DNA of 50,460 bases from an uncultured Ruminococcus sp. (GTDB lineage Bacteria; Bacillota; Clostridia; Oscillospirales; Ruminococcaceae). Location: the NCBI GenBank assembly GCA_900315755.1, contig ONAI01000009.1, forward strand, positions 1 to 50,460, read 5' to 3'. The position numbers and the translations under genes were made by a program. Shown here one piece after another: positions 1 to 50,460 of the stretch. The notes below the pieces were generated by a model that saw only the letters and a list, made by a program, of their open reading frames with translations, did not search any database and was not told where the DNA came from. Position 1 is the stretch's first letter; each line of letters opens with the position of its first letter.

Positions 1-262
1 AAGTCTTATGACTTTACATTCCAGACATAGGGAATATATCACATTCCACATATCATAATGTATTATACCATACAAAAAAGAAAAATTCCATTTCTAATTT
101 GACCTAAATCGGCATTGTATTTTTGTTGGTTTTACACAGTTTTCACATACTAAGATTTTACACACTAACAAAATTGGGCTAACCGTGGTTAACAAAAGCG
201 AGGCTTTGTTTCTCAGACGCAACAGCATACAGACTTTCTTTATAATAAAAACGCATTTCTTA

Positions 263-291
263 TTGACCAAGTGAATACTTTATGTTATAAT
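263..291 (+). promoter_or_regulatory. SigA-type promoter of the membrane protein gene
   Basis: TTGACC at 263-268 and TATAAT at 286-291 are separated by exactly 17 bp. The gene starts about 40 bp downstream behind an AAAGGAGG ribosome binding site. The rest of positions 1-262 is AT-rich and shows no gene or clear structure to me. Confidence 0.75.
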
Positions 292-331
292 AGTATAAAA
301 TCATTATAAAAGATTTAAAGGAGGCAGACAA

Positions 332-991
332 ATGTTTGACAAAAGTATATATGTCCGGCATCTCACCACTCTCAGGAGCTGCCGCAAGAAATACACTATC
401 ATATTCTTCTATTCGATAGCATCGAGCATAATGCTGCTGCTTTACGGTTTTCTGAATCTGGTGAGCATCAGTCCTGATATGTATATACTGAAAATGACAG
501 AAAACAACAACAATCTTCTGTCGCCGAACTATTTTGTGCTATTTATTGATTCATTGATAGTCGCTCCCCTCGCCCTCTACTTCGGACTAAGGGTATCTAT
601 CAGTCAGCACGACCTCTCGGCTTTACTGAATATCCTGCTGCTGACAAGCAATCTTATACTGTTCTTTGTAAATCGGGACTGGGACTTCTTCCACCGCGTA
701 CCGATAACCTTCGCTTTTTATGCGTTATTCTGTGTTACAGGCATATTCTTCTCAGTGCTCGGACTAAAAACCAATTTCCGGTATCACTGGCTCGAAGAAC
801 AGGATGGCTTTCCGCATTTCAGTGAGCATCTCGCAGAATACGAGATGTACGGCAGGAACTGGGACAAATACAATCCGTACATCGCAGAGAGCGAACGCCG
901 CAGCAAAACCGCTCAGGATCATATGGACGAGCTCCCGCAGCTCTCACCCGAACAGCCGGACAAGCCGCAAAGCAATCCCACAAAAGATTGA
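332..991 (+). CDS. Unknown multi-pass membrane protein
   Basis: This 219-residue protein has no family I recognise. A short basic N-terminus is followed by about four hydrophobic segments (roughly residues 22-45, 68-86, 94-112 and 122-143). The C-terminal 75 residues are hydrophilic, with aromatic/acidic clusters and then a Gln/Pro/Ser-rich tail, so the tail probably lies on one side of the membrane. The start is fixed by a strong AAAGGAGG site 7-8 bp upstream. It is a single-gene unit: it has its own promoter upstream and a perfect hairpin downstream. No function is assigned. Confidence 0.7.
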   Translation: MFDKSIYVRHLTTLRSCRKKYTIIFFYSIASSIMLLLYGFLNLVSISPDMYILKMTENNNNLLSPNYFVLFIDSLIVAPLALYFGLRVSISQHDLSALLNILLLTSNLILFFVNRDWDFFHRVPITFAFYALFCVTGIFFSVLGLKTNFRYHWLEEQDGFPHFSEHLAEYEMYGRNWDKYNPYIAESERRSKTAQDHMDELPQLSPEQPDKPQSNPTKD

Positions 992-1015
992 ACTATAATT
1001 TATGTGTATTTGTTT

Positions 1016-1044
1016 GTAGTCTCTGTACACTGTACAGAGACTAC
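1016..1044. terminator. Hairpin terminator after the membrane protein gene
   Basis: A perfect 13-bp stem (GTAGTCTCTGTAC and its complement) with a 3-nt loop is followed by TTTAATT. It lies 25 bp after the stop codon. The T tract is short, so it is probably a rho-independent terminator of moderate strength. Confidence 0.65.
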
Positions 1045-1100
1045 TTTAATTATCAATACATATTTACAAAAAATTCACATTTCAAGCTGCTCATATTTTA

Positions 1101-1129
1101 TTGACAAATCACGGTGATTATTGTATATT
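1101..1129 (+). promoter_or_regulatory. SigA-type promoter for the DUF4250/dockerin operon
   Basis: TTGACA at 1101-1106 and TATATT at 1124-1129 have a 17-bp spacer. About 80 nt of leader precede the DUF4250 start codon. Confidence 0.7.
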
Positions 1130-1216
1130 TATCTTGTATCATAACGTATCCGCAGGCTTCGCAGCAGGTGTACTGCACTGCCCCTGTTTCTTCAGTCTGA
1201 CGGTAAGGAGGAAATC

Positions 1217-1393
1217 ATGAATCTGCCAAACGATCCGGCTATTCTTTTAAGCTATGTAAACACCAAGCTGAGAGACGACTTCCCTTGTCTCGACGAACTA
1301 TGCAGCTCTCTCTGCGTTTCCAAAGAACAGATAGAATCCAGATTATCGTCTATCGGTTACGTTTACGATCCGGAAAAAAACTGCTTCCGCTGA
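1217..1393 (+). CDS. DUF4250 domain protein, 58 residues
   Basis: The 58-residue product begins MNLPNDPAILLSYVNTKLRD and continues with LDELCSSLCVSKEQIESRLSSIGYVYD. This is the full-length pattern of DUF4250, a short family common in Clostridia and of unknown role. The middle of the protein resembles a small helix-turn-helix (LDELCSSLCVSKEQIESRL), so a DNA-binding role is conceivable but unproven. The start is supported by AAGGAGG 7 bp upstream. The dockerin gene begins 41 bp after the stop and has its own ribosome binding site, so the two are probably cotranscribed. Confidence 0.85.
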   Translation: MNLPNDPAILLSYVNTKLRDDFPCLDELCSSLCVSKEQIESRLSSIGYVYDPEKNCFR

Positions 1394-1434
1394 GTTATCT
1401 TACGCGGAAAGCCCAACCAAAACGGGAGGAAAAC

Positions 1435-2760
1435 ATGAATCAATTTTTCAAACACGCAGCCTCAGCACTTATGAGTGCAGTTCTGGCTGTGTCTGTACTG
1501 CCCGCCGCTAAAGTCTCAGCGGTCAGCGATGATACCGATCCTGAGGTCATCGTTACCTTCGATATAAGCGAAGAGGGCGTTTCTATTGCAGAAAATGATG
1601 ACGGAACTGTACCGGAGCTTACTGATATTTCCGGTAATGTCGGAAGCTCATTAAGAGTTCCGAAGGTTCAGCTCGTAAAAGAAGGCTGTATTTTCAACGG
1701 CTGGACTGATGACGGTATCAGAGGCTTAGCCCCCGGCGAAGTATTCCAGTTCCCGGATGCAGAAATAACTGTATTGAAGCCTGTGTTCTCGATCGAAGGC
1801 GACAAGAATTTCCACAAGGTCGAGTATCAGATCGAATTAGAGGGAAAAGTCTACGGAAAGACCGAGAAGCCGCGTAATAACTACGGAACTCCGGGCGATT
1901 TCATGACAGTATCTACTATGCTTATGAGCAACGATAAGTACAAGCTGTTCGATTACTTCATCGACGGAACTTATCTCCTCGAACGCGGAAGACACTTCGT
2001 TATGCCGGACCGCGATGTCATCGTAACTCCGAACTGGAAAAAAATGTATAACCTGACCTATACTGCCGGCGATGTAGACAGAATCGTAGGCGCCGAGAAT
2101 ATGTACTATACGGCTATGGAAACAGACGGTGTCAACCTCCAGAAGTCCGACCGCTTCTCCAGACTCGGCTTCAAAATAACAGGCTGGCGCAGCAGTCACG
2201 ATGACCAGATATATCCACCGGAGCTTCAGTATACTATGCCTTCTGAAGACGTTATTATGTACGCTGTTTGGACTCCTATAAACTATCACTTCATCTTCAG
2301 AACTTACGATGATACTGAGTGTGCCCATATCACTGCCAAAACCGACACCTCTTTCATCGTGCCGGAATGCACCTCAGTCAAGCCGGGCTATAAGTTCGGC
2401 GGCTGGGACATCGAGGGCACTGTTTATCAGCCAGGTGATGAATTCTTCGTTGAGGGCGTTATAATCGGTCTCGGATACACGATCAATCCGGTATGGCTCA
2501 AGGACGATCAACCAAGCACTTCCTCAGATGTTACACTCGCCGGAGATGCAAATCTCGATAATGTCGTAGATATGTCCGATTCCGTAATGGTTATGCAGGC
2601 ATATCTTAATCCCGAAAAATACGGTGAAAACGGATCCAGCGATGACCACATTGATCCGCTGGGACTTAAAAACGCCGATGTTGACGGCAAGAACGGCGTA
2701 GATCTCAACGATGCACTTCTCATCCAGAAGTACGCTCTCAAGATCATAACAAAGTTCTGA
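1435..2760 (+). CDS. Secreted protein with InlB-like repeats and a C-terminal dockerin
   Basis: The 441-residue product has a Sec signal peptide (residues 1-28, ending AAKVSA). It then has at least three repeats of the InlB/Listeria-Bacteroides type, each with a GY/GF...GW core (for example GCIFNGWTDDG, GFKITGWRSS and GYKFGGWDIEG). The last 75 residues form a type I dockerin with two Ca-binding halves (GDANLDNVVDMSDSVMVMQ and ADVDGKNGVDLNDALLIQK). It is inferred to be exported and plugged into a cohesin scaffold on the cell surface. No catalytic domain is visible, so it may be an adhesin or structural subunit. The ATG at 1435 with GGGAGG upstream is preferred over the in-frame ATG at 1285, which overlaps DUF4250 in another frame and would bury the signal peptide. 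Confidence 0.85.
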   Translation: MNQFFKHAASALMSAVLAVSVLPAAKVSAVSDDTDPEVIVTFDISEEGVSIAENDDGTVPELTDISGNVGSSLRVPKVQLVKEGCIFNGWTDDGIRGLAPGEVFQFPDAEITVLKPVFSIEGDKNFHKVEYQIELEGKVYGKTEKPRNNYGTPGDFMTVSTMLMSNDKYKLFDYFIDGTYLLERGRHFVMPDRDVIVTPNWKKMYNLTYTAGDVDRIVGAENMYYTAMETDGVNLQKSDRFSRLGFKITGWRSSHDDQIYPPELQYTMPSEDVIMYAVWTPINYHFIFRTYDDTECAHITAKTDTSFIVPECTSVKPGYKFGGWDIEGTVYQPGDEFFVEGVIIGLGYTINPVWLKDDQPSTSSDVTLAGDANLDNVVDMSDSVMVMQAYLNPEKYGENGSSDDHIDPLGLKNADVDGKNGVDLNDALLIQKYALKIITKF

Positions 2761-2765
2761 TGCAA

Positions 2766-2792
2766 AAAGGGTGTGATAATATCACACCCTTT
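2766..2792 (+). terminator. Hairpin terminator of the dockerin gene
   Basis: A 12-bp perfect stem (AAAGGGTGTGAT, loop AAT, complementary arm) begins 6 bp after the stop. It ends in TTT, but the trailing T tract is weak. Confidence 0.6.
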
Positions 2793-2832
2793 AAGTCTGT
2801 CAAAAAAACTTCATTTCAATAAAAAGTATTAT

Positions 2833-2948
2833 CGGGCGCATTCTGTGCGCTTCCCTTTACGGAAAAAGCGGGCTGCCGAGCCGTAATCTTGCGTTACGTA
2901 TTCGGTAGCCCACGAAACTGCCCGAGGGGGCTCCCCTCCGTGCGCCCG
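2833..2948. repeat. Branched palindromic intergenic element
   Basis: An outer 8-bp stem (CGGGCGCA at 2833-2840 with its complement at 2941-2948) encloses at least two hairpins. One is GGGCTGCCGA paired with TCGGTAGCCC, with an inner CGTAA/TTACG stem. The other is GAGGGG-GCT-CCCCTC. The GC-rich core at 2920-2938 is the same family as the cores at 31964-31982, 34231-34249 and 50404-50422. It is probably an interspersed repeat with terminator-like folding between two genes. Confidence 0.55.
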
Positions 2949-2976
2949 TGTTTTATTTCACATAGCAGCTACCTTT

Positions 2977-3546
2977 TTATATCACGCCAAGACCTTCAAG
3001 AAGAAGCTTCGTACCGATAAGAATGAGTATAACTCCGCCTGCAAAAGCCGCCTTGCGCTCATATTTGCTTCCGAATTTGTGTCCTATCCACACTCCTATG
3101 AGTGAAAGTCCGAACGTAATAACGCCGATAGAGGTAACCGCCAGCAGCAGATTCACCTCTTCCGCCACGAAAACTATGCCTACTGCAAGAGCGTCTATAC
3201 TCGTTGCGATAGCAAGAACGAACAGTTCACTGATAACAAGCTTGTATTCCTTGCCGCCTTCGTCCTCATCCTTTTCAAAAACAGCTTCAAGTGCCATTTT
3301 ACCGCCTATGACAGCAAGAAGTCCGAACGACACCCAATGGCTCACAGAGGTAATGTAATCCGCAAATCTGCTTCCGAGGAAATAGCCTATCAGCGGCATA
3401 ACTCCCTGAAAAACGCCGAAAAACAATGCCGTTATCACAGCGCCCCGAACATTTATCCTTTTCATGGTAAGCCCTTTGCATACAGATACCGAAAATGCGT
3501 CCATAGCAAGTCCTATCGAGATCAGAATTATTCCTGTAATATCCAA
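2977..3546 (-). CDS. mntP: Manganese efflux pump MntP
   Basis: The 189-residue protein is the normal length for MntP (formerly DUF204/YebN) and has six predicted membrane segments in two related halves. The conserved Asp of each half is visible in GLAMDAFSVS (D16) and ATSIDALAVG (D118). A highly acidic loop (EKDEDEGGKE, residues 91-100) separates the halves. The family exports Mn(II) across the cytoplasmic membrane. The start codon is TTG at 3546: no ATG is available, and AGGTGA lies 7 bp upstream. I saw no yybP-ykoY-type manganese riboswitch in the short leader. Confidence 0.93.
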   Translation of the reverse strand: MDITGIILISIGLAMDAFSVSVCKGLTMKRINVRGAVITALFFGVFQGVMPLIGYFLGSRFADYITSVSHWVSFGLLAVIGGKMALEAVFEKDEDEGGKEYKLVISELFVLAIATSIDALAVGIVFVAEEVNLLLAVTSIGVITFGLSLIGVWIGHKFGSKYERKAAFAGGVILILIGTKLLLEGLGVI

Positions 3547-3568
3547 TATACTTCACCTCAACTCAATT

Positions 3569-3597
3569 ATTATATACCATATGCAGTTTGAGGTCAA
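3569..3597 (-). promoter_or_regulatory. SigA-type promoter of mntP
   Basis: On the minus strand, TTGACC (3592-3597) and TATAAT (3569-3574) have a 17-bp spacer. The leader to the TTG start codon is only about 15-20 nt. Confidence 0.75.
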
Positions 3598-3750
3598 GTT
3601 ATAACTGTTTGTCCGAAATAACACAGCGCTGCGTATGTGTTGTATCCACATAGCAGCTTTATTGACAATTTACTGGGGCAAACCTTTCTGAGGAAAGGTT
3701 CTTCCCCAGCCCATAAGCATATTCTTAGGGAAGTATATTATTTATTATGT

Positions 3751-3774
3751 CTCCGAGGGAGTGATCCCTCGGAG
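3751..3774 (-). terminator. Hairpin downstream of the serine recombinase
   Basis: A perfect 10-bp stem (CTCCGAGGGA / TCCCTCGGAG, loop GTGA) lies 18 bp past the recombinase stop. A second imperfect hairpin lies at about 3676-3708 (TGGGG...CCCCA). Neither has a long T run on the minus strand. Confidence 0.45.
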
Positions 3775-3791
3775 ATTTGCTTTATTCTGCT

Positions 3792-5429
3792 TCACTTTTC
3801 AAATGTCTGTATCATTACACCGTCGAGTTTGATATCCTTGTCTGCTAAGAATGAGAAGTGTACCGTTATATCGTTCATGCAGGTTCTCGAACGCTTTTCA
3901 GCCTTTTCGTGGACTTCAATACGTATTATGAAAGCTCGAAGAAGCTGTGGAGTAACTTCCGTCACATCAACGTATTTCTTAGCGTTGTTGATGAACTCCC
4001 TGACACATTTCTCTTTTACCGCCAGATAGCTTGTATGCGAATCAAGCTCCTGAAGTTTTTCCTTCAGTTCAGACTGCTCTTTCTCATATCCGGCTGCAAG
4101 GCTGTCGTAGCGTTCGGGAGTCACTCTGCCTGTGACTCGGTCCATGTACAGCATACTGATAGCGCTTTCAAGTTGATTTATCCTTGTTTCATACTCGCTG
4201 CGCAGAGCTTCGTTGTTTTTAGATTGGGACATTGCTTCGTTTTCACCCTTGCTCATAGCCATTTCATAGAACTCCTCAGAATGCTCTCTTGCATACGTTG
4301 TAACTCTTTTTATTACTTCCAGTACGATCGCATCTACCACTTCTTCCCTGATATAATGGGCGGTGCAGTTACTCTTTCTCTTTTCGTATCGACCGCACAT
4401 AAAGTTGTTATGTGTCTTTTTGTTGCGGTGAAGATAGAGCCTTGAACCGCACTCCGCACAGTAGAGATACCCTGCATATTTGTCCATTTCTCCGTTGCCG
4501 TTAGCACGTTTTCTGCCGACAAAGTGTTTTTGAACAAGCTCGAACAATCCTCTGTCGATAATTGGCTCATGAGTATTTTCAAATATGAGAACCTTTTCAG
4601 GATCATTCTTGATACGCTTTTTCAGTTTGTTCGACTTGGTATAGGTCTTGAAATTGACTGTATCACCGCAGTACATCTGATTCAGAAGCATACTGCGAAC
4701 GGACGCAATCGACCAAGCGTAAGGCTTGTCCAATTTTGGATTTCCCGAACGACTGCCAGTCTTATTAAAGGCGTATACGCTCGGCGACAGCACTTCTTCC
4801 TCTTCAAGAGTATTGCATATCTTCTTCATACCAATACCACTCGCGTACATCTCAAAGATACGTTTTACAACAGGTGCAGTCTCAGGATCGGGGATTATTC
4901 GCTTTGAGTCATTCGGGTCTTTCAAGTACCCATAAGGCAATGAAGCTCCGACACGCTCTCCGCGTTCTCCTTTGGCTTTCTGAATTGTTCTGATCTTCCG
5001 GCTCGTATCCTGTGCAAAAAAGTCATTGAAGTAATTCTTTATGCCTGACATATCATTCAAACCGTTTATACTGTCAACGCCGTCGGAGATAGCTATGAAT
5101 CGCACGTCATATGACGGGAATAGTATTTCCATAAGCCTTCCTGTTTCAAGGTGGTCACGTCCAAGTCTTGACTGGTCTTTTACAATGACTGTTCCGACAA
5201 GTCCGCTTTCTATGTCTTTCAGCATACGGACATATTCAGGTCTGTTTTTATTGACTCCGCTGTAACCGTCATCTATGTAGTATTGGCAATTCTTGAAGCC
5301 GTTTTTATCTGCGTATTCTTTCAGCAGAAGCCTTTGGTTTTCTATTGACAGCGACTCTCCTGCACGCAAGTCCTCCTGACTGAGGCGGCAGTACAGTGCT
5401 GTAATCTGATTCGTGTTTGATTCTTTCAT
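3792..5429 (-). CDS. Large serine recombinase (TnpX/TndX type)
   Basis: The 545-residue protein has the order typical of large serine recombinases. The N-terminal resolvase catalytic domain contains YCRLSQED (catalytic Ser17) and the SRLGRD motif. A recombinase domain covers about residues 165-270. A zinc-ribbon domain follows (CAECGSRLYLHRN...CGRYEKRKSNC, about 325-360). The C-terminal region is coiled coil (about 395-450) and basic. Such enzymes excise and insert integrative or mobilisable elements of the Tn4451/Tn5397 kind. The start is set by AGGAGG 7 bp upstream. The TnpW-like peptide lies just upstream on the same strand. No relaxase or conjugation genes are nearby, so the element it belonged to is small, eroded or of another type. 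Confidence 0.92.
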   Translation of the reverse strand: MKESNTNQITALYCRLSQEDLRAGESLSIENQRLLLKEYADKNGFKNCQYYIDDGYSGVNKNRPEYVRMLKDIESGLVGTVIVKDQSRLGRDHLETGRLMEILFPSYDVRFIAISDGVDSINGLNDMSGIKNYFNDFFAQDTSRKIRTIQKAKGERGERVGASLPYGYLKDPNDSKRIIPDPETAPVVKRIFEMYASGIGMKKICNTLEEEEVLSPSVYAFNKTGSRSGNPKLDKPYAWSIASVRSMLLNQMYCGDTVNFKTYTKSNKLKKRIKNDPEKVLIFENTHEPIIDRGLFELVQKHFVGRKRANGNGEMDKYAGYLYCAECGSRLYLHRNKKTHNNFMCGRYEKRKSNCTAHYIREEVVDAIVLEVIKRVTTYAREHSEEFYEMAMSKGENEAMSQSKNNEALRSEYETRINQLESAISMLYMDRVTGRVTPERYDSLAAGYEKEQSELKEKLQELDSHTSYLAVKEKCVREFINNAKKYVDVTEVTPQLLRAFIIRIEVHEKAEKRSRTCMNDITVHFSFLADKDIKLDGVMIQTFEK

Positions 5430-5526
5430 TATTATCCTCCTGTTCCAAAGCTGATGCTTCTGGAATCAAACCGAATAGGAGCTACCAACAGTATACTCCT
5501 ACCCGGCTCGAAAGTCCAGAACTTTT

Positions 5527-5685
5527 TCAGTTTACTTTTTCGCCATTTATCAAGTGTTTCAGCTTATCGTAAGCTGTCTCAGTCTCATCTTTGGGAAGAG
5601 GAAATGTAAAGGTCACATTATAAATCTTCCCGTTAATTTCAATTTTGTTATCAGAATAATATCTGACTTCTTCTTTTTCAGCCAT
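5527..5685 (-). CDS. TnpW-like small transposon protein
   Basis: The 52-residue product (MAEKEEVRYY... INGKIYNVTFTFPLPKDE... YDKLKHLINGEKVN) follows the pattern of the short TnpW-type proteins found beside TnpX-like recombinases: a strand-rich core with Y-x-V near the middle and a C-terminal helix ending LI-x-(N/G)-E. The start at 5685 has AAGGAG 9 bp upstream; reading further upstream in this frame gives an unlikely low-complexity extension. It is about 97 bp upstream of the recombinase on the same strand. A second minus-strand frame from about 5750 overlaps it and has an equally plausible start, so the coding frame is likely rather than certain. Confidence 0.55.
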   Translation of the reverse strand: MAEKEEVRYYSDNKIEINGKIYNVTFTFPLPKDETETAYDKLKHLINGEKVN

Positions 5686-6031
5686 TCGTTCATACTCCTT
5701 CCATTGATCCCGTTCATGTTTCTGATGTGATTTTCGTTGTTCATTTTCATCATTCCTTTCACTTTTATTGACTTGTAATGTGAGGGGGTTCGGGGGTTCG
5801 CCCCGACAAGCAATGCGGCAGGCGGAATGCCGTCTGCGATGCTTGCCTTCCAAAAATGGAAGACTTTTTGTCACTCGGTACCACTCCGTTTCTTCGCAAA
5901 TAATATCGCCACCGTCCGTTACTGATGCAGCTGTCTATACTCGCTCCATGTTGCGCGACAACCGCTTCCACCGCCGCATTTGGGATAACTACCCGATTTC
6001 AGTGTAGGCGGCAAAAACGGGCATTTTTGTG

Positions 6032-6639
6032 CGTGACGGTAACTTTGCAGTGACAGTAACTCTACCGACACGCCACGCAGATGAAGCTATATAGACGTTT
6101 GCGAGCTATCTGCAAAGTCGGGCGTGACGGTAACATTTCTACCGTCACTACTGTCACGCTGTAATTTGCTGATAGAAAAAGTGGGAGCAGTATCCCTTTT
6201 GCAAATCGGACTGTTTTAAGCACATTTTTATCGTCCCCTAATAGTATTATGGTTCGATTTTCCTGTTTTGCATAAAATCAGGTAACAATTTCAATTCGTT
6301 CAAAACGACAATTATTAAACTCAGGGACAGCATATTTTTTGTTAAGCAATCAAGCAACTTACTGTTTGTGAAGATATATCATCGTTTGTGGGATTTCAAG
6401 GGACGGCAGGGACATCATTATTGTACACAGCAATATGCTGCCACTGCTGTCCCTGTCGAACCGACTTCTCTATCCGCAAATAGCAAAATGTGGGAGCAGT
6501 ATTCTTTTTGCATTTGGCATAAAAAATACCGCAGTCAGATTTACCGACTGCGGCGTTCGCCTTCTAATATGTATTATGGGAACTTTTTTTCATTTGCATA
6601 AAATGTGGAGACATTTATTTTTCGTTTGTGGAGACATTT
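6032..6639. repeat. Cluster of short repeats in a gene-poor stretch (origin-like)
   Basis: The stretch 5690-6760 has no convincing gene. It holds CGTGACGGTAAC at 6032-6043 and 6123-6134, AGTGACAGTAAC at 6049-6060, and the inverted forms ACCGTCAC at 6141-6148 and CTGTCACGC at 6151-6159. Further on, GTGGGAGCAGTAT occurs at 6181-6193 and 6490-6502, and TGTGGAGACATTT at 6604-6616 and 6627-6639. A hairpin at about 6528-6555 (CCGCAGTC / GACTGCGG) has a T run on the minus strand. Iteron-like repeats of this kind often mark replication origins or operator regions of mobile elements. Confidence 0.5.
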
Positions 6640-6737
6640 TTTAGCAACTATTCAAATTTATAAATCGTAAAATTAAACAACAAACAGCTTGATTTGTTGT
6701 GCATATGCACGTTTTTGTGTTGCTGCAACAAAAGCAC

Positions 6738-6766
6738 TTGTTTAAAAGCATAAGATATGGTATAAT
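6738..6766 (+). promoter_or_regulatory. SigA-type promoter of the helicase-HNH operon
   Basis: TTGTTT (6738-6743) and TATAAT (6761-6766) have a 17-bp spacer and end 32 bp before the ATG. Two perfect palindromes, GTGCATATGCAC at about 6698-6709 and a GTTGC-TGCAAC element at about 6720-6730, lie just upstream and could be operators. Confidence 0.65.
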
Positions 6767-6798
6767 TATAATATATTTTTGAATATGAGGTGATTATT

Positions 6799-8997
6799 AT
6801 GCCAATTTCTGTAGAAAACTTAAACGCCCAAACCGTTACTCCGTCTAACGGAACAAATCCGCGTACTCTTTATGAGCATCAAGTAGATGCGCTTAAAGCT
6901 ATGAACGCGATAAATAAGAAGCAAGAATTCCGTACACTACTTGTATTGCCAACCGGTGGAGGTAAAACATTAACTGCTGTCTATTGGCTTTTACAGAATG
7001 CGGTGGATAAGGGCAAGAAGATTCTTTGGATTGCACACCGTCACCTCCTTCTCGAACAGGCGGCTGATACATTTATCAACAATGCTTATACCAACATTAT
7101 GATAAACCATACATCTTTCCGTTATCGTATCATATCAGGAATGCATGATAAGCCTATTCATATCAAAACTGATGACAACATACTTATAGTCAGCAAAGAT
7201 AGCATAAACCGCAGTCTTGAAAGACTTGATAAATGGCTTAAGAATGAAGATGTATTCCTTGTTATTGATGAAGCTCATCATGCTGTTGCTAAGACATACC
7301 GTAAGTCCATACAGTATGTCGAGGAACACGCCAAATCTATGAAGTTGCTCGGACTTACTGCAACGCCATTTCGTACATCGGAAAAAGAAAGAGGTGCTCT
7401 TAACCAAATATTTACTGATGACATAGTTTATAAGATTGATTTAAAGACTCTTATTGACAGGCACATCCTCGCATATCCCAAATTCATTGAGGGGTGTGAA
7501 ACAGGTATTGAATTAGGCGATAGAATTGGACTGAAGAATATACAGGAAATCGAAAATTTTGATGCGCTGCCAAAGAATATTCAAGATTTTCTGCAAGATA
7601 ACAGGGAACGTAACGCTTTTATTGTTGATCACTATGTTAAGAATAAGGATAAATATGGTAAAACCATCGTATTTGCAATAAACAAGACAAATGCAATTGC
7701 ACTAAATAAAATATTTCATGAAAGAGGAATACGTTCAGACTATATTGTTTCTGATGTGCGTAATGCTGATCTTGGAATTACAATATCAAGCAAAGAAAAC
7801 GAGGAAAAAATCAAACTCTATCGAGATGGAAAACTTGATGTGCTAATCAATGTTAATATCCTCACCGAAGGAACTGACCTTCCACAAACACATACCGTAT
7901 TCCTTACTCGACCGACTATATCAAGAGTTTTTATGACACAAATGGTTGGCAGAGCGTTGCGCGGTGAAAAGGCTGGTGGTACAACCGATGCATATATCGT
8001 TCCTTTCATTGATGACTGGAATGGAAAGATCGCGTGGGTAAATCCGCAGTCATTACTTAAAGACGAATTTGAACCACAGGATACCCCTGCAAAGAAACAG
8101 CAGTATGAGCTGCGTGTGATTTCAATTTCCAAAATCGAAGAATTCGCGGCAATGCTTAATGAAGGTATTGATACATCTGCACTTGAACAGATCGAGATGA
8201 TAGAACGTATTCCCGTTGGATACTATATGTTCAGTACACTTGAATGGAATCATCAGATACTTGTTTATAACAGCACTCAGTCATCATATCAGTCATTAAT
8301 AGCTGACCTTCCACAGATAATGGAATTGTATGGGATTGAAGAGGAAACCATACCAGATGATGTGTTACCAGAAATGACAGATTATTGTATGGAACAGTAT
8401 TTTGATGAAGACTTGGTACCTGCTTGCCAGCGCAGCGACGTTGAACACTTGCTTCTATTCTATGCACAGAAAGCGGTTGATCCTTTATTTGTTCCTCTTG
8501 ACAATATTGTGCGGAAAAAGCTGGATGTCTCTGAAATTGCCAAGAAATTTGAAGAAGAGGCTATGACAGGTCGTGAACGCAAGGCATATCTTGATAGCTT
8601 ATGGGATGCCGAGGACAGCGTATATAAGATCTATTATTCCAGTCCATATATTTTTAAACGCATGATAGATATTGAAATGGACAAACTCGAGGGATATATG
8701 GAAACTGACTATGCTGCACCACAAACAAAGGCTGAACTTCGCGAACTGGAAGACCTTCCATTAGAGGAAATCATCAATAGGTATCCTAATGTTGGCATAC
8801 CGCTGAAAATGAGAGTATTTGATAAGGCTCGCAACGCTGACGGTAATTATGTATGTGCAAGCTGCAAAAAAGTATTTAGCAACAGAAAGGACTTGCAAGT
8901 TGACCACATTAAGCCAATGGCTAAAGGCGGAAGAACTGTTGAATCCAATCTTCAGATATTATGCCGTTTCTGTAATCAGCGGAAGGGTGATAAATAA
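6799..8997 (+). CDS. SF2 helicase fused to a C-terminal HNH nuclease
   Basis: The 732-residue protein starts with a superfamily 2 (type III restriction/DEAH-like) helicase: Walker A PTGGGKT at residues 51-57, DEAH at 157-160, TATPFR at 187-192, and a helicase C-terminal lobe with the arginine-finger block GRALRGE. About 280 residues of unassigned sequence follow. The last 50 residues are a zinc-bound HNH nuclease (CASC...DHIKPMAKGG...SNLQILCRFCNQRKGD). ATG 6799 is chosen because GAGGTG lies 7 bp upstream; GTG 6790 overlaps that site. The stop codon shares one base with the next start, so the two genes are translationally coupled. A DNA-translocating or unwinding nuclease for phage defence is inferred from domains and from the neighbouring recombinase. 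No methyltransferase is present, so ordinary restriction-modification is unlikely. Confidence 0.88.
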   Translation: MPISVENLNAQTVTPSNGTNPRTLYEHQVDALKAMNAINKKQEFRTLLVLPTGGGKTLTAVYWLLQNAVDKGKKILWIAHRHLLLEQAADTFINNAYTNIMINHTSFRYRIISGMHDKPIHIKTDDNILIVSKDSINRSLERLDKWLKNEDVFLVIDEAHHAVAKTYRKSIQYVEEHAKSMKLLGLTATPFRTSEKERGALNQIFTDDIVYKIDLKTLIDRHILAYPKFIEGCETGIELGDRIGLKNIQEIENFDALPKNIQDFLQDNRERNAFIVDHYVKNKDKYGKTIVFAINKTNAIALNKIFHERGIRSDYIVSDVRNADLGITISSKENEEKIKLYRDGKLDVLINVNILTEGTDLPQTHTVFLTRPTISRVFMTQMVGRALRGEKAGGTTDAYIVPFIDDWNGKIAWVNPQSLLKDEFEPQDTPAKKQQYELRVISISKIEEFAAMLNEGIDTSALEQIEMIERIPVGYYMFSTLEWNHQILVYNSTQSSYQSLIADLPQIMELYGIEEETIPDDVLPEMTDYCMEQYFDEDLVPACQRSDVEHLLLFYAQKAVDPLFVPLDNIVRKKLDVSEIAKKFEEEAMTGRERKAYLDSLWDAEDSVYKIYYSSPYIFKRMIDIEMDKLEGYMETDYAAPQTKAELRELEDLPLEEIINRYPNVGIPLKMRVFDKARNADGNYVCASCKKVFSNRKDLQVDHIKPMAKGGRTVESNLQILCRFCNQRKGDK

Positions 8998-9512
8998 TGG
9001 TACACACTAAATACAAGTTTACTCCTCAAGATATTGCAGTATATCTATTGATAGCTGATTTGCCGCGTTCTCGTGAAGATAAGATAATTGAAGATTTTTT
9101 TCAAGAATACAATGATGAAATAGTTTTCAACTATCGTAATGACTTTCTTGAGTTACGCCGCCAAATACATAATTCAATGATATTACTTGAAATGAGTGAT
9201 GAAGAATATGCTGAAACTCAATTGATAATGCGAGAACTCCAAATTGAAAAAACAGAATACGAGCCTAATTACTTTGGAGCATACTTTAAACTTATAAAAC
9301 TTCAATTGTTATATTCAGGAAAAGATTATCAACGCATCAAACTCAGAACCCTTTTGAATGATTTTGGCTATAAAAGGCGAACTGAAGCCTTAGTTAATAG
9401 CATAACGCGTGCGATGAAGGCACTAAACCTACAGCCTTATTTAAAGCAATATGAACCATGTGATTTGGCAGAAATTACACTTGATCAGATGGTAATAATA
9501 AGGCTTAATTGA
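8997..9512 (+). CDS. Unknown partner protein of the helicase-HNH
   Basis: The 171-residue protein is soluble and rich in charged and aromatic residues, with mostly helical-looking sequence. I recognise no family. Its ATG at 8997 overlaps the helicase stop by one base, and a strong terminator follows it, so these two genes form a closed two-gene operon. The C-terminal half (KLIKLQLLYSGKDYQRIKLR... FGYKRRTEALVNSITRAMKAL) could be a small DNA-binding helical domain, which is only a guess. The AT-rich base use matches the helicase and differs from the core genes to the right, suggesting a shared foreign origin. Confidence 0.75.
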   Translation: MVHTKYKFTPQDIAVYLLIADLPRSREDKIIEDFFQEYNDEIVFNYRNDFLELRRQIHNSMILLEMSDEEYAETQLIMRELQIEKTEYEPNYFGAYFKLIKLQLLYSGKDYQRIKLRTLLNDFGYKRRTEALVNSITRAMKALNLQPYLKQYEPCDLAEITLDQMVIIRLN

Positions 9513-9527
9513 TACCCATCAGTATTA

Positions 9528-9562
9528 AAAGCCGCCACTTATAATATACAAGTGGCGGCTTT
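9528..9562 (+). terminator. Terminator of the helicase-HNH operon
   Basis: A perfect 13-bp stem (AAAGCCGCCACTT and complement) with a 9-nt loop ends in a TTT run, 15 bp after the stop codon. Confidence 0.85.
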
Positions 9563-9610
9563 CGTCCTATTCGGTTTGTTTTCCTTTACTACGATAAGAA
9601 TATGCTACAC

Positions 9611-9752
9611 CCCTTTCCAAAGACTTTTATTTCGTTTTTTTCGCAATGGTATAGGTACTAACAAAAAAAAATAAAAACCGGAAGTTTACATTACTTCCGG
9701 AAATTTTATACCATTGCGAAAAAAACCAGACGAAAGTTTTAGGAAGGGAGTT
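9611..9752. repeat. MITE-like inverted-repeat element, solo copy
   Basis: A 20-bp arm starting GTTTTTTTCGCAATGG (9634-9653) is matched by its exact reverse complement at 9707-9726. A second internal hairpin (CCGGAAGT...ACTTCCGG) lies between the arms. Imperfect outer arms extend to CCCTTTCCAAAGACTTTTAT on the left and AAAGTTTTAGGAAGGGAG on the right. Related arms occur at 43591-43690 and 45128-45212. The element has no coding capacity and fits a small non-autonomous repeat. A terminator-like hairpin (TTGAGGGA...TCCCTCAA) follows at 9752-9788, just past the yebC stop. Confidence 0.7.
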
Positions 9753-9792
9753 TGAGGGAGAACCCTTTTTCAAAAGGGTTTCCCTCAATAAA

Positions 9793-10491
9793 TTACTGAT
9801 AAACTTCCATATGGGCACAGCACGTATGATACGCTGTTATTCTTCCTCTATGCTCCTCGTCTGTGAGGGTAGTGTAGTTAGCCGGGATCATCTCAGTTTC
9901 AGCTGAGAGTACATTATATCCCTTGCCTGCAAGTCCCTCGCGGAGGGCGTGAACGTTCTCGGGAGCACATTCGATCTCGACAGTCTCTTCATTGATGTCG
10001 AAATCATCGCCTCCGAATTCAAAAACATCGTCCATAACAGCGTCTTCGTCAAGACCTGTATTTTCGAGGATAACGATACCCTTTCTGCTGAACATGAACG
10101 ATACACAGCCAATAGTACCGAGGTTTCCGCCGAACTTATCAAAATAGTGACGAACCTCTCCAGCTGTTCTGTTTCTGTTATCTGTAAGACACTCAACTAT
10201 AACTGCAACGCCGTTAGGGCCGTATCCCTCATAAGTGATATTCTCGTAATTGTTCTTATCCTCGCCGCCGGCAGCCTTCTTGATAATTCGCTCGATGTTA
10301 TCGTTAGGCACGTTGTTTGCCTTAGCCTTAGCAATAAGGTCACGGAGCTTAGCGTTGTTATTCGGATCAGGACCGCCCTCTTTTACGACAACTGTGATCT
10401 CTCGACCGATCTTAGTGAAGATCTTGCCCTTTACAGCGTCTGTTGCTTCCTTCTTACGTTTGATATTGTTCCATTTTGAATGACCTGACAT
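9793..10491 (-). CDS. yebC: YebC/PmpR family protein
   Basis: The 232-residue protein begins MSGHSKWNNIKRKKEATDAV and keeps the family's N-terminal, GCVSFMF and EIECAPE segments. YebC-family proteins are reported to act as regulators and as factors helping ribosomes through proline-rich stretches; here the role is by homology only. The start has AGGAGTG upstream. The C-terminus is odd: after MIPANYTTLTDEEH the usual LIDxLEDxDDVQxVYHN ending is missing and replaced by a short divergent tail containing AYHT, which meets the repeat element just downstream. The next gene upstream lies 12 bp away. Confidence 0.9.
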   Translation of the reverse strand: MSGHSKWNNIKRKKEATDAVKGKIFTKIGREITVVVKEGGPDPNNNAKLRDLIAKAKANNVPNDNIERIIKKAAGGEDKNNYENITYEGYGPNGVAVIVECLTDNRNRTAGEVRHYFDKFGGNLGTIGCVSFMFSRKGIVILENTGLDEDAVMDDVFEFGGDDFDINEETVEIECAPENVHALREGLAGKGYNVLSAETEMIPANYTTLTDEEHRGRITAYHTCCAHMEVYQ

Positions 10492-10503
10492 TGTTTAACA
10501 CTC

Positions 10504-10986
10504 CTATCTGATTATTATTCGTTTATCTATTTCACTTTCATCGGGTATCTGAAATATCCCCGCGAATTTCTCTTCAAGTCCCTTGTCAACGTAATATGCG
10601 CTGACCTTTCCTTCACTCACAAGCCGATTTCTCTCAGCGATACGCTGTTCCCAGAGTTCATCGGAAATATCGAGGTAATGCAGCTCGCAGGAGACCTTGT
10701 TCTGCGAATAGAACCTTCTGGCATACTCTCTCTCAGCGGAGGTCCAGAAGCCCCAGTCGAGGATAACGTTATTTCCGGAAGCAATGACCTCCAGCGATTT
10801 ACCGTAGAGGTAAGCCTGAGTACGGCGGACATATTCATCCATCCTGTCGCCCGCACCCTCCGGGAACAGTGAAAGAGTTATCTCGTCAACTGAAAGTATA
10901 ACAGCATTGTTCTTGTTTCTCAGACCTGCCGCATAAGCGGTCTTGCCGCTGCAAAGCTTACCGCAGGTCATGTATACCTTAGCCAT
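10504..10986 (-). CDS. P-loop kinase-like ATP-binding protein
   Basis: The 160-residue protein has a Walker A motif GKLCSGKT at residues 9-16 and a DE pair in ILSVDEIT. It also has a zeta-toxin/gluconate-kinase-like layout with DWGFW in the middle and ERNR in the lid region. This AAA_33-type family includes small-molecule, nucleotide and RNA kinases, and the substrate cannot be read from the sequence. The start codon overlaps the end of Mini-III by 8 bp, so it is translated from the obg-mrnC transcript. Confidence 0.75.
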   Translation of the reverse strand: MAKVYMTCGKLCSGKTAYAAGLRNKNNAVILSVDEITLSLFPEGAGDRMDEYVRRTQAYLYGKSLEVIASGNNVILDWGFWTSAEREYARRFYSQNKVSCELHYLDISDELWEQRIAERNRLVSEGKVSAYYVDKGLEEKFAGIFQIPDESEIDKRIIIR

Positions 10987-11389
10987 CGTTTTCCGTCTCC
11001 CGTGATATTATAACGTCGAAAATCTGCGTGATGCGTTCATTTTTTCCGATAAGGAAGAGATAGCCGAAAAGGCTCTCTATCGCCGTTGCTCTGCGATACT
11101 GAACAGCCTCGGCGTGTTTCGGAACGGTATTTCCGGTAGCGTTCCTTCCGCGTTTCAGGACTGCAAGTTCATGCTCATCGAGCATATCAGCCACAAGGTC
11201 ATAGGCTGCCGCCTGAAACTCAGCGCACACCAGCTTTATCTTCGCAGAGTGAAGCTTTGCGACAGGCATATTCGCCTTTCTCAGGAGGTATTCCCTCACC
11301 AGCGTATCATAAACACTGTCGCCGAGAAATGCAAGGCTGAGTGGACTGTAACTATTTGCCTCACGCACTGATAAGTATTCTTTTTCCAT
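10979..11389 (-). CDS. mrnC: Mini-ribonuclease III
   Basis: The 136-residue protein is a lone RNase III catalytic domain without a double-stranded RNA-binding domain. The signature SPLSLAFLGDSVYDTLVREYLL holds the metal-binding acidic residues, and AVQYRRATAIESLFGYLFL provides the second conserved block (E in AIESLFGYL). The family matures 23S rRNA in Firmicutes. The start at 11389 (MEKEYLSVREAN) is chosen over upstream in-frame codons that would overlap obg. It sits 1 bp after the obg stop. Confidence 0.9.
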   Translation of the reverse strand: MEKEYLSVREANSYSPLSLAFLGDSVYDTLVREYLLRKANMPVAKLHSAKIKLVCAEFQAAAYDLVADMLDEHELAVLKRGRNATGNTVPKHAEAVQYRRATAIESLFGYLFLIGKNERITQIFDVIISRETENDG

Positions 11390-11390
11390 A

Positions 11391-12689
<1,299 letters not shown>

Positions 12690-12697
12690 CTAAAGAA

Positions 12698-12724
12698 AAA
12701 TCCCAAGCGGAAAGCTCGGGATTT
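12698..12724 (-). terminator. Terminator of the rplU-prp-rpmA operon
   Basis: On the minus strand an AAATCCCGAGC...GCTTGGGATTT hairpin is followed by TTTTTCTTT, between the rpmA stop and the obg start. Read-through may feed obg. Confidence 0.8.
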
Positions 12725-12743
12725 ATTGTCTTGTAATGCGTGA

Positions 12744-13028
12744 TTACTGCTCGATCTCGTAAACTGAGACCTTCTTACGGTCACGGCCGTAACGCTCGAA
12801 CTTAACCTTACCGCTAACTGTTGCGAATAAAGTATCGTCTGAACCGATACCAACGCCCTCACCGGGATGAATGTGAGTACCTCTCTGACGAACGAGGATA
12901 TTGCCAGCCTTTACAAACTGACCGTCAGCTCTCTTGACACCGAGTCTCTTAGCCTCAGAGTCACGTCCGTTCTTAGTTGAACCAACACCCTTTTTATGAG
13001 CAAAAAACTGCATACTGATCTTGAACAT
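12744..13028 (-). CDS. rpmA: 50S ribosomal protein L27 with cleavable N-terminal extension
   Basis: The 94-residue protein is L27 ([28 protein letters not shown]...). It carries the Firmicute N-terminal extension MFKISMQFF before AHKKG. In Firmicutes this is removed between F9 and A10 by Prp so that the N-terminus can reach the peptidyl transferase centre. The start has GGAGGTG 7 bp upstream. The protease gene is directly upstream in the same operon. Confidence 0.97.
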
Positions 13029-13030
13029 AC

Positions 13031-13339
13031 TTACACCTCCGAAATAGTGATTTTGATTGTTTCGGGAAATTCCTCAAGGATAGCCTCGAAATGTTCTTTA
13101 AGACGGTCAAGCAGACGTGAAGCCTCACTTCCGCCCGATGTCATACATCTTATGACATTCTCACCGACCTTAACATCCGGCTTGCAGCCGAATTCATCGA
13201 GGATATTCACCATCAGCTGAACTGCTGATGAGACAGCAGCACACGCAACGTCCCTGCCGCTTTCAGCAAATCCGGCGTGACCGCTCAGTTCAAATCCTTT
13301 CAGACTGCCCTTTGATCCATAGAATTCAGCACGGATCAT
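13031..13339 (-). CDS. prp: Ribosomal-processing cysteine protease Prp
   Basis: The 102-residue protein has the conserved GHAGFAE block with catalytic His21 and DVACAAVSS with catalytic Cys33. It is the processing enzyme for the L27 pro-sequence and lies between rplU and rpmA, as in most Firmicutes. It overlaps the end of rplU by 4 bp (ATGA) and is followed 2 bp later by rpmA. Confidence 0.95.
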
Positions 13340-13647
13340 GCCTTGATAGATTCGATCTTTACCTGAGTGTAAGGCTGTCTGTGACCCTGCTTCTTCTTCT
13401 CACCCTTCTTAGGCTTGTAAGTGAAAACTGTGATCTTCTTAGCCTTGCCGTTCTTAATAACCTTTGCTGAAACAGCTGCACCGTCAACGTAAGGTGTACC
13501 GATCTTGAGTCCATCGTCTGCTCCGAGAGCAACTACCTTGTCAAAAGTAACTGTCTCATCAGCCTCTGCTGCGAGCTTTTCGATGAAGAGAACGTCTCCC
13601 TCGTTTACCTGATACTGCTTTCCGCCGGTTTCAATAACTGCGTACAT
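13336..13647 (-). CDS. rplU: 50S ribosomal protein L21
   Basis: The 103-residue protein is full-length L21 ([18 protein letters not shown]...; [10 protein letters not shown]-type C-terminal motif seen as [18 protein letters not shown]). It binds 23S rRNA in the large subunit. It is the first gene of rplU-prp-rpmA, preceded by a structured leader of the L21 type and a strong promoter. Confidence 0.97.
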
Positions 13648-13654
13648 ATTGTGG

Positions 13655-13733
13655 CACCTGCCTTTTCAATAAACTCGCTGCGACGGGGTGTGCGGATGCA
13701 CAGCTTGTTCGCCCGTTTACAAGCGGCAATAAT
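13655..13733 (-). ncRNA. Ribosomal protein L21 leader RNA
   Basis: On the minus strand, between the promoter and rplU, the leader contains GCCGCTTGTAAACGGGCGAA, a GTGTGCGGATGCACA-like hairpin and a final CGCAGCGAGTTT. This is the pattern of the conserved Firmicute L21 leader, which is proposed to bind L21 for autoregulation. Boundaries are approximate. Confidence 0.75.
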
Positions 13734-13762
13734 ATTTTATCACACCATGCAGGATTTGTCAA
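13734..13762 (-). promoter_or_regulatory. SigA-type promoter of rplU-prp-rpmA
   Basis: On the minus strand, TTGACA (13757-13762) and TAAAAT (13734-13739) have a 17-bp spacer. Confidence 0.8.
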
Positions 13763-13810
13763 GCACTTTTTTACGATTTTTCGTAAAAAGCCTGAAACCT
13801 CATGCTTTAT

Positions 13811-13841
13811 AAAAAAGCCTGAGCATAGCGCTCAGGCTTTT
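13811..13841 (-). terminator. Terminator after the 395-residue unknown gene
   Basis: An 11-bp hairpin (AAAGCCTGAGC / GCTCAGGCTTT) is followed on the minus strand by TTTTTTAT. It lies 5 bp past the stop codon and isolates the rplU operon from upstream genes. Confidence 0.85.
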
Positions 13842-13845
13842 GATT

Positions 13846-15033
13846 TTACCAAACCTTGTAATTCTCAACGTTTATCTTGTAGGATGTACCGGGAACATAG
13901 AGATCAACAGGCTTGATCTCGTTGCCTTCCTCCTTGGACTTGTCGATAGCCTTCTTGAGTTCGTTGAATGCAACGCTGTTTGTAACGATGCGTGTTACCT
14001 TCTCCTGTTCAGGTTTCTTGTTGAAGTATTCAAGCACAGCCTGCTGGAGGTAGAAGTAGGAACGAAGCTGAGTTTTTCTGAATTCGATCTGAGTTGTGTC
14101 ATCGCCTTCGCCCTCAATGAGGAAGAGGCTGTCGCCCTCTCTGTAACCGAGAGTAAGCTTAGCGAATATCTCAGGGATGAATATCCTGATCTCGGCAGCA
14201 AGAGCCTTATCGCCTGTCATTTCCTCAACCTTTTTGCTCATCTCGTTATACTCTTCACGGCTCTTGATAGTAGTCATCATCTCGATGGTTTCCCTTGCAG
14301 CTTTCATGACTGTATCCTTATCGAACGGACACTCATCGTCAGCGCGGTTCACAAATATACCGTACTGCTTCTCGCAGGTGAAGCCGTCACCCTCTGGCCA
14401 TGAGTTAACGTAATCAAGGAACAGCTTTGAAAGCTCATTGCAGACAGATCCGTTCACACGCACTTCTGTTATTTTCTTATCCTGGAAACGTGCAAGATAT
14501 ATTCTGATCCAGTAGTATTTCTTTGAACCGAGATACTTTGAGATCTCGTCCTTGAGATAGCCCATGAGCATGATAGGCTGCTTCTCCTTAACGCCGATAC
14601 GTACAACAGACTGGCAGTACATATCGAAATCGTAGTGCTGTCTGAGGTAATCCACAGAGAAATGCACCGGATTCTTCTTGTTCATAGACTGATCTATCGG
14701 ATGCCACAGACCTGCATAGAAAATATCAGCAGCCATCTGAGCAGCCTCCTCATGAGTCATTCCCTGAGCGTCAACAGGATCAATGAGCGGCTCATCGAAA
14801 TCATCGTTCTTAACAATGAATACGACCTGAATAAGTTTGATCTCGCCCTTTTCCTCCATTCTGCCTACCTGAACGTCAACAGTGAAGCCCTTAGGCATGA
14901 TAACGCAGTCATCGTACAGAGTACCCTTGAGCTTCTCATTGAGCTTTTCGAGGACCATCTGCTTGACGTCTGCTGAAGGATTTTTAGTCTCCTGTTCAAC
15001 CTGCTGATTCTTCTTCTTGTTAAATATTCCCAC
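13846..15033 (-). CDS. Unknown cytoplasmic protein
   Basis: The 395-residue protein is soluble and acidic, with no signal peptide or membrane segment, and I do not recognise the family. It looks like two alpha/beta halves: about 60-180 (FTVDVQVGRMEEKGEIKLIQVVFIV...) and about 230-395. The start needs care. The ATG at 15042 has AAGGAG only 1-2 bp upstream, too close for use. GTG at 15033 has the same site 10 bp upstream and is preferred, giving V(M)GIFNKKK. It follows prmA by about 40 bp on the same strand and ends in its own terminator. Confidence 0.75.
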   Translation of the reverse strand: MGIFNKKKNQQVEQETKNPSADVKQMVLEKLNEKLKGTLYDDCVIMPKGFTVDVQVGRMEEKGEIKLIQVVFIVKNDDFDEPLIDPVDAQGMTHEEAAQMAADIFYAGLWHPIDQSMNKKNPVHFSVDYLRQHYDFDMYCQSVVRIGVKEKQPIMLMGYLKDEISKYLGSKKYYWIRIYLARFQDKKITEVRVNGSVCNELSKLFLDYVNSWPEGDGFTCEKQYGIFVNRADDECPFDKDTVMKAARETIEMMTTIKSREEYNEMSKKVEEMTGDKALAAEIRIFIPEIFAKLTLGYREGDSLFLIEGEGDDTTQIEFRKTQLRSYFYLQQAVLEYFNKKPEQEKVTRIVTNSVAFNELKKAIDKSKEEGNEIKPVDLYVPGTSYKINVENYKVW

Positions 15034-15075
15034 TTTGATCATACTCCTTATATAATTGATTTATTGACTGATTTA

Positions 15076-16041
15076 TCACAGTGTAAGCCGGACTGCCGCC
15101 CAGCCCTCCTTGACATTTGCTTCCGGTCCGCTGAAGCCGACACCGATAAGTGCATCCACGACCTCGTTCATGCGTTCCTCTATGATTCCGGACACTATAA
15201 GAGTTCCGCCCTTTTTCAGATAGCGTACAAAAAAGTCCTTCATCGCAATAAGTACATCTGCCACAATATTTGCAGTTATGATGTCATACTTATCGCTGAT
15301 CTCTGCGGCAAGCTTCTCATCGCTGAGTATATTGCCGTAATACGTCTTATAAAGTGCCGTATCAATATTGTTTTTCGCAGCATTTTCAGCAGCGGTAGCC
15401 GCAGCATTTTCGTCTATATCCACCGCAACAGCGCTGCCTGCTCCGAGGAGCATCGCGCCAATTGAAAGTATACCGCTTCCGCAGCCCATATCAAGCAGCT
15501 TATCGCCTTTATTGAGCGATTTTTCGAGCAGTTCCAGACAAAGCCTCGTTGTGTGATGCTGACCTGTTCCGAAGCTTGAAGCGGGATCGATTTCAAGTAT
15601 GATCCTTCCATCGTCTCCGGAATATTCCTCCCACGAAGGTTTTATAACAAGTTTCTCCCCGACTTTAAGCGGTTTGAAATACTGCTTCCAGTTATTAGCC
15701 CAGTCCTCTTCGCGGATGCTTGAAAGCTCCGCTTCGAGTCTGCCGTAAGCACCTTCGGTGTCCTGAGCCTTCATTTCCGCAAGTACTGCCCTGATAGAGG
15801 TGAGCATATCAGCCCCCTGAGAATTAGAAGGCAGATAGACCGTAACACAGGTCTCGCATTTAGAAAGCCCCATAAGGTCATCGTCGATGTAATCCCACTG
15901 ACCGTTCTTGTTTTCAAGGAATTCGTTGAAATCCTCAGCATCCTGTATCGCAAAGCCCTTTATACCTATATCGGTAAGCTTTGAGCAAAGGAGCTCTATT
16001 GCTTCGGTAGCGGTGTAGATATTAACTTCAGTCCATTCCAT
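15076..16041 (-). CDS. prmA: Ribosomal protein L11 methyltransferase
   Basis: The 321-residue protein matches PrmA in length and order. An N-terminal substrate-recognition domain is followed by a class I SAM methyltransferase domain with FGTGQHHTTRLCLELLE, the SAM motif LLDMGCGSGILSIGA, and ANIVADVLIAM. It methylates L11 at several amino groups. AAGGAG lies upstream of the ATG. The C39-like gene ends 12 bp upstream, so prmA probably shares its transcript. Confidence 0.95.
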   Translation of the reverse strand: MEWTEVNIYTATEAIELLCSKLTDIGIKGFAIQDAEDFNEFLENKNGQWDYIDDDLMGLSKCETCVTVYLPSNSQGADMLTSIRAVLAEMKAQDTEGAYGRLEAELSSIREEDWANNWKQYFKPLKVGEKLVIKPSWEEYSGDDGRIILEIDPASSFGTGQHHTTRLCLELLEKSLNKGDKLLDMGCGSGILSIGAMLLGAGSAVAVDIDENAAATAAENAAKNNIDTALYKTYYGNILSDEKLAAEISDKYDIITANIVADVLIAMKDFFVRYLKKGGTLIVSGIIEERMNEVVDALIGVGFSGPEANVKEGWAAVRLTL

Positions 16042-16053
16042 TCAGTTATCTCC

Positions 16054-17217
16054 TTAATAGCATACGATCTTCAGATACTCTATGACATCTCCGCCGTCAA
16101 CACAGCCGTCTCCGTTAATATCGGCAGCCTTGATCTCACAGGATCTCAGATCGCTTATTCCGGCAGGCAGAGCCGCCAGTTTTTTCAGATATTCATTAAG
16201 CAGCGAAAGATCATATTTGTCGATATTACCGTCGCCGTTTATATCGCCCTTTTTCAGCTCAGGCGATCTGCCGAGCCTTCTGAGGAAGGTAAGGTCAGCC
16301 CAGCCGACTTCATTTCCGTCCGCATCGACTATCCTTCCATAATTTCCATAGACCGCATCTACCGTAACGATATTGCCGTATCCGAGACTGTACGGAGCAG
16401 CCTTTGTATCAACGACCTCATAAACATTTACACTTTTTTCATTTTCACAGTAGTATTCAACCGGTTCTATCGGGAATCCGGTATTTGTGGTCGTAGTCGT
16501 TGTAGTTGTTGTCGTTGTTGTGGTCGTTGTAGTAGTTGTTGTGGTGGTTGTTGTTGTAGTAGTCTCACAGAGCTCAGGGAAATTGTGGTTTCCGTCTCTT
16601 CCCCTCAGCACCCAGTATTCATTCCCGCCGAGGTCGTAAAGGTCGTAAAGCTTCCTTACGTCGCTCGCAGGATCGAGCATATATATCTCATCGTCCTCGA
16701 TACGCTCAACGTATACCCAGTGGTGACCATTCACATTTATGATGATATGGTAACCATTCATGAGCATAGGAACAAGCTCGGAAGCTACTTCTTCCCTTGT
16801 ATAGCCATCGAGGTGATAATCAGCGATGAAGTCTATCTGCGGGATAAGCTGACTTATCGTACCCCAGCTCGCAATACCGCCGCCGTAAGTGAATCCGCCG
16901 CAGTTACGGTAAGCATCAGCAAGAACGCCCGGATTGAACTCCGACACGCTGCTTATTCCGAGATTGCTCAGCGCACGGTCATCTATCGAATTTGAATGAA
17001 CAGCCATGACAGCGAGAGAAGTTATGAGGCAGCCTGAATTCGCCACTGTTGTACCGTTCATGCTGACATCGCCCCATCTCGGATTCATCTGGCTCCATGT
17101 CGAATAATCGTCAGCAGCCGAAGCCTGTACTATCGGACGCACCGAAAAGACTGCTGATACAAAGATAAGAAAAGCAAGAACAACTCCTGTCATTTTCTTT
17201 CTGGTGACTGAATGCAT
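16054..17217 (-). CDS. Secreted C39-like cysteine peptidase with poly-Thr linker, SH3-like region and dockerin
   Basis: The 387-residue protein has a signal peptide (about 1-34). A C39-family peptidase-like domain follows, with probable catalytic Cys63 (ANSGCLITS), His165/166 (NGHHWVYVE) and Asp182 (LDPASD). Next comes a run of 26 consecutive Thr codons, then a bacterial SH3-like segment (VNVYEVVDTKAAPY...GWADLTFLRR). It ends in a type I dockerin with two Ca loops (DINGDGNIDKYDLSLL and DINGDGCVDGGDVIEYL). It is inferred to be a cohesin-anchored protease or peptidoglycan-associated enzyme. The Thr tract uses mixed ACN codons (DNA 16489-16566) and is a likely site of length variation. Confidence 0.88.
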   Translation of the reverse strand: MHSVTRKKMTGVVLAFLIFVSAVFSVRPIVQASAADDYSTWSQMNPRWGDVSMNGTTVANSGCLITSLAVMAVHSNSIDDRALSNLGISSVSEFNPGVLADAYRNCGGFTYGGGIASWGTISQLIPQIDFIADYHLDGYTREEVASELVPMLMNGYHIIINVNGHHWVYVERIEDDEIYMLDPASDVRKLYDLYDLGGNEYWVLRGRDGNHNFPELCETTTTTTTTTTTTTTTTTTTTTTTTTTNTGFPIEPVEYYCENEKSVNVYEVVDTKAAPYSLGYGNIVTVDAVYGNYGRIVDADGNEVGWADLTFLRRLGRSPELKKGDINGDGNIDKYDLSLLNEYLKKLAALPAGISDLRSCEIKAADINGDGCVDGGDVIEYLKIVCY

Positions 17218-17283
17218 AACTACCCCCTGTTCTGTCGGCGTATTCAGCCGGACTTTTTTATTTTCGCCGCATATTCTGCGGAA

Positions 17284-19572
17284 CTATGCTGTTTCATGTT
17301 TCTTTTTGTGCAGAGCCTCTCTGTAAGCCTCAAAAGCGGCTGTATAGACCTCTATCGCCTTATCGCGCTCCTGTTCCGAGAGTTCTTCACCGCCGTAGGC
17401 AGCCCTGTTGAAGAGCAGCTCGAGTTCTGAGATGTCCGCACCGCTGAAAAGTCTCACAGCTGCGGCAGTTTCAGCGGAAGTTACCGTTCTGCCGAGCCTG
17501 TAAATGCGGCATATCCTCTGCATAGCCGCGATAACGACTGCGGAAGGCTTTTTCTTTCTGCACATCCTTAAAAATACCTTATGCGTTATCATCGGCATAA
17601 GCAGGTATAATATCAATGCCAGAACAGCAGTACCGAATATGGTAAGACCTGCTGCTGCAAGAGAATTTTCCTCATTGCCTTCCCTATCGCCGCCGGTATT
17701 CATGTCTGTTGACATCGTTGGCTCAAAGACTACCCATCCGAGACCTTTGATGTAAAGTTCGGGATAAGCGTGAGCATCCTTCGGAGTTATCACAAAATTT
17801 GCGTCGAGGTTGTCTGTTTTGCCCGGAGTCTGCATCATGAAGCCCTCGCAGTATCTCGCCGGAATACCGCAGGCACGGGCAAGCAGTACCATAGAAGTGG
17901 CATATTCATAGCAAACGCCGCGCTTTGTGCGGAACAGGAAGTCCTCAACGTTTTCCGTCCTCGACTTGACGTAATCAAGATCGTAAACATAGCCGTTATT
18001 GAGGAAGTAGACCTCGATAGCCTGTGCTTTGGCGTAATCAGTTCCTTTTCCTGCTGTGATCTCCGCAGCGAGTTCTTTTATCTTGTTGCTGTTGTCGAAA
18101 TTAAGAAGCTCGACAGCATTCTTATATGCTTTGTATTCTGATACGATGGTCTTGTAATCAGCGTAGAGCTTTTCAGCGGTATCCTCATTCTCATGCGCCT
18201 CATAGACATCGTAAAGAACGTCTCTTGCGTCCCTGAGAAGCTGCATATAATCCGCTGAGGAAACTGCATTTACCAGCTTTCTGTTCACCTCATCGTTCAT
18301 GAAGGAATCCTCACAGTAATCGAAGGTGAAGCGCTCATTTCTCGCATATTCGTAATCATCCTGACTTATAACTCCCGAAACGGAGAGATCAAGTCTCGAA
18401 TCGAAGGTCGAATCCCTCATGATCTGTGCATACTGCGGAACGGGTACAGATAAACCCGAACGGTATACAGAGTAAATATCAACGCTTTTGGTCTTCGGCA
18501 TCTTGAATTCCTTGCCCACAAGCTCAGTGAGACCGTATTTAGCGGCAAAACTGCTGTCATACGCAGCCGCCTTCATAAGGCACTGAGGAAGATCGCCGGG
18601 ATTTCCGACTACGCTCGGATAGCTTCTTATCCTCTTGGCAATATCAGAATCCAGATCCTTGCCTTTCCACGAATCGTTATCAAAATTATAGCTTGACAGT
18701 GTATTTGTTTTCAGGTGGAGAGGCTCGTCCGCCTTGACATAGTAAAGCGGTATGCTATTGTTTACGCCTCTGAACTGCTGACCGGACGAGCTGCCCCTGA
18801 ATCCGCTGAGTGAAGCGACAAGTCTGTCGGTAAATCTTTCAGCAGCGATAAGCGACTCGACAGCCTCACGGTTCGCCTTGATCTGCGGCTTCGGAAAGAC
18901 CGAAGCGACTATCATGAAGGTGAGTGTGAAAATGCCAGCCGAGGAGAGTATCCCTCTTTTGCCTACAACAACAGTTCTGCTGTCCTCATGAAGCTGGCGG
19001 CAGTATACCATCAGTCCGATATAGCTCGCAACTATGAGTATAATGAACTGAACAAACATTTTTTCGTATTCCTTACCGTATATGATAAAGGGTATCATCA
19101 TGATAAGGAAGTTCATGAACACACGGTAGATAACTCTTGTGAAGTAATATATGACCGATGCCATGAAAAACTGGAACAATATGAAAGTTGCCCACGAATA
19201 CCATACGTTATAGTCGAGCGCGAGCTGCGGCGTGAAGAACCACAGCGCGTAGCTTATAGGCTTCGTTTCAAGAACGTCCGTGTAATAATCGTAACCGATA
19301 CGCGTTACAAATACAAATATCTGGAACGCCAGATAACCTGCTGCTATGTAGAGCGCTCCGCCGATAAGCTTGTGCTTCTGTACATAATCGAAGAGCCTGA
19401 ACAGTAAGTATGTAGCTGCTACCGAAGCCAGAGCAAACATCAGATAGCCTTTCTTGTAAAAGTGATACATTATAGTCGTCATGATGAGAACAGTGTACCA
19501 CAGAACAGGATCGGCGAAGGTCCGCTTCAGATGATCTGTAACAGCCGATGATTTTTTCAAAGTCACTTGCAT
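17284..19572 (-). CDS. Membrane transglutaminase-like protein (TgpA type)
   Basis: The 762-residue protein has about six N-terminal membrane segments (within residues 25-235) and a large extracytoplasmic region. Its transglutaminase-like core has the Cys in RGVCYEYATSMVLLARACGIP, the His in DAHAYPELY, and the Asp/Glu region WVVFEPT. One more membrane segment (about 655-680) precedes a cytoplasmic C-terminal DUF4129-like tail. This is the third gene of the MoxR-DUF58-transglutaminase cluster found in many bacteria; the biochemical role remains poorly known. Its ATG is 3 bp after the DUF58 stop. No strong SD is seen, consistent with translational coupling. Confidence 0.9.
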   Translation of the reverse strand: MQVTLKKSSAVTDHLKRTFADPVLWYTVLIMTTIMYHFYKKGYLMFALASVAATYLLFRLFDYVQKHKLIGGALYIAAGYLAFQIFVFVTRIGYDYYTDVLETKPISYALWFFTPQLALDYNVWYSWATFILFQFFMASVIYYFTRVIYRVFMNFLIMMIPFIIYGKEYEKMFVQFIILIVASYIGLMVYCRQLHEDSRTVVVGKRGILSSAGIFTLTFMIVASVFPKPQIKANREAVESLIAAERFTDRLVASLSGFRGSSSGQQFRGVNNSIPLYYVKADEPLHLKTNTLSSYNFDNDSWKGKDLDSDIAKRIRSYPSVVGNPGDLPQCLMKAAAYDSSFAAKYGLTELVGKEFKMPKTKSVDIYSVYRSGLSVPVPQYAQIMRDSTFDSRLDLSVSGVISQDDYEYARNERFTFDYCEDSFMNDEVNRKLVNAVSSADYMQLLRDARDVLYDVYEAHENEDTAEKLYADYKTIVSEYKAYKNAVELLNFDNSNKIKELAAEITAGKGTDYAKAQAIEVYFLNNGYVYDLDYVKSRTENVEDFLFRTKRGVCYEYATSMVLLARACGIPARYCEGFMMQTPGKTDNLDANFVITPKDAHAYPELYIKGLGWVVFEPTMSTDMNTGGDREGNEENSLAAAGLTIFGTAVLALILYLLMPMITHKVFLRMCRKKKPSAVVIAAMQRICRIYRLGRTVTSAETAAAVRLFSGADISELELLFNRAAYGGEELSEQERDKAIEVYTAAFEAYREALHKKKHETA

Positions 19573-19575
19573 AAT

Positions 19576-20748
19576 TTATACCATTTTGAAGTTTTCGTCT
19601 TCATCAAGATACCAGAATTTAAGTCCGGTAGCATTAACGCTTTCAGCGCTTACACCGAGGATGCTCGTATTTTCCCTGTCCTCGATGACATCCGTCACCG
19701 CAGCGAGCTCGCTGCCGGCATCAGTAGTAGCGATAAGGCAGGCGCAGACATCATTCATCATGCCGCGCAGATCTATCCTTCTTCCCTCTGTCACCTTCAC
19801 GGCGAGCACCTTCAGCAGAAGCTGTGCAGGATATTCCGGATTATCGACCGTTTCAACGACCATATCTCCGCCTGTTCCGTAATATGCGAAATCACAGGCA
19901 ATACCCTGTTTTACGAGCAAAGTTACAAGACCGAACACAGAGCGGATGATCTTTTCCTCAGTTATAACGGCATATTCAGCCGAAGCGCCTGTTTTTCTGT
20001 AAAGGTCGAGGACTATGAGCGGCTGCACTGACGATGCAGCCTCATCAAGCCTTACCATGAGTTTATTCTTCTTCGATGAGAGCTTCCAGTTCACTCTTTT
20101 CAGCGGATCGCCCTCAACGTACTCCCTGTGCTCATATCCGGGGGAAGTATTGGCTGAAAACAGCATAGAAGTGTCACTTTCTTCCTCATCATCGCTTGTG
20201 AAAACGACATCTGCAATGCTCATGAAAAGCTGCGAAGACGATTTGATGTCCGGAATTTCCGGAACGACTCCGACAGATACAGGCTCTGGCAGAACGCCCT
20301 TTGCTTCAAGCCTCATGAATCCGAGGAATCCGCAGGAATACACCTTTTTAATGGATATACTGCCGTTTCCGCCGACTCTTCCTCTTACATCGAAGCTGAA
20401 CTCAGTGCTTTCGTCCGTGAACATTGAAAGGCGGAAGGTCTTGTCCATTTTATCGAAAACCTCGCTCACTTCCGGCACTATCTCTATGACTGAAAGCGGA
20501 AGCTTTCCTGTTTTTTCGACCTTGACCTTGACCTTTATCGTATTGTTCTTGTTCACATAAGAATCGCATTTCAGGCTTATTTTTATGCGCTTCCTGCTGC
20601 TGACAGCCAGCGCAAACGAAATAAGCGGAGCGGTAACAAAAAATACTATCAGTATGATACCCATACTGCCGTCCATAAAGAAGGTAAACAGGTAGGTGAA
20701 GAAAGCGAGTGCACCTATACTGAAAATGGTCTGGATTATCTTTCTCAT
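19576..20748 (-). CDS. DUF58 domain protein
   Basis: The 390-residue protein has two membrane segments near the N-terminus (about 8-50). A beta-rich extracellular-type segment follows, then the conserved DUF58 core (EHREYVEGDPLKRVNWKLSS...LMVR) and a von Willebrand A-like fold beginning LIVLDLYRK. DUF58 proteins accompany MoxR ATPases and are thought to act in assembly or surveillance of membrane-associated complexes. The start overlaps the moxR stop by 4 bp (ATGA), and the stop is 3 bp before the transglutaminase gene. Confidence 0.93.
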   Translation of the reverse strand: MRKIIQTIFSIGALAFFTYLFTFFMDGSMGIILIVFFVTAPLISFALAVSSRKRIKISLKCDSYVNKNNTIKVKVKVEKTGKLPLSVIEIVPEVSEVFDKMDKTFRLSMFTDESTEFSFDVRGRVGGNGSISIKKVYSCGFLGFMRLEAKGVLPEPVSVGVVPEIPDIKSSSQLFMSIADVVFTSDDEEESDTSMLFSANTSPGYEHREYVEGDPLKRVNWKLSSKKNKLMVRLDEAASSVQPLIVLDLYRKTGASAEYAVITEEKIIRSVFGLVTLLVKQGIACDFAYYGTGGDMVVETVDNPEYPAQLLLKVLAVKVTEGRRIDLRGMMNDVCACLIATTDAGSELAAVTDVIEDRENTSILGVSAESVNATGLKFWYLDEDENFKMV

Positions 20749-21683
20749 CTGCTCATCGACGGAACATCGCAGGTTTTCAGGAGATTTGTTATGTATTCCT
20801 CATTGCTGCTGAAGGCTGTTTTGCCTTGCGGCGAGAGGATTATTCTGTGTGCCAGAACCGAAACTGCAACATTTTTAACATCATCAGGAGTAACATACTC
20901 CCTGTCGTATATATACGCGAAGGCTTTTGCCGCCTTATACAGGGCTATACTGCCTCTCGGACTGATTCCGAGGATAGTATTCCTGTCTTCTCGGGTAGAC
21001 GAAACAAGCTTTACTATATACTGCTTGACTTCGTCGGTAACTCTTACCTTTTTGACCTCTTCCTGCATCCTGAGAACGTCATCAGTAGTTATAGCAGGCT
21101 CGGTAATATTATTGATAGGGTTGTGCATCTCAGTACGTTCAAGAATATCGGTTTCCTCCTTGAATGTAGGGTAACCGAGCGAAAGCTTCATGAAGAAGCG
21201 GTCCATCTGAGCCTCAGGAAGGTGGAAAGTACCATAGGTCTCAACAGGGTTCTGAGTTGCCATAACGAGGAACGGCTTCGGAAGAACGTGGGTTTCGCCG
21301 TCGAGACTTATCTGTCTTTCCTCCATAGCCTCAAGCAGAGCCGACTGTATTTTCGGTGAAGCACGGTTTATCTCGTCTGCAAGGAGGAAGTTGCACATCA
21401 GCGCACCTTCACGGTAAACGAAGTCGCCTTCCTGCTGCATGAACATAGTAAAGCCCACAATATCCGAAGGCATAACGTCAGGAGTGAGCTGTATACGGTT
21501 GAACTTTCCGCCGATAGAGCGGGAAAGCGCGGTGATAAGCTGAGTTTTTCCGACACCGGGAACGTCTTCAAGAAGGACATGACCTTCACAAAGAAGTGCT
21601 GCGATAAGTTTAGTGATAGTTTCATCCTTGCCGACTATGACCTTAGCGATAGAGCCGGTAAGCTTTGTAATATCAGAATTCAT
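20745..21683 (-). CDS. MoxR-family AAA+ ATPase
   Basis: The 312-residue protein has Walker A DVPGVGKT (residues 40-47), Walker B FLLADEINRASPK, the sensor MATQNPVETYGTFHLPEAQMDRF, and the MoxR C-terminal lid (LGISPRGSIALYKAAKAFA). It is a chaperone-like ATPase that works with the DUF58 partner. MNSDITKL is the start because GAGGT lies 7 bp upstream; the longer frame lacks a ribosome binding site. It is the first gene of the three- to five-gene operon reading toward prmA. Confidence 0.94.
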   Translation of the reverse strand: MNSDITKLTGSIAKVIVGKDETITKLIAALLCEGHVLLEDVPGVGKTQLITALSRSIGGKFNRIQLTPDVMPSDIVGFTMFMQQEGDFVYREGALMCNFLLADEINRASPKIQSALLEAMEERQISLDGETHVLPKPFLVMATQNPVETYGTFHLPEAQMDRFFMKLSLGYPTFKEETDILERTEMHNPINNITEPAITTDDVLRMQEEVKKVRVTDEVKQYIVKLVSSTREDRNTILGISPRGSIALYKAAKAFAYIYDREYVTPDDVKNVAVSVLAHRIILSPQGKTAFSSNEEYITNLLKTCDVPSMSR

Positions 21684-21781
21684 ATGATAAACCTCATAAA
21701 TATAAAATAAAGATTCCATCCTTTGAAGTCACAAGAACCGGCAGGCATGACCGGCGTGATACAAAAAAACCTAGTATGAAT

Positions 21782-21810
21782 ATTATACCATATTTTAAAA
21801 CTGTTATCAA
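21782..21810 (-). promoter_or_regulatory. SigA-type promoter of the MoxR operon
   Basis: On the minus strand, TTGATA (21805-21810) and TATAAT (21782-21787) have a 17-bp spacer. The leader of about 90 nt contains a small GCCGGT/ACCGGC hairpin near 21737-21754. Confidence 0.7.
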
Positions 21811-21964
21811 GTGAAATATACGTGAAATATCGAAGTTGAATCTTGTGCACCATAAACAAAAGCACCGTCGGAATTTAAACAGAATGTTACTAAGTATAAT
21901 AAATAAATAGCACAAAATACAGCTATAACCGCAATTTTTCATATAGCAGCGCCCCGGAAAGCAG

Positions 21965-21993
21965 TTGACAAATCGCAGGCAATGTGTTAATAT
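21965..21993 (+). promoter_or_regulatory. SigA-type promoter of the small membrane protein gene
   Basis: TTGACA (21965-21970) and TAATAT (21988-21993) have a 17-bp spacer, 45 bp before the start codon. Confidence 0.65.
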
Positions 21994-22037
21994 ATTAGCA
22001 TAAAATGCAGGTATTTTACTGAAAAGGAGAGATAAAA

Positions 22038-22244
22038 ATGTTATATGAATTAATGGGCATTATGGCGGCCGCTCCGGCAACTGGTGACAATTTTCCGGCG
22101 AAAAAGCTTATAGCGGTCATCGTTATCGCCGTTGGAATACTCGTTCTGCTGAGCATTTTTGCAGTTGTTGCAGGCAAAAAGGAAGAAGAGGGAAATCCCG
22201 GAGAACACGATCCCGAAGAATTCAACACAAGAGATGACGGATAA
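22038..22244 (+). CDS. Small single-pass membrane protein
   Basis: The 68-residue protein has a weakly hydrophobic N-terminus, one strong membrane segment (about residues 23-45, KLIAVIVIAVGILVLLSIFAVVAG), and a highly acidic C-terminal tail (EEEGNPGEHDPEEFNTRDDG). The start has AAAGGAGAG 6 bp upstream, and a promoter and terminator frame the gene. I recognise no family and assign no function. Confidence 0.75.
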   Translation: MLYELMGIMAAAPATGDNFPAKKLIAVIVIAVGILVLLSIFAVVAGKKEEEGNPGEHDPEEFNTRDDG

Positions 22245-22256
22245 TTTTTAACTTGT

Positions 22257-22299
22257 ACCTCCGCATACACTATATAAATAGTTATGCGGAGGTGTTTTT
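22257..22299 (+). terminator. Terminator hairpin overlapping the ylmC ribosome binding site
   Basis: An 11-bp perfect stem (ACCTCCGCATA at 22257-22267 with TATGCGGAGGT at 22283-22293) is followed by GTTTTT and then directly by the ylmC ATG at 22300. The GGAGGT of the 3' arm is also the ribosome binding site of ylmC. Thus read-through RNA hides the site, while a transcript starting inside the loop exposes it. Confidence 0.8.
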
Positions 22300-22599
22300 A
22301 TGATCTGCACCCTTGAAGAACTGCGGCGAAAGGAAGTTATCGACATCGAGACCGGCGAAAGACTCGGGTTCATTGATGATGTCCGCATCGACCTCAGCAC
22401 ATCTGAGGTGCTTGAACTCGTCATCTACGGCAGATTCAGGATATTAGGGATTTTCGGAAGGGATACCGATACAGTCATCCCCTGCTCGGACATTAAAGTT
22501 GTCGGCAGCGAAGTCATACTGATAGAACACGCAAGAAAGCCCGAACAGACAAAATCACTAAAATGTCAGACTGGCAGCACCGTAAGTTTGTTTAAATAG
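22300..22599 (+). CDS. YlmC/YmxH family PRC-barrel protein
   Basis: The 99-residue protein begins with ICTLEELRRKEVIDIETGERLGFIDDVRID and contains GRFRILGIFGRDTDTVIPCSDIKVVGSEVILIE. This is the single PRC-barrel pattern of the YlmC/YmxH sporulation-associated family of Firmicutes. The family's biochemical role is unknown; related genes are expressed in the mother cell in spore formers. Its ribosome binding site lies in the terminator arm of the preceding gene. CATACACT at 22264-22271, just upstream, resembles a SigE -10 element. Confidence 0.88.
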   Translation: MICTLEELRRKEVIDIETGERLGFIDDVRIDLSTSEVLELVIYGRFRILGIFGRDTDTVIPCSDIKVVGSEVILIEHARKPEQTKSLKCQTGSTVSLFK

Positions 22600-22614
22600 T
22601 TTCCAGGGAACTAC

Positions 22615-22643
22615 TTGAAATTTCTTTCAGAAAATGATATAAT
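22615..22643 (+). promoter_or_regulatory. SigA-type promoter of rpsB-tsf
   Basis: TTGAAA (22615-22620) and TATAAT (22638-22643) have a 17-bp spacer. Confidence 0.78.
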
Positions 22644-22649
22644 ATTAAG

Positions 22650-22745
22650 GCAATTCGCACGGTCGCGTTTTTGTGGATTGGTGCGTTCATGTGAACGTTG
22701 TCCGCAAGCCAAACGCGCCGGAGGATTAATATAACCAATTTTTAA
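22650..22745 (+). promoter_or_regulatory. Structured rpsB leader
   Basis: The approximately 110-nt leader can pair GGTCGCGTTTTTGTGG-type sequence near 22661 with CCGCAAGCCAAACGCGCC near 22710-22727. It has an inner GTTCATGTGAAC palindrome. S2 autoregulates through its leader in other bacteria; whether this one is homologous cannot be told by eye. Confidence 0.45.
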
Positions 22746-22758
22746 GGAGGACTACACC

Positions 22759-23496
22759 ATGGGAGTAGTATCAATGAAACAGCTTCTTGAAGCTGGCGTT
22801 CACTTCGGACATCAGACAAGAAGATGGAACCCGAAAATGGCTCCGTACATTTTCACAGAAAGAAACGGAATCTACATCATCGACCTTCAGAAAACTGTTA
22901 AGAAGCTCGAGGAAGCTTATATGTTCGTTCGCGACATCGCTTCACAGGGCGGCGAAGTTCTCTTCGTAGGTACAAAGAAGCAGGCCGGCGATTCCGTTAA
23001 GGAAGAAGCTACAAGAGCAGGCGCTCACTATGTAAACGCAAGATGGCTCGGCGGTATGCTCACAAACTTCAAAACTATCCAGACAAGAATCAAGAGACTT
23101 GAACAGCTCCACACAATGGAAGAGGACGGCACTTTCGCTCTTCTCCCTAAGAAGGAAGTTGTTAAGCTCAACCTTGAAATAGAAAAGCTCGAAAAGTTCC
23201 TCGGCGGTATCAAGAATATGAAGAAGATCCCAGCTGCTCTCTTCATCGTTGACCCACGCAAGGAAAAGATCGCTGTTGCTGAAGCTAAGAAGCTCAACAT
23301 CCCGATCGTTGCTATCGTTGATACAAACTGCGATCCTGATGAAGTTGATTACGTTATCCCTGGTAACGATGACGCTATCAGAGCTGTAAAGCTTATCGCA
23401 GGCACTATCGCTAACGCTGTTATCGAAGGCAGACAGGGCGGCGATGCTGAGGCTCAGGAAGCTCCTGCTGAGGAAGCTCCTGCTGACGCTGAATAA
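22759..23496 (+). CDS. rpsB: 30S ribosomal protein S2
   Basis: The 245-residue protein is typical S2: [26 protein letters not shown], then the DLQKT and FVGTKKQA blocks, the [14 protein letters not shown] motif, and DPRKE...VDTNCDPD. It ends in a short Ala/Glu-rich tail. It binds late to the 30S subunit. The start has AAGGAGG 8 bp upstream. It is cotranscribed with tsf. Confidence 0.98.
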
Positions 23497-23516
23497 GCAC
23501 TATATAACTTATAAAT

Positions 23517-23540
23517 TCGGGCGGATAATATCCGCCCCGA
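23517..23540 (+). terminator. Intercistronic hairpin between rpsB and tsf
   Basis: TCGGGCGGATA pairs with TATCCGCCCCGA, but no T tract follows. It is therefore more likely an RNA-stability or partial attenuation hairpin than a full terminator. Confidence 0.5.
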
Positions 23541-23567
23541 CTTAAAAATAAACAGGAGGTCATTACA

Positions 23568-24485
23568 ATGGGAAAGGTTTCCGTTGCAGAAATAAAGGAA
23601 CTCATGAAGTCCACAGGCGTTGGCATGATGGACTGTAAGAAGGCTCTTGAGGCTAACGACGGCGATATGGACAAGGCTATCGAATTCCTCAGAGAAAAAG
23701 GTCTCGCAACTCAGGCTAAGAAGAGCGGCAGAGCTGCTGCTGAGGGCGTTGTAACTGCTGTTGTAAACGGCAATGTAGGCGTTCTCCTCGAAGTAAACAC
23801 TGAAACAGACTTCGCTGCTAACACTGATGACATCAGAAACTTCGTTGCTAACGTTGCTAACACTATCATCGAAAAGAATCCTGCTGACGTTGAGGCTCTC
23901 AAGGCTGAAACTATCAGCGGCGGCTCAAATACAGTCGGTGAAGTTCTCACAGAACTCGCTGGCATGAAGATCAGAGAAAACATCGTTATCCGTCGTTTCG
24001 TAAGACTTGAAGGTGTTCTCGCTTCTTACATCCACAACGGCGGCAGCATCGGCGTTCTTGTAAAGCTCGATACTGACCTTTCAGCAGATCAGGTTTCAGC
24101 TATCGGTAAGGACGTTGCAATGCAGTCTGCTGCTCTTAACGCTCCATATCTCTGCCGCGAGCAGGTTCCTGCTGAGGTGATCGAGAAGGAAAAGGAGATC
24201 ATGATGGCTCAGATGGCTGAGGATCCTAAGATGGCTTCAAAGCCTGAGCAGGTACGCGCTAAGATCGTTGAGGGTAAGGTTGGCAAGTATTACAGTGAAA
24301 ACTGCCTCCTTGAGCAGGCATTCGTAAAGGACGACAAGCTTTCAGTTCAGGGCTATGTTGACGCCGAGGCTAAGAAGCTTGGCGGTTCTATCAAGGTCGT
24401 TGACGTTATCCGCTACGAGCGCGGCGAAGGTGTTGAGAAGAAGGAAGACAACCTCGCTGACGAAGTTGCAAAGATGATCAAGTAA
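23568..24485 (+). CDS. tsf: Elongation factor Ts
   Basis: The 305-residue protein carries the N-terminal UBA-like domain (IKELMKSTGVGMMDCKKALEANDGDMDKAIEFLREKG, the EF-Ts signature) and the core NTETDFAANTDDF-type motif (EVNTETDFAANTDD). It recharges EF-Tu with GTP. AGGAGG lies upstream of the start. It ends the rpsB-tsf operon at two hairpins. Confidence 0.98.
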   Translation: MGKVSVAEIKELMKSTGVGMMDCKKALEANDGDMDKAIEFLREKGLATQAKKSGRAAAEGVVTAVVNGNVGVLLEVNTETDFAANTDDIRNFVANVANTIIEKNPADVEALKAETISGGSNTVGEVLTELAGMKIRENIVIRRFVRLEGVLASYIHNGGSIGVLVKLDTDLSADQVSAIGKDVAMQSAALNAPYLCREQVPAEVIEKEKEIMMAQMAEDPKMASKPEQVRAKIVEGKVGKYYSENCLLEQAFVKDDKLSVQGYVDAEAKKLGGSIKVVDVIRYERGEGVEKKEDNLADEVAKMIK

Positions 24486-24491
24486 TTAATG

Positions 24492-24514
24492 CGGCTCCCA
24501 TTTCGGGAGCCGTT
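24492..24514 (+). terminator. Terminator of rpsB-tsf
   Basis: CGGCTCCC-ATTTC-GGGAGCCG is followed by TTTGCTTT, 6 bp after the tsf stop. Confidence 0.8.
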
Positions 24515-24529
24515 TGCTTTAATAAAAAC

Positions 24530-24560
24530 AAGGGGGATAAATCAGCTTTATCCCCCTTTT
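24530..24560. terminator. Bidirectional terminator between tsf and the GNAT gene
   Basis: A perfect 12-bp stem AAGGGGGATAAA / TTTATCCCCCTT with a short loop is flanked by A and T runs. It can serve both converging genes. Confidence 0.8.
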
Positions 24561-24573
24561 AATATTCAGTTAT

Positions 24574-25230
24574 TTACCAACTGATCGTTGAATGACTATG
24601 GATGTAGAACTCTTCCTGACTCGGCTGCCAGCCCTTAACCTTCGGCGGAAATGCTTTGTCGTACTCTTCAAGAGCCGCCGTATCATCACACGGATGATCT
24701 GCATCGTTCGGATGATAGTACCACTTTCTGCCGTCGAGAGTGCCCTCCCTCAGTTCCTTTACCAGAAGAGCTGCCGGAAACACATCCCCCTCAAAGCATA
24801 CGTTGTACTTTTTACAGCTTTTGTAGCCTCTGGCAACGTAGTTATCTGGATTTCCGAAGTTGATAACAACATCATAGCCCATATCCGCAGCAAGCTTAAA
24901 GGTATGTTCAAGGAGTGCTTTTCCGAATCCGCAGCGCTGGAACTCCGGCAGAACACAGATAGGCCCCATAGTCAGGACATTCATGACCTCACCGTTTTCA
25001 TCAGTGAGTGTACTTTTGCTGTACATAATACTGCCGGCTATCCTGTCACCGATGACTAAAACACAGTCGAGTTCCGGGACAAAAGCCTCATGTTTACGCA
25101 GAATGTGCATGAAATAGTGTTCATCGCAGCCGGGCTTGCTGAGATTCCAGAAAGCTTCTCTGGCGAGATTTTCTACTTCGTGATAGTCATTTTCTGTTTC
25201 CAAGCGAATGATATAGTCAAAATTTTTCAT
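24574..25230 (-). CDS. GNAT-family N-acetyltransferase
   Basis: The 218-residue protein has the acetyl-CoA binding motif A (ICVLPEFQRCGFGKALLEHTF, with Q-R-x-G-x-G) and motif B (VVINFGNPDNYVARGYKSCK). The extra C-terminal 70 residues resemble the YhbS/predicted acetyltransferase group. The acceptor substrate is unknown. AGGAGG lies upstream of the start. A leader of nearly 160 nt precedes it, unusually long for such a gene, which suggests regulation at the RNA level. Confidence 0.88.
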   Translation of the reverse strand: MKNFDYIIRLETENDYHEVENLAREAFWNLSKPGCDEHYFMHILRKHEAFVPELDCVLVIGDRIAGSIMYSKSTLTDENGEVMNVLTMGPICVLPEFQRCGFGKALLEHTFKLAADMGYDVVINFGNPDNYVARGYKSCKKYNVCFEGDVFPAALLVKELREGTLDGRKWYYHPNDADHPCDDTAALEEYDKAFPPKVKGWQPSQEEFYIHSHSTISW

Positions 25231-25388
25231 TGTTTTTCCTCCTGAAATGCTGACAAGACACGGGAGGTTTGTGTGAGTGATAGTATTCGCAAACCTTCCC
25301 GTTTACGCTGCTATCTCAGGTCTGTTGAAATTCTTCAAACAACTTTCTCCTTAAAAAAAGAAATATCAGACAGCTTACCTGCGCTGTC
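25231..25388 (-). promoter_or_regulatory. Long structured leader of the GNAT gene
   Basis: The leader, read on the minus strand, starts with a GACAGC/GCTGTC hairpin followed by CTTTTTTT. Then comes AAGGAG before a TTG-initiated 8-codon reading frame, and last a strong hairpin pairing ACGGGAAGGTTTGCG with CACAAACCTCCCGTG just before the gene. This could be an attenuator with a leader peptide. No known riboswitch class is recognised. Confidence 0.4.
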
Positions 25389-25394
25389 AGTTAC

Positions 25395-25423
25395 ATTATA
25401 TCACGTTCGCACTATTCTGTCAA
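25395..25423 (-). promoter_or_regulatory. SigA-type promoter of the GNAT gene
   Basis: On the minus strand, TTGACA (25418-25423) and TATAAT (25395-25400), both perfect consensus, have a 17-bp spacer. Confidence 0.85.
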
Positions 25424-25450
25424 CAGCTTCTTATCCCGCCGGACATAAAA

Positions 25451-25483
25451 ATGCCAGACCTCTTCTCAGAATAGGTCTGGCAT
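25451..25483. repeat. Intergenic hairpin
   Basis: ATGCCAGACC pairs with GGTCTGGCAT across a 13-nt loop. It lies in the 443-bp gap between the GNAT and GGDEF genes. The function is unknown; it could be a terminator remnant. Confidence 0.5.
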
Positions 25484-25502
25484 CAGAATTAATGTCTGCT
25501 CA

Positions 25503-25553
25503 ACGACTCAAAAAGTGCCTTATTATAGATTTTAGAAGGCATTTTTGAGTTGT
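25503..25553. repeat. Long intergenic inverted repeat
   Basis: ACGACTCAAAAAGTGCCTT pairs with AAGGCATTTTTGAGTTGT with few mismatches around a short AT-rich loop. It may be a solo MITE-like palindrome. Confidence 0.5.
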
Positions 25554-25571
25554 CAAAGTGAACTTGACATC

Positions 25572-25675
25572 AATTAGTGTGCCACGCAAATTCCCAAATT
25601 ATAAAGAATTTGCGTTCCCCGAACAAAGTTCGGGGCAATAACCGCCTGACGGCGGTTATTGAGGACACACTAATT
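25572..25675. repeat. Cloverleaf-shaped palindromic element
   Basis: A perfect 10-bp outer stem (AATTAGTGTG at 25572-25581 with CACACTAATT at 25666-25675) encloses three perfect hairpins. They are ACGCAAATTC/GAATTTGCGT (25584-25593 with 25606-25615), CCCCGAAC/GTTCGGGG (25617-25624 with 25628-25635) and CAATAACCGCC/GGCGGTTATTG (25636-25646 with 25651-25661). It is a four-way-junction fold in DNA or RNA on either strand. It overlaps the stop codon of the GGDEF gene by 2 bp. It is probably an interspersed repeat or terminator-like element. Confidence 0.7.
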
Positions 25676-27440
25676 ATAAACGTGTTATCGCACCGAGTGC
25701 TTTGAGGTATTTCTTTTCCTTATACATCATATTGTCGGCGCGGTCAAATATTTCGCTGACGCGCCTGTCGCTTTCAGGCTCATACACAGCCATTCCGACA
25801 GAAATGACAGGTCCTTTTTTCGATGTAAGATTATCCATGACCTTATCGCGCAGAATGCTTATGAGCTCATCACGCTCGTGGTAATCGCTGCTGTTCAGGA
25901 ACGCAACGAATTCGTCACCGCCGACTCTGAATATCGGACTGTGAGCAAAGACCTTACATATCATCTTGCAGGCAGACTGTATGTACTTATCGCCTGCTTT
26001 ATGTCCGAGCGTATCGTTGATATGCTTAAGACCGTTGATGTCGCACACCACTATCGCAAAATAAAGGCTGCTTCCGTCATCAATATTCTTCTGCACAGAG
26101 GCTTCAAGCTCACGGTAAGCGTTCTTGTTTCTTGTACCTGTGAGTTCGTCGCGTCTTGCGAGTTCATTAGCCATATTCAGTGCCTGTATGCGTTTGTTTT
26201 CCTCGCGGACTTCATCGTTGATATTCTCAACACCGATGATGAAATGCACCTTATCGCTTGCCCACATAACGGTAAATCTGGTATACTGCGTCTTACCGTC
26301 GATTATGAGCCTGTAATCTATGCTATGCTGTTTTTTTGCTTCGAGAGCGGTTATGAGGTAGTCTCTCTGGAGTGTATTGGCAACTCTCGCCTTATCCTCC
26401 GGATGAACGACCATATCGCAGTTCACCTTTGCATCAGCGAAGAAATCGTCGCCTTTTTCCTGTATCTCAAGCTTACCGTAGATAGAATTCGCGGTATACT
26501 CGGCATAAGCGCCGCTTGAGCAGTCAACATAATAGATAACATCGTAATTGAGTGCAAGACTCTCAGCGATCTGAGCATAGGTTATGCTCTTTTTCTTAGT
26601 TTCCTGAAGATCGTTCTGGATAGCGACCTCGTTATTGATATTCTCAAGACAGATTATGATATGCTTGCTGTCTTTAGCCCAGATCTGCGAGCAGCGGACG
26701 TGCATGACTTCGTCCTCAACATAGAGCCTGTAAGAAAGGGTAAAGGTATTCTTCTCAGAGAGGTTCTTTATTATAGTCTCCTTGCTGAACAGCCTCACAA
26801 CTCTTTCCCTGTCATCAGGGTGGATAAGTCTGTTAAGGTTCTTGCGGCTTTCCGAGAAGAAATCCGCGCCGGCAGGTTTGATATGCAGTTTTTTGTAAAC
26901 GTCGGTCGAGGAGAATTCAAAGTAGTTATTGTTCTCCATATCAACGTAATAAAGCGTATCGTAATGCTCGGCAAGGCTGGCAGCGATCTGGTTATAAATA
27001 TCGCGTTCCGCCTCGTGCTTTTCGGATTTCATTCTCCTGCGGACCTCCGCATCGACATTTATTACACCGAGAATGAAATAGTCATCGTTTTCGCTCACGC
27101 TGCGGATCAGCCTTAGTCTGTGGTAGACAGGCTTGCCGTCGATCATAAGGCGGTACTCTATATTCTGCATGGTACCGTTTTTCATATGAGCCAAGAGATT
27201 TTCTTTTTTCATATCTTCAATGAAAATATGAATATCGTCCTTATAGATGACCTGTTTTGCATCGCGGATAAGGTTCTTGAAGAAGTCCTCACCGCCCTGT
27301 TCTATCTGAAGCGACTGGAAATTCGGATCATTGGAATACCATTGATACTCATTAGTCACGGCATTTACGTAATAGACGCTTGTGTAGTCGACCAGCAATG
27401 CCTGTGCTATTTTATTGAAAACACTGTCGTTATTGGTCAT
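25674..27440 (-). CDS. Diguanylate cyclase with three PAS-like sensor repeats
   Basis: The 588-residue protein has three consecutive, mutually similar PAS-like repeats, each opening with a variant of IAxxLAxxYDxxYYVD (near residues 10, 150 and 280). A C-terminal GGDEF domain follows (RRDELTGTRNKNAY...CDINGLKHINDTLGHKAGD...FRVGGDEFVAFL). The active-site GGDEF sequence is intact, so c-di-GMP synthesis is expected. The inhibitory RxxD site just before it is not seen (sequence there is AHSPIFRV), so product inhibition may be absent. No membrane segment is present, so sensing is cytoplasmic. MTNNDS is the start because AGGAGGT lies upstream. Confidence 0.9.
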   Translation of the reverse strand: MTNNDSVFNKIAQALLVDYTSVYYVNAVTNEYQWYSNDPNFQSLQIEQGGEDFFKNLIRDAKQVIYKDDIHIFIEDMKKENLLAHMKNGTMQNIEYRLMIDGKPVYHRLRLIRSVSENDDYFILGVINVDAEVRRRMKSEKHEAERDIYNQIAASLAEHYDTLYYVDMENNNYFEFSSTDVYKKLHIKPAGADFFSESRKNLNRLIHPDDRERVVRLFSKETIIKNLSEKNTFTLSYRLYVEDEVMHVRCSQIWAKDSKHIIICLENINNEVAIQNDLQETKKKSITYAQIAESLALNYDVIYYVDCSSGAYAEYTANSIYGKLEIQEKGDDFFADAKVNCDMVVHPEDKARVANTLQRDYLITALEAKKQHSIDYRLIIDGKTQYTRFTVMWASDKVHFIIGVENINDEVREENKRIQALNMANELARRDELTGTRNKNAYRELEASVQKNIDDGSSLYFAIVVCDINGLKHINDTLGHKAGDKYIQSACKMICKVFAHSPIFRVGGDEFVAFLNSSDYHERDELISILRDKVMDNLTSKKGPVISVGMAVYEPESDRRVSEIFDRADNMMYKEKKYLKALGAITRL

Positions 27441-27483
27441 AGTTACCTCCTGTGCCGTGATACGGAATCCTAATGTTAATAAC

Positions 27484-27512
27484 ATTATACCACTATTTTT
27501 GATAAATTGCAA
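27484..27512 (-). promoter_or_regulatory. SigA-type promoter of the GGDEF gene
   Basis: On the minus strand, TTGCAA (27507-27512) and TATAAT (27484-27489) have a 17-bp spacer. Confidence 0.7.
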
Positions 27513-27646
27513 TAACCTGTACTAAAAAAATTGTGAATTCGTTGCATTAGTTAACAAATATACCAGATTGCCATATCCCTGTAAATCCGCATTCAAGGCA
27601 TAAGGTCTGCTGCGGGGATCATTTTTTGTTAGCACAGATTAACAAC

Positions 27647-27675
27647 TTGCAAGCCAGCCGGACTTGTGGTATAAT
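27647..27675 (+). promoter_or_regulatory. SigA-type promoter of the apbE operon
   Basis: TTGCAA (27647-27652) and TATAAT (27670-27675) have a 17-bp spacer, divergent from the GGDEF promoter. No further structure was seen in the gap 27513-27646. Confidence 0.75.
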
Positions 27676-27738
27676 TAGTGTGTCATCATAAGGCAAATCA
27701 GACTCTTACCATGTACATTCTTTCAGGAGACCGATGTT

Positions 27739-28779
27739 TTGAACTTGAATAAATTCTTCATACTGATCGCAGCTGTGGCTGTGACCTCTTTCACGGGCTG
27801 CAAAAGCAGTTCTTCCGCTGATACCTCAGTGCAGAAGACTTTCAGCCGCGATCTGTTCGCTATGGATACCTATATGAGCGTGAGGTCTTACGGCGGTGAC
27901 GAATCCGCGCTTGATTCCGCTGAAAGCTGCATCCGTGACCTCGAAAACAAGCTTTCCGCAACTATTTCCGGAAGTGAGGTGAGCAGCATAAATTCCGGCG
28001 GCGGCAAGCCGGTCGATGTCAGTGATGATACTGCCGCTATCCTCAGAAAAGCGGTCGAGACCGGCAGCCTCACAGGCGGCGCTCTCGATGTTACAGCCTA
28101 TCCGCTCGTCAGAGAGTGGGGCTTCACTACCGGCAGCTACAAGATACCGTCTCAGGAGAGGATAGATTCCCTCCTCACCTGCGTGGACTACCGGAAAATA
28201 GTCCTGAACGGAAACACGGTGACACTTCCGGACGGTATGCTCCTTGATCTCGGCGCTCTCGCAAAGGGCTACACCGGCGACAAGGTTATAGAAACTCTCC
28301 GCAAAAACGGCGCTGATGCCGCAATAATCAGTCTCGGCGGAAACGTTCAGGCTTTCGGAGAAAAGCCGGACGGCTCTGCGTGGAAGGTCGCCGTGCGCGA
28401 TCCGTTCACACCGGAAAACGATATGTGTACCATTGAGATCGGCGAGAAAGCTGTAATAACGTCCGGCAACTACGAGCGCTGCTTCACCGGAGATGACGGC
28501 AAAGTGTACTGGCACATCATTGATCCCGCCGACGGCTTCCCTGCCGATAACGGCATCGTTTCTGCAACTATAATCGGTGATGACGGTCTGACCTGCGATG
28601 CACTCTCAACTGCGATGTTCGTGGAAGGTCTTGAGGGTGCCTGCGAACTCTGGAAAAACGACCGCTCCTACGATATGATACTCGTCACCGACGACAGCAG
28701 GATATTCTACACTGAGGGCATCGCTGATTCCTTCACCAATCTTACCTCAATGCCTGCGGAGGTGATCCCCGTTGACTAA
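27739..28779 (+). CDS. apbE: FAD:protein FMN transferase ApbE, lipoprotein
   Basis: The 346-residue protein has a lipoprotein signal ending in the lipobox TSFTGC (Cys21). The ApbE fold follows, with AMDTYMSV, GALDVTAYPLVREWGF, DLGALAKGYTGDKV, SLGGNVQAFG and HIIDPADGFP. The enzyme attaches FMN to Thr of Rnf/Nqr-type subunits outside the membrane. The start is TTG at 27739 with AGGAGA 8 bp upstream; the nearby ATG at 27734 is out of frame and closes at once. It is the first of three overlapping genes with a NusG-II protein and a Gx transporter. Confidence 0.93.
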   Translation: MNLNKFFILIAAVAVTSFTGCKSSSSADTSVQKTFSRDLFAMDTYMSVRSYGGDESALDSAESCIRDLENKLSATISGSEVSSINSGGGKPVDVSDDTAAILRKAVETGSLTGGALDVTAYPLVREWGFTTGSYKIPSQERIDSLLTCVDYRKIVLNGNTVTLPDGMLLDLGALAKGYTGDKVIETLRKNGADAAIISLGGNVQAFGEKPDGSAWKVAVRDPFTPENDMCTIEIGEKAVITSGNYERCFTGDDGKVYWHIIDPADGFPADNGIVSATIIGDDGLTCDALSTAMFVEGLEGACELWKNDRSYDMILVTDDSRIFYTEGIADSFTNLTSMPAEVIPVD

Positions 28780-29146
28780 AGGCGTTAAAATATGTATTGC
28801 GGCAGTCGGGGCAGTATTTATCGTCTCGCTGGTGCTGACCGTGAGATTCCTCACACCAACTGACAAAAACGCTTCCGAAGGCTCTGTGTGGGTAGAAATA
28901 GTTCAGGATAACAATGTGATATTCACACTCGATCTCAGCAAAGAGGACGACCGCTCCTTCCGCATAGAAAGTCCCGAAGGCGGCTGGAACGAGGTCACGA
29001 TAAAGGACCACAGCATCATGATCTCAGACGCGGATTGTCCGGATCACACCTGCGTAAAAACCGGTACTCTCAGGTATGAGTATCTGCCGATAGTGTGCCT
29101 TCCCCACAAGCTCGTAATTCGCTTCTGCGACAAGGAGAACAGCTGA
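28772..29146 (+). CDS. NusG domain II-containing membrane-anchored protein
   Basis: The 124-residue protein has one N-terminal membrane segment (about 4-27). An extracytoplasmic NusG domain II-like fold follows (IVQDNNVIFTLDLSKEDD...ITISDADCPDHTCVKTG...VCLPHKLVIRF). The C-x4-C and C-L-P-H-K motifs are typical of this family, found beside apbE in many Firmicutes. Start codon TTG 28772 overlaps the end of apbE by 8 bp, with GGAGGTGA 7 bp upstream. The role is unknown; a link with flavinylated redox complexes is inferred from context. Confidence 0.88.
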   Translation: MTKGVKICIAAVGAVFIVSLVLTVRFLTPTDKNASEGSVWVEIVQDNNVIFTLDLSKEDDRSFRIESPEGGWNEVTIKDHSIMISDADCPDHTCVKTGTLRYEYLPIVCLPHKLVIRFCDKENS

Positions 29147-29646
29147 TGAATACCCGAAAACTCGCTGAACTTTCAATGCTTACAGCTGCGGCACTGATAG
29201 TATTCATAGTTGAACTGAGATTCCCGGATATACTTCCTGTTCCGGGAGTAAAGCTTGGTCTGGCGAATATTTTCACAGTCTACGCCGTTTACCGTTTCAA
29301 GGCGAAGGAAGTCTTTCTGATGGTAATAACGAGAGTAACGCTCGGCGCTGTGTTCAGTTCAAATTTTTCCGCGCTGCTTTACAGCTTTTCCGGTGCGATG
29401 ATGTGTCTTGCAGGTATGCTCCTTGTCAGACGCATAATACCGGTGAAATACATCTGGCTTTGCAGCATTATCGGTGCTATCCTGCACAATACCGGTCAGA
29501 TACTCGTTGCTATGCTGGTGATGCGTTCGCTGGCAGTTCTCCCCTTCTATCCGATACTCCTTACAGCCGGATGTATCGCCGGTGCTTTCACAGGTATCTG
29601 CGCCAGCCTCATACTAAAGCGTCATACGCCCCGCAGCAGCGACTGA
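29146..29646 (+). CDS. Gx transporter family membrane protein (HepS1-like)
   Basis: The 166-residue protein has about five hydrophobic segments and the conserved LTAAALIVFIVELRFPDILPVPGVKLGLANIFTVYAVYRF region of the Gx transporter family. That family has also been annotated as heptaprenyl diphosphate synthase component I. ATG 29146 shares one base with the preceding TGA and has AAGGAG upstream. Together with apbE and the NusG-II gene it forms a conserved trio usually near Rnf or FMN-dependent electron-transfer genes; no rnf genes are in this window. Confidence 0.85.
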   Translation: MNTRKLAELSMLTAAALIVFIVELRFPDILPVPGVKLGLANIFTVYAVYRFKAKEVFLMVITRVTLGAVFSSNFSALLYSFSGAMMCLAGMLLVRRIIPVKYIWLCSIIGAILHNTGQILVAMLVMRSLAVLPFYPILLTAGCIAGAFTGICASLILKRHTPRSSD

Positions 29647-29668
29647 AACGCTCCCTATATACGCAAAT

Positions 29669-29693
29669 GCGCCCGGACCAGCAGTCCGGGCGC
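29669..29693. terminator. Terminator between the Gx transporter gene and tyrS
   Basis: A perfect 10-bp GC-rich stem GCGCCCGGAC / GTCCGGGCGC with a 5-nt loop sits between converging genes. Confidence 0.75.
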
Positions 29694-29705
29694 TTATCAT
29701 TTACC

Positions 29706-30923
29706 TTACTTTACTATGCACTTCTTGAATGCTTTCTTGCCCTTGCGGACGATGACTTCACCCTCAAGCTTTATCTGAGCCTTAGGATCGCTCATTTTCT
29801 CGTCATTTACAGTGATACCGCCCTGCTGGACAAGTCTGCGAGCCTCTGAAACAGACGGTGCGAGTTCAGCCTTAACGAGAAGTGTGAGAAGTCCGATAGC
29901 GCCGTCAGTGAGGTCATCAGCGCTTATCTCGGCAACAGGCATATTCTCGTTTGAACCGCTTCCGCCGAAGAGAGCTCTTGCAGCAGCCTTAGCCTTTTCA
30001 GCCTCTTCCTCACCGTGAACGAGCTTTGTGAGTTCGTATGCGAGGAGCTCCTTAGCAGCGTTGAACTGAGCGCCTTCCATAGTCTTTTCCATTTCCTCGA
30101 TCTGCTCAACAGGTACGAATGTGAGCATCTTCAGACACTTGATAACATCAGCATCGTCAACGTTTCTCCAGTACTGGAAGAACTCATAAGGAGTGGTCTT
30201 ATCAGGATCGAGCCATACTGCGCCCTTTTCGGTCTTACCCATTTTCTTGCCCTCAGAGTTGAGAAGAAGAGTTATAGTCATAGCGTAAGCATCCTTGCCA
30301 AGCTTGCGGCGGATGAGCTCTGTACCGCCGAGCATATTGCTCCACTGGTCATCGCCGCCGAACTGCATATTACAGCCGTATTTCTGGAACAGCTGGTAGA
30401 AATCGTAGCTCTGCATTATCATATAGTTGAATTCGAGGAAAGAGAGTCCGCGTTCAAGACGCTGCTTGTAGCACTCTGCTGTGAGCATACGGTTTACGCT
30501 GAACTGTGCGCCGACCTCGCGGAGCACCTCGATGTAGTTGAGGTTCATGAGCCAGTCAGCATTGTTCACAATGATAGCCTTGTCGTCAGAGAAGTCGATG
30601 AAGCGGCTCATCTGCTTCTTGAAGCAGTCAACATTGTGCTGGATAGTCTCAGGTGTGAGCATCTTACGCATATCGGTCTTGCCGGAAGGATCGCCGACCA
30701 TTGCTGTACCGCCGCCGATAAGTACGATAGGCTTGTTGCCTGCCATCTGGAGTCTCTTCATAAGACAAAGCGCCATGAAGTGACCTACATGGAGCGAATC
30801 AGCTGTCGGATCAAATCCGATGTAGAATGTTGCCTTTCCTGCGTTTACAAGTTCCTCGATCTCTTTCTCGTCAGTAAGCTGTGCGAGGAGACCTCTGCGT
30901 TTGAGTTCTTCAAAAGTGGTCAT
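29706..30923 (-). CDS. tyrS: Tyrosyl-tRNA synthetase
   Basis: The 405-residue protein has the class I signature HVGH (a HIGH variant, in [18 protein letters not shown]) and KMGKT (a KMSKS variant). Its tyrosine-pocket blocks are [15 protein letters not shown] and GGDDQWSNM, and it has a C-terminal S4 RNA-binding domain. It charges tRNA-Tyr. It is the second gene of the T-box-controlled unit, overlapping the upstream DMP19-type gene by 14 bp. Confidence 0.97.
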
Positions 30924-31428
30924 AGTTTAATTCTCCTTTATTATCTTCAGCAAGCTTTAATATCTCATCTTTGTGAGAGAGTATGAGCCTGCGTTTCCAT
31001 TCACTGATATATATTTCATTTTCATATATCCAATCGTCTATGATATCTGAATCATTGAGCCATTCTTCCGGATAAGGAAAAGTATCAGTTTCGACCTGAT
31101 ATTTTTCGTCAGCGTAATCATGTATGCCGGAAGAAAAAATATCTGCCCATTTTTCCTCTCCGTCAGCTCTGAGGTAATCAGCGGCTCTTTCAAGCTTTCC
31201 CTTTTCAAAAGAGCCGTTTTCATAATACTGCCATACTCCGCATCTGAAACTCATTCCCTGCCAGCCGTCCAATTCGATAAACATGAAAGCTGCATCGGGA
31301 ATATCCTGATACGGTGTTTCTTCGTAGACCTCATATAAAAACATGAATATGTAATATTCCACATCAGACAGTTCTTCCGGTGCAGTTTCCTCATAGGTCA
31401 CGAGCAGGTCATTGATAGAATCATATCT
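30910..31428 (-). CDS. DMP19/DUF4375-like protein upstream of tyrS
   Basis: The 172-residue protein is acidic and soluble, with a DMP19-like core ([31 protein letters not shown]...[22 protein letters not shown]). DMP19 proteins are DNA mimics that bind histone-like or repressor proteins in some bacteria; the assignment here is by resemblance and function is uncertain. The ATG at 31428 has AAGGAAG 6-7 bp upstream; longer frames start inside that site. It lies between a tyrosine T-box and tyrS, so it should be induced when tRNA-Tyr is uncharged. Confidence 0.7.
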
Positions 31429-31511
31429 CATATACATCTTCCTTTCCTTAACGGAAAGCACAAATAAACAATGAGTTCGTCGGGCGACCTCATTACTATC
31501 ACTCCCCTTAA

Positions 31512-31768
31512 AACAAAAAGTCCCCGACAGTCCGAAAAGACCGTCAGGGACGAATTTATCCGTGTTACCACCCTGTTTTATGCGTAGGAACGCACCTCAT
31601 TCAGCTATAACGGGCATTACCCGTCCACACCTACTCATGTCATCTATGCGGACACTTCAATGCAGCTACTCCCAGCCGTAATTCTCCGCGCACCTTCGTC
31701 CCCTCGCACCACCCGGAAACTCTCTGTATCTGGCTCTGCACGGCTTTTGACCTTTCACAGTATTTACG
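31512..31768 (-). promoter_or_regulatory. Tyrosine T-box riboswitch
   Basis: On the minus strand the leader carries the T-box sequence AGGGTGGTAACACGG at about 31559-31573. A strong terminator follows (GTCCCTGACGGTC / GTCCCCGACAGTC arms, then TTTTTG, about 31515-31552). An upstream Stem I has GGGTGGTGCGAGG and a specifier region GAATTACGG; the TAC at 31678-31680 is a tyrosine codon. Uncharged tRNA-Tyr would stabilise the antiterminator and turn on the DMP19-type gene and tyrS. Confidence 0.92.
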
Positions 31769-31774
31769 CTACAT

Positions 31775-31803
31775 ATCATAACATATACCAGCCGGATTGT
31801 CAA
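31775..31803 (-). promoter_or_regulatory. SigA-type promoter of the T-box/tyrS unit
   Basis: On the minus strand, TTGACA (31798-31803) and TATGAT (31775-31780) have a 17-bp spacer. Confidence 0.75.
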
Positions 31804-31842
31804 GTATTACATTTGTTAATATAAAAAAATATGTTGTCACTA

Positions 31843-31871
31843 TTGACTTTATTTCTACTTTGTTGTATAAT
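31843..31871 (+). promoter_or_regulatory. SigA-type promoter of tRNA-Thr
   Basis: TTGACT (31843-31848) and TATAAT (31866-31871) have a 17-bp spacer, 13 bp before the mature tRNA 5' end. Confidence 0.8.
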
Positions 31872-31884
31872 ATTATCTGTTGAT

Positions 31885-31960
31885 GCTGATGTGGCACAGT
31901 CGGTAGCGCAACGCCTTGGTAAGGCGTAGGTCGTCGGTTCAAGTCCGATCATCAGCTCCA
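31885..31960 (+). tRNA. tRNA-Thr (anticodon GGT)
   Basis: The 76-nt cloverleaf has a 7-bp acceptor stem GCTGATG/CATCAGC, D arm, anticodon stem ACGCC/GGCGT with loop TTGGTAA (GGT, reads ACC), and TTCAAGT T loop. The genome encodes the CCA end. Confidence 0.95.
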
Positions 31961-31963
31961 GCG

Positions 31964-31982
31964 GCGGGGAGCCCCCGCGGGC
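31964..31982. repeat. GC-rich palindromic core directly after tRNA-Thr
   Basis: GCGGGGAGCCCCCGCGGGC is nearly self-complementary. It is identical to 50404-50422 and, inverted, to 34231-34249; a variant lies at 2920-2938. Here it begins 4 bp after the CCA end of tRNA-Thr. Confidence 0.7.
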
Positions 31983-32026
31983 AGTTTCGCGTTTCACTTT
32001 TTGTGGAACGCGAATTTTTTCCGCGT

Positions 32027-32380
32027 TCCATACCGTATCTAAATTGTAACACATACACTGCGCCCCCTTCCACGGGGGCGCTCATTTTTACTCGCTCACT
32101 TTGTACGAAAATGTTACTCTGCTTTCGCTGACGGAAGCAAATCTATTTTGTAACACATACTCACGCAGAGCCTGCGCGCCCAACCACGTTGGCACTCGCA
32201 GGCTCGTTTTCTTTTTACAAAAGGCTTACTCTCCTTTCGCTTACGGAAGCGTATCTTTTTGTAACACATACTCACGCGGTGAGCCTCCGCAAGCTTATTC
32301 ACGCTTCACTTTTAGTGGGGCGTTTGTTTTTATCCGCGCTCCATACCGTATCCGAATTGTTCCACTTCTCAACATAGTGC
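32027..32380. repeat. Direct-repeat array in a 660-bp gap
   Basis: Two approximately 45-bp units with the shared core TTGTAACACATACTCACGC and an upstream TACGGAAGC or GACGGAAGC lie at 32122-32166 and 32234-32277, about 112 bp apart. A third TTGTAACACATAC is at 32044-32056. The CCATACCGTATC motif flanks the array near 32027 and 32341. The array contains no convincing gene. It fills most of the gap between tRNA-Thr and the GH16 gene. Confidence 0.65.
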
Positions 32381-32623
32381 CTGCACTTTTTTCGCATTTC
32401 GCATTTCAGCGGACGCGATTTTTTGTCTTAGTACGGAATTCGTGCCGGATATATCCATGTGAACACTCGCAGCAGGCGCAGAAAAATCAGCTGTTTTCAT
32501 ATTAAAAGAATAAAAAGGTCAAGAAATTATCATAAATGTCACAAAAACGCTATGCAAACTCAAAAAAATGTGTTATAATATAAATATAAAGCTTATCGCA
32601 AATCCAACAAGGAGGTCACTATT

Positions 32624-33994
32624 ATGAAAAAAGCGAAATTGTTATCACTCATATCAGCAGTTGTCATGCTTACCGGATGCGGAAGCGCCGGCAGTTCTTC
32701 AAAGGCTGATGACCAAAAGAAAAACGATGTACCAAGTCTTCCCGATTATGAACTCCTCTGGAACGATGAATTTGACGGTGATGAACTTGATGATTCGATA
32801 TGGAGCTACGATCCGCACGAGCCCGGCTGGACAAACAACGAGTTGCAGGAATATACCGAATCGACCGATAACGTGTTCCTGAGAGACGGAAAACTCGTAC
32901 TCAAAGCTATCAAAACAGAAAAAAATGGCAAGCCTTACTACACATCAGGAAAAGTAAAAACACAGAACAAAAAGGACTTTACTTACGGCAAGATCGTAAC
33001 AAGAGCCAAAGTTCCTGAGGGCAAGGGCTTATGGCCGGCTATCTGGATGATGCCAACGGACGAAAGTATATACGGTACATGGCCGAAATGCGGCGAGATA
33101 GATATTATGGAAATACTCGGAAGCCGTATTGATACCGCTTACGTTACTCTTCACTACGGCGAGCCTCATGGTGAACAGCAGGACACTCATATCCTCAAAT
33201 CAGGTTCTTATGCCGATAGTTTCCATGATTTCTCAGTTGAGTGGGAACCCGGCGAAATACGCTATTATGTTGACGGCGACCTCACTCTGACTGTCAACGA
33301 CTGGTACTCTGCTGATGCAAACGGAAATGAAAAAAAGTTCCCTGCCCCGTTCAATCAGCCATTCTACATTCAGATGAACCTTGCAGTCGGCGGTACATGG
33401 CCGGGAAATCCGGACGATACCACTAATTTTGACAAGGCTGAATTTGAGATCGACTACATCCGTGTATACCAGAAATTCAAATACGACAGAAACGTATCCA
33501 AGCCTGAGCCCAAAATGCGCGAACCTCTTGAAGACGGAAACTACATCCATAATGGTGATTTCTCAGTCGCAGAAGACCTTGAATACGATGTAGACTGGAA
33601 ATTCATGCTCTATGAGGGCGGTAAAGGAAGCGCCGAGATCAAGGATAATATGATCGTTATAACTACACAGAACGAAGGTACTCTTGATTACTCAGTTCAG
33701 CTTGTACAGCCTGAAATGCCGATCAGAAAGGGCAAAAAGTATAAGGTATCATTTGACGCCTGGGCGGACGAGGACCGCAACATCATAGTGTGCGTTTCAG
33801 CACCTAATGCAAGCTGGATAAGATACCTCAAGGATACCACGCTCGGTATCACGGCAGAAAGAAAGAATTATGAATTTGAATTTGAAATGAAGGACAGAGA
33901 TGATCCTAACGGAAGACTTGAATTCAATATGGGACACTGCGGCTCTACCGCTACTGTCTACCTGACTAATGTAAGATTGGAAGAAATAGGCTGA
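32624..33994 (+). CDS. GH16 endo-beta-glucanase lipoprotein with CBM-like domain
   Basis: The 456-residue protein has a lipoprotein signal with lipobox MLTGC (Cys19). A GH16 catalytic domain follows (about 40-300) with the active-site motif GEIDIMEILG: nucleophile Glu158, Asp160 and acid/base Glu163. The extra residue in E-x-D-x-x-E marks the laminarinase/beta-1,3-glucanase branch rather than lichenases. Residues about 320-455 form a beta-sandwich like CBM4/9 (YIHNGDFS...YKVSFDAWADE...). It is inferred to sit on the outer membrane face and to cut beta-1,3- or mixed-link glucans. It has its own AAGGAGG site and a downstream terminator. A TATAAT occurs at about 32574-32579, without a clear -35. 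Confidence 0.93.
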   Translation: MKKAKLLSLISAVVMLTGCGSAGSSSKADDQKKNDVPSLPDYELLWNDEFDGDELDDSIWSYDPHEPGWTNNELQEYTESTDNVFLRDGKLVLKAIKTEKNGKPYYTSGKVKTQNKKDFTYGKIVTRAKVPEGKGLWPAIWMMPTDESIYGTWPKCGEIDIMEILGSRIDTAYVTLHYGEPHGEQQDTHILKSGSYADSFHDFSVEWEPGEIRYYVDGDLTLTVNDWYSADANGNEKKFPAPFNQPFYIQMNLAVGGTWPGNPDDTTNFDKAEFEIDYIRVYQKFKYDRNVSKPEPKMREPLEDGNYIHNGDFSVAEDLEYDVDWKFMLYEGGKGSAEIKDNMIVITTQNEGTLDYSVQLVQPEMPIRKGKKYKVSFDAWADEDRNIIVCVSAPNASWIRYLKDTTLGITAERKNYEFEFEMKDRDDPNGRLEFNMGHCGSTATVYLTNVRLEEIG

Positions 33995-34026
33995 GTTCCT
34001 GAACCAATCGCTTTGTATATGTAAAT

Positions 34027-34062
34027 AAAGCAGTCTGCATTTATTGTGCAGGCTGCTTTTTA
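34027..34062 (+). terminator. Terminator of the GH16 gene
   Basis: AAAGCAGTCTGCA pairs with TGCAGGCTGCTTT with one G-T pair and ends in TTTTTATT. Another hairpin (GAGCCTATGTTT / AAACATAGGCTC) lies at about 34102-34131. Confidence 0.8.
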
Positions 34063-34192
34063 TTATGAGTTCGCGGTCAAAGATTCGCAAACTAAAACAG
34101 AGCCTATGTTTTGACCTAAACATAGGCTCCCCGCTGTGTTGACTATTCAAATTCGATGATCGCACCGTGAGCGAGTACGTGTATGCTCTGCT

Positions 34193-34251
34193 AAAAAAGT
34201 AAGCGAGCTCTCGCGAGCGTCAACGTGGAAGCCCGCGGGGGCTCCCCGCTG
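34193..34251. repeat. 59-bp repeat abutting the displaced tRNA-Ala fragment
   Basis: This segment is the exact reverse complement of 50402-50460, at the right edge of the window. It begins AAAAAAGTAAGCGAGCTC and ends GGGGGCTCCCCGCTG. Reading from the tRNA side it is a GC-rich hairpin followed by a T run, which suits a tRNA terminator that has become a dispersed repeat. Confidence 0.85.
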
Positions 34252-34296
34252 GTGGAGCATAGGGGACTTGAACCCCTGACCCCCACACTGCCAGTG
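34251..34296 (-). other. attL: displaced 3' end of tRNA-Ala
   Basis: These 46 bp repeat the 3' part of the tRNA-Ala at 41194-41269 (CCA end, acceptor 3' arm, T arm, variable loop and part of the anticodon stem-loop). They then diverge and lack the 5' half. Mismatches are only at 34267 and 34269 (T loop TTCAAGT here, TTCGAAT in the intact gene). The 27 bp at 34270-34296 are identical and must contain the crossover. Confidence 0.88.
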
Positions 34297-34391
34297 GATT
34301 TTCAAGCTTTTTCGGACTTGTTCATACTTAGCGTATTCGTCTATAAATCGGAATTTCCTTGTTGTATTCTATTCAGAGTTATAATAGTTTG

Positions 34392-34431
34392 TAGTGCCCT
34401 TAGTGCCCTCAAAGTGCCCTCATAGTGCCCT
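34392..34431. repeat. Left arm-type integrase sites
   Basis: The motif (T/A)AGTGCCCT occurs four times in the same orientation at 34392-34400, 34401-34409, 34412-34420 and 34423-34431, spaced 9-11 bp. Two more copies lie near the other end at 41104-41123. This is the expected arrangement for tyrosine-integrase arm sites. Confidence 0.75.
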
Positions 34432-34531
34432 GAAATTATCGTCAGAATAAGCTATAACTTGATCATTTAAATGATATTATACACTCTTGCAAGTGTAATG
34501 TCAATGAATATTTTTAGTATCGTATAATAAC

Positions 34532-34590
34532 AAAAAAACATCTGCACTCACCCCAGAGCAAAGGAGAAAAAACGAGTGCAGACGTTTTTT
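34532..34590 (-). terminator. Terminator of the satellite operon
   Basis: A long stem pairs AAAAACATCTGCACTC with GAGTGCAGACGTTTTT (one mismatch), with A and T runs on both strands. It lies 78 bp past the last minus-strand gene. Confidence 0.82.
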
Positions 34591-34667
34591 GAAAGAAGCG
34601 TTGCTTAAAGCTATATTTATTATATCATATTTCAGCCGAAAAGTCAAGGCTTTTGGCTATTTACCGC

Positions 34668-34892
34668 TTATTTCTTTATACAGTTGAGTGCATAAGCTCT
34701 TGCATCTTTCAAGGTTGTGAACTGCTGCTGACCTATACGGACAAACTTTGCGCCGATACGGTCAAACCTTTGGACTGTTGCTTTGCCTGTCGCTCTGTCA
34801 ACGGTCAATATAGATTTACGCTTTACGTCCTTACCGGATGCAGCTTTCAGGCGTTTCCGCATCTGCTCTCTCCAAGCTGTTGTAACTGCCAT
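34668..34892 (-). CDS. Small basic unknown satellite protein
   Basis: The 74-residue protein is strongly basic (many Lys and Arg) with a helical N-terminus (AWREQMRKRLKAASGKDVKRK) and a C-terminal helix (LKDARAYALNCIKK). I do not recognise it. The start has GAGGTGAAC upstream, and the preceding gene ends 15 bp away. As the last gene of the late operon, beside the terminase subunit, it might act in packaging or DNA binding; that is inference only. Confidence 0.7.
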   Translation of the reverse strand: MAVTTAWREQMRKRLKAASGKDVKRKSILTVDRATGKATVQRFDRIGAKFVRIGQQQFTTLKDARAYALNCIKK

Positions 34893-34907
34893 TGTCGTTC
34901 ACCTCGC

Positions 34908-35510
34908 TCAATCAAGATACTTTGTATAAGCCGGCATTTTATCAGGATGTTTGCGGACAAATTCAGCTATATCAGGGTGTTCGCTGAGAATATCCCTGTA
35001 AACTCTGCCGCTGCCGTCCACGTTGTTAATGTATCTGTTACCGTATTCAATACGCATTGCGCTTATGAATGACGAATAGATCATAGCTGTCGCAGATATC
35101 GCCGCAGGGCTGTTCAGCTCTCTTTCTCTTGCTGCCTTTCGCTCCTCGAATTTTGCCCTTGAAGCATTGAACGTGGAAATTATACCGTCTCTTATACCTG
35201 ACTTGAATTTGAGTATTAAAAGATCACTGAGTCCTCTGATAAGTCCTGTCTCGTTATAGTAACGGCAGATAATATAGTTACCGTGTATAGCCGGTGAGCC
35301 GTCCGAATAGTTCACGCCGGTAACAGGTTCATCCTTTCCGGCAGGAGCTTTGAGGAGTGAAACTATTTCCTCGTCTATTTCCTCATTTTCTATGATAAGT
35401 TTATCCGGAGTGCATCCAAGACGTGCGGCACACTGTCGGAGCTTATCCTCGTTCTCTACAAGTTCCACGACCTCGGGAGCGTGATTTGATGTTATCAGCA
35501 TTATTTTCAT
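34908..35510 (-). CDS. Unknown satellite protein
   Basis: The 200-residue protein has two parts. The N-terminal 100 residues (MKIMLITSNHAPEVVELVEN...GNYIICRYYNETGLIRGLSD) faintly recall the DUF3846 small phage proteins. The C-terminal helical and charged half (FNASRAKFEERKAARERELN...DILSEHPDIAEFVRKHPDKMP) matches nothing I know. The start at 35510 is chosen because GAGGT lies 8-9 bp upstream and it begins 4 bp after the terS stop; an earlier in-frame start would overlap terS by 50 bp. It is cotranscribed with terS. Confidence 0.72.
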   Translation of the reverse strand: MKIMLITSNHAPEVVELVENEDKLRQCAARLGCTPDKLIIENEEIDEEIVSLLKAPAGKDEPVTGVNYSDGSPAIHGNYIICRYYNETGLIRGLSDLLILKFKSGIRDGIISTFNASRAKFEERKAARERELNSPAAISATAMIYSSFISAMRIEYGNRYINNVDGSGRVYRDILSEHPDIAEFVRKHPDKMPAYTKYLD

Positions 35511-35514
35511 TTGT

Positions 35515-35922
35515 TTATACCTCATTTCCGGCATTGCTGCCATATTGTTTTTCCCATTTTTCAATCACCTTTTCAAGCGGTGACTGCTGTTTTGGCGGTG
35601 TTACCTTCTGATCGGATAGACGTTTTAAGGCTGCCGGACTTAGTCCTAACTCATTACTGAGCTTTCGGCAGAGTTCGCTTAAGTCTGTCCACGCTTGCAG
35701 AAGGGGATTTTTTCCGGTATTCCTTGCCCCTCGGTCTGACACCTTTTCAATGACCGGTTGTGCGCCTTCGTCCACGTATTGCTTGTATATCCTGTCACGT
35801 TCTGCCAGCGTTTCAGCGTAAACATTGATTATCAGGCTGAATTCAGACTTGTAGATGTTGAGTGCTTCAAGCTGACTGACGATTTCTTCCTTGTATGCTT
35901 TTATAGCGTTGTTTTCGTGCAT
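35515..35922 (-). CDS. terS: P27-family phage terminase small subunit
   Basis: The 135-residue protein has the Terminase_4/P27 pattern: a helical N-terminus, then AQPVIEKVSDRGARNTGKNPLLQAWTDLSELCRKLSNELGLSPAALKRL, with the NPLL..W block and the final GLSP-x-x-x-x-R/K-L. A small terminase recognises the pac or cos site of DNA to be packaged. There is no large subunit, portal or capsid gene near it. An isolated terS is the hallmark by which PICIs divert helper-phage packaging. The tail (PPKQQSPLEKVIEKWEKQYG) is a likely partner-binding helix. The ATG at 35922 follows AAGAAGGTG. Confidence 0.78.
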   Translation of the reverse strand: MHENNAIKAYKEEIVSQLEALNIYKSEFSLIINVYAETLAERDRIYKQYVDEGAQPVIEKVSDRGARNTGKNPLLQAWTDLSELCRKLSNELGLSPAALKRLSDQKVTPPKQQSPLEKVIEKWEKQYGSNAGNEV

Positions 35923-36093
35923 TTTTCACACCTTCTTTCATATAATGAATTGTTATTGTCACTACAATTGAACGTCGTTGCAGTGCTTTCTCTGCGCTTA
36001 TGGGGTATTTTATATTATTTTTATCTCAGATTTATGAGAAGTTACTGCCACCGTTTCAATTTACCGTTGGTATCATTATCTGGACTGGGGGTC

Positions 36094-36352
36094 GTAGTTG
36101 CTACGCCTAAAATAAGCTACTACGCTTAAGCAACGAAATATATGGGAATTCTCTTGTTTGTAGCAGCGTAGTAACTATAATCCTATAAAGTAGTATTTTG
36201 TGCTGTATTCAAAACATTATCCGTTATACTATCTAAAAATATTTTTTTATAAAAATCAGCTACTACGCTTCTACAATTGCCATAATTGGCTATATACCTT
36301 AGTTTGAGCGTAGTACCATAATATTCATCATAGCTTCTACACCTACTACGCC
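36094..36352. other. Candidate satellite replication origin with two iteron clusters
   Basis: The motif GCTACTACGC or its complement recurs. Left cluster: 36101-36106 (partial, in a CGTAG-TTG-CTACG palindrome), 36116-36127, and inverted at 36165-36175. Right cluster: 36258-36270, inverted at 36307-36317, and 36342-36352. Between them, 36176-36257 is strongly AT-rich. The origin lies immediately 3' of the primase-helicase gene, as SaPI origins do, where the Rep protein melts the AT-rich segment between iterons. Confidence 0.75.
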
Positions 36353-38499
36353 TTGTATTTCTTATCAGATAAGTATTCGGAAGCTATCCTCACCGGTAAC
36401 TTATACACGGTACTCGGTACGCCGTCCATACGCATTTTGCGAGGCTCATATCCAAGCTTACGCAAAACCCTTCCGATATTATCCGCAGTAAAGTTCCTGA
36501 GTTCGTCGCTGTACCGCATCTTGAAATCCGTTGCCGTAAAGTATTCCTCTCTGATCTCATAGCCGTTTCTTGGCTCTTGAATCATTGACAGAATATCTGC
36601 TATTTCCTGCTCTCCCTTCAATGCTTTGGAATGATGCTTGTTGAGGGAATTAAGCTGTTCAACTTCTTCTCTTGTAAGACGGAAGCAGCCTGAAAGAGTT
36701 TCGCCCCTTTTCAGTTCATTATCAACGATCACCTTGACCTCTGCCCATAATTGAAGGAAATCAAAGTTTCTGAATGTATCTCCCTTTATATCAATGAATC
36801 TATTATCATCTATCCTGATAGTCCAGAAACGTCTGTTTCCTGTTTCATCGACCAGAAAGTTCATATCATTTGTACTTCCGCAGAAGCTTGTACGCCGTGC
36901 GCTTGTCTGATATGTCCTTGCATACGGAAGCCGGTATTCATCGGTAGAATTAGTGATAAACGCTTTCAGAAGGTCAATATCCTTCCTAAGAGTGCTGCCT
37001 ATCTCACCAAGTTCACAAATCCATTTTGAAGTAAGCTGAATCGTGCTGTCCTTGTTCCTCGGGTCATAGCATCTTCCCTCTCCGAAATAATTAGGATGAA
37101 GCGCCAGTGCTTTCAATAGCTGAGTTTTTCCGAATCCCTGCGCTCCGCAGAGTACAAGCACACCGTCAGCATCAAACGGCTCTTCCTCTGAATTCATCAG
37201 TATTGCATAAGACTGCATCAGCCATTTTCTCAGAAGTATCATTGAGAAACTGTCATTCTCTATCGTAAGCATTTTGCATAATTCAGGGAATCTGCCTATA
37301 CCGTCCCATTTGGTGGAATTAATCATTTCAAGCAATGGATTGTAAGTGTTGAGCAGTGCGATATTTGATATTACAGAAGATACATTCTGAATATTCACGC
37401 CCTTGTAATCAGGATAATTCACCTTAAAATCATCTATTATCTCTTGCACGATCACCTGCGGAAGTGCGGCTTTTGAATACTCCGTAAACTTTACAGGCGA
37501 ATCTATCTCCATATCGTGGGTGATGATATTAGTGCGGATTTTTATGCTGTATTTGCTGAAATACTCTTCAAGCACGGGTCTTGTGAGATATTTCACATCG
37601 CTGCTCTTTTCAGAAGATATGCTGTTCTCAGCACTTGTTACCGTTTCGGGGATTTCATACAGCTTAGAGCGCTCAACAGCTTCACAGAGCATTTCCCTTG
37701 CCTTATCAAGTCCGACAGCAGAAGCAATATCCGAAATATCACCCTTGTTCTGCACATCAGGATATATCTCTTTAGCAGATATTGACCTGACCTGAATTCC
37801 GGCAGCACAAAGACTTCCTGCGGTATCGTGACCGGCTTTTGTTCCTGCATCATCGTTATCAGAAAGCACTATACAATTTTTCCCTGAGAGAAAGCTGTTA
37901 TACTCGGCTTTCCATTTGCTTCCTGCTCCGTTAGGACTTGTAGTTGCTGTGAATCCCATTTTTTCAAGAGTTTCAGCGTCCTTTTCACCCTCGGCGATAT
38001 AGACGGTATCACTGCCGGATATGCGGTCAAGATGATATAACGGCGGCTTGAATTTGCCAAGTCCTGCTTTTTTGTTGAACCCACCGTTTTCATATCTGTA
38101 CCAGAGAGCAGTTTTCTCACCTATACTGAATCTATCACAGGGAGAATGGAATTTGTATATCACTTTTTTCGCAACAGGTTCGCCTTTTTCGTCACAATAG
38201 ATATGTTCACGAATATCTGCACAGTCCTTCCAGTTCTTCTTTTTACCGGACAGATACAGTTCTTTAGGCTTTATACCTTTCGCATTGAGAATATCCTTGT
38301 AGCTGCATTTGTGCTTGCAGTCAATAAGGATTTGAGCCTCGCCGCTGCTGTTCCTGCCAACTGATATATACAGTTTATCCTTACCGCATACAGGGCAGAC
38401 AGCTCTGAGTTGATTTCCGCTTTCCTGCTTAATCGGAAATTTACCAATAAAGCTATCATACTTTTCTCGTTCTTCGTTAGTGAGTAATTCAGATATCAT
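36346..38499 (-). CDS. Primase-helicase: zinc finger, TOPRIM and VapE/VirE-type ATPase
   Basis: The 717-residue protein has a primase-type zinc finger at the N-terminus (C35-x2-C38, C61-K-H-K-C65). A TOPRIM nuclease/primase core follows (AEGEKD at 169-174, SDNDDAG at 213-219). From about 390 comes a VapE/VirE-family superfamily 3-like ATPase with Walker A GAQGFGKT (452-459), Walker B ICELGE, and the family block TDEYRLPYARTYQTSARRTSFCGSTNDMNFLVDETGNRRFW. It is the replication initiator candidate of the satellite, acting on the iterons just 3' of the gene; the last iteron overlaps its stop codon. It overlaps the excisionase stop by 4 bp (ATGA). Confidence 0.92.
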   Translation of the reverse strand: MISELLTNEEREKYDSFIGKFPIKQESGNQLRAVCPVCGKDKLYISVGRNSSGEAQILIDCKHKCSYKDILNAKGIKPKELYLSGKKKNWKDCADIREHIYCDEKGEPVAKKVIYKFHSPCDRFSIGEKTALWYRYENGGFNKKAGLGKFKPPLYHLDRISGSDTVYIAEGEKDAETLEKMGFTATTSPNGAGSKWKAEYNSFLSGKNCIVLSDNDDAGTKAGHDTAGSLCAAGIQVRSISAKEIYPDVQNKGDISDIASAVGLDKAREMLCEAVERSKLYEIPETVTSAENSISSEKSSDVKYLTRPVLEEYFSKYSIKIRTNIITHDMEIDSPVKFTEYSKAALPQVIVQEIIDDFKVNYPDYKGVNIQNVSSVISNIALLNTYNPLLEMINSTKWDGIGRFPELCKMLTIENDSFSMILLRKWLMQSYAILMNSEEEPFDADGVLVLCGAQGFGKTQLLKALALHPNYFGEGRCYDPRNKDSTIQLTSKWICELGEIGSTLRKDIDLLKAFITNSTDEYRLPYARTYQTSARRTSFCGSTNDMNFLVDETGNRRFWTIRIDDNRFIDIKGDTFRNFDFLQLWAEVKVIVDNELKRGETLSGCFRLTREEVEQLNSLNKHHSKALKGEQEIADILSMIQEPRNGYEIREEYFTATDFKMRYSDELRNFTADNIGRVLRKLGYEPRKMRMDGVPSTVYKLPVRIASEYLSDKKYKA

Positions 38500-38705
38500 T
38501 TTATCACCTCACTAACATCATCTGTCAAAGAATGTGAATTGAGGTATTCGTCCAGCGAATCACAGTTGACAAGTATCTTGTTTCCGGCTCTTATTGCACG
38601 GACAGTACCATTCAGACACCATTTTCTTACGATGTAAGAGGACAGACCTCTTGTTTTAGCTGCCTGAATTATCGGCAGCATTTCCGGTATTTTATTATTA
38701 ATCAT
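38496..38705 (-). CDS. Excisionase-like helix-turn-helix protein
   Basis: The 69-residue protein has a MerR/Xis-type winged helix pattern: MLPIIQAAKTRGLSSYIVRKWCLNGTVRAIRAGNKILVNCDSLDEYLNS. Such small proteins direct tyrosine integrases toward excision or act as regulators. AAAGGGG lies upstream of the ATG. It comes after the 52-residue gene in the minus-strand operon and overlaps the primase start by 4 bp. Confidence 0.82.
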   Translation of the reverse strand: MINNKIPEMLPIIQAAKTRGLSSYIVRKWCLNGTVRAIRAGNKILVNCDSLDEYLNSHSLTDDVSEVIK

Positions 38706-38807
38706 CAGCTTTTAGCAACCCCTTTCGTAAAAGAGTTTATTTCCGGCTTTTTTCAACGGATAAACATTGAATATCGGAAAATGTTTACAAAAAGTTAATA
38801 TTATCCG

Positions 38808-38836
38808 TTGCACCTGCTCCGCCAGTATGATATAAT
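38808..38836 (+). promoter_or_regulatory. SigA-type promoter of a short antisense RNA
   Basis: TTGCAC (38808-38813) and TATAAT (38831-38836) have a 17-bp spacer. The promoter points opposite to the flanking satellite operon. Confidence 0.75.
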
Positions 38837-38842
38837 AGGAGT

Positions 38843-38920
38843 AAAGCAGGTACTATCTTTGTGTGCTTAGGTATTTGCTTAAACGTCTGACGGTTGCCGC
38901 CGTTGGACGTTTTTTATTTT
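38843..38920 (+). ncRNA. Candidate 75-80 nt antisense RNA in the satellite
   Basis: The RNA would start at about 38843 and end at a 12-bp hairpin (AACGTCTGACGG at 38882-38893, loop TTGCCG, CCGTTGGACGTT at 38900-38911) followed by TTTTTATTTT. No start codon with a ribosome binding site is inside. It is antisense to the untranslated segment and stop codon of the 52-residue gene, upstream of the excisionase, so it could control early-operon expression. Confidence 0.65.
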
Positions 38921-39072
38921 GCCTGATTGGAAAGCTGACCTTTTTTCTTCCAGTAATTAGCGGTATGCTGTTTGACTTTCTCCTTGTTAGCCCTTCGCCA
39001 TTTTCGGTAATACTCACGCCTTGCAAGGATAGCAGCCTGTTCTTCCTGAGTAAGATTTGAAATATCTTTCAT
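38914..39072 (-). CDS. Short basic phage-type peptide, first gene of the satellite operon
   Basis: The 52-residue product starts MKDISNLTQEEQAAILARRE and continues YYRKWRRANKEKVKQHTANYWKKK. This is a helical, very basic pattern (YYRxWRxANKxKVxxHxxxYWxKK) often seen in small open reading frames of Clostridial phages; its function is unknown. The start has AGGTGGTG 6 bp upstream, a strong site. The stop lies in the T tract of the antisense RNA terminator. It is the first gene transcribed leftward from the divergent switch. Confidence 0.8.
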   Translation of the reverse strand: MKDISNLTQEEQAAILARREYYRKWRRANKEKVKQHTANYWKKKGQLSNQAK

Positions 39073-39097
39073 TTTATCACCACCTAAAAAATAATAC

Positions 39098-39145
39098 TTG
39101 ACTTACGTCTAAATATAGTATATAATAATAAACAGAAAATAACAA
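39098..39145. promoter_or_regulatory. Overlapping divergent promoters of the satellite switch
   Basis: Plus strand: TTGACT (39098-39103), 17 bp, TATAAT (39121-39126), reading to the Xre regulator and integrase. Minus strand: TTGTTA (39140-39145), 17 bp, TATACT (39117-39122), reading to the replication operon. The two -10 boxes overlap, so the promoters should exclude each other, as in a lysogeny-type switch. Confidence 0.75.
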
Positions 39146-39215
39146 GTAGAACAAAATAATAATTTCACACCATTATCGTGAATATAGTACAGAATAATAT
39201 ACCGAGGTGAAATAG

Positions 39216-39836
39216 ATGATATTTAATAATGAAACAAGCATAATTCTTTCAAAAAGGCTAAAGGAACTTAGAGAAGAAAGAGGTATCTCACAGGAAACGC
39301 TACTTGAACAACTCAATTCAGCAGGAATAAAAATTAGCCTTATTTCATTAAAAAACTATGAGGTGACAGAACAGCACCATTCTAAATTTCTCGCCGTAAA
39401 TGGAATGAATACAGAATTTCTTTTCAATATTGCTGAATTCTATGGCGTATCAATTGACTATCTTCTTGGACGTACAGATACACGTTCTCCGAATCCTGAT
39501 ATACAATCAGCGTGTGAATATACCGGACTATCTGAGAAATCAATTGAGAAGTTAAAAGGGATAACTCATTTTGAATTCGATAATTCCGTAAACACTGAGA
39601 ATGCTAACATTATTGATATGTTTATCCAATCAAAATATTTTGAAAATTTAATATCACTGCTATTAACCTTATATAATTGTTCGGCTGAAGGCGGTGATAT
39701 TGAGAGTTCAAAAAACTTTGAAGAGTTTACTAATATAGGTCGTTCCAATATTGCTTGCAAATTGGCGCGATCAGATTTAAAAGATATTATGACTTATATT
39801 TGTGACGAATTCGACAGGAGGAAAAACAATGGCTAA
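39216..39836 (+). CDS. Xre-family regulator (candidate master repressor)
   Basis: The 206-residue protein has an N-terminal Cro/CI-type helix-turn-helix (SKRLKELREERGISQETLLEQLNSAG...SLISLKNYE...LFNIAEFYGVSIDYLLGRTD, residues 8-90). The C-terminal helical region of 110 residues is of unknown type. By position it is the counterpart of the SaPI Stl or phage CI repressor: divergent from the replication operon and cotranscribed with the integrase, whose ATG it overlaps by 8 bp. No protease-like domain or Ala-Gly cleavage site is evident, so derepression by a helper protein rather than by RecA is plausible but not shown. Confidence 0.85.
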   Translation: MIFNNETSIILSKRLKELREERGISQETLLEQLNSAGIKISLISLKNYEVTEQHHSKFLAVNGMNTEFLFNIAEFYGVSIDYLLGRTDTRSPNPDIQSACEYTGLSEKSIEKLKGITHFEFDNSVNTENANIIDMFIQSKYFENLISLLLTLYNCSAEGGDIESSKNFEEFTNIGRSNIACKLARSDLKDIMTYICDEFDRRKNNG

Positions 39837-41055
39837 TATCTCAGAACGTAAAGACAAAGACGGTAATATCATCAGCTATCGCATAAGAGTTTCCAGAGGA
39901 TATGACGGTCAGGGAAATAAATTGAAGCCTTATGAAAAGACTTTTAAGCCTGAAAAGGGAATGACTAAACGTCAGATTGAAAAGGAACTGCAAAGACAGG
40001 TCACACTTTTTGAAGAGGAATGTAAAAACGGTAATATAAGCAGCGCCCCTAATATGAAGCTGAGAGACTTCTGCAATACCTACCTCGATATAAAAACCGG
40101 TATCTTATCACCAAGAACATACGAATACTATACCAGAGTTATCAACGATCTCATAATTCCGTTATTAGGGCATATCAGAATCACTGACCTCAAACCTGCA
40201 CACGTTCAGCAGTTCATCAAATATATTCAGGATAACAGCGAAAAGAAGCCCTCCCCCTCAACGATCAAGCGCAAAGTTGCTATCTTGCAGTCAATACTCC
40301 GTCAGGCTGTAAAGCTCGGTTTGATACAGACTAACCCTGCAAATGCAGAACGCCTTACAATGCCTAAGCAGATCGCTCCGCAGGTAGAAATCTTCACACG
40401 TCAGGAAGCTGTTGAAATGCTTTCCTGCCTTGAAGATGAACAGTTGCAATACAAGGTTATTGTCTATCTTGCTATTATGTCAGGCGCTCGTGAAGGTGAA
40501 CTTGTAGGACTGAAATTCTCTGACGTTGATTTCATCAATCACAGGATAACGATTGAAAGAAGCGCATACAAGCTTACAGGTCAGCCAGTGCAGACTAAGC
40601 CGCCAAAGGACAGCGATGTCAGAACAGTCAAAGTCGATGAATATACCATTGACCTGATAAGGCAGCTTAAAGCTGAGAAGGAACGTGAACAGTTCAGGCT
40701 CGGTACAGCTTGGCAGGGAGATGAATGGCTGTTCACGACTTGGAACGGCTCTATAATGTTTCCCTCAACGCCCTCGCATTGGTTCAGAGACTTCCTGAAA
40801 CGTCACAATTTGAAGCACAGGAAGTTCCACGCCCTGAGACATACATCTGCTACACTGTTACTTCTTGCAGGAACTAACGTCAAGCAGGTTTCCGGTCGTT
40901 TAGGTCACGCCGACCTCAGAATTACAAATCAATATCTGCACTGCATCGCTGAGGCTGACGAAGCCGCCGCCAACGCTCTTGGAAGTATGCTGATAACTCA
41001 GAAAAAGAATCCTCAGGAGCAGGAACAGCCGCACACAATACAGAAAACAGGATAA
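39829..41055 (+). CDS. int: Tyrosine recombinase / integrase
   Basis: The 408-residue protein has an AP2-like arm-binding N-terminus (YRIRVSRGYDGQGNKLKPYEKTF), a SAM-like core-binding domain (about 75-170), and a catalytic domain. The catalytic residues are Arg221 (MSGAREGEL), His334-x-x-Arg337 (HALRHTS), His360 (LGHADL) and Tyr369 (NQYLH). It would integrate the element at the 3' end of tRNA-Ala. MANISERK is the start because AGGAGG lies 8 bp upstream. The gene ends 139 bp from the tRNA, with two arm-type repeats between. Confidence 0.95.
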   Translation: MANISERKDKDGNIISYRIRVSRGYDGQGNKLKPYEKTFKPEKGMTKRQIEKELQRQVTLFEEECKNGNISSAPNMKLRDFCNTYLDIKTGILSPRTYEYYTRVINDLIIPLLGHIRITDLKPAHVQQFIKYIQDNSEKKPSPSTIKRKVAILQSILRQAVKLGLIQTNPANAERLTMPKQIAPQVEIFTRQEAVEMLSCLEDEQLQYKVIVYLAIMSGAREGELVGLKFSDVDFINHRITIERSAYKLTGQPVQTKPPKDSDVRTVKVDEYTIDLIRQLKAEKEREQFRLGTAWQGDEWLFTTWNGSIMFPSTPSHWFRDFLKRHNLKHRKFHALRHTSATLLLLAGTNVKQVSGRLGHADLRITNQYLHCIAEADEAAANALGSMLITQKKNPQEQEQPHTIQKTG

Positions 41056-41103
41056 CAGAAAAGGGACTGTCCGAATGTGGATAGTCCCTGCTTTTTTTGG
41101 CAA

Positions 41104-41123
41104 TAGTGCCCTCATAGTGCCCT
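41104..41123. repeat. Right arm-type integrase sites
   Basis: TAGTGCCCT occurs at 41104-41112 and 41115-41123, in the same orientation as the four left copies. Confidence 0.7.
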
Positions 41124-41193
41124 AAACGTATTCAGTTAAAATAAATAAGCACTCCCTCACATTGATAAAGTGCCTATTTACAGCTGTTTGTTT

Positions 41194-41269
41194 TGGTGGA
41201 GCATAGGGGATTCGAACCCCTGACCCCCACACTGCCAGTGTGATGCGCTCCCAGCTGCGCTAATGCCCC
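41194..41269 (-). tRNA. tRNA-Ala (anticodon GGC), attR of the satellite
   Basis: On the minus strand the 76-nt cloverleaf has acceptor GGGGCAT/ATGCTCC (one G-T pair), D arm GCGC/GCGC, anticodon stem TCACA/TGTGG with loop CTGGCAG (GGC, reads GCC), T arm AGGGG/CCCCT and encoded CCA. The 3' part lies inside the 46-bp att repeat, so the element supplies the 3' end of the present gene. Confidence 0.93.
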
Positions 41270-41379
41270 ATGTTTGTATTATAGCATACAATTATAAAAA
41301 AAGCAAGATGCACGGAGAAAATTTACATAAATCACAGAACTCCTCGTGTTAAAAGACGTAATTGCGGCAATAATATGTC

Positions 41380-41408
41380 TTGACAAATCATAAGGAAGAT
41401 AGTATAAT
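41380..41408 (+). promoter_or_regulatory. SigA-type promoter of the Fic toxin-antitoxin operon
   Basis: TTGACA (41380-41385) and TATAAT (41403-41408), both perfect consensus, have a 17-bp spacer. Confidence 0.82.
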
Positions 41409-41431
41409 ATCGGAGTAAGGAGTTGATATGG

Positions 41432-41605
41432 ATGCGGAACGTTACAACAGAAACAGCTGTTAAGAATCAGGTCGCTTCTGCCCGTATGGAAGGGATAAGC
41501 TTCAGCAGGGAATCGCTCGATATAATCAGAAAATATACCGATAATTCAATTTCACACGAAAAACTCATTGAATTGGTAACAAGGCTCTGTGCCCGGAAAT
41601 CGTAA
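41432..41605 (+). CDS. VbhA-type antitoxin of Fic
   Basis: The 57-residue protein carries SARMEG at residues 16-21, which fits the Fic inhibition motif (S/T)-x-x-x-E-(G/N). The Glu of this motif reaches into the Fic ATP site and blocks adenylylation. The remainder is helical (SRESLDIIRKYTDNSISHEKLIELV). ATG 41432 is chosen because AAGGAG lies 9 bp upstream; TTG 41423 touches that site. Its stop overlaps the fic ATG by one base (TAATG). Confidence 0.82.
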   Translation: MRNVTTETAVKNQVASARMEGISFSRESLDIIRKYTDNSISHEKLIELVTRLCARKS

Positions 41606-42195
41606 TGGCTGTATACAGCATAGAAGGCTGCCGTGACAGCTGCTATCCTGATACAACAGTCCTCGTGAATAAGCTCGATATACGCGAACAATCACTGCTC
41701 AGCGAGGCTGAATCAATAATCGTGACCTCGTGTTCGGCACTCATAGAAAAGGAAATGTCCTTCGAGGACGTTGATTTCGATTATTACAGGAACATACACC
41801 GGATGATATTCGGGGATCTTTACGAATGGGCAGGAAGTCTCAGGAAGATAAATATGTCGAAAAAGGGCACTGTTTTCTGCGAGTGCAGTGAACTTGAAAG
41901 ACTTGGCAGACTCAAATTTGAACGCCTGAAAAATGCCGACTACCTCTGCGGACTTCCGGACGATGCTTTCCTCGATCAGCTTGCCGATTTCTACCATGAA
42001 ATGAATATGCTTCATCCGTTCCGCGAAGGCAATGGACGTACACTGCGTCTGTTCATAACCCTTCTGGTACGCAATACCGGCAGAGACATCGACTTCACAA
42101 GATGCGATACGGATGTACTGATAATAGCCGCAGTCAAAGCGGCACAGGGCGATATTTCCCTTCTCAGGGAGGTTCTGGAAGAGATAATACTATAA
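41605..42195 (+). CDS. Fic-family adenylyltransferase toxin
   Basis: The 196-residue protein has the full Fic motif HPFREGNGRTLR (residues 137-148), preceded by the FxxLYxWAG-type block (IHRMIFGDLYEWAGSLR). Fic toxins transfer AMP from ATP to target proteins such as DNA gyrase and topoisomerase IV. The antitoxin directly upstream and the one-base overlap fit class I Fic modules (VbhT/VbhA). The catalytic His is present, so the toxin should be active. It sits just outside the satellite's attR end. Confidence 0.93.
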   Translation: MAVYSIEGCRDSCYPDTTVLVNKLDIREQSLLSEAESIIVTSCSALIEKEMSFEDVDFDYYRNIHRMIFGDLYEWAGSLRKINMSKKGTVFCECSELERLGRLKFERLKNADYLCGLPDDAFLDQLADFYHEMNMLHPFREGNGRTLRLFITLLVRNTGRDIDFTRCDTDVLIIAAVKAAQGDISLLREVLEEIIL

Positions 42196-42204
42196 TGACA
42201 ATAT

Positions 42205-42234
42205 GCAGTATGAAACGCTTCATACTGCTTTTTT
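42205..42234 (+). terminator. Terminator of the Fic operon
   Basis: A perfect 10-bp stem GCAGTATGAA / TTCATACTGC with a 4-nt loop is followed by TTTTTT, 9 bp past the stop. The DUF2130 gene follows closely. Confidence 0.88.
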
Positions 42235-42250
42235 GTAAGGAGATAAGGAT

Positions 42251-43540
42251 ATGCACGAAATAAAGTGTCCGCACTGCGGAGAGGCTTTCACAGTTGACGA
42301 AGCCGGATATTCAGCAATACTCGATCAGGTGAGGACTAAGGAGTTCGATGCGGAACTCCACAGACAGCTTGAAATGCTCGCAGAAAGCGAACGCAAAGAA
42401 AATGAACTCAGACTGAACAAGGCTGCCGCTCAGAAGGATGGCGAAATAAACGATCTTCGTCTGAAGATACAGCAGCTTGAATCCGAGATAAGTCACAGCC
42501 AAAGCAAAACAGAGCTTGAAGTTGCAAACGCCGTAAGTGCCGAAAAGCAGCGGTTTGAAGAGAAAATGCGTCAGAACGCAGACGAGATCGCTGATAAGAA
42601 AGAGCAGATAATCCAGCTTAATTCGGCGATCGAAAAGATGCGTCTCGAAAGCCGTCTCGAACTCAACGAGGCGATAGCGCAGATCGAAAAGGAACGCGAT
42701 ATGCAGAAGGCTGAATACGAAGCTAAGCTGAAAGCTCAGCAGGAAAGTCTTGAATACTACAAAGACCTGAAAACGAAGATGTCCACGAAGATGATAGGCG
42801 AAACTCTCGAACAGCACTGCGAGAACTCCTTCAATATGATACGCTCCGCAGCTTTCAGAAATGCCGAATTCGGCAAGGACAACGATGCTAAGGAAGGCTC
42901 TAAGGGCGATTACATATACCGCGAAAAGGACGATTCCGGCAACGAGATAATCTCGATCATGTTCGAGATGAAAAACGAAATGGATACCACCGCCACCAAG
43001 CACAGAAATCAGGACTTCTTCTCAAAGCTCGACAAGGACAGAACTGCCAAAAACTGCGAATATGCGGTGCTTGTTTCAATGCTCGAAGCAGATAACGAGA
43101 TGTATAATCAGGGCATTGTAGATGTCTCCTACGAATACGAAAAGATGTACGTGATACGTCCGCAGTTTTTCATACCGATGATAACGATACTCCGTAACGC
43201 TGCCATGAATTCGCTCGAATACAAGCAGAAGCTTGCCGAGATAAAGAATCAGGAAATAGACATCACTCGTTTCGAGGAGCGCATCGAGGACTTCAAGACC
43301 GCTTTCTCAAAGAATTACACTCTCGCCGGTACTCAGTTCAACAACGCTATCGCCGAAATAGACAAAACTATCGACCACCTCAACAAGGTCAAGGAAAGCC
43401 TTACGAAGTCGATAAACAACCTGCGTCTTGCCAACGATAAGGCTCAGAAACAGCTTACCATAAAAGCCCTCGCCAAAGGCAACGACACTATGCTCGGAAT
43501 GTTCAGTTCCCTCTCCGAAAACAGTGACGACCTCAGCTGA
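42251..43540 (+). CDS. DUF2130 domain protein
   Basis: The 429-residue protein starts with a CxxC zinc-ribbon half (IKCPHCGEAF). A long coiled coil covers about 25-170. The DUF2130 core follows (KTKMSTKMIGETLEQHCENSFNMIRSAAF...GSKGDYIYRE...ISIMFEMKNEMDTTATKHRNQDFFSKLDKDR). The GDY...FEMKNE portion resembles a PD-(D/E)xK nuclease core, which is an inference. The family is widespread and uncharacterised. AAGGAG lies upstream of the ATG. It starts 17 bp after the Fic terminator and may receive read-through. Confidence 0.9.
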   Translation: MHEIKCPHCGEAFTVDEAGYSAILDQVRTKEFDAELHRQLEMLAESERKENELRLNKAAAQKDGEINDLRLKIQQLESEISHSQSKTELEVANAVSAEKQRFEEKMRQNADEIADKKEQIIQLNSAIEKMRLESRLELNEAIAQIEKERDMQKAEYEAKLKAQQESLEYYKDLKTKMSTKMIGETLEQHCENSFNMIRSAAFRNAEFGKDNDAKEGSKGDYIYREKDDSGNEIISIMFEMKNEMDTTATKHRNQDFFSKLDKDRTAKNCEYAVLVSMLEADNEMYNQGIVDVSYEYEKMYVIRPQFFIPMITILRNAAMNSLEYKQKLAEIKNQEIDITRFEERIEDFKTAFSKNYTLAGTQFNNAIAEIDKTIDHLNKVKESLTKSINNLRLANDKAQKQLTIKALAKGNDTMLGMFSSLSENSDDLS

Positions 43541-43590
43541 CATTTGTGTGATACCCTTATGGAGGTTATCGGCAGCTTACCGGGGCAAAC

Positions 43591-43690
43591 CTTTCCAAAG
43601 ACTTTTATATTAGTTTTTTCCGTAATGGTATATAATTCAGGATAGAAAATAAAAGCCGGAAGTCTATAAGTACGGTACGCATATAGAAGT
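43591..43690. repeat. Left inverted repeat around the acetyltransferase-like gene
   Basis: The 20 bp at 43613-43632 (ending CCGTAATGGTATA) and the 16 bp CGGTACGCATATAGAA at 43673-43688 are both found as exact reverse complements on the other side of the gene, at 45167-45186 and 45128-45143. The outer part resembles the solo MITE-like copy at 9611-9752. A hairpin GCCCCGAAG/CTTCGGGGC follows at about 43693-43724. Confidence 0.75.
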
Positions 43691-43761
43691 TTTGCCCCGA
43701 AGCGGTTTGAAGCACTTCGGGGCATCGTTTTATTATTCCTGTTCAGTTTAATAATAATTTG

Positions 43762-45027
43762 TTACTCTCTCCAGGGAAGATGGATATCAGGAAGTTCCAG
43801 TTCATTCACATCTTGCAAGTCGTATACGATCCCATTTTCTTCCAATTCCTTTAAAAAGCCATTCACGAAAATGGTGCTGGAAAAGGGCTGCATAAAGTCA
43901 ATGATAAACTTTCCGCTAACAGCCGAGATCTCAATCAGAATCCCATCACCCTTTCCATTTGTCCATAAGTGGAAATCCCGGATATATTTTTCTTCTTCTT
44001 CAAAGTTTCCCTTCCCTACATAGCTGACCGCTGCGGTAACAAATTCACTTCCCATTTTATCTGACATCTCGCAAACAGCCATTCGTTCCTCATCTGTCGA
44101 TTTGGATCGGATCAACTGATTAAAATGCTTCTGTGATGCTACTTCGTCCAGTACTTTTTCATCTCTGGACTGAACAAATACCATACCACGATACGCAGTT
44201 GCTTGCTTGGCAATCGGCCATGTCCACATTTGCTTCTTGTATTCCAGGAATGCAGAGCTGACAAGATTCTGGTGTGCCAAAGGCGTATGCAAGGCTTTAC
44301 GCTCGTTGACAGTCATAACGACCCGAATTACATTTTCATCGGTTGGGTACAGCCGATGGATAGATCGGCTCAAAAGCAGCGAAACCATAGTGGCAGGGCT
44401 GCCGTCATTTTCAATGTTGAATCTCATAAATTCTTTTTCAGATATAGCAATACTGAAAACCGTTGGCCGTCTGTCGTTTTCCAATCCGGCTGAACGCCTG
44501 ACATTGATCGCATTAGAAAAAACAGGTCTTGTGGGAATAGGAAGATCGGTTTTGCTGACCACAGGATCTTTCCATTCTTCTGAGCTTATTTCTTCTCCAT
44601 ACAGCCGGGTCCCGCTTCCTTGCAGCTCAACGCCATATTTTTTCGACATATAGTAATACAAAAGGGTCCTGATTACTGCATATGCACCGCTTCCGTCCGT
44701 AATCGCATGGGCAATATCCATAATGATCCAGTTGTTGAAAAAGGAAAATGCGATCAAATGATAGTTTGACTCAACAGTATTCAGCGTTACACCGTGCATT
44801 GATTGACAGGCAACAACAGGACGGGTATTCTCTGCCAGATAATACTCATCTTTCTTTTTTAATTCCACACAAAAGTATGGATATCTCTTCATTGTGCAAT
44901 CTACCGAGTAACGCAAGGCTTCAGCATCAATAAGATCACACATTCTCACACGCAATCTTATGACCCAGGGTTGACCCCAATTCAATGCGTAAAGCACTCT
45001 GTATTCAGAAAACAATGCCTGATCCAT
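43762..45027 (-). CDS. Condensation/acetyltransferase-superfamily protein
   Basis: The 421-residue protein has the CoA-dependent acyltransferase (CAT/condensation/alcohol-acetyltransferase) fold pattern. The active-site motif is HAITDG (His107, Asp111, Gly112 of H-x-x-x-D-G), in MDIAHAITDGSGAYAVIRTLLYYY. No carrier-protein or adenylation partner is nearby, so the substrates are unknown. Esterification of an alcohol or lipid is the usual role of stand-alone members. AGGGGG lies upstream of the ATG. Base use is less GC-rich than the flanking core genes, and the gene sits alone between inverted repeats, which suggests it moved as a unit. Confidence 0.78.
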   Translation of the reverse strand: MDQALFSEYRVLYALNWGQPWVIRLRVRMCDLIDAEALRYSVDCTMKRYPYFCVELKKKDEYYLAENTRPVVACQSMHGVTLNTVESNYHLIAFSFFNNWIIMDIAHAITDGSGAYAVIRTLLYYYMSKKYGVELQGSGTRLYGEEISSEEWKDPVVSKTDLPIPTRPVFSNAINVRRSAGLENDRRPTVFSIAISEKEFMRFNIENDGSPATMVSLLLSRSIHRLYPTDENVIRVVMTVNERKALHTPLAHQNLVSSAFLEYKKQMWTWPIAKQATAYRGMVFVQSRDEKVLDEVASQKHFNQLIRSKSTDEERMAVCEMSDKMGSEFVTAAVSYVGKGNFEEEEKYIRDFHLWTNGKGDGILIEISAVSGKFIIDFMQPFSSTIFVNGFLKELEENGIVYDLQDVNELELPDIHLPWRE

Positions 45028-45127
45028 TATAATCCCCCTCGTTCTTTAAGGCAACATCGCTGCATTGTCAATATTAAAAACTCCATAGTGCTTCTGTCGA
45101 TAGAGCAGAAATGCTATGGAGTATTAT

Positions 45128-45212
45128 TTCTATATGCGTACCGCTCATATGACCTCCGGCTATATTTATACCATTACGGAAAAAACCAGAATAAAGTTTT
45201 AGGAAGGGAGTT
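45128..45212. repeat. Right inverted repeat around the acetyltransferase-like gene
   Basis: This is the reverse-complement counterpart of 43591-43690, with exact 16-bp (45128-45143) and 20-bp (45167-45186) blocks. The outer end AAAGTTTTAGGAAGGGAGT is the same as in the solo copy (9735-9752). The DHH gene's stop codon at 45199 lies inside it. A separate stem (ACTCCATAG / CTATGGAGT) is at about 45080-45119. Confidence 0.75.
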
Positions 45213-46212
45213 TGAGGGTGACTCCCCGCAGTGCGGGGAGATGTCCGAAGGACAAAGGGGACCGCCGCTGTTGGCGGAACCCTTTCGTTATTTTTCCGTT
45301 AAGTCTGTCGATGATAATAGGCAGTTCTGCGTCAATAATGTCGTTTTCGAGCTGACACGTTCCTGCATTCGCATGACCGCCGCCGCCGTAGCTGAGGCAC
45401 AGCTCGCCTATATTGAATTCAGACGCTCTGTTGACTATTGATTTTCCTATCATTACAGCGGTATTCTGCTTTCTGAAGCCCCATGCAACGTGTACCGAGA
45501 TCTCGGTCTCAGGCCACATAGCGTAGACCATGAAGCGGTTTCCGGCGTATATCGTCTCAAGATCGCGCAGGTCGATAACTGCGACCTTGCCCTCAATGCG
45601 TGTTACCTTTTTCAGCTGTTCCTTGAAGAGTTCCTGCTGTTCAAAATAGAGGTCAACGCGCTCTTTGACATCCGGAAGCTGAAGCACCTGTTCTATCGAA
45701 TGATCAACGCAGTAGTCTATGAGTTCCATCATAAGAGCATAGTTAGAGATACGGAAATCGTGGAATCTTCCGAGACCTGTACGGGCATCCATGAGAAAAT
45801 TCATAAGCACCCAGTCAGTCGGGTTAAGTATCTCATCAACAGTGAAATCGGCACTGTCGCCCTTATCAACAGCCAGCATGATCTCTTCCGAGACACGCTT
45901 GAATGTCTTAGCGCCGCCGTAGTAATCGTAAACGACACGCGCTGCGGACTTTGCATCGCCGTCGATTATATATTTACCCTCGTATTCTTCGCGTTTATTG
46001 CGGATAAGTTCGCTTTCATGGTGGTCAAATGCAAGACCTACGCGCTTATCAAACGGAAGATTGGTAGTTATATCGTTTTCGGTTATATCTATCTTACCGT
46101 CCTGAACATCCTTTGGGTGGACGAACTTAATATCGTCAATAATATTCAGTTCCTTGAGAAGCATAGCGCAAACCAAGCCGTCAAAATCACTTCTTGTGAC
46201 AAGTCTTTTCAT
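45199..46212 (-). CDS. DHH-family phosphoesterase
   Basis: The 337-residue protein has the DHH motifs: RSDFDGLVCA (first Asp pair), AFDHHES (DHH), and a C-terminal DHHA1 glycine block YGGGGHANAGTCQ. It is probably an exopolyphosphatase- or oligonucleotide/pAp-phosphatase-like Mn-dependent hydrolase; the substrate is not clear. GGAGGT lies upstream of the start. The natural end seems to be near RLNGKITK. The last 25 or so residues (FRQQRRSPLSFGHLPALRG...) are encoded by GC-rich hairpins and the inverted repeat, so the original stop was probably lost to a repeat insertion. Confidence 0.88.
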   Translation of the reverse strand: MKRLVTRSDFDGLVCAMLLKELNIIDDIKFVHPKDVQDGKIDITENDITTNLPFDKRVGLAFDHHESELIRNKREEYEGKYIIDGDAKSAARVVYDYYGGAKTFKRVSEEIMLAVDKGDSADFTVDEILNPTDWVLMNFLMDARTGLGRFHDFRISNYALMMELIDYCVDHSIEQVLQLPDVKERVDLYFEQQELFKEQLKKVTRIEGKVAVIDLRDLETIYAGNRFMVYAMWPETEISVHVAWGFRKQNTAVMIGKSIVNRASEFNIGELCLSYGGGGHANAGTCQLENDIIDAELPIIIDRLNGKITKGFRQQRRSPLSFGHLPALRGVTLKLPS

Positions 46213-46272
46213 AAGCTGACCTCCATTTCAATTATTTGCTGCATATAGACAAGTTTGCTGTCTGTATGTATA

Positions 46273-46301
46273 ATTATACCACAAATACCGCTGTTTGTCA
46301 A
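46273..46301 (-). promoter_or_regulatory. SigA-type promoter of the DHH gene
   Basis: On the minus strand, TTGACA (46296-46301) and TATAAT (46273-46278) have a 17-bp spacer. Confidence 0.8.
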
Positions 46302-46393
46302 ATGAATTCAGCAAATATATTTGATTATCTGCATACCGATTCGGCAAACGCCTGTCTTTCGGTGTTTGGAAAGTGAAAATTTTGCGTTTTTAC

Positions 46394-46422
46394 TTGAAAA
46401 AGACGCAATTTTGTGTTATAAT
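46394..46422 (+). promoter_or_regulatory. SigA-type promoter of the isomerase/acyl-CoA synthetase fusion
   Basis: TTGAAA (46394-46399) and TATAAT (46417-46422) have a 17-bp spacer. An inverted repeat (TTGCGTTTTT...AAAAAGACGCAA, 46382-46408) covers the -35 box and may be an operator. Confidence 0.72.
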
Positions 46423-46474
46423 GGTTTTTGGTTCTTTTTATTAAGTAACTAAATCAATGCAAAGGAATGATCTT

Positions 46475-49003
46475 ATGAAAATCAGTTTTTCAACTCTTGC
46501 CTGCCCCGATTGGTCATGGTCTGATATTTACTCTATGGCTAAAGACTTCGGCTTCGACGGAATCGAGATCCGCGGACTAGGCGACGAGATCTTTTCTGTT
46601 AAGGCAAAGCCTTTCACAGATTCACAGCTGCCTGACACCATTGCTAAACTCAAATCACTCGGACTTGAAATCCCATGCCTTTCTTCAGGCGCATGCCTAA
46701 AGTTTAAAGATAAATTCAATATTGCCGAAGAAGAGATACTTGCTTACGCTAAGCTTGCAAACAAACTCGGCACTTCATATATAAGAATCCTCGCAGACCT
46801 CGATCCCGCTCCCGGCGGCGAAGTCGATGACGACTATATCGCTGAGGCTCTCCTCAGACTCGTTCCTGTTGCTGAGGAATACAATGTCACTCTCCTCGTT
46901 GAAACAAACGGCGTTTACAGTGATTCTGCACGTCTTGCACGTCTTCTCAGCAAGGTAGGCAGCCGCAAGGTAGCTGCCCTCTGGGATATGCACCATCCAT
47001 ATCGCTATAACAACGAAGCTCCTGAAACTACCGTCGCTAACCTCGGCGAGTACATAAAGTACATACAGGTCAAGGACAGCGTTATGCGCGAGGACGGTAC
47101 TGTTGAATACAGGATCATGGGCACAGGTGATATTCCTGTAAAGGAAATGATCGCCGCTCTCGAAACTATCAACTATAACGGCTATATCTCCCTCGAATGG
47201 GTAAAGCGCTGGGCTAAGGACCTCAGCGATGCAGGTATCGTAATACCTCAGTTCGCTGAATATATGTCACCTTACAAGAAAAAGCACAAACACGCCCTCC
47301 AGACCAATATGCGCGGCGACGGTCAGTATCCGTGGCCAAAGGAGAAGATACTCAACTATACCTTCCCCGACATCCTCGACCGTATCTGCGAGCAGTTCCC
47401 GAATCAGTACGCTTTCCGCTACACTGAGCTCGATTACATCCGCACCTATCCCGAATTCAGGGACGATGTTGATAATTTCGCCCGCGCACTCCTTGCTATG
47501 GGCGTTAAAAAAGGCGACCACGTTGCTATCTGGGCAACGAATATCCCTCAGTGGTACATAACATTCTGGGCTACTACTAAGATCGGCGCTGTTCTCGTTA
47601 CCATGAACACTGAATACCGTATCCATGAGGCTGAGTACCTCCTCCGCCAGTCCGATACAATGACTCTCGTCATGATCGACGGTATCAAGAACATCAACTA
47701 TGTCGATATAATCAAGGAGCTCTGCCCTGAGCTCGATTCCTGTGAACCGGGTCAGCTCAGATCAGCAAGACTCCCCTTCCTCAGAAATATCATCACCTGC
47801 GATTCCAAGAACAACGGCTGTTATACTTGGGAAGAGGCTGTTGCACTCTCAAAGAACGTTCCTTACAGCGAAGTCGAGGCTGTCCGCAAGACAATCAACA
47901 TCAACGATGTCTGCAATATGCAGTATACCTCCGGCACAACAGGCTTCCCGAAGGGCGTTATGCTCACACATTATAATGTAGTAAACAACGGCAAGGCTAT
48001 CGGTGACTGCATGGACCTCTCAACTGCCGACCGTATGATGATTCAAGTGCCTATGTTCCACTGCTTCGGTATGGTGCTCGCTATGACTGCTTCCGTGACT
48101 CACGGTGTTACTATGTCGCCTATCACAAGATTCAGTCCGCGAAAGGGACTCGCCTGCATCAACAAGGAGAAGATCACCTGCTTCCACGGCGTTCCGACTA
48201 TGTTCATTGCCATGCTCGGTCATGAGGACTTCGATAAGACCGATTTCTCCTACATGAGAACAGGTATCATGGCTGGTTCACCTTGTCCGATAAAGACTAT
48301 GGAAGAGGTTGTAGAGAAGATGCACATGAGCGAGATATGCATAACCTATGGTCAGACCGAGGCTTCTCCTGCAACAACCATGAGCAAGACTACCGACACA
48401 CTTGAACAGCGTGTAAATACTGTCGGCGGACCTATTTTCGGTGTTGAATGCCGTATCGTTGACCCTGAGACAAATCAGGAAGTGCCGGACGATGTTGACG
48501 GTGAGTTCGTTGCAAGAGGCTATAACATCATGAAGGGCTACTACAAAATGCCCGAGGCTACCGCTGCCGCTATCGACAGTGAAGGCTGGCTGCATACCGG
48601 AGACCTCGCAAGAAGACGCTCCTCCGACGGCTATTTCAAGATCACAGGCCGTATCAAGGACATGATAATCCGCGGCGGCGAGAATATCTACCCAAAGGAG
48701 ATCGAGGACTTCCTCTATACCTACCCGAAGGTAAAGGACGTACAGGTGATCGGCGTACCAAGTGAGGACTACGGCGAAGAGATCATGGCTTGTATCATCC
48801 TTCAGGAAGGCGAAACTGCTACCGAGGACGAGATCAAGCAGTTCTGCCTCGACAGAATGGCAAAGCATAAGTGTCCGAGATACGTTGATTTCGTGGACAG
48901 CTTCCCGATGAATGCTGCCGGAAAGATACTCAAATACAAGATGAGAGAACAGGCTGTTGAAAAGCTTGATCTCCACAAGGCTAACAATATCGTAACTGCT
49001 TAA
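46475..49003 (+). CDS. Fusion of a sugar-phosphate isomerase-like TIM barrel with an AMP-forming acyl-CoA synthetase
   Basis: The 842-residue protein joins two enzymes. Residues 1-270 or so form a xylose-isomerase-like TIM barrel (AP endonuclease family 2; GFDGIEIRGLGDEI, LLVETNGVYSD, ALWDMHHPYRYN, YISLEWVKRW), keeping metal-binding Glu and His residues. From about 290 comes a full acyl-CoA synthetase with YTSGTTGFPKGVM, YGQTEASP, GWLHTGDLARR and the catalytic Lys in AAGKILKYKM. The frame is continuous through the join (YKKKHKHALQTNMRGDG). The synthetase would activate a carboxylic acid with ATP and CoA. How the barrel contributes is unknown. ATG 46475 has AAAGGA upstream. It has its own promoter and a downstream terminator. 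Confidence 0.9.
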   Translation: MKISFSTLACPDWSWSDIYSMAKDFGFDGIEIRGLGDEIFSVKAKPFTDSQLPDTIAKLKSLGLEIPCLSSGACLKFKDKFNIAEEEILAYAKLANKLGTSYIRILADLDPAPGGEVDDDYIAEALLRLVPVAEEYNVTLLVETNGVYSDSARLARLLSKVGSRKVAALWDMHHPYRYNNEAPETTVANLGEYIKYIQVKDSVMREDGTVEYRIMGTGDIPVKEMIAALETINYNGYISLEWVKRWAKDLSDAGIVIPQFAEYMSPYKKKHKHALQTNMRGDGQYPWPKEKILNYTFPDILDRICEQFPNQYAFRYTELDYIRTYPEFRDDVDNFARALLAMGVKKGDHVAIWATNIPQWYITFWATTKIGAVLVTMNTEYRIHEAEYLLRQSDTMTLVMIDGIKNINYVDIIKELCPELDSCEPGQLRSARLPFLRNIITCDSKNNGCYTWEEAVALSKNVPYSEVEAVRKTININDVCNMQYTSGTTGFPKGVMLTHYNVVNNGKAIGDCMDLSTADRMMIQVPMFHCFGMVLAMTASVTHGVTMSPITRFSPRKGLACINKEKITCFHGVPTMFIAMLGHEDFDKTDFSYMRTGIMAGSPCPIKTMEEVVEKMHMSEICITYGQTEASPATTMSKTTDTLEQRVNTVGGPIFGVECRIVDPETNQEVPDDVDGEFVARGYNIMKGYYKMPEATAAAIDSEGWLHTGDLARRRSSDGYFKITGRIKDMIIRGGENIYPKEIEDFLYTYPKVKDVQVIGVPSEDYGEEIMACIILQEGETATEDEIKQFCLDRMAKHKCPRYVDFVDSFPMNAAGKILKYKMREQAVEKLDLHKANNIVTA

Positions 49004-49021
49004 AAAGCGTTCACAGCACAA

Positions 49022-49062
49022 CAGCCATAAAGAAGCACAGGCTTCTCTATGGCTGCTTTTTT
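49022..49062. terminator. Terminator between the fusion gene and the deacetylase gene
   Basis: CAGCCATAAAGAAGC pairs with GCTTCTCTATGGCTG (minor mismatch) and is followed by TTTTTT on the plus strand. Confidence 0.8.
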
Positions 49063-49075
49063 ATCAGGACATCGG

Positions 49076-49819
49076 CTAAAGCTTGAAGCCTTCCGCACGG
49101 AGACGGTCTATCACATCACCGAGAATCTGAGCATTAGTGCTTGAAACTGAGTGAAGAAGAAGTATCTCTCCGCTGTGTGCCGAGCGCACAAGCTTTTCGA
49201 GAGCCTCTGAGGGATCGGGCTGTGAATCTGTTTTCCAGTCCACATAGGCGTAGCTCCAGAAGACGGTTTTGTAGCCGCAGCTTTTTACAGTTTCAAGCGC
49301 TGCCTCGGAGTATTCTCCGCACGGACACCTGAAATACTGCATCTCATAGCCGTAATTGTTACGCACATACTCATGCAGCGACATTATCTCTTCCTTTGCC
49401 TTATCCTCGGAAAGCTCCGGCAGACTTGCATGAGTCATACCGTGGTTGCCGAGAACGTGTCCCTCTGCGATCATGCGCTTTACGAGCTCCGGCTCTTTTT
49501 TGGCATAGTCGCCGGTAAGGAAGAACACCGCATGAACGCCCTTTTCCTTCAGGGTATCGAGTATCTTGGACGTATAGCCGTTTTCATAGCCCTGATCGAA
49601 CGTCACGATAATGCGGTCCTTTTCATCCGAGAGCGCAAACGCATCAAGTCCGCTGTAAGTGCTGTTGAACTGCGCCGCACCGAGCGGACGGTTATCGCCG
49701 TCCACCTCAGTTCCCTGACCGTAGCCGATCTTTCGCGTATCAGCGGCGTATACCGCCATTGCGTTTAATGGAACTGCTGCTGCGAGCAGTGATGCGGCGG
49801 CTGGTAATATGATCTTCAA
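49076..49819 (-). CDS. PdaA-like polysaccharide deacetylase, secreted
   Basis: The 247-residue protein has a signal peptide (about 1-26). The NodB domain has motif 1 TFDQGYENGY (Asp75; the second Asp of classical TFDDG enzymes is Gln76 here, where PdaA-like proteins usually have Glu), motif 2 NHGMTH (His126, His130), motif 3 RCPCGEYS (Arg164), and LLLHSVS (motif 5). PdaA-type enzymes deacetylate N-acetylmuramic acid on the way to spore-cortex muramic delta-lactam. The start at 49819 keeps a proper signal peptide. It is a single gene on the minus strand. Confidence 0.9.
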   Translation of the reverse strand: MKIILPAAASLLAAAVPLNAMAVYAADTRKIGYGQGTEVDGDNRPLGAAQFNSTYSGLDAFALSDEKDRIIVTFDQGYENGYTSKILDTLKEKGVHAVFFLTGDYAKKEPELVKRMIAEGHVLGNHGMTHASLPELSEDKAKEEIMSLHEYVRNNYGYEMQYFRCPCGEYSEAALETVKSCGYKTVFWSYAYVDWKTDSQPDPSEALEKLVRSAHSGEILLLHSVSSTNAQILGDVIDRLRAEGFKL

Positions 49820-49914
49820 TGTTCATCATCCTTCCAGTCGATCGCGGAATAACTCCGCGAAGTTATTATGTCACAGCGGCGGCGGATTATTAATGTTATA
49901 TCCTGCAAAAAATA

Positions 49915-49940
49915 AGCGGCAGAGACTGTTCCCTGCCGCT
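49915..49940 (-). terminator. Terminator of ireB
   Basis: AGCGGCAG / CTGCCGCT stem with a 10-nt loop; on the minus strand it is followed by TATTTTTTG. It separates ireB from the deacetylase gene. Confidence 0.8.
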
Positions 49941-49990
49941 CATTGATATAATACACATCTGCCTTGTACGACAGCCTGTGCAGTGTTCTA

Positions 49991-50236
49991 TCATGCCTGA
50001 AGATAGGATCTCACAAGCACCTGAAGAAGCTCATCACGGTCGATATGACGTATCAGACTTCTTGCGTTATTATAGGTGGTTATGTATGTCGGATCTTCCG
50101 AGAGAATATAACCAACTATCTGGTTTATCGGATTATACCCCTTCTGTACGAGAGCATCGTAGATAACGGTCAGGTTCTTGCGAAGCTCTGCCTCTTTGTC
50201 CTCGTTGACTGTAAAGGTCATAGTTTTATCGAACAT
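49991..50236 (-). CDS. ireB: IreB-family regulatory phosphoprotein (UPF0297)
   Basis: The 81-residue protein matches IreB/YrzL end to end: a TMTFTVN start with the Thr pair region that is phosphorylated in Enterococcus by the PASTA kinase IreK, then IYDALVQKGYNPINQIVGYILSEDPTYITTYNNARSLIRHIDRDELLQVLVRSYL. It modulates cell-wall stress and cephalosporin response in that genus. AGGAGG lies upstream. The usual partners (ruvX, DUF1292) are not downstream here: the gene ends at its own terminator. Confidence 0.93.
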   Translation of the reverse strand: MFDKTMTFTVNEDKEAELRKNLTVIYDALVQKGYNPINQIVGYILSEDPTYITTYNNARSLIRHIDRDELLQVLVRSYLQA

Positions 50237-50308
50237 AATTCTCAGCCTCCTGACAATGGATTACTTCTGGTGAAACACAATAGGATCAAACAAGAAGCTT
50301 ACATTAAT

Positions 50309-50337
50309 ATTATAACTCATAATAAAATATTTTTCAA
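50309..50337 (-). promoter_or_regulatory. SigA-type promoter of ireB
   Basis: On the minus strand, TTGAAA (50332-50337) and TATAAT (50309-50314) have a 17-bp spacer. Confidence 0.75.
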
Positions 50338-50401
50338 GTCCAAGCAGAAATTTTTCTCGATTTGACTGTATTCGCGTCCTTATTTTATTGATATTGCACA
50401 A

Positions 50402-50460
50402 CAGCGGGGAGCCCCCGCGGGCTTCCACGTTGACGCTCGCGAGAGCTCGCTTACTTTTTT
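50402..50460. repeat. Second copy of the 59-bp repeat, inverted
   Basis: This segment is the exact reverse complement of 34193-34251 and runs to the window edge, so its true right end is not seen. Reading rightward it has the GC-rich hairpin core and ends in TTACTTTTTT. Confidence 0.85.

Follow-up and report, generated by a model that had tools for sequence, protein, structure and literature searches.

The window, a stretch of 50,460 nucleotides from a contig of an uncultured Ruminococcus sp. (ONAI01000009.1), contains an element of ~6.94 kb between two copies of the 3' end of tRNA-Ala(GGC), which on sequence grounds we interpret, with a probability of about 0.7, as a phage satellite resembling the phage-inducible chromosomal islands (PICIs). 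Its gene order is int and xre, and divergently from these p52, xis, a Toprim-VapE primase-helicase, an iteron region, a P27 terminase small subunit (TerS) and two orphan genes, with the reading frames of all eight genes open. In the excerpted part of a published account (PMC6092414), Gram-positive PICIs carry int and the repressor in one direction, and xis, primase/rep, ori and sometimes terS in the opposite one, with iterons around an AT-rich stretch by rep and without structural or lytic genes. As the layout matches this description, with xis recognized by weak profiles, we call the element PICI-like. The first-pass annotation had proposed a minimal PICI of just this layout; the layout holds, and the name is kept at "PICI-like", the island being well under the size of about 12-15 kb given in the same excerpt. 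Since that size is worded as typical, 6.94 kb is not decisive. The features are as follows:

34250..34296, unstranded: left att core, duplicating the tRNA-Ala 3' end except for T-arm variants at 34267 and 34269
34393..34431, plus strand: four AGTGCCCT repeats, candidate integrase arm sites
34533..34590, unstranded: 17-bp palindrome, 94% complementary, possible terminator ending the leftward operon
34668..34892, minus strand: orphan gene p74, with a sub-threshold HipA_C match only
34908..35510, minus strand: orphan gene after terS, 200 aa, ATG 4 nt past the TerS stop
35515..35922, minus strand: terminase small subunit, PF05119/P27, by profile matches
36092..36351, unstranded: origin-like region, with CTACTACGC-type iterons in two sets on either side of a stretch of 81% AT (36176-36258)
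36346..38499, minus strand: primase-helicase with a cysteine-rich start (by eye), Toprim (weak) and a VapE-type ATPase
38496..38705, minus strand: excisionase-like small HTH protein (xis), by weak profiles and relatives in islands
38914..39072, minus strand: p52, 52 aa, first gene of the leftward operon, phrog_14214 (unknown function) 2e-7
39073..39215, unstranded: divergent control region between the p52 and regulator genes
39216..39836, plus strand: Xre/RstR-type regulator, in the position of the PICI repressor
39829..41055, plus strand: tyrosine integrase, ATG 39829 (mechanical ORF from GTG 39802)
41105..41123, plus strand: two AGTGCCCT repeats, candidate integrase arm sites
41194..41240, unstranded: right att core, matching the attB of genome G003 at 47/47 positions
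41194..41269, minus strand: intact tRNA-Ala(GGC), the target gene

Boundaries, gene content and control region

The direct repeats that delimit the island (34250-34296 and 41194-41240) had been reported as 46 bp long; they are present, and prove to be 47 bp with 45/47 positions identical, the two mismatches being at 34267 and 34269. The intact tRNA-Ala said to adjoin the integrase is likewise found. An exact empty site exists in the near relative G003, where the joined flanks match at 213 of 219 bases and flank identity is 93-95%, so that the att polymorphism anticipated by the first-pass annotation is borne out; searches of this genome returned no match to the primase and none to TerS. The G+C content of the island is 40.8% against 46% in its flanks. 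The variant T arm of the left core is that of the tRNA-Ala in genome G098 and of an att-like copy in another locus (L127), and we read the left core as carrying the tRNA variant of another host. Of the nine AGTGCCCT copies in the window, six are found a short way inward of the two att cores, and none of 100 shuffles reached nine; the repeats are no family trait, being absent from 4 of 5 other loci checked, with L124 having a single copy that is not near its att core.

Profile scans of the eight named island proteins gave no match to capsid, portal, large terminase, tail, lysis or relaxase families, in agreement with the absence of such genes claimed earlier, and no capsid-morphogenesis, interference or virulence gene was matched by profiles in the island. 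The gene after terS has a sub-threshold DUF3846 match, and searches of PHROGs, of phage records and, with the single protein, of IMG/VR yielded no relative; its single-sequence structure model was unusable (mean pLDDT 51). The mechanical ORF of this gene begins at TTG 35564 and spans 218 aa. The palindrome at 34533..34590 was not among the calls of the terminator scan.

The Xre regulator and the divergent promoters of the first-pass annotation are both recovered, the latter as promoter-like hexamers. The regulator matches the PHROG family phrog_8, "transcriptional regulator", at 1.3e-16, its RstR-like match (30.1 bits) being below the cut-off of 80. These hexamers diverge at 39098-39126 (plus strand, 11/12) and 39145-39117 (minus strand, 9/12); with 23 such matches against a shuffle mean of 16.8 (sd 3.8), hits of this kind exceed the shuffled level only modestly. 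A 25-bp direct repeat in the same region (39112-39136 and 39181-39205) supplies candidate operators. A relative of p52, 72% identical, occupies the same position in another island, L125. The predicted excisionase has weak support from two profiles, both under cut-off (TIGR01764 1.3e-4; HTH_17 8e-5), together with relatives in L033, L046, L125, L128 and L129, which lie beside int and xre in islands such as the first three of these.

The replication module and the terminase small subunit

The primase-helicase matches the VapE domain at 1.1e-46, confirming the VapE-type ATPase recognized earlier, and phrog_1313 at 1.1e-61, with Toprim matches under cut-off. The last iteron of the adjacent region overlaps the primase stop. 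Further, the octamer TACTACGC is confined within the window to the primase-terS junction, where it has five copies, and five copies of any octamer were reached in 3 of 2000 Markov runs. We propose this junction as a candidate, origin-like site of replication, its iterons being as in the available description of Gram-positive PICIs (PMC6092414). A search of IMG/VR with the single primase sequence found no relative; an alignment search provided 160 loci, namely the best 80 of 463 IMG/VR matches and the best 80 of 117 genome-contig matches. Among these best-match loci, small profiles detected TerS or TerL in eight, and both together only in a phage contig (L350) with the order primase, TerS, TerL, portal; a solitary TerS of the island's family was found in none of the 160. 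Gram-positive PICIs are also marked by genes that orthology shows to be unique to them; in the island, both the primase and TerS have phage relatives too.

The P27-type assignment of TerS is upheld by a PF05119 match above cut-off (5.6e-13; 49.6 bits versus 24.7) and by phrog_361 (1.3e-23), with the narrower TIGR01558 (P27) below its own (32.7 bits versus 45.6). In the second structural comparison of the modelled protein (mean pLDDT 87.6), HK97 TerS took ranks 2 and 3; a TerS profile run against PDB sequences gave five matches with E of 0.34 to 0.71, none of them a terminase. The island protein retains the GA.N..KNP and ELGLSP motifs and 17 of 26 positions conserved across 75 other distinct sequences, and five of the nine lost residues cluster at 82-89. 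Its branch (1.59; median 0.13) is the second longest in the tree after that of the phage protein of L061 (1.79), and the tree gave no firm placement. The lost positions together with the long branch suggest that a relaxed function is possible.

The genomic surroundings of related TerS genes bear on the type of packaging. In the best 80 of 342 IMG/VR loci from a TerS alignment search, TerL lies beside TerS in all 80, whereas the island TerS stands alone; of the 30 loci that extend 1 kb or more upstream, 21 show an HNH-motif ORF on that side. All ten of these 21 ORFs that were tested match PHROG HNH families, and the single HNH-type ORF tested against Pfam at E 0.01 had no match; in the island neither an HNH-motif ORF nor TerL was found. 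The association of the HNH-motif ORF with phage TerS-TerL modules suggests HNH-assisted cos packaging. Hence the "cos or pac" of the first-pass annotation can be narrowed, as judged from these neighborhoods, to a type that is HNH-associated and probably cos.

Within the genus, PF05119 matches occur in 48 of 125 genomes. TerL is within the 1.5-kb flanks in 21 of the 29 listed loci other than the island's (weakest E 1.3e-4), and longer stretches reveal it in another five, up to ~11 kb away; L426, L429 and L432 have no TerL in the stretch examined, two of them adjoining phage-type genes by eye. Three of four further loci (L434-L437) also have TerL. A contig of genome G081 (L049) combines a primase with an internal stop and a P27 TerS from a different subfamily, no TerL being found in its 18.9 kb, and looks like a decayed prophage. 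From this contig and the TerL-less loci, P27 TerS genes without a partner TerL may occur elsewhere too; among the loci examined, that of the island is the only one observed in an intact island. Searches of 125 genomes of the genus and 396 of the family found no second copy of the terS-bearing island.

Integrase lineage, sister islands and rival explanations

Relatives of the integrase align from 39829 and within the genus are 45-89% identical, with tRNA-Ala(GGC) or tRNA-Thr present in 13 of 18 scanned loci. All 2202 matches in phage records are below 60% identity, the 15 listed being 30-34%, and IMG/VR searched with the single sequence yielded no relative; the lineage looks, from these comparisons, like one of islands. 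Gram-positive PICIs are described as using attachment sites that prophages never occupy. Here both att repeat copies were seen in four same-att islands, and each of the four elements at this site that were read through is an island, one having TerL and tape-measure genes. This last, L125 (genome G059; integrase 72% identical), qualifies the first-pass expectation that close relatives lack attached structural genes, which holds for L124 (86%), L046 (69%) and L033 (genome G051, the nearest relative of the replication module), where none was recognized, mostly by eye with single proteins profiled. Since the replication and packaging genes of L125 differ from those of the window, we read this as modularity. 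L124 carries a Mob_Pre relaxase, and L033 and L046 are primase-bearing islands without a relative of the island terS. The cargo at this att site in the genus is a relaxase, TerL and tape measure, a nuclease, or primase and TerS, and related integrases at one att site carry different modules.

The same data permit other readings. A prophage that kept its integration, control, primase and terS genes and lost everything from TerL onward could yield the same junction, given the gene order of L350, and the contig of G081 may show how a decayed relative looks. The phage genes of the same-att L125 also count against the satellite reading. However, both att copies, the eight reading frames and the iteron region are all intact, the TerS of L350 is only remotely related (2e-5), the gene after terS is without a phage relative found, and sister islands share ends and differ in cargo. 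As the integrase, too, is close to those of genus islands and only remote in phage records, we regard such decay as unlikely.

TerS might instead serve as a decoy, poisoning the terminase of phages that enter the cell, its role being interference or host defence rather than packaging. The cluster of lost residues at 82-89 and an island with no recognized TerL or HNH-motif ORF are compatible with this, and the SaPI protein Ppi (PMC5052747) shows that satellites attack helper TerS. Yet terS lies where PICIs have their packaging gene, next after the origin-like region, its two motifs are retained, and the Clostridia island L190 has a Terminase_2 TerS at the equivalent place, which makes a decoy quite improbable. 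Spread by conjugation or mobilisation, with terS as a passenger, would accord with the relaxase of L124 at the same att site and with the primase islands lacking a relative of this terS; it leaves the presence of terS unexplained, however, and no relaxase or mobilisation family was matched by the eight scanned proteins, so that we give it very little credence.

Proposed packaging strategy and comparison with known satellites

Under the preferred reading of a PICI-like satellite, the Xre protein would repress the leftward operon in the quiet state, until relieved by a helper phage. The island circle would then be excised by Int and Xis, and the primase-helicase might start replication at the iterons by its own 3' end, producing concatemers. 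The island TerS would recognize an island site and recruit the helper TerL, probably with a helper HNH nuclease, whereby island DNA would enter helper particles. As no capsid-resizing gene is recognizable, the island is likely to be packaged as multimers into heads of full size, by analogy with PICMI115 as described in the available part of PMC10803314. The best reading of the sequence evidence is that TerS is of cos lineage and that the satellite would borrow TerL and HNH from its helper. More tentatively, and at somewhat less than even odds, this may represent a third strategy of Gram-positive-type PICIs, in which an own, diverged TerS of the HNH/cos lineage together with helper TerL/HNH cuts an island-specific cos site; the other two are a pac-type TerS and a carried cos site read by the helper TerS. 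Searches of the genome that carries the island found neither a PF03354 TerL nor a relative of the L053 TerL; as evidence for the absence of a helper this is weak, the assembly being 92% complete in 123 contigs (the PF03354 control search was positive in 3 of 14 genomes). In the published excerpts, satellites of cos-type phages rely on the cos site of the helper, and an own cos-lineage TerS, if true, would give them a second means of redirecting cos packaging. At its size the island lends itself to gene-by-gene dissection, and one att site with varied cargo would allow direct comparison of exchange between mobilisable elements and phage satellites.

With Gram-positive PICIs and SaPIs the island shares the divergent order, two iteron sets around an AT-rich stretch and the lack of structural or lytic genes; it differs in size, at 6.9 kb versus some 15 kb, in its Ruminococcus-type host, and in a PF05119/P27 TerS, here of phage TerS-TerL modules, many with HNH. 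Like the cos SaPIs SaPIbov4 and SaPIbov5 it would depend on a cos-type helper, but whereas these have their terS operon, except its 3' part, replaced by a region with a phage cos site (PMC5052747, in the part available), the island retains an intact cos-lineage terS. The Vibrio element PICMI115, of 6110 bp and, according to the excerpt of PMC10803314, without a terS homologue and integrated next to fis, is alike in size class, few genes and no capsid remodelling; unlike PICMIs, the island has terS and a tRNA-Ala target. Satellite-named records number 0 of 55 among the phage-collection matches of a streptococcal P27 TerS (six of the 55 being unannotated, one of 11 kb) and 0 of 24 among those of the island TerS. 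The Streptococcus satellite phages Javan431 and Javan652 have a similar order of int and regulator diverging from a regulator and, further on, a VapE-type helicase. The island L190 (JAFTSG010000003.1) by eye also has int and xre diverging from small HTH genes, primase and a terS near the far end; it differs in its TerS family (Terminase_2, 4.9e-21) and in several extra genes between primase and terS, and its primase is 31% identical to that of the island.

Insertion and gene content of the island

Comparison with a related genome (G003), whose flanking DNA is 93-95% identical to the window, established that the island is inserted DNA. In G003 the same left neighbour is followed by an intact tRNA-Ala without the island, and neither a primase nor a TerS match was recovered from that genome. 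The joined flanks of the window match the G003 locus at 213 of 219 bases and in the right core at 47 of 47, where the empty locus is assembled from two contigs and the island junction itself lies within one: the contig with the empty site ends 19 bp beyond the tRNA, and the other flank is on contig C14, which starts with a different element. This element (C14, 1-1575) adjoins the chromosome ~10 bp past tRNA-Ala, and a 9-bp TATAGCATA occurs at both contig ends. The island itself is 6.94 kb long and bounded on each side by a copy of the tRNA-Ala(GGC) 3' end; its G+C content is 40.8% versus about 46% in both flanks.

34250-34296, left att core, copy of the tRNA-Ala(GGC) 3' end
41194-41240, right att core, copy of the tRNA-Ala(GGC) 3' end
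39216-39836, rightward, Xre-type regulator
39829-41055, rightward, tyrosine integrase

The leftward genes begin with one for a 52-aa protein, followed by those for an excisionase-like HTH protein and a Toprim-VapE primase-helicase. Past an iteron region come a P27-type TerS (PF05119), a 200-aa gene, with its ATG 4 nt past the TerS stop, and a 74-aa gene. Profile scans of the 8 island proteins gave no match to capsid, portal, large terminase, tail, lysis or relaxase families. Repeats of AGTGCCCT just inside both att cores (34393-34431 and 41105-41123) are candidate integrase arm sites; they were not common to the other islands checked.

The att cores mismatch at 34267 and 34269 only. Because these two variants are present in the left core and absent from the right, the crossover probably fell within 17 bp (34250-34266 / 41194-41210), and the incoming copy would be the left core. 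Its T-arm variant recurs in the tRNA-Ala of G098 and an att-like copy of G052; as G098 also has the most similar integrase (89%), the island may derive from a host whose tRNA-Ala has this allele. To the right of the tRNA, a Fic-type gene (41605-42195) with a near-identical counterpart in G003 matches the PADLOC candidate PDC-S04 (9.7e-65).

The octamer TACTACGC has five copies (3 plus strand, 2 minus strand), all in 36118-36351, where the last one overlaps the primase stop; elsewhere in the 50 kb it is absent. Of 2000 runs of a first-order Markov control, 3 gave 5 copies of any octamer. Two sets of copies flank an 81% AT stretch (36176-36258); equally AT-rich 83-mers make up only 0.05% of the window and include the slightly richer control region at 39085. 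Iteron sets around an AT-rich stretch, adjoining the rep gene, are also the origin layout described for PICIs (PMC6092414).

A probable phage satellite and its proposed packaging

The insertion, gene content, gene order, origin-like repeats and TerS family, all observed directly, make up the anatomy of a PICI; read most economically, the island is a phage satellite. The main rival is that it arose by deletion from a phage like L350, a contig with a remote TerS relative, which does carry primase, TerS, TerL and portal genes; however, the ends and genes of the island are intact, its integrase is of the island type and an orphan gene lies downstream of terS.

For a satellite, we infer all steps from induction through packaging. 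The Xre protein would keep the island repressed until a helper relieves this repression, Int and Xis would excise it, replication would start from the iterons, and its own TerS with the helper's TerL would select its DNA for packaging. For packaging, Gram-positive PICIs either encode their own TerS, as pac SaPIs do, or carry a pac or cos site, according to passages of PMC6092414 and PMC5052747. If the proposal is true, a TerS of the HNH/cos lineage encoded by the island itself would be a variant of the own-TerS route with the chemistry of the carried-site route; among the best 80 of 342 IMG/VR relatives of this TerS, all have TerL alongside, and 21 of the 30 with at least 1 kb upstream have an HNH-motif ORF there. 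We found no description of this in a Gram-positive PICI in the open-licence literature searched. The island is known from a single draft genome (123 contigs), in which a helper search recovered no PF03354 TerL and no relative of the TerL used as query (L053). At 6.94 kb it is below the size guide for PICIs of about 12-15 kb (PMC6092414); such sizes do work, PICMI115 being 6110 bp (PMC10803314).

Related elements and distribution of the modules

Related integrases are found at this tRNA-Ala site together with differing modules. Since one element (L124, G101:C12, 112-11796) combines the same att site and an 86% identical integrase with a Mob_Pre relaxase, such integrases serve both a mobilisable element and phage satellites; a Rep-like gene was seen by eye in L124. 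An 11-kb island (L125, G059:C38, 5712-16765; integrase 72% identical) encodes a TerS-like protein, a TerL (Terminase_3, 4.3e-32) and a 683-aa tape-measure protein (phrog_6900, 8.7e-59), with no capsid or portal gene recognised within it, a gene set unusual for a satellite. A third (L046) has a primase, an ERCC4 nuclease and, by eye, a HicAB-like pair, and a fourth (L126) only a few small genes.

The island's terS was found in just 1 of 125 genus genomes, its own, and in 4 of 396 family genomes, own included; in the other three TerL adjoins terS (ORFs read by eye at one place each, in G484 at one of two). Own genome included, primase relatives occur in 29 and integrase relatives (E <= 1e-60) in 59 of the 125 genus genomes. 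A tRNA-Ala(GGC) or tRNA-Thr is present in 13 of 18 integrase loci fetched, and all 2202 integrase matches in phage records are below 60% identity (30-34% among the 15 matches listed). A solitary P27 TerS is not unique to the island: within the stretch fetched, L049 and L426 have no TerL either, but neither of the two is an intact island. In L049 (G081:C32, 1720-8458), probably a decayed prophage, xre is divergent from xis, the VapE primase is interrupted and the P27 TerS belongs to another subfamily; restriction-modification-like genes adjoin it (by eye). A clostridial island (L190, JAFTSG010000003.1, about 3655-13356) shows a PICI-like layout, with int and xre divergent from small HTH genes and a 31% identical primase, but the TerS near its far end belongs to a different family, Terminase_2. 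Six genomes of the genus (G084, G092, G093, G095, G111 and G116) each have between 5 and 9 matches to Toprim-VapE primases, as copies or fragments, which suggests many satellites or phages per genome.
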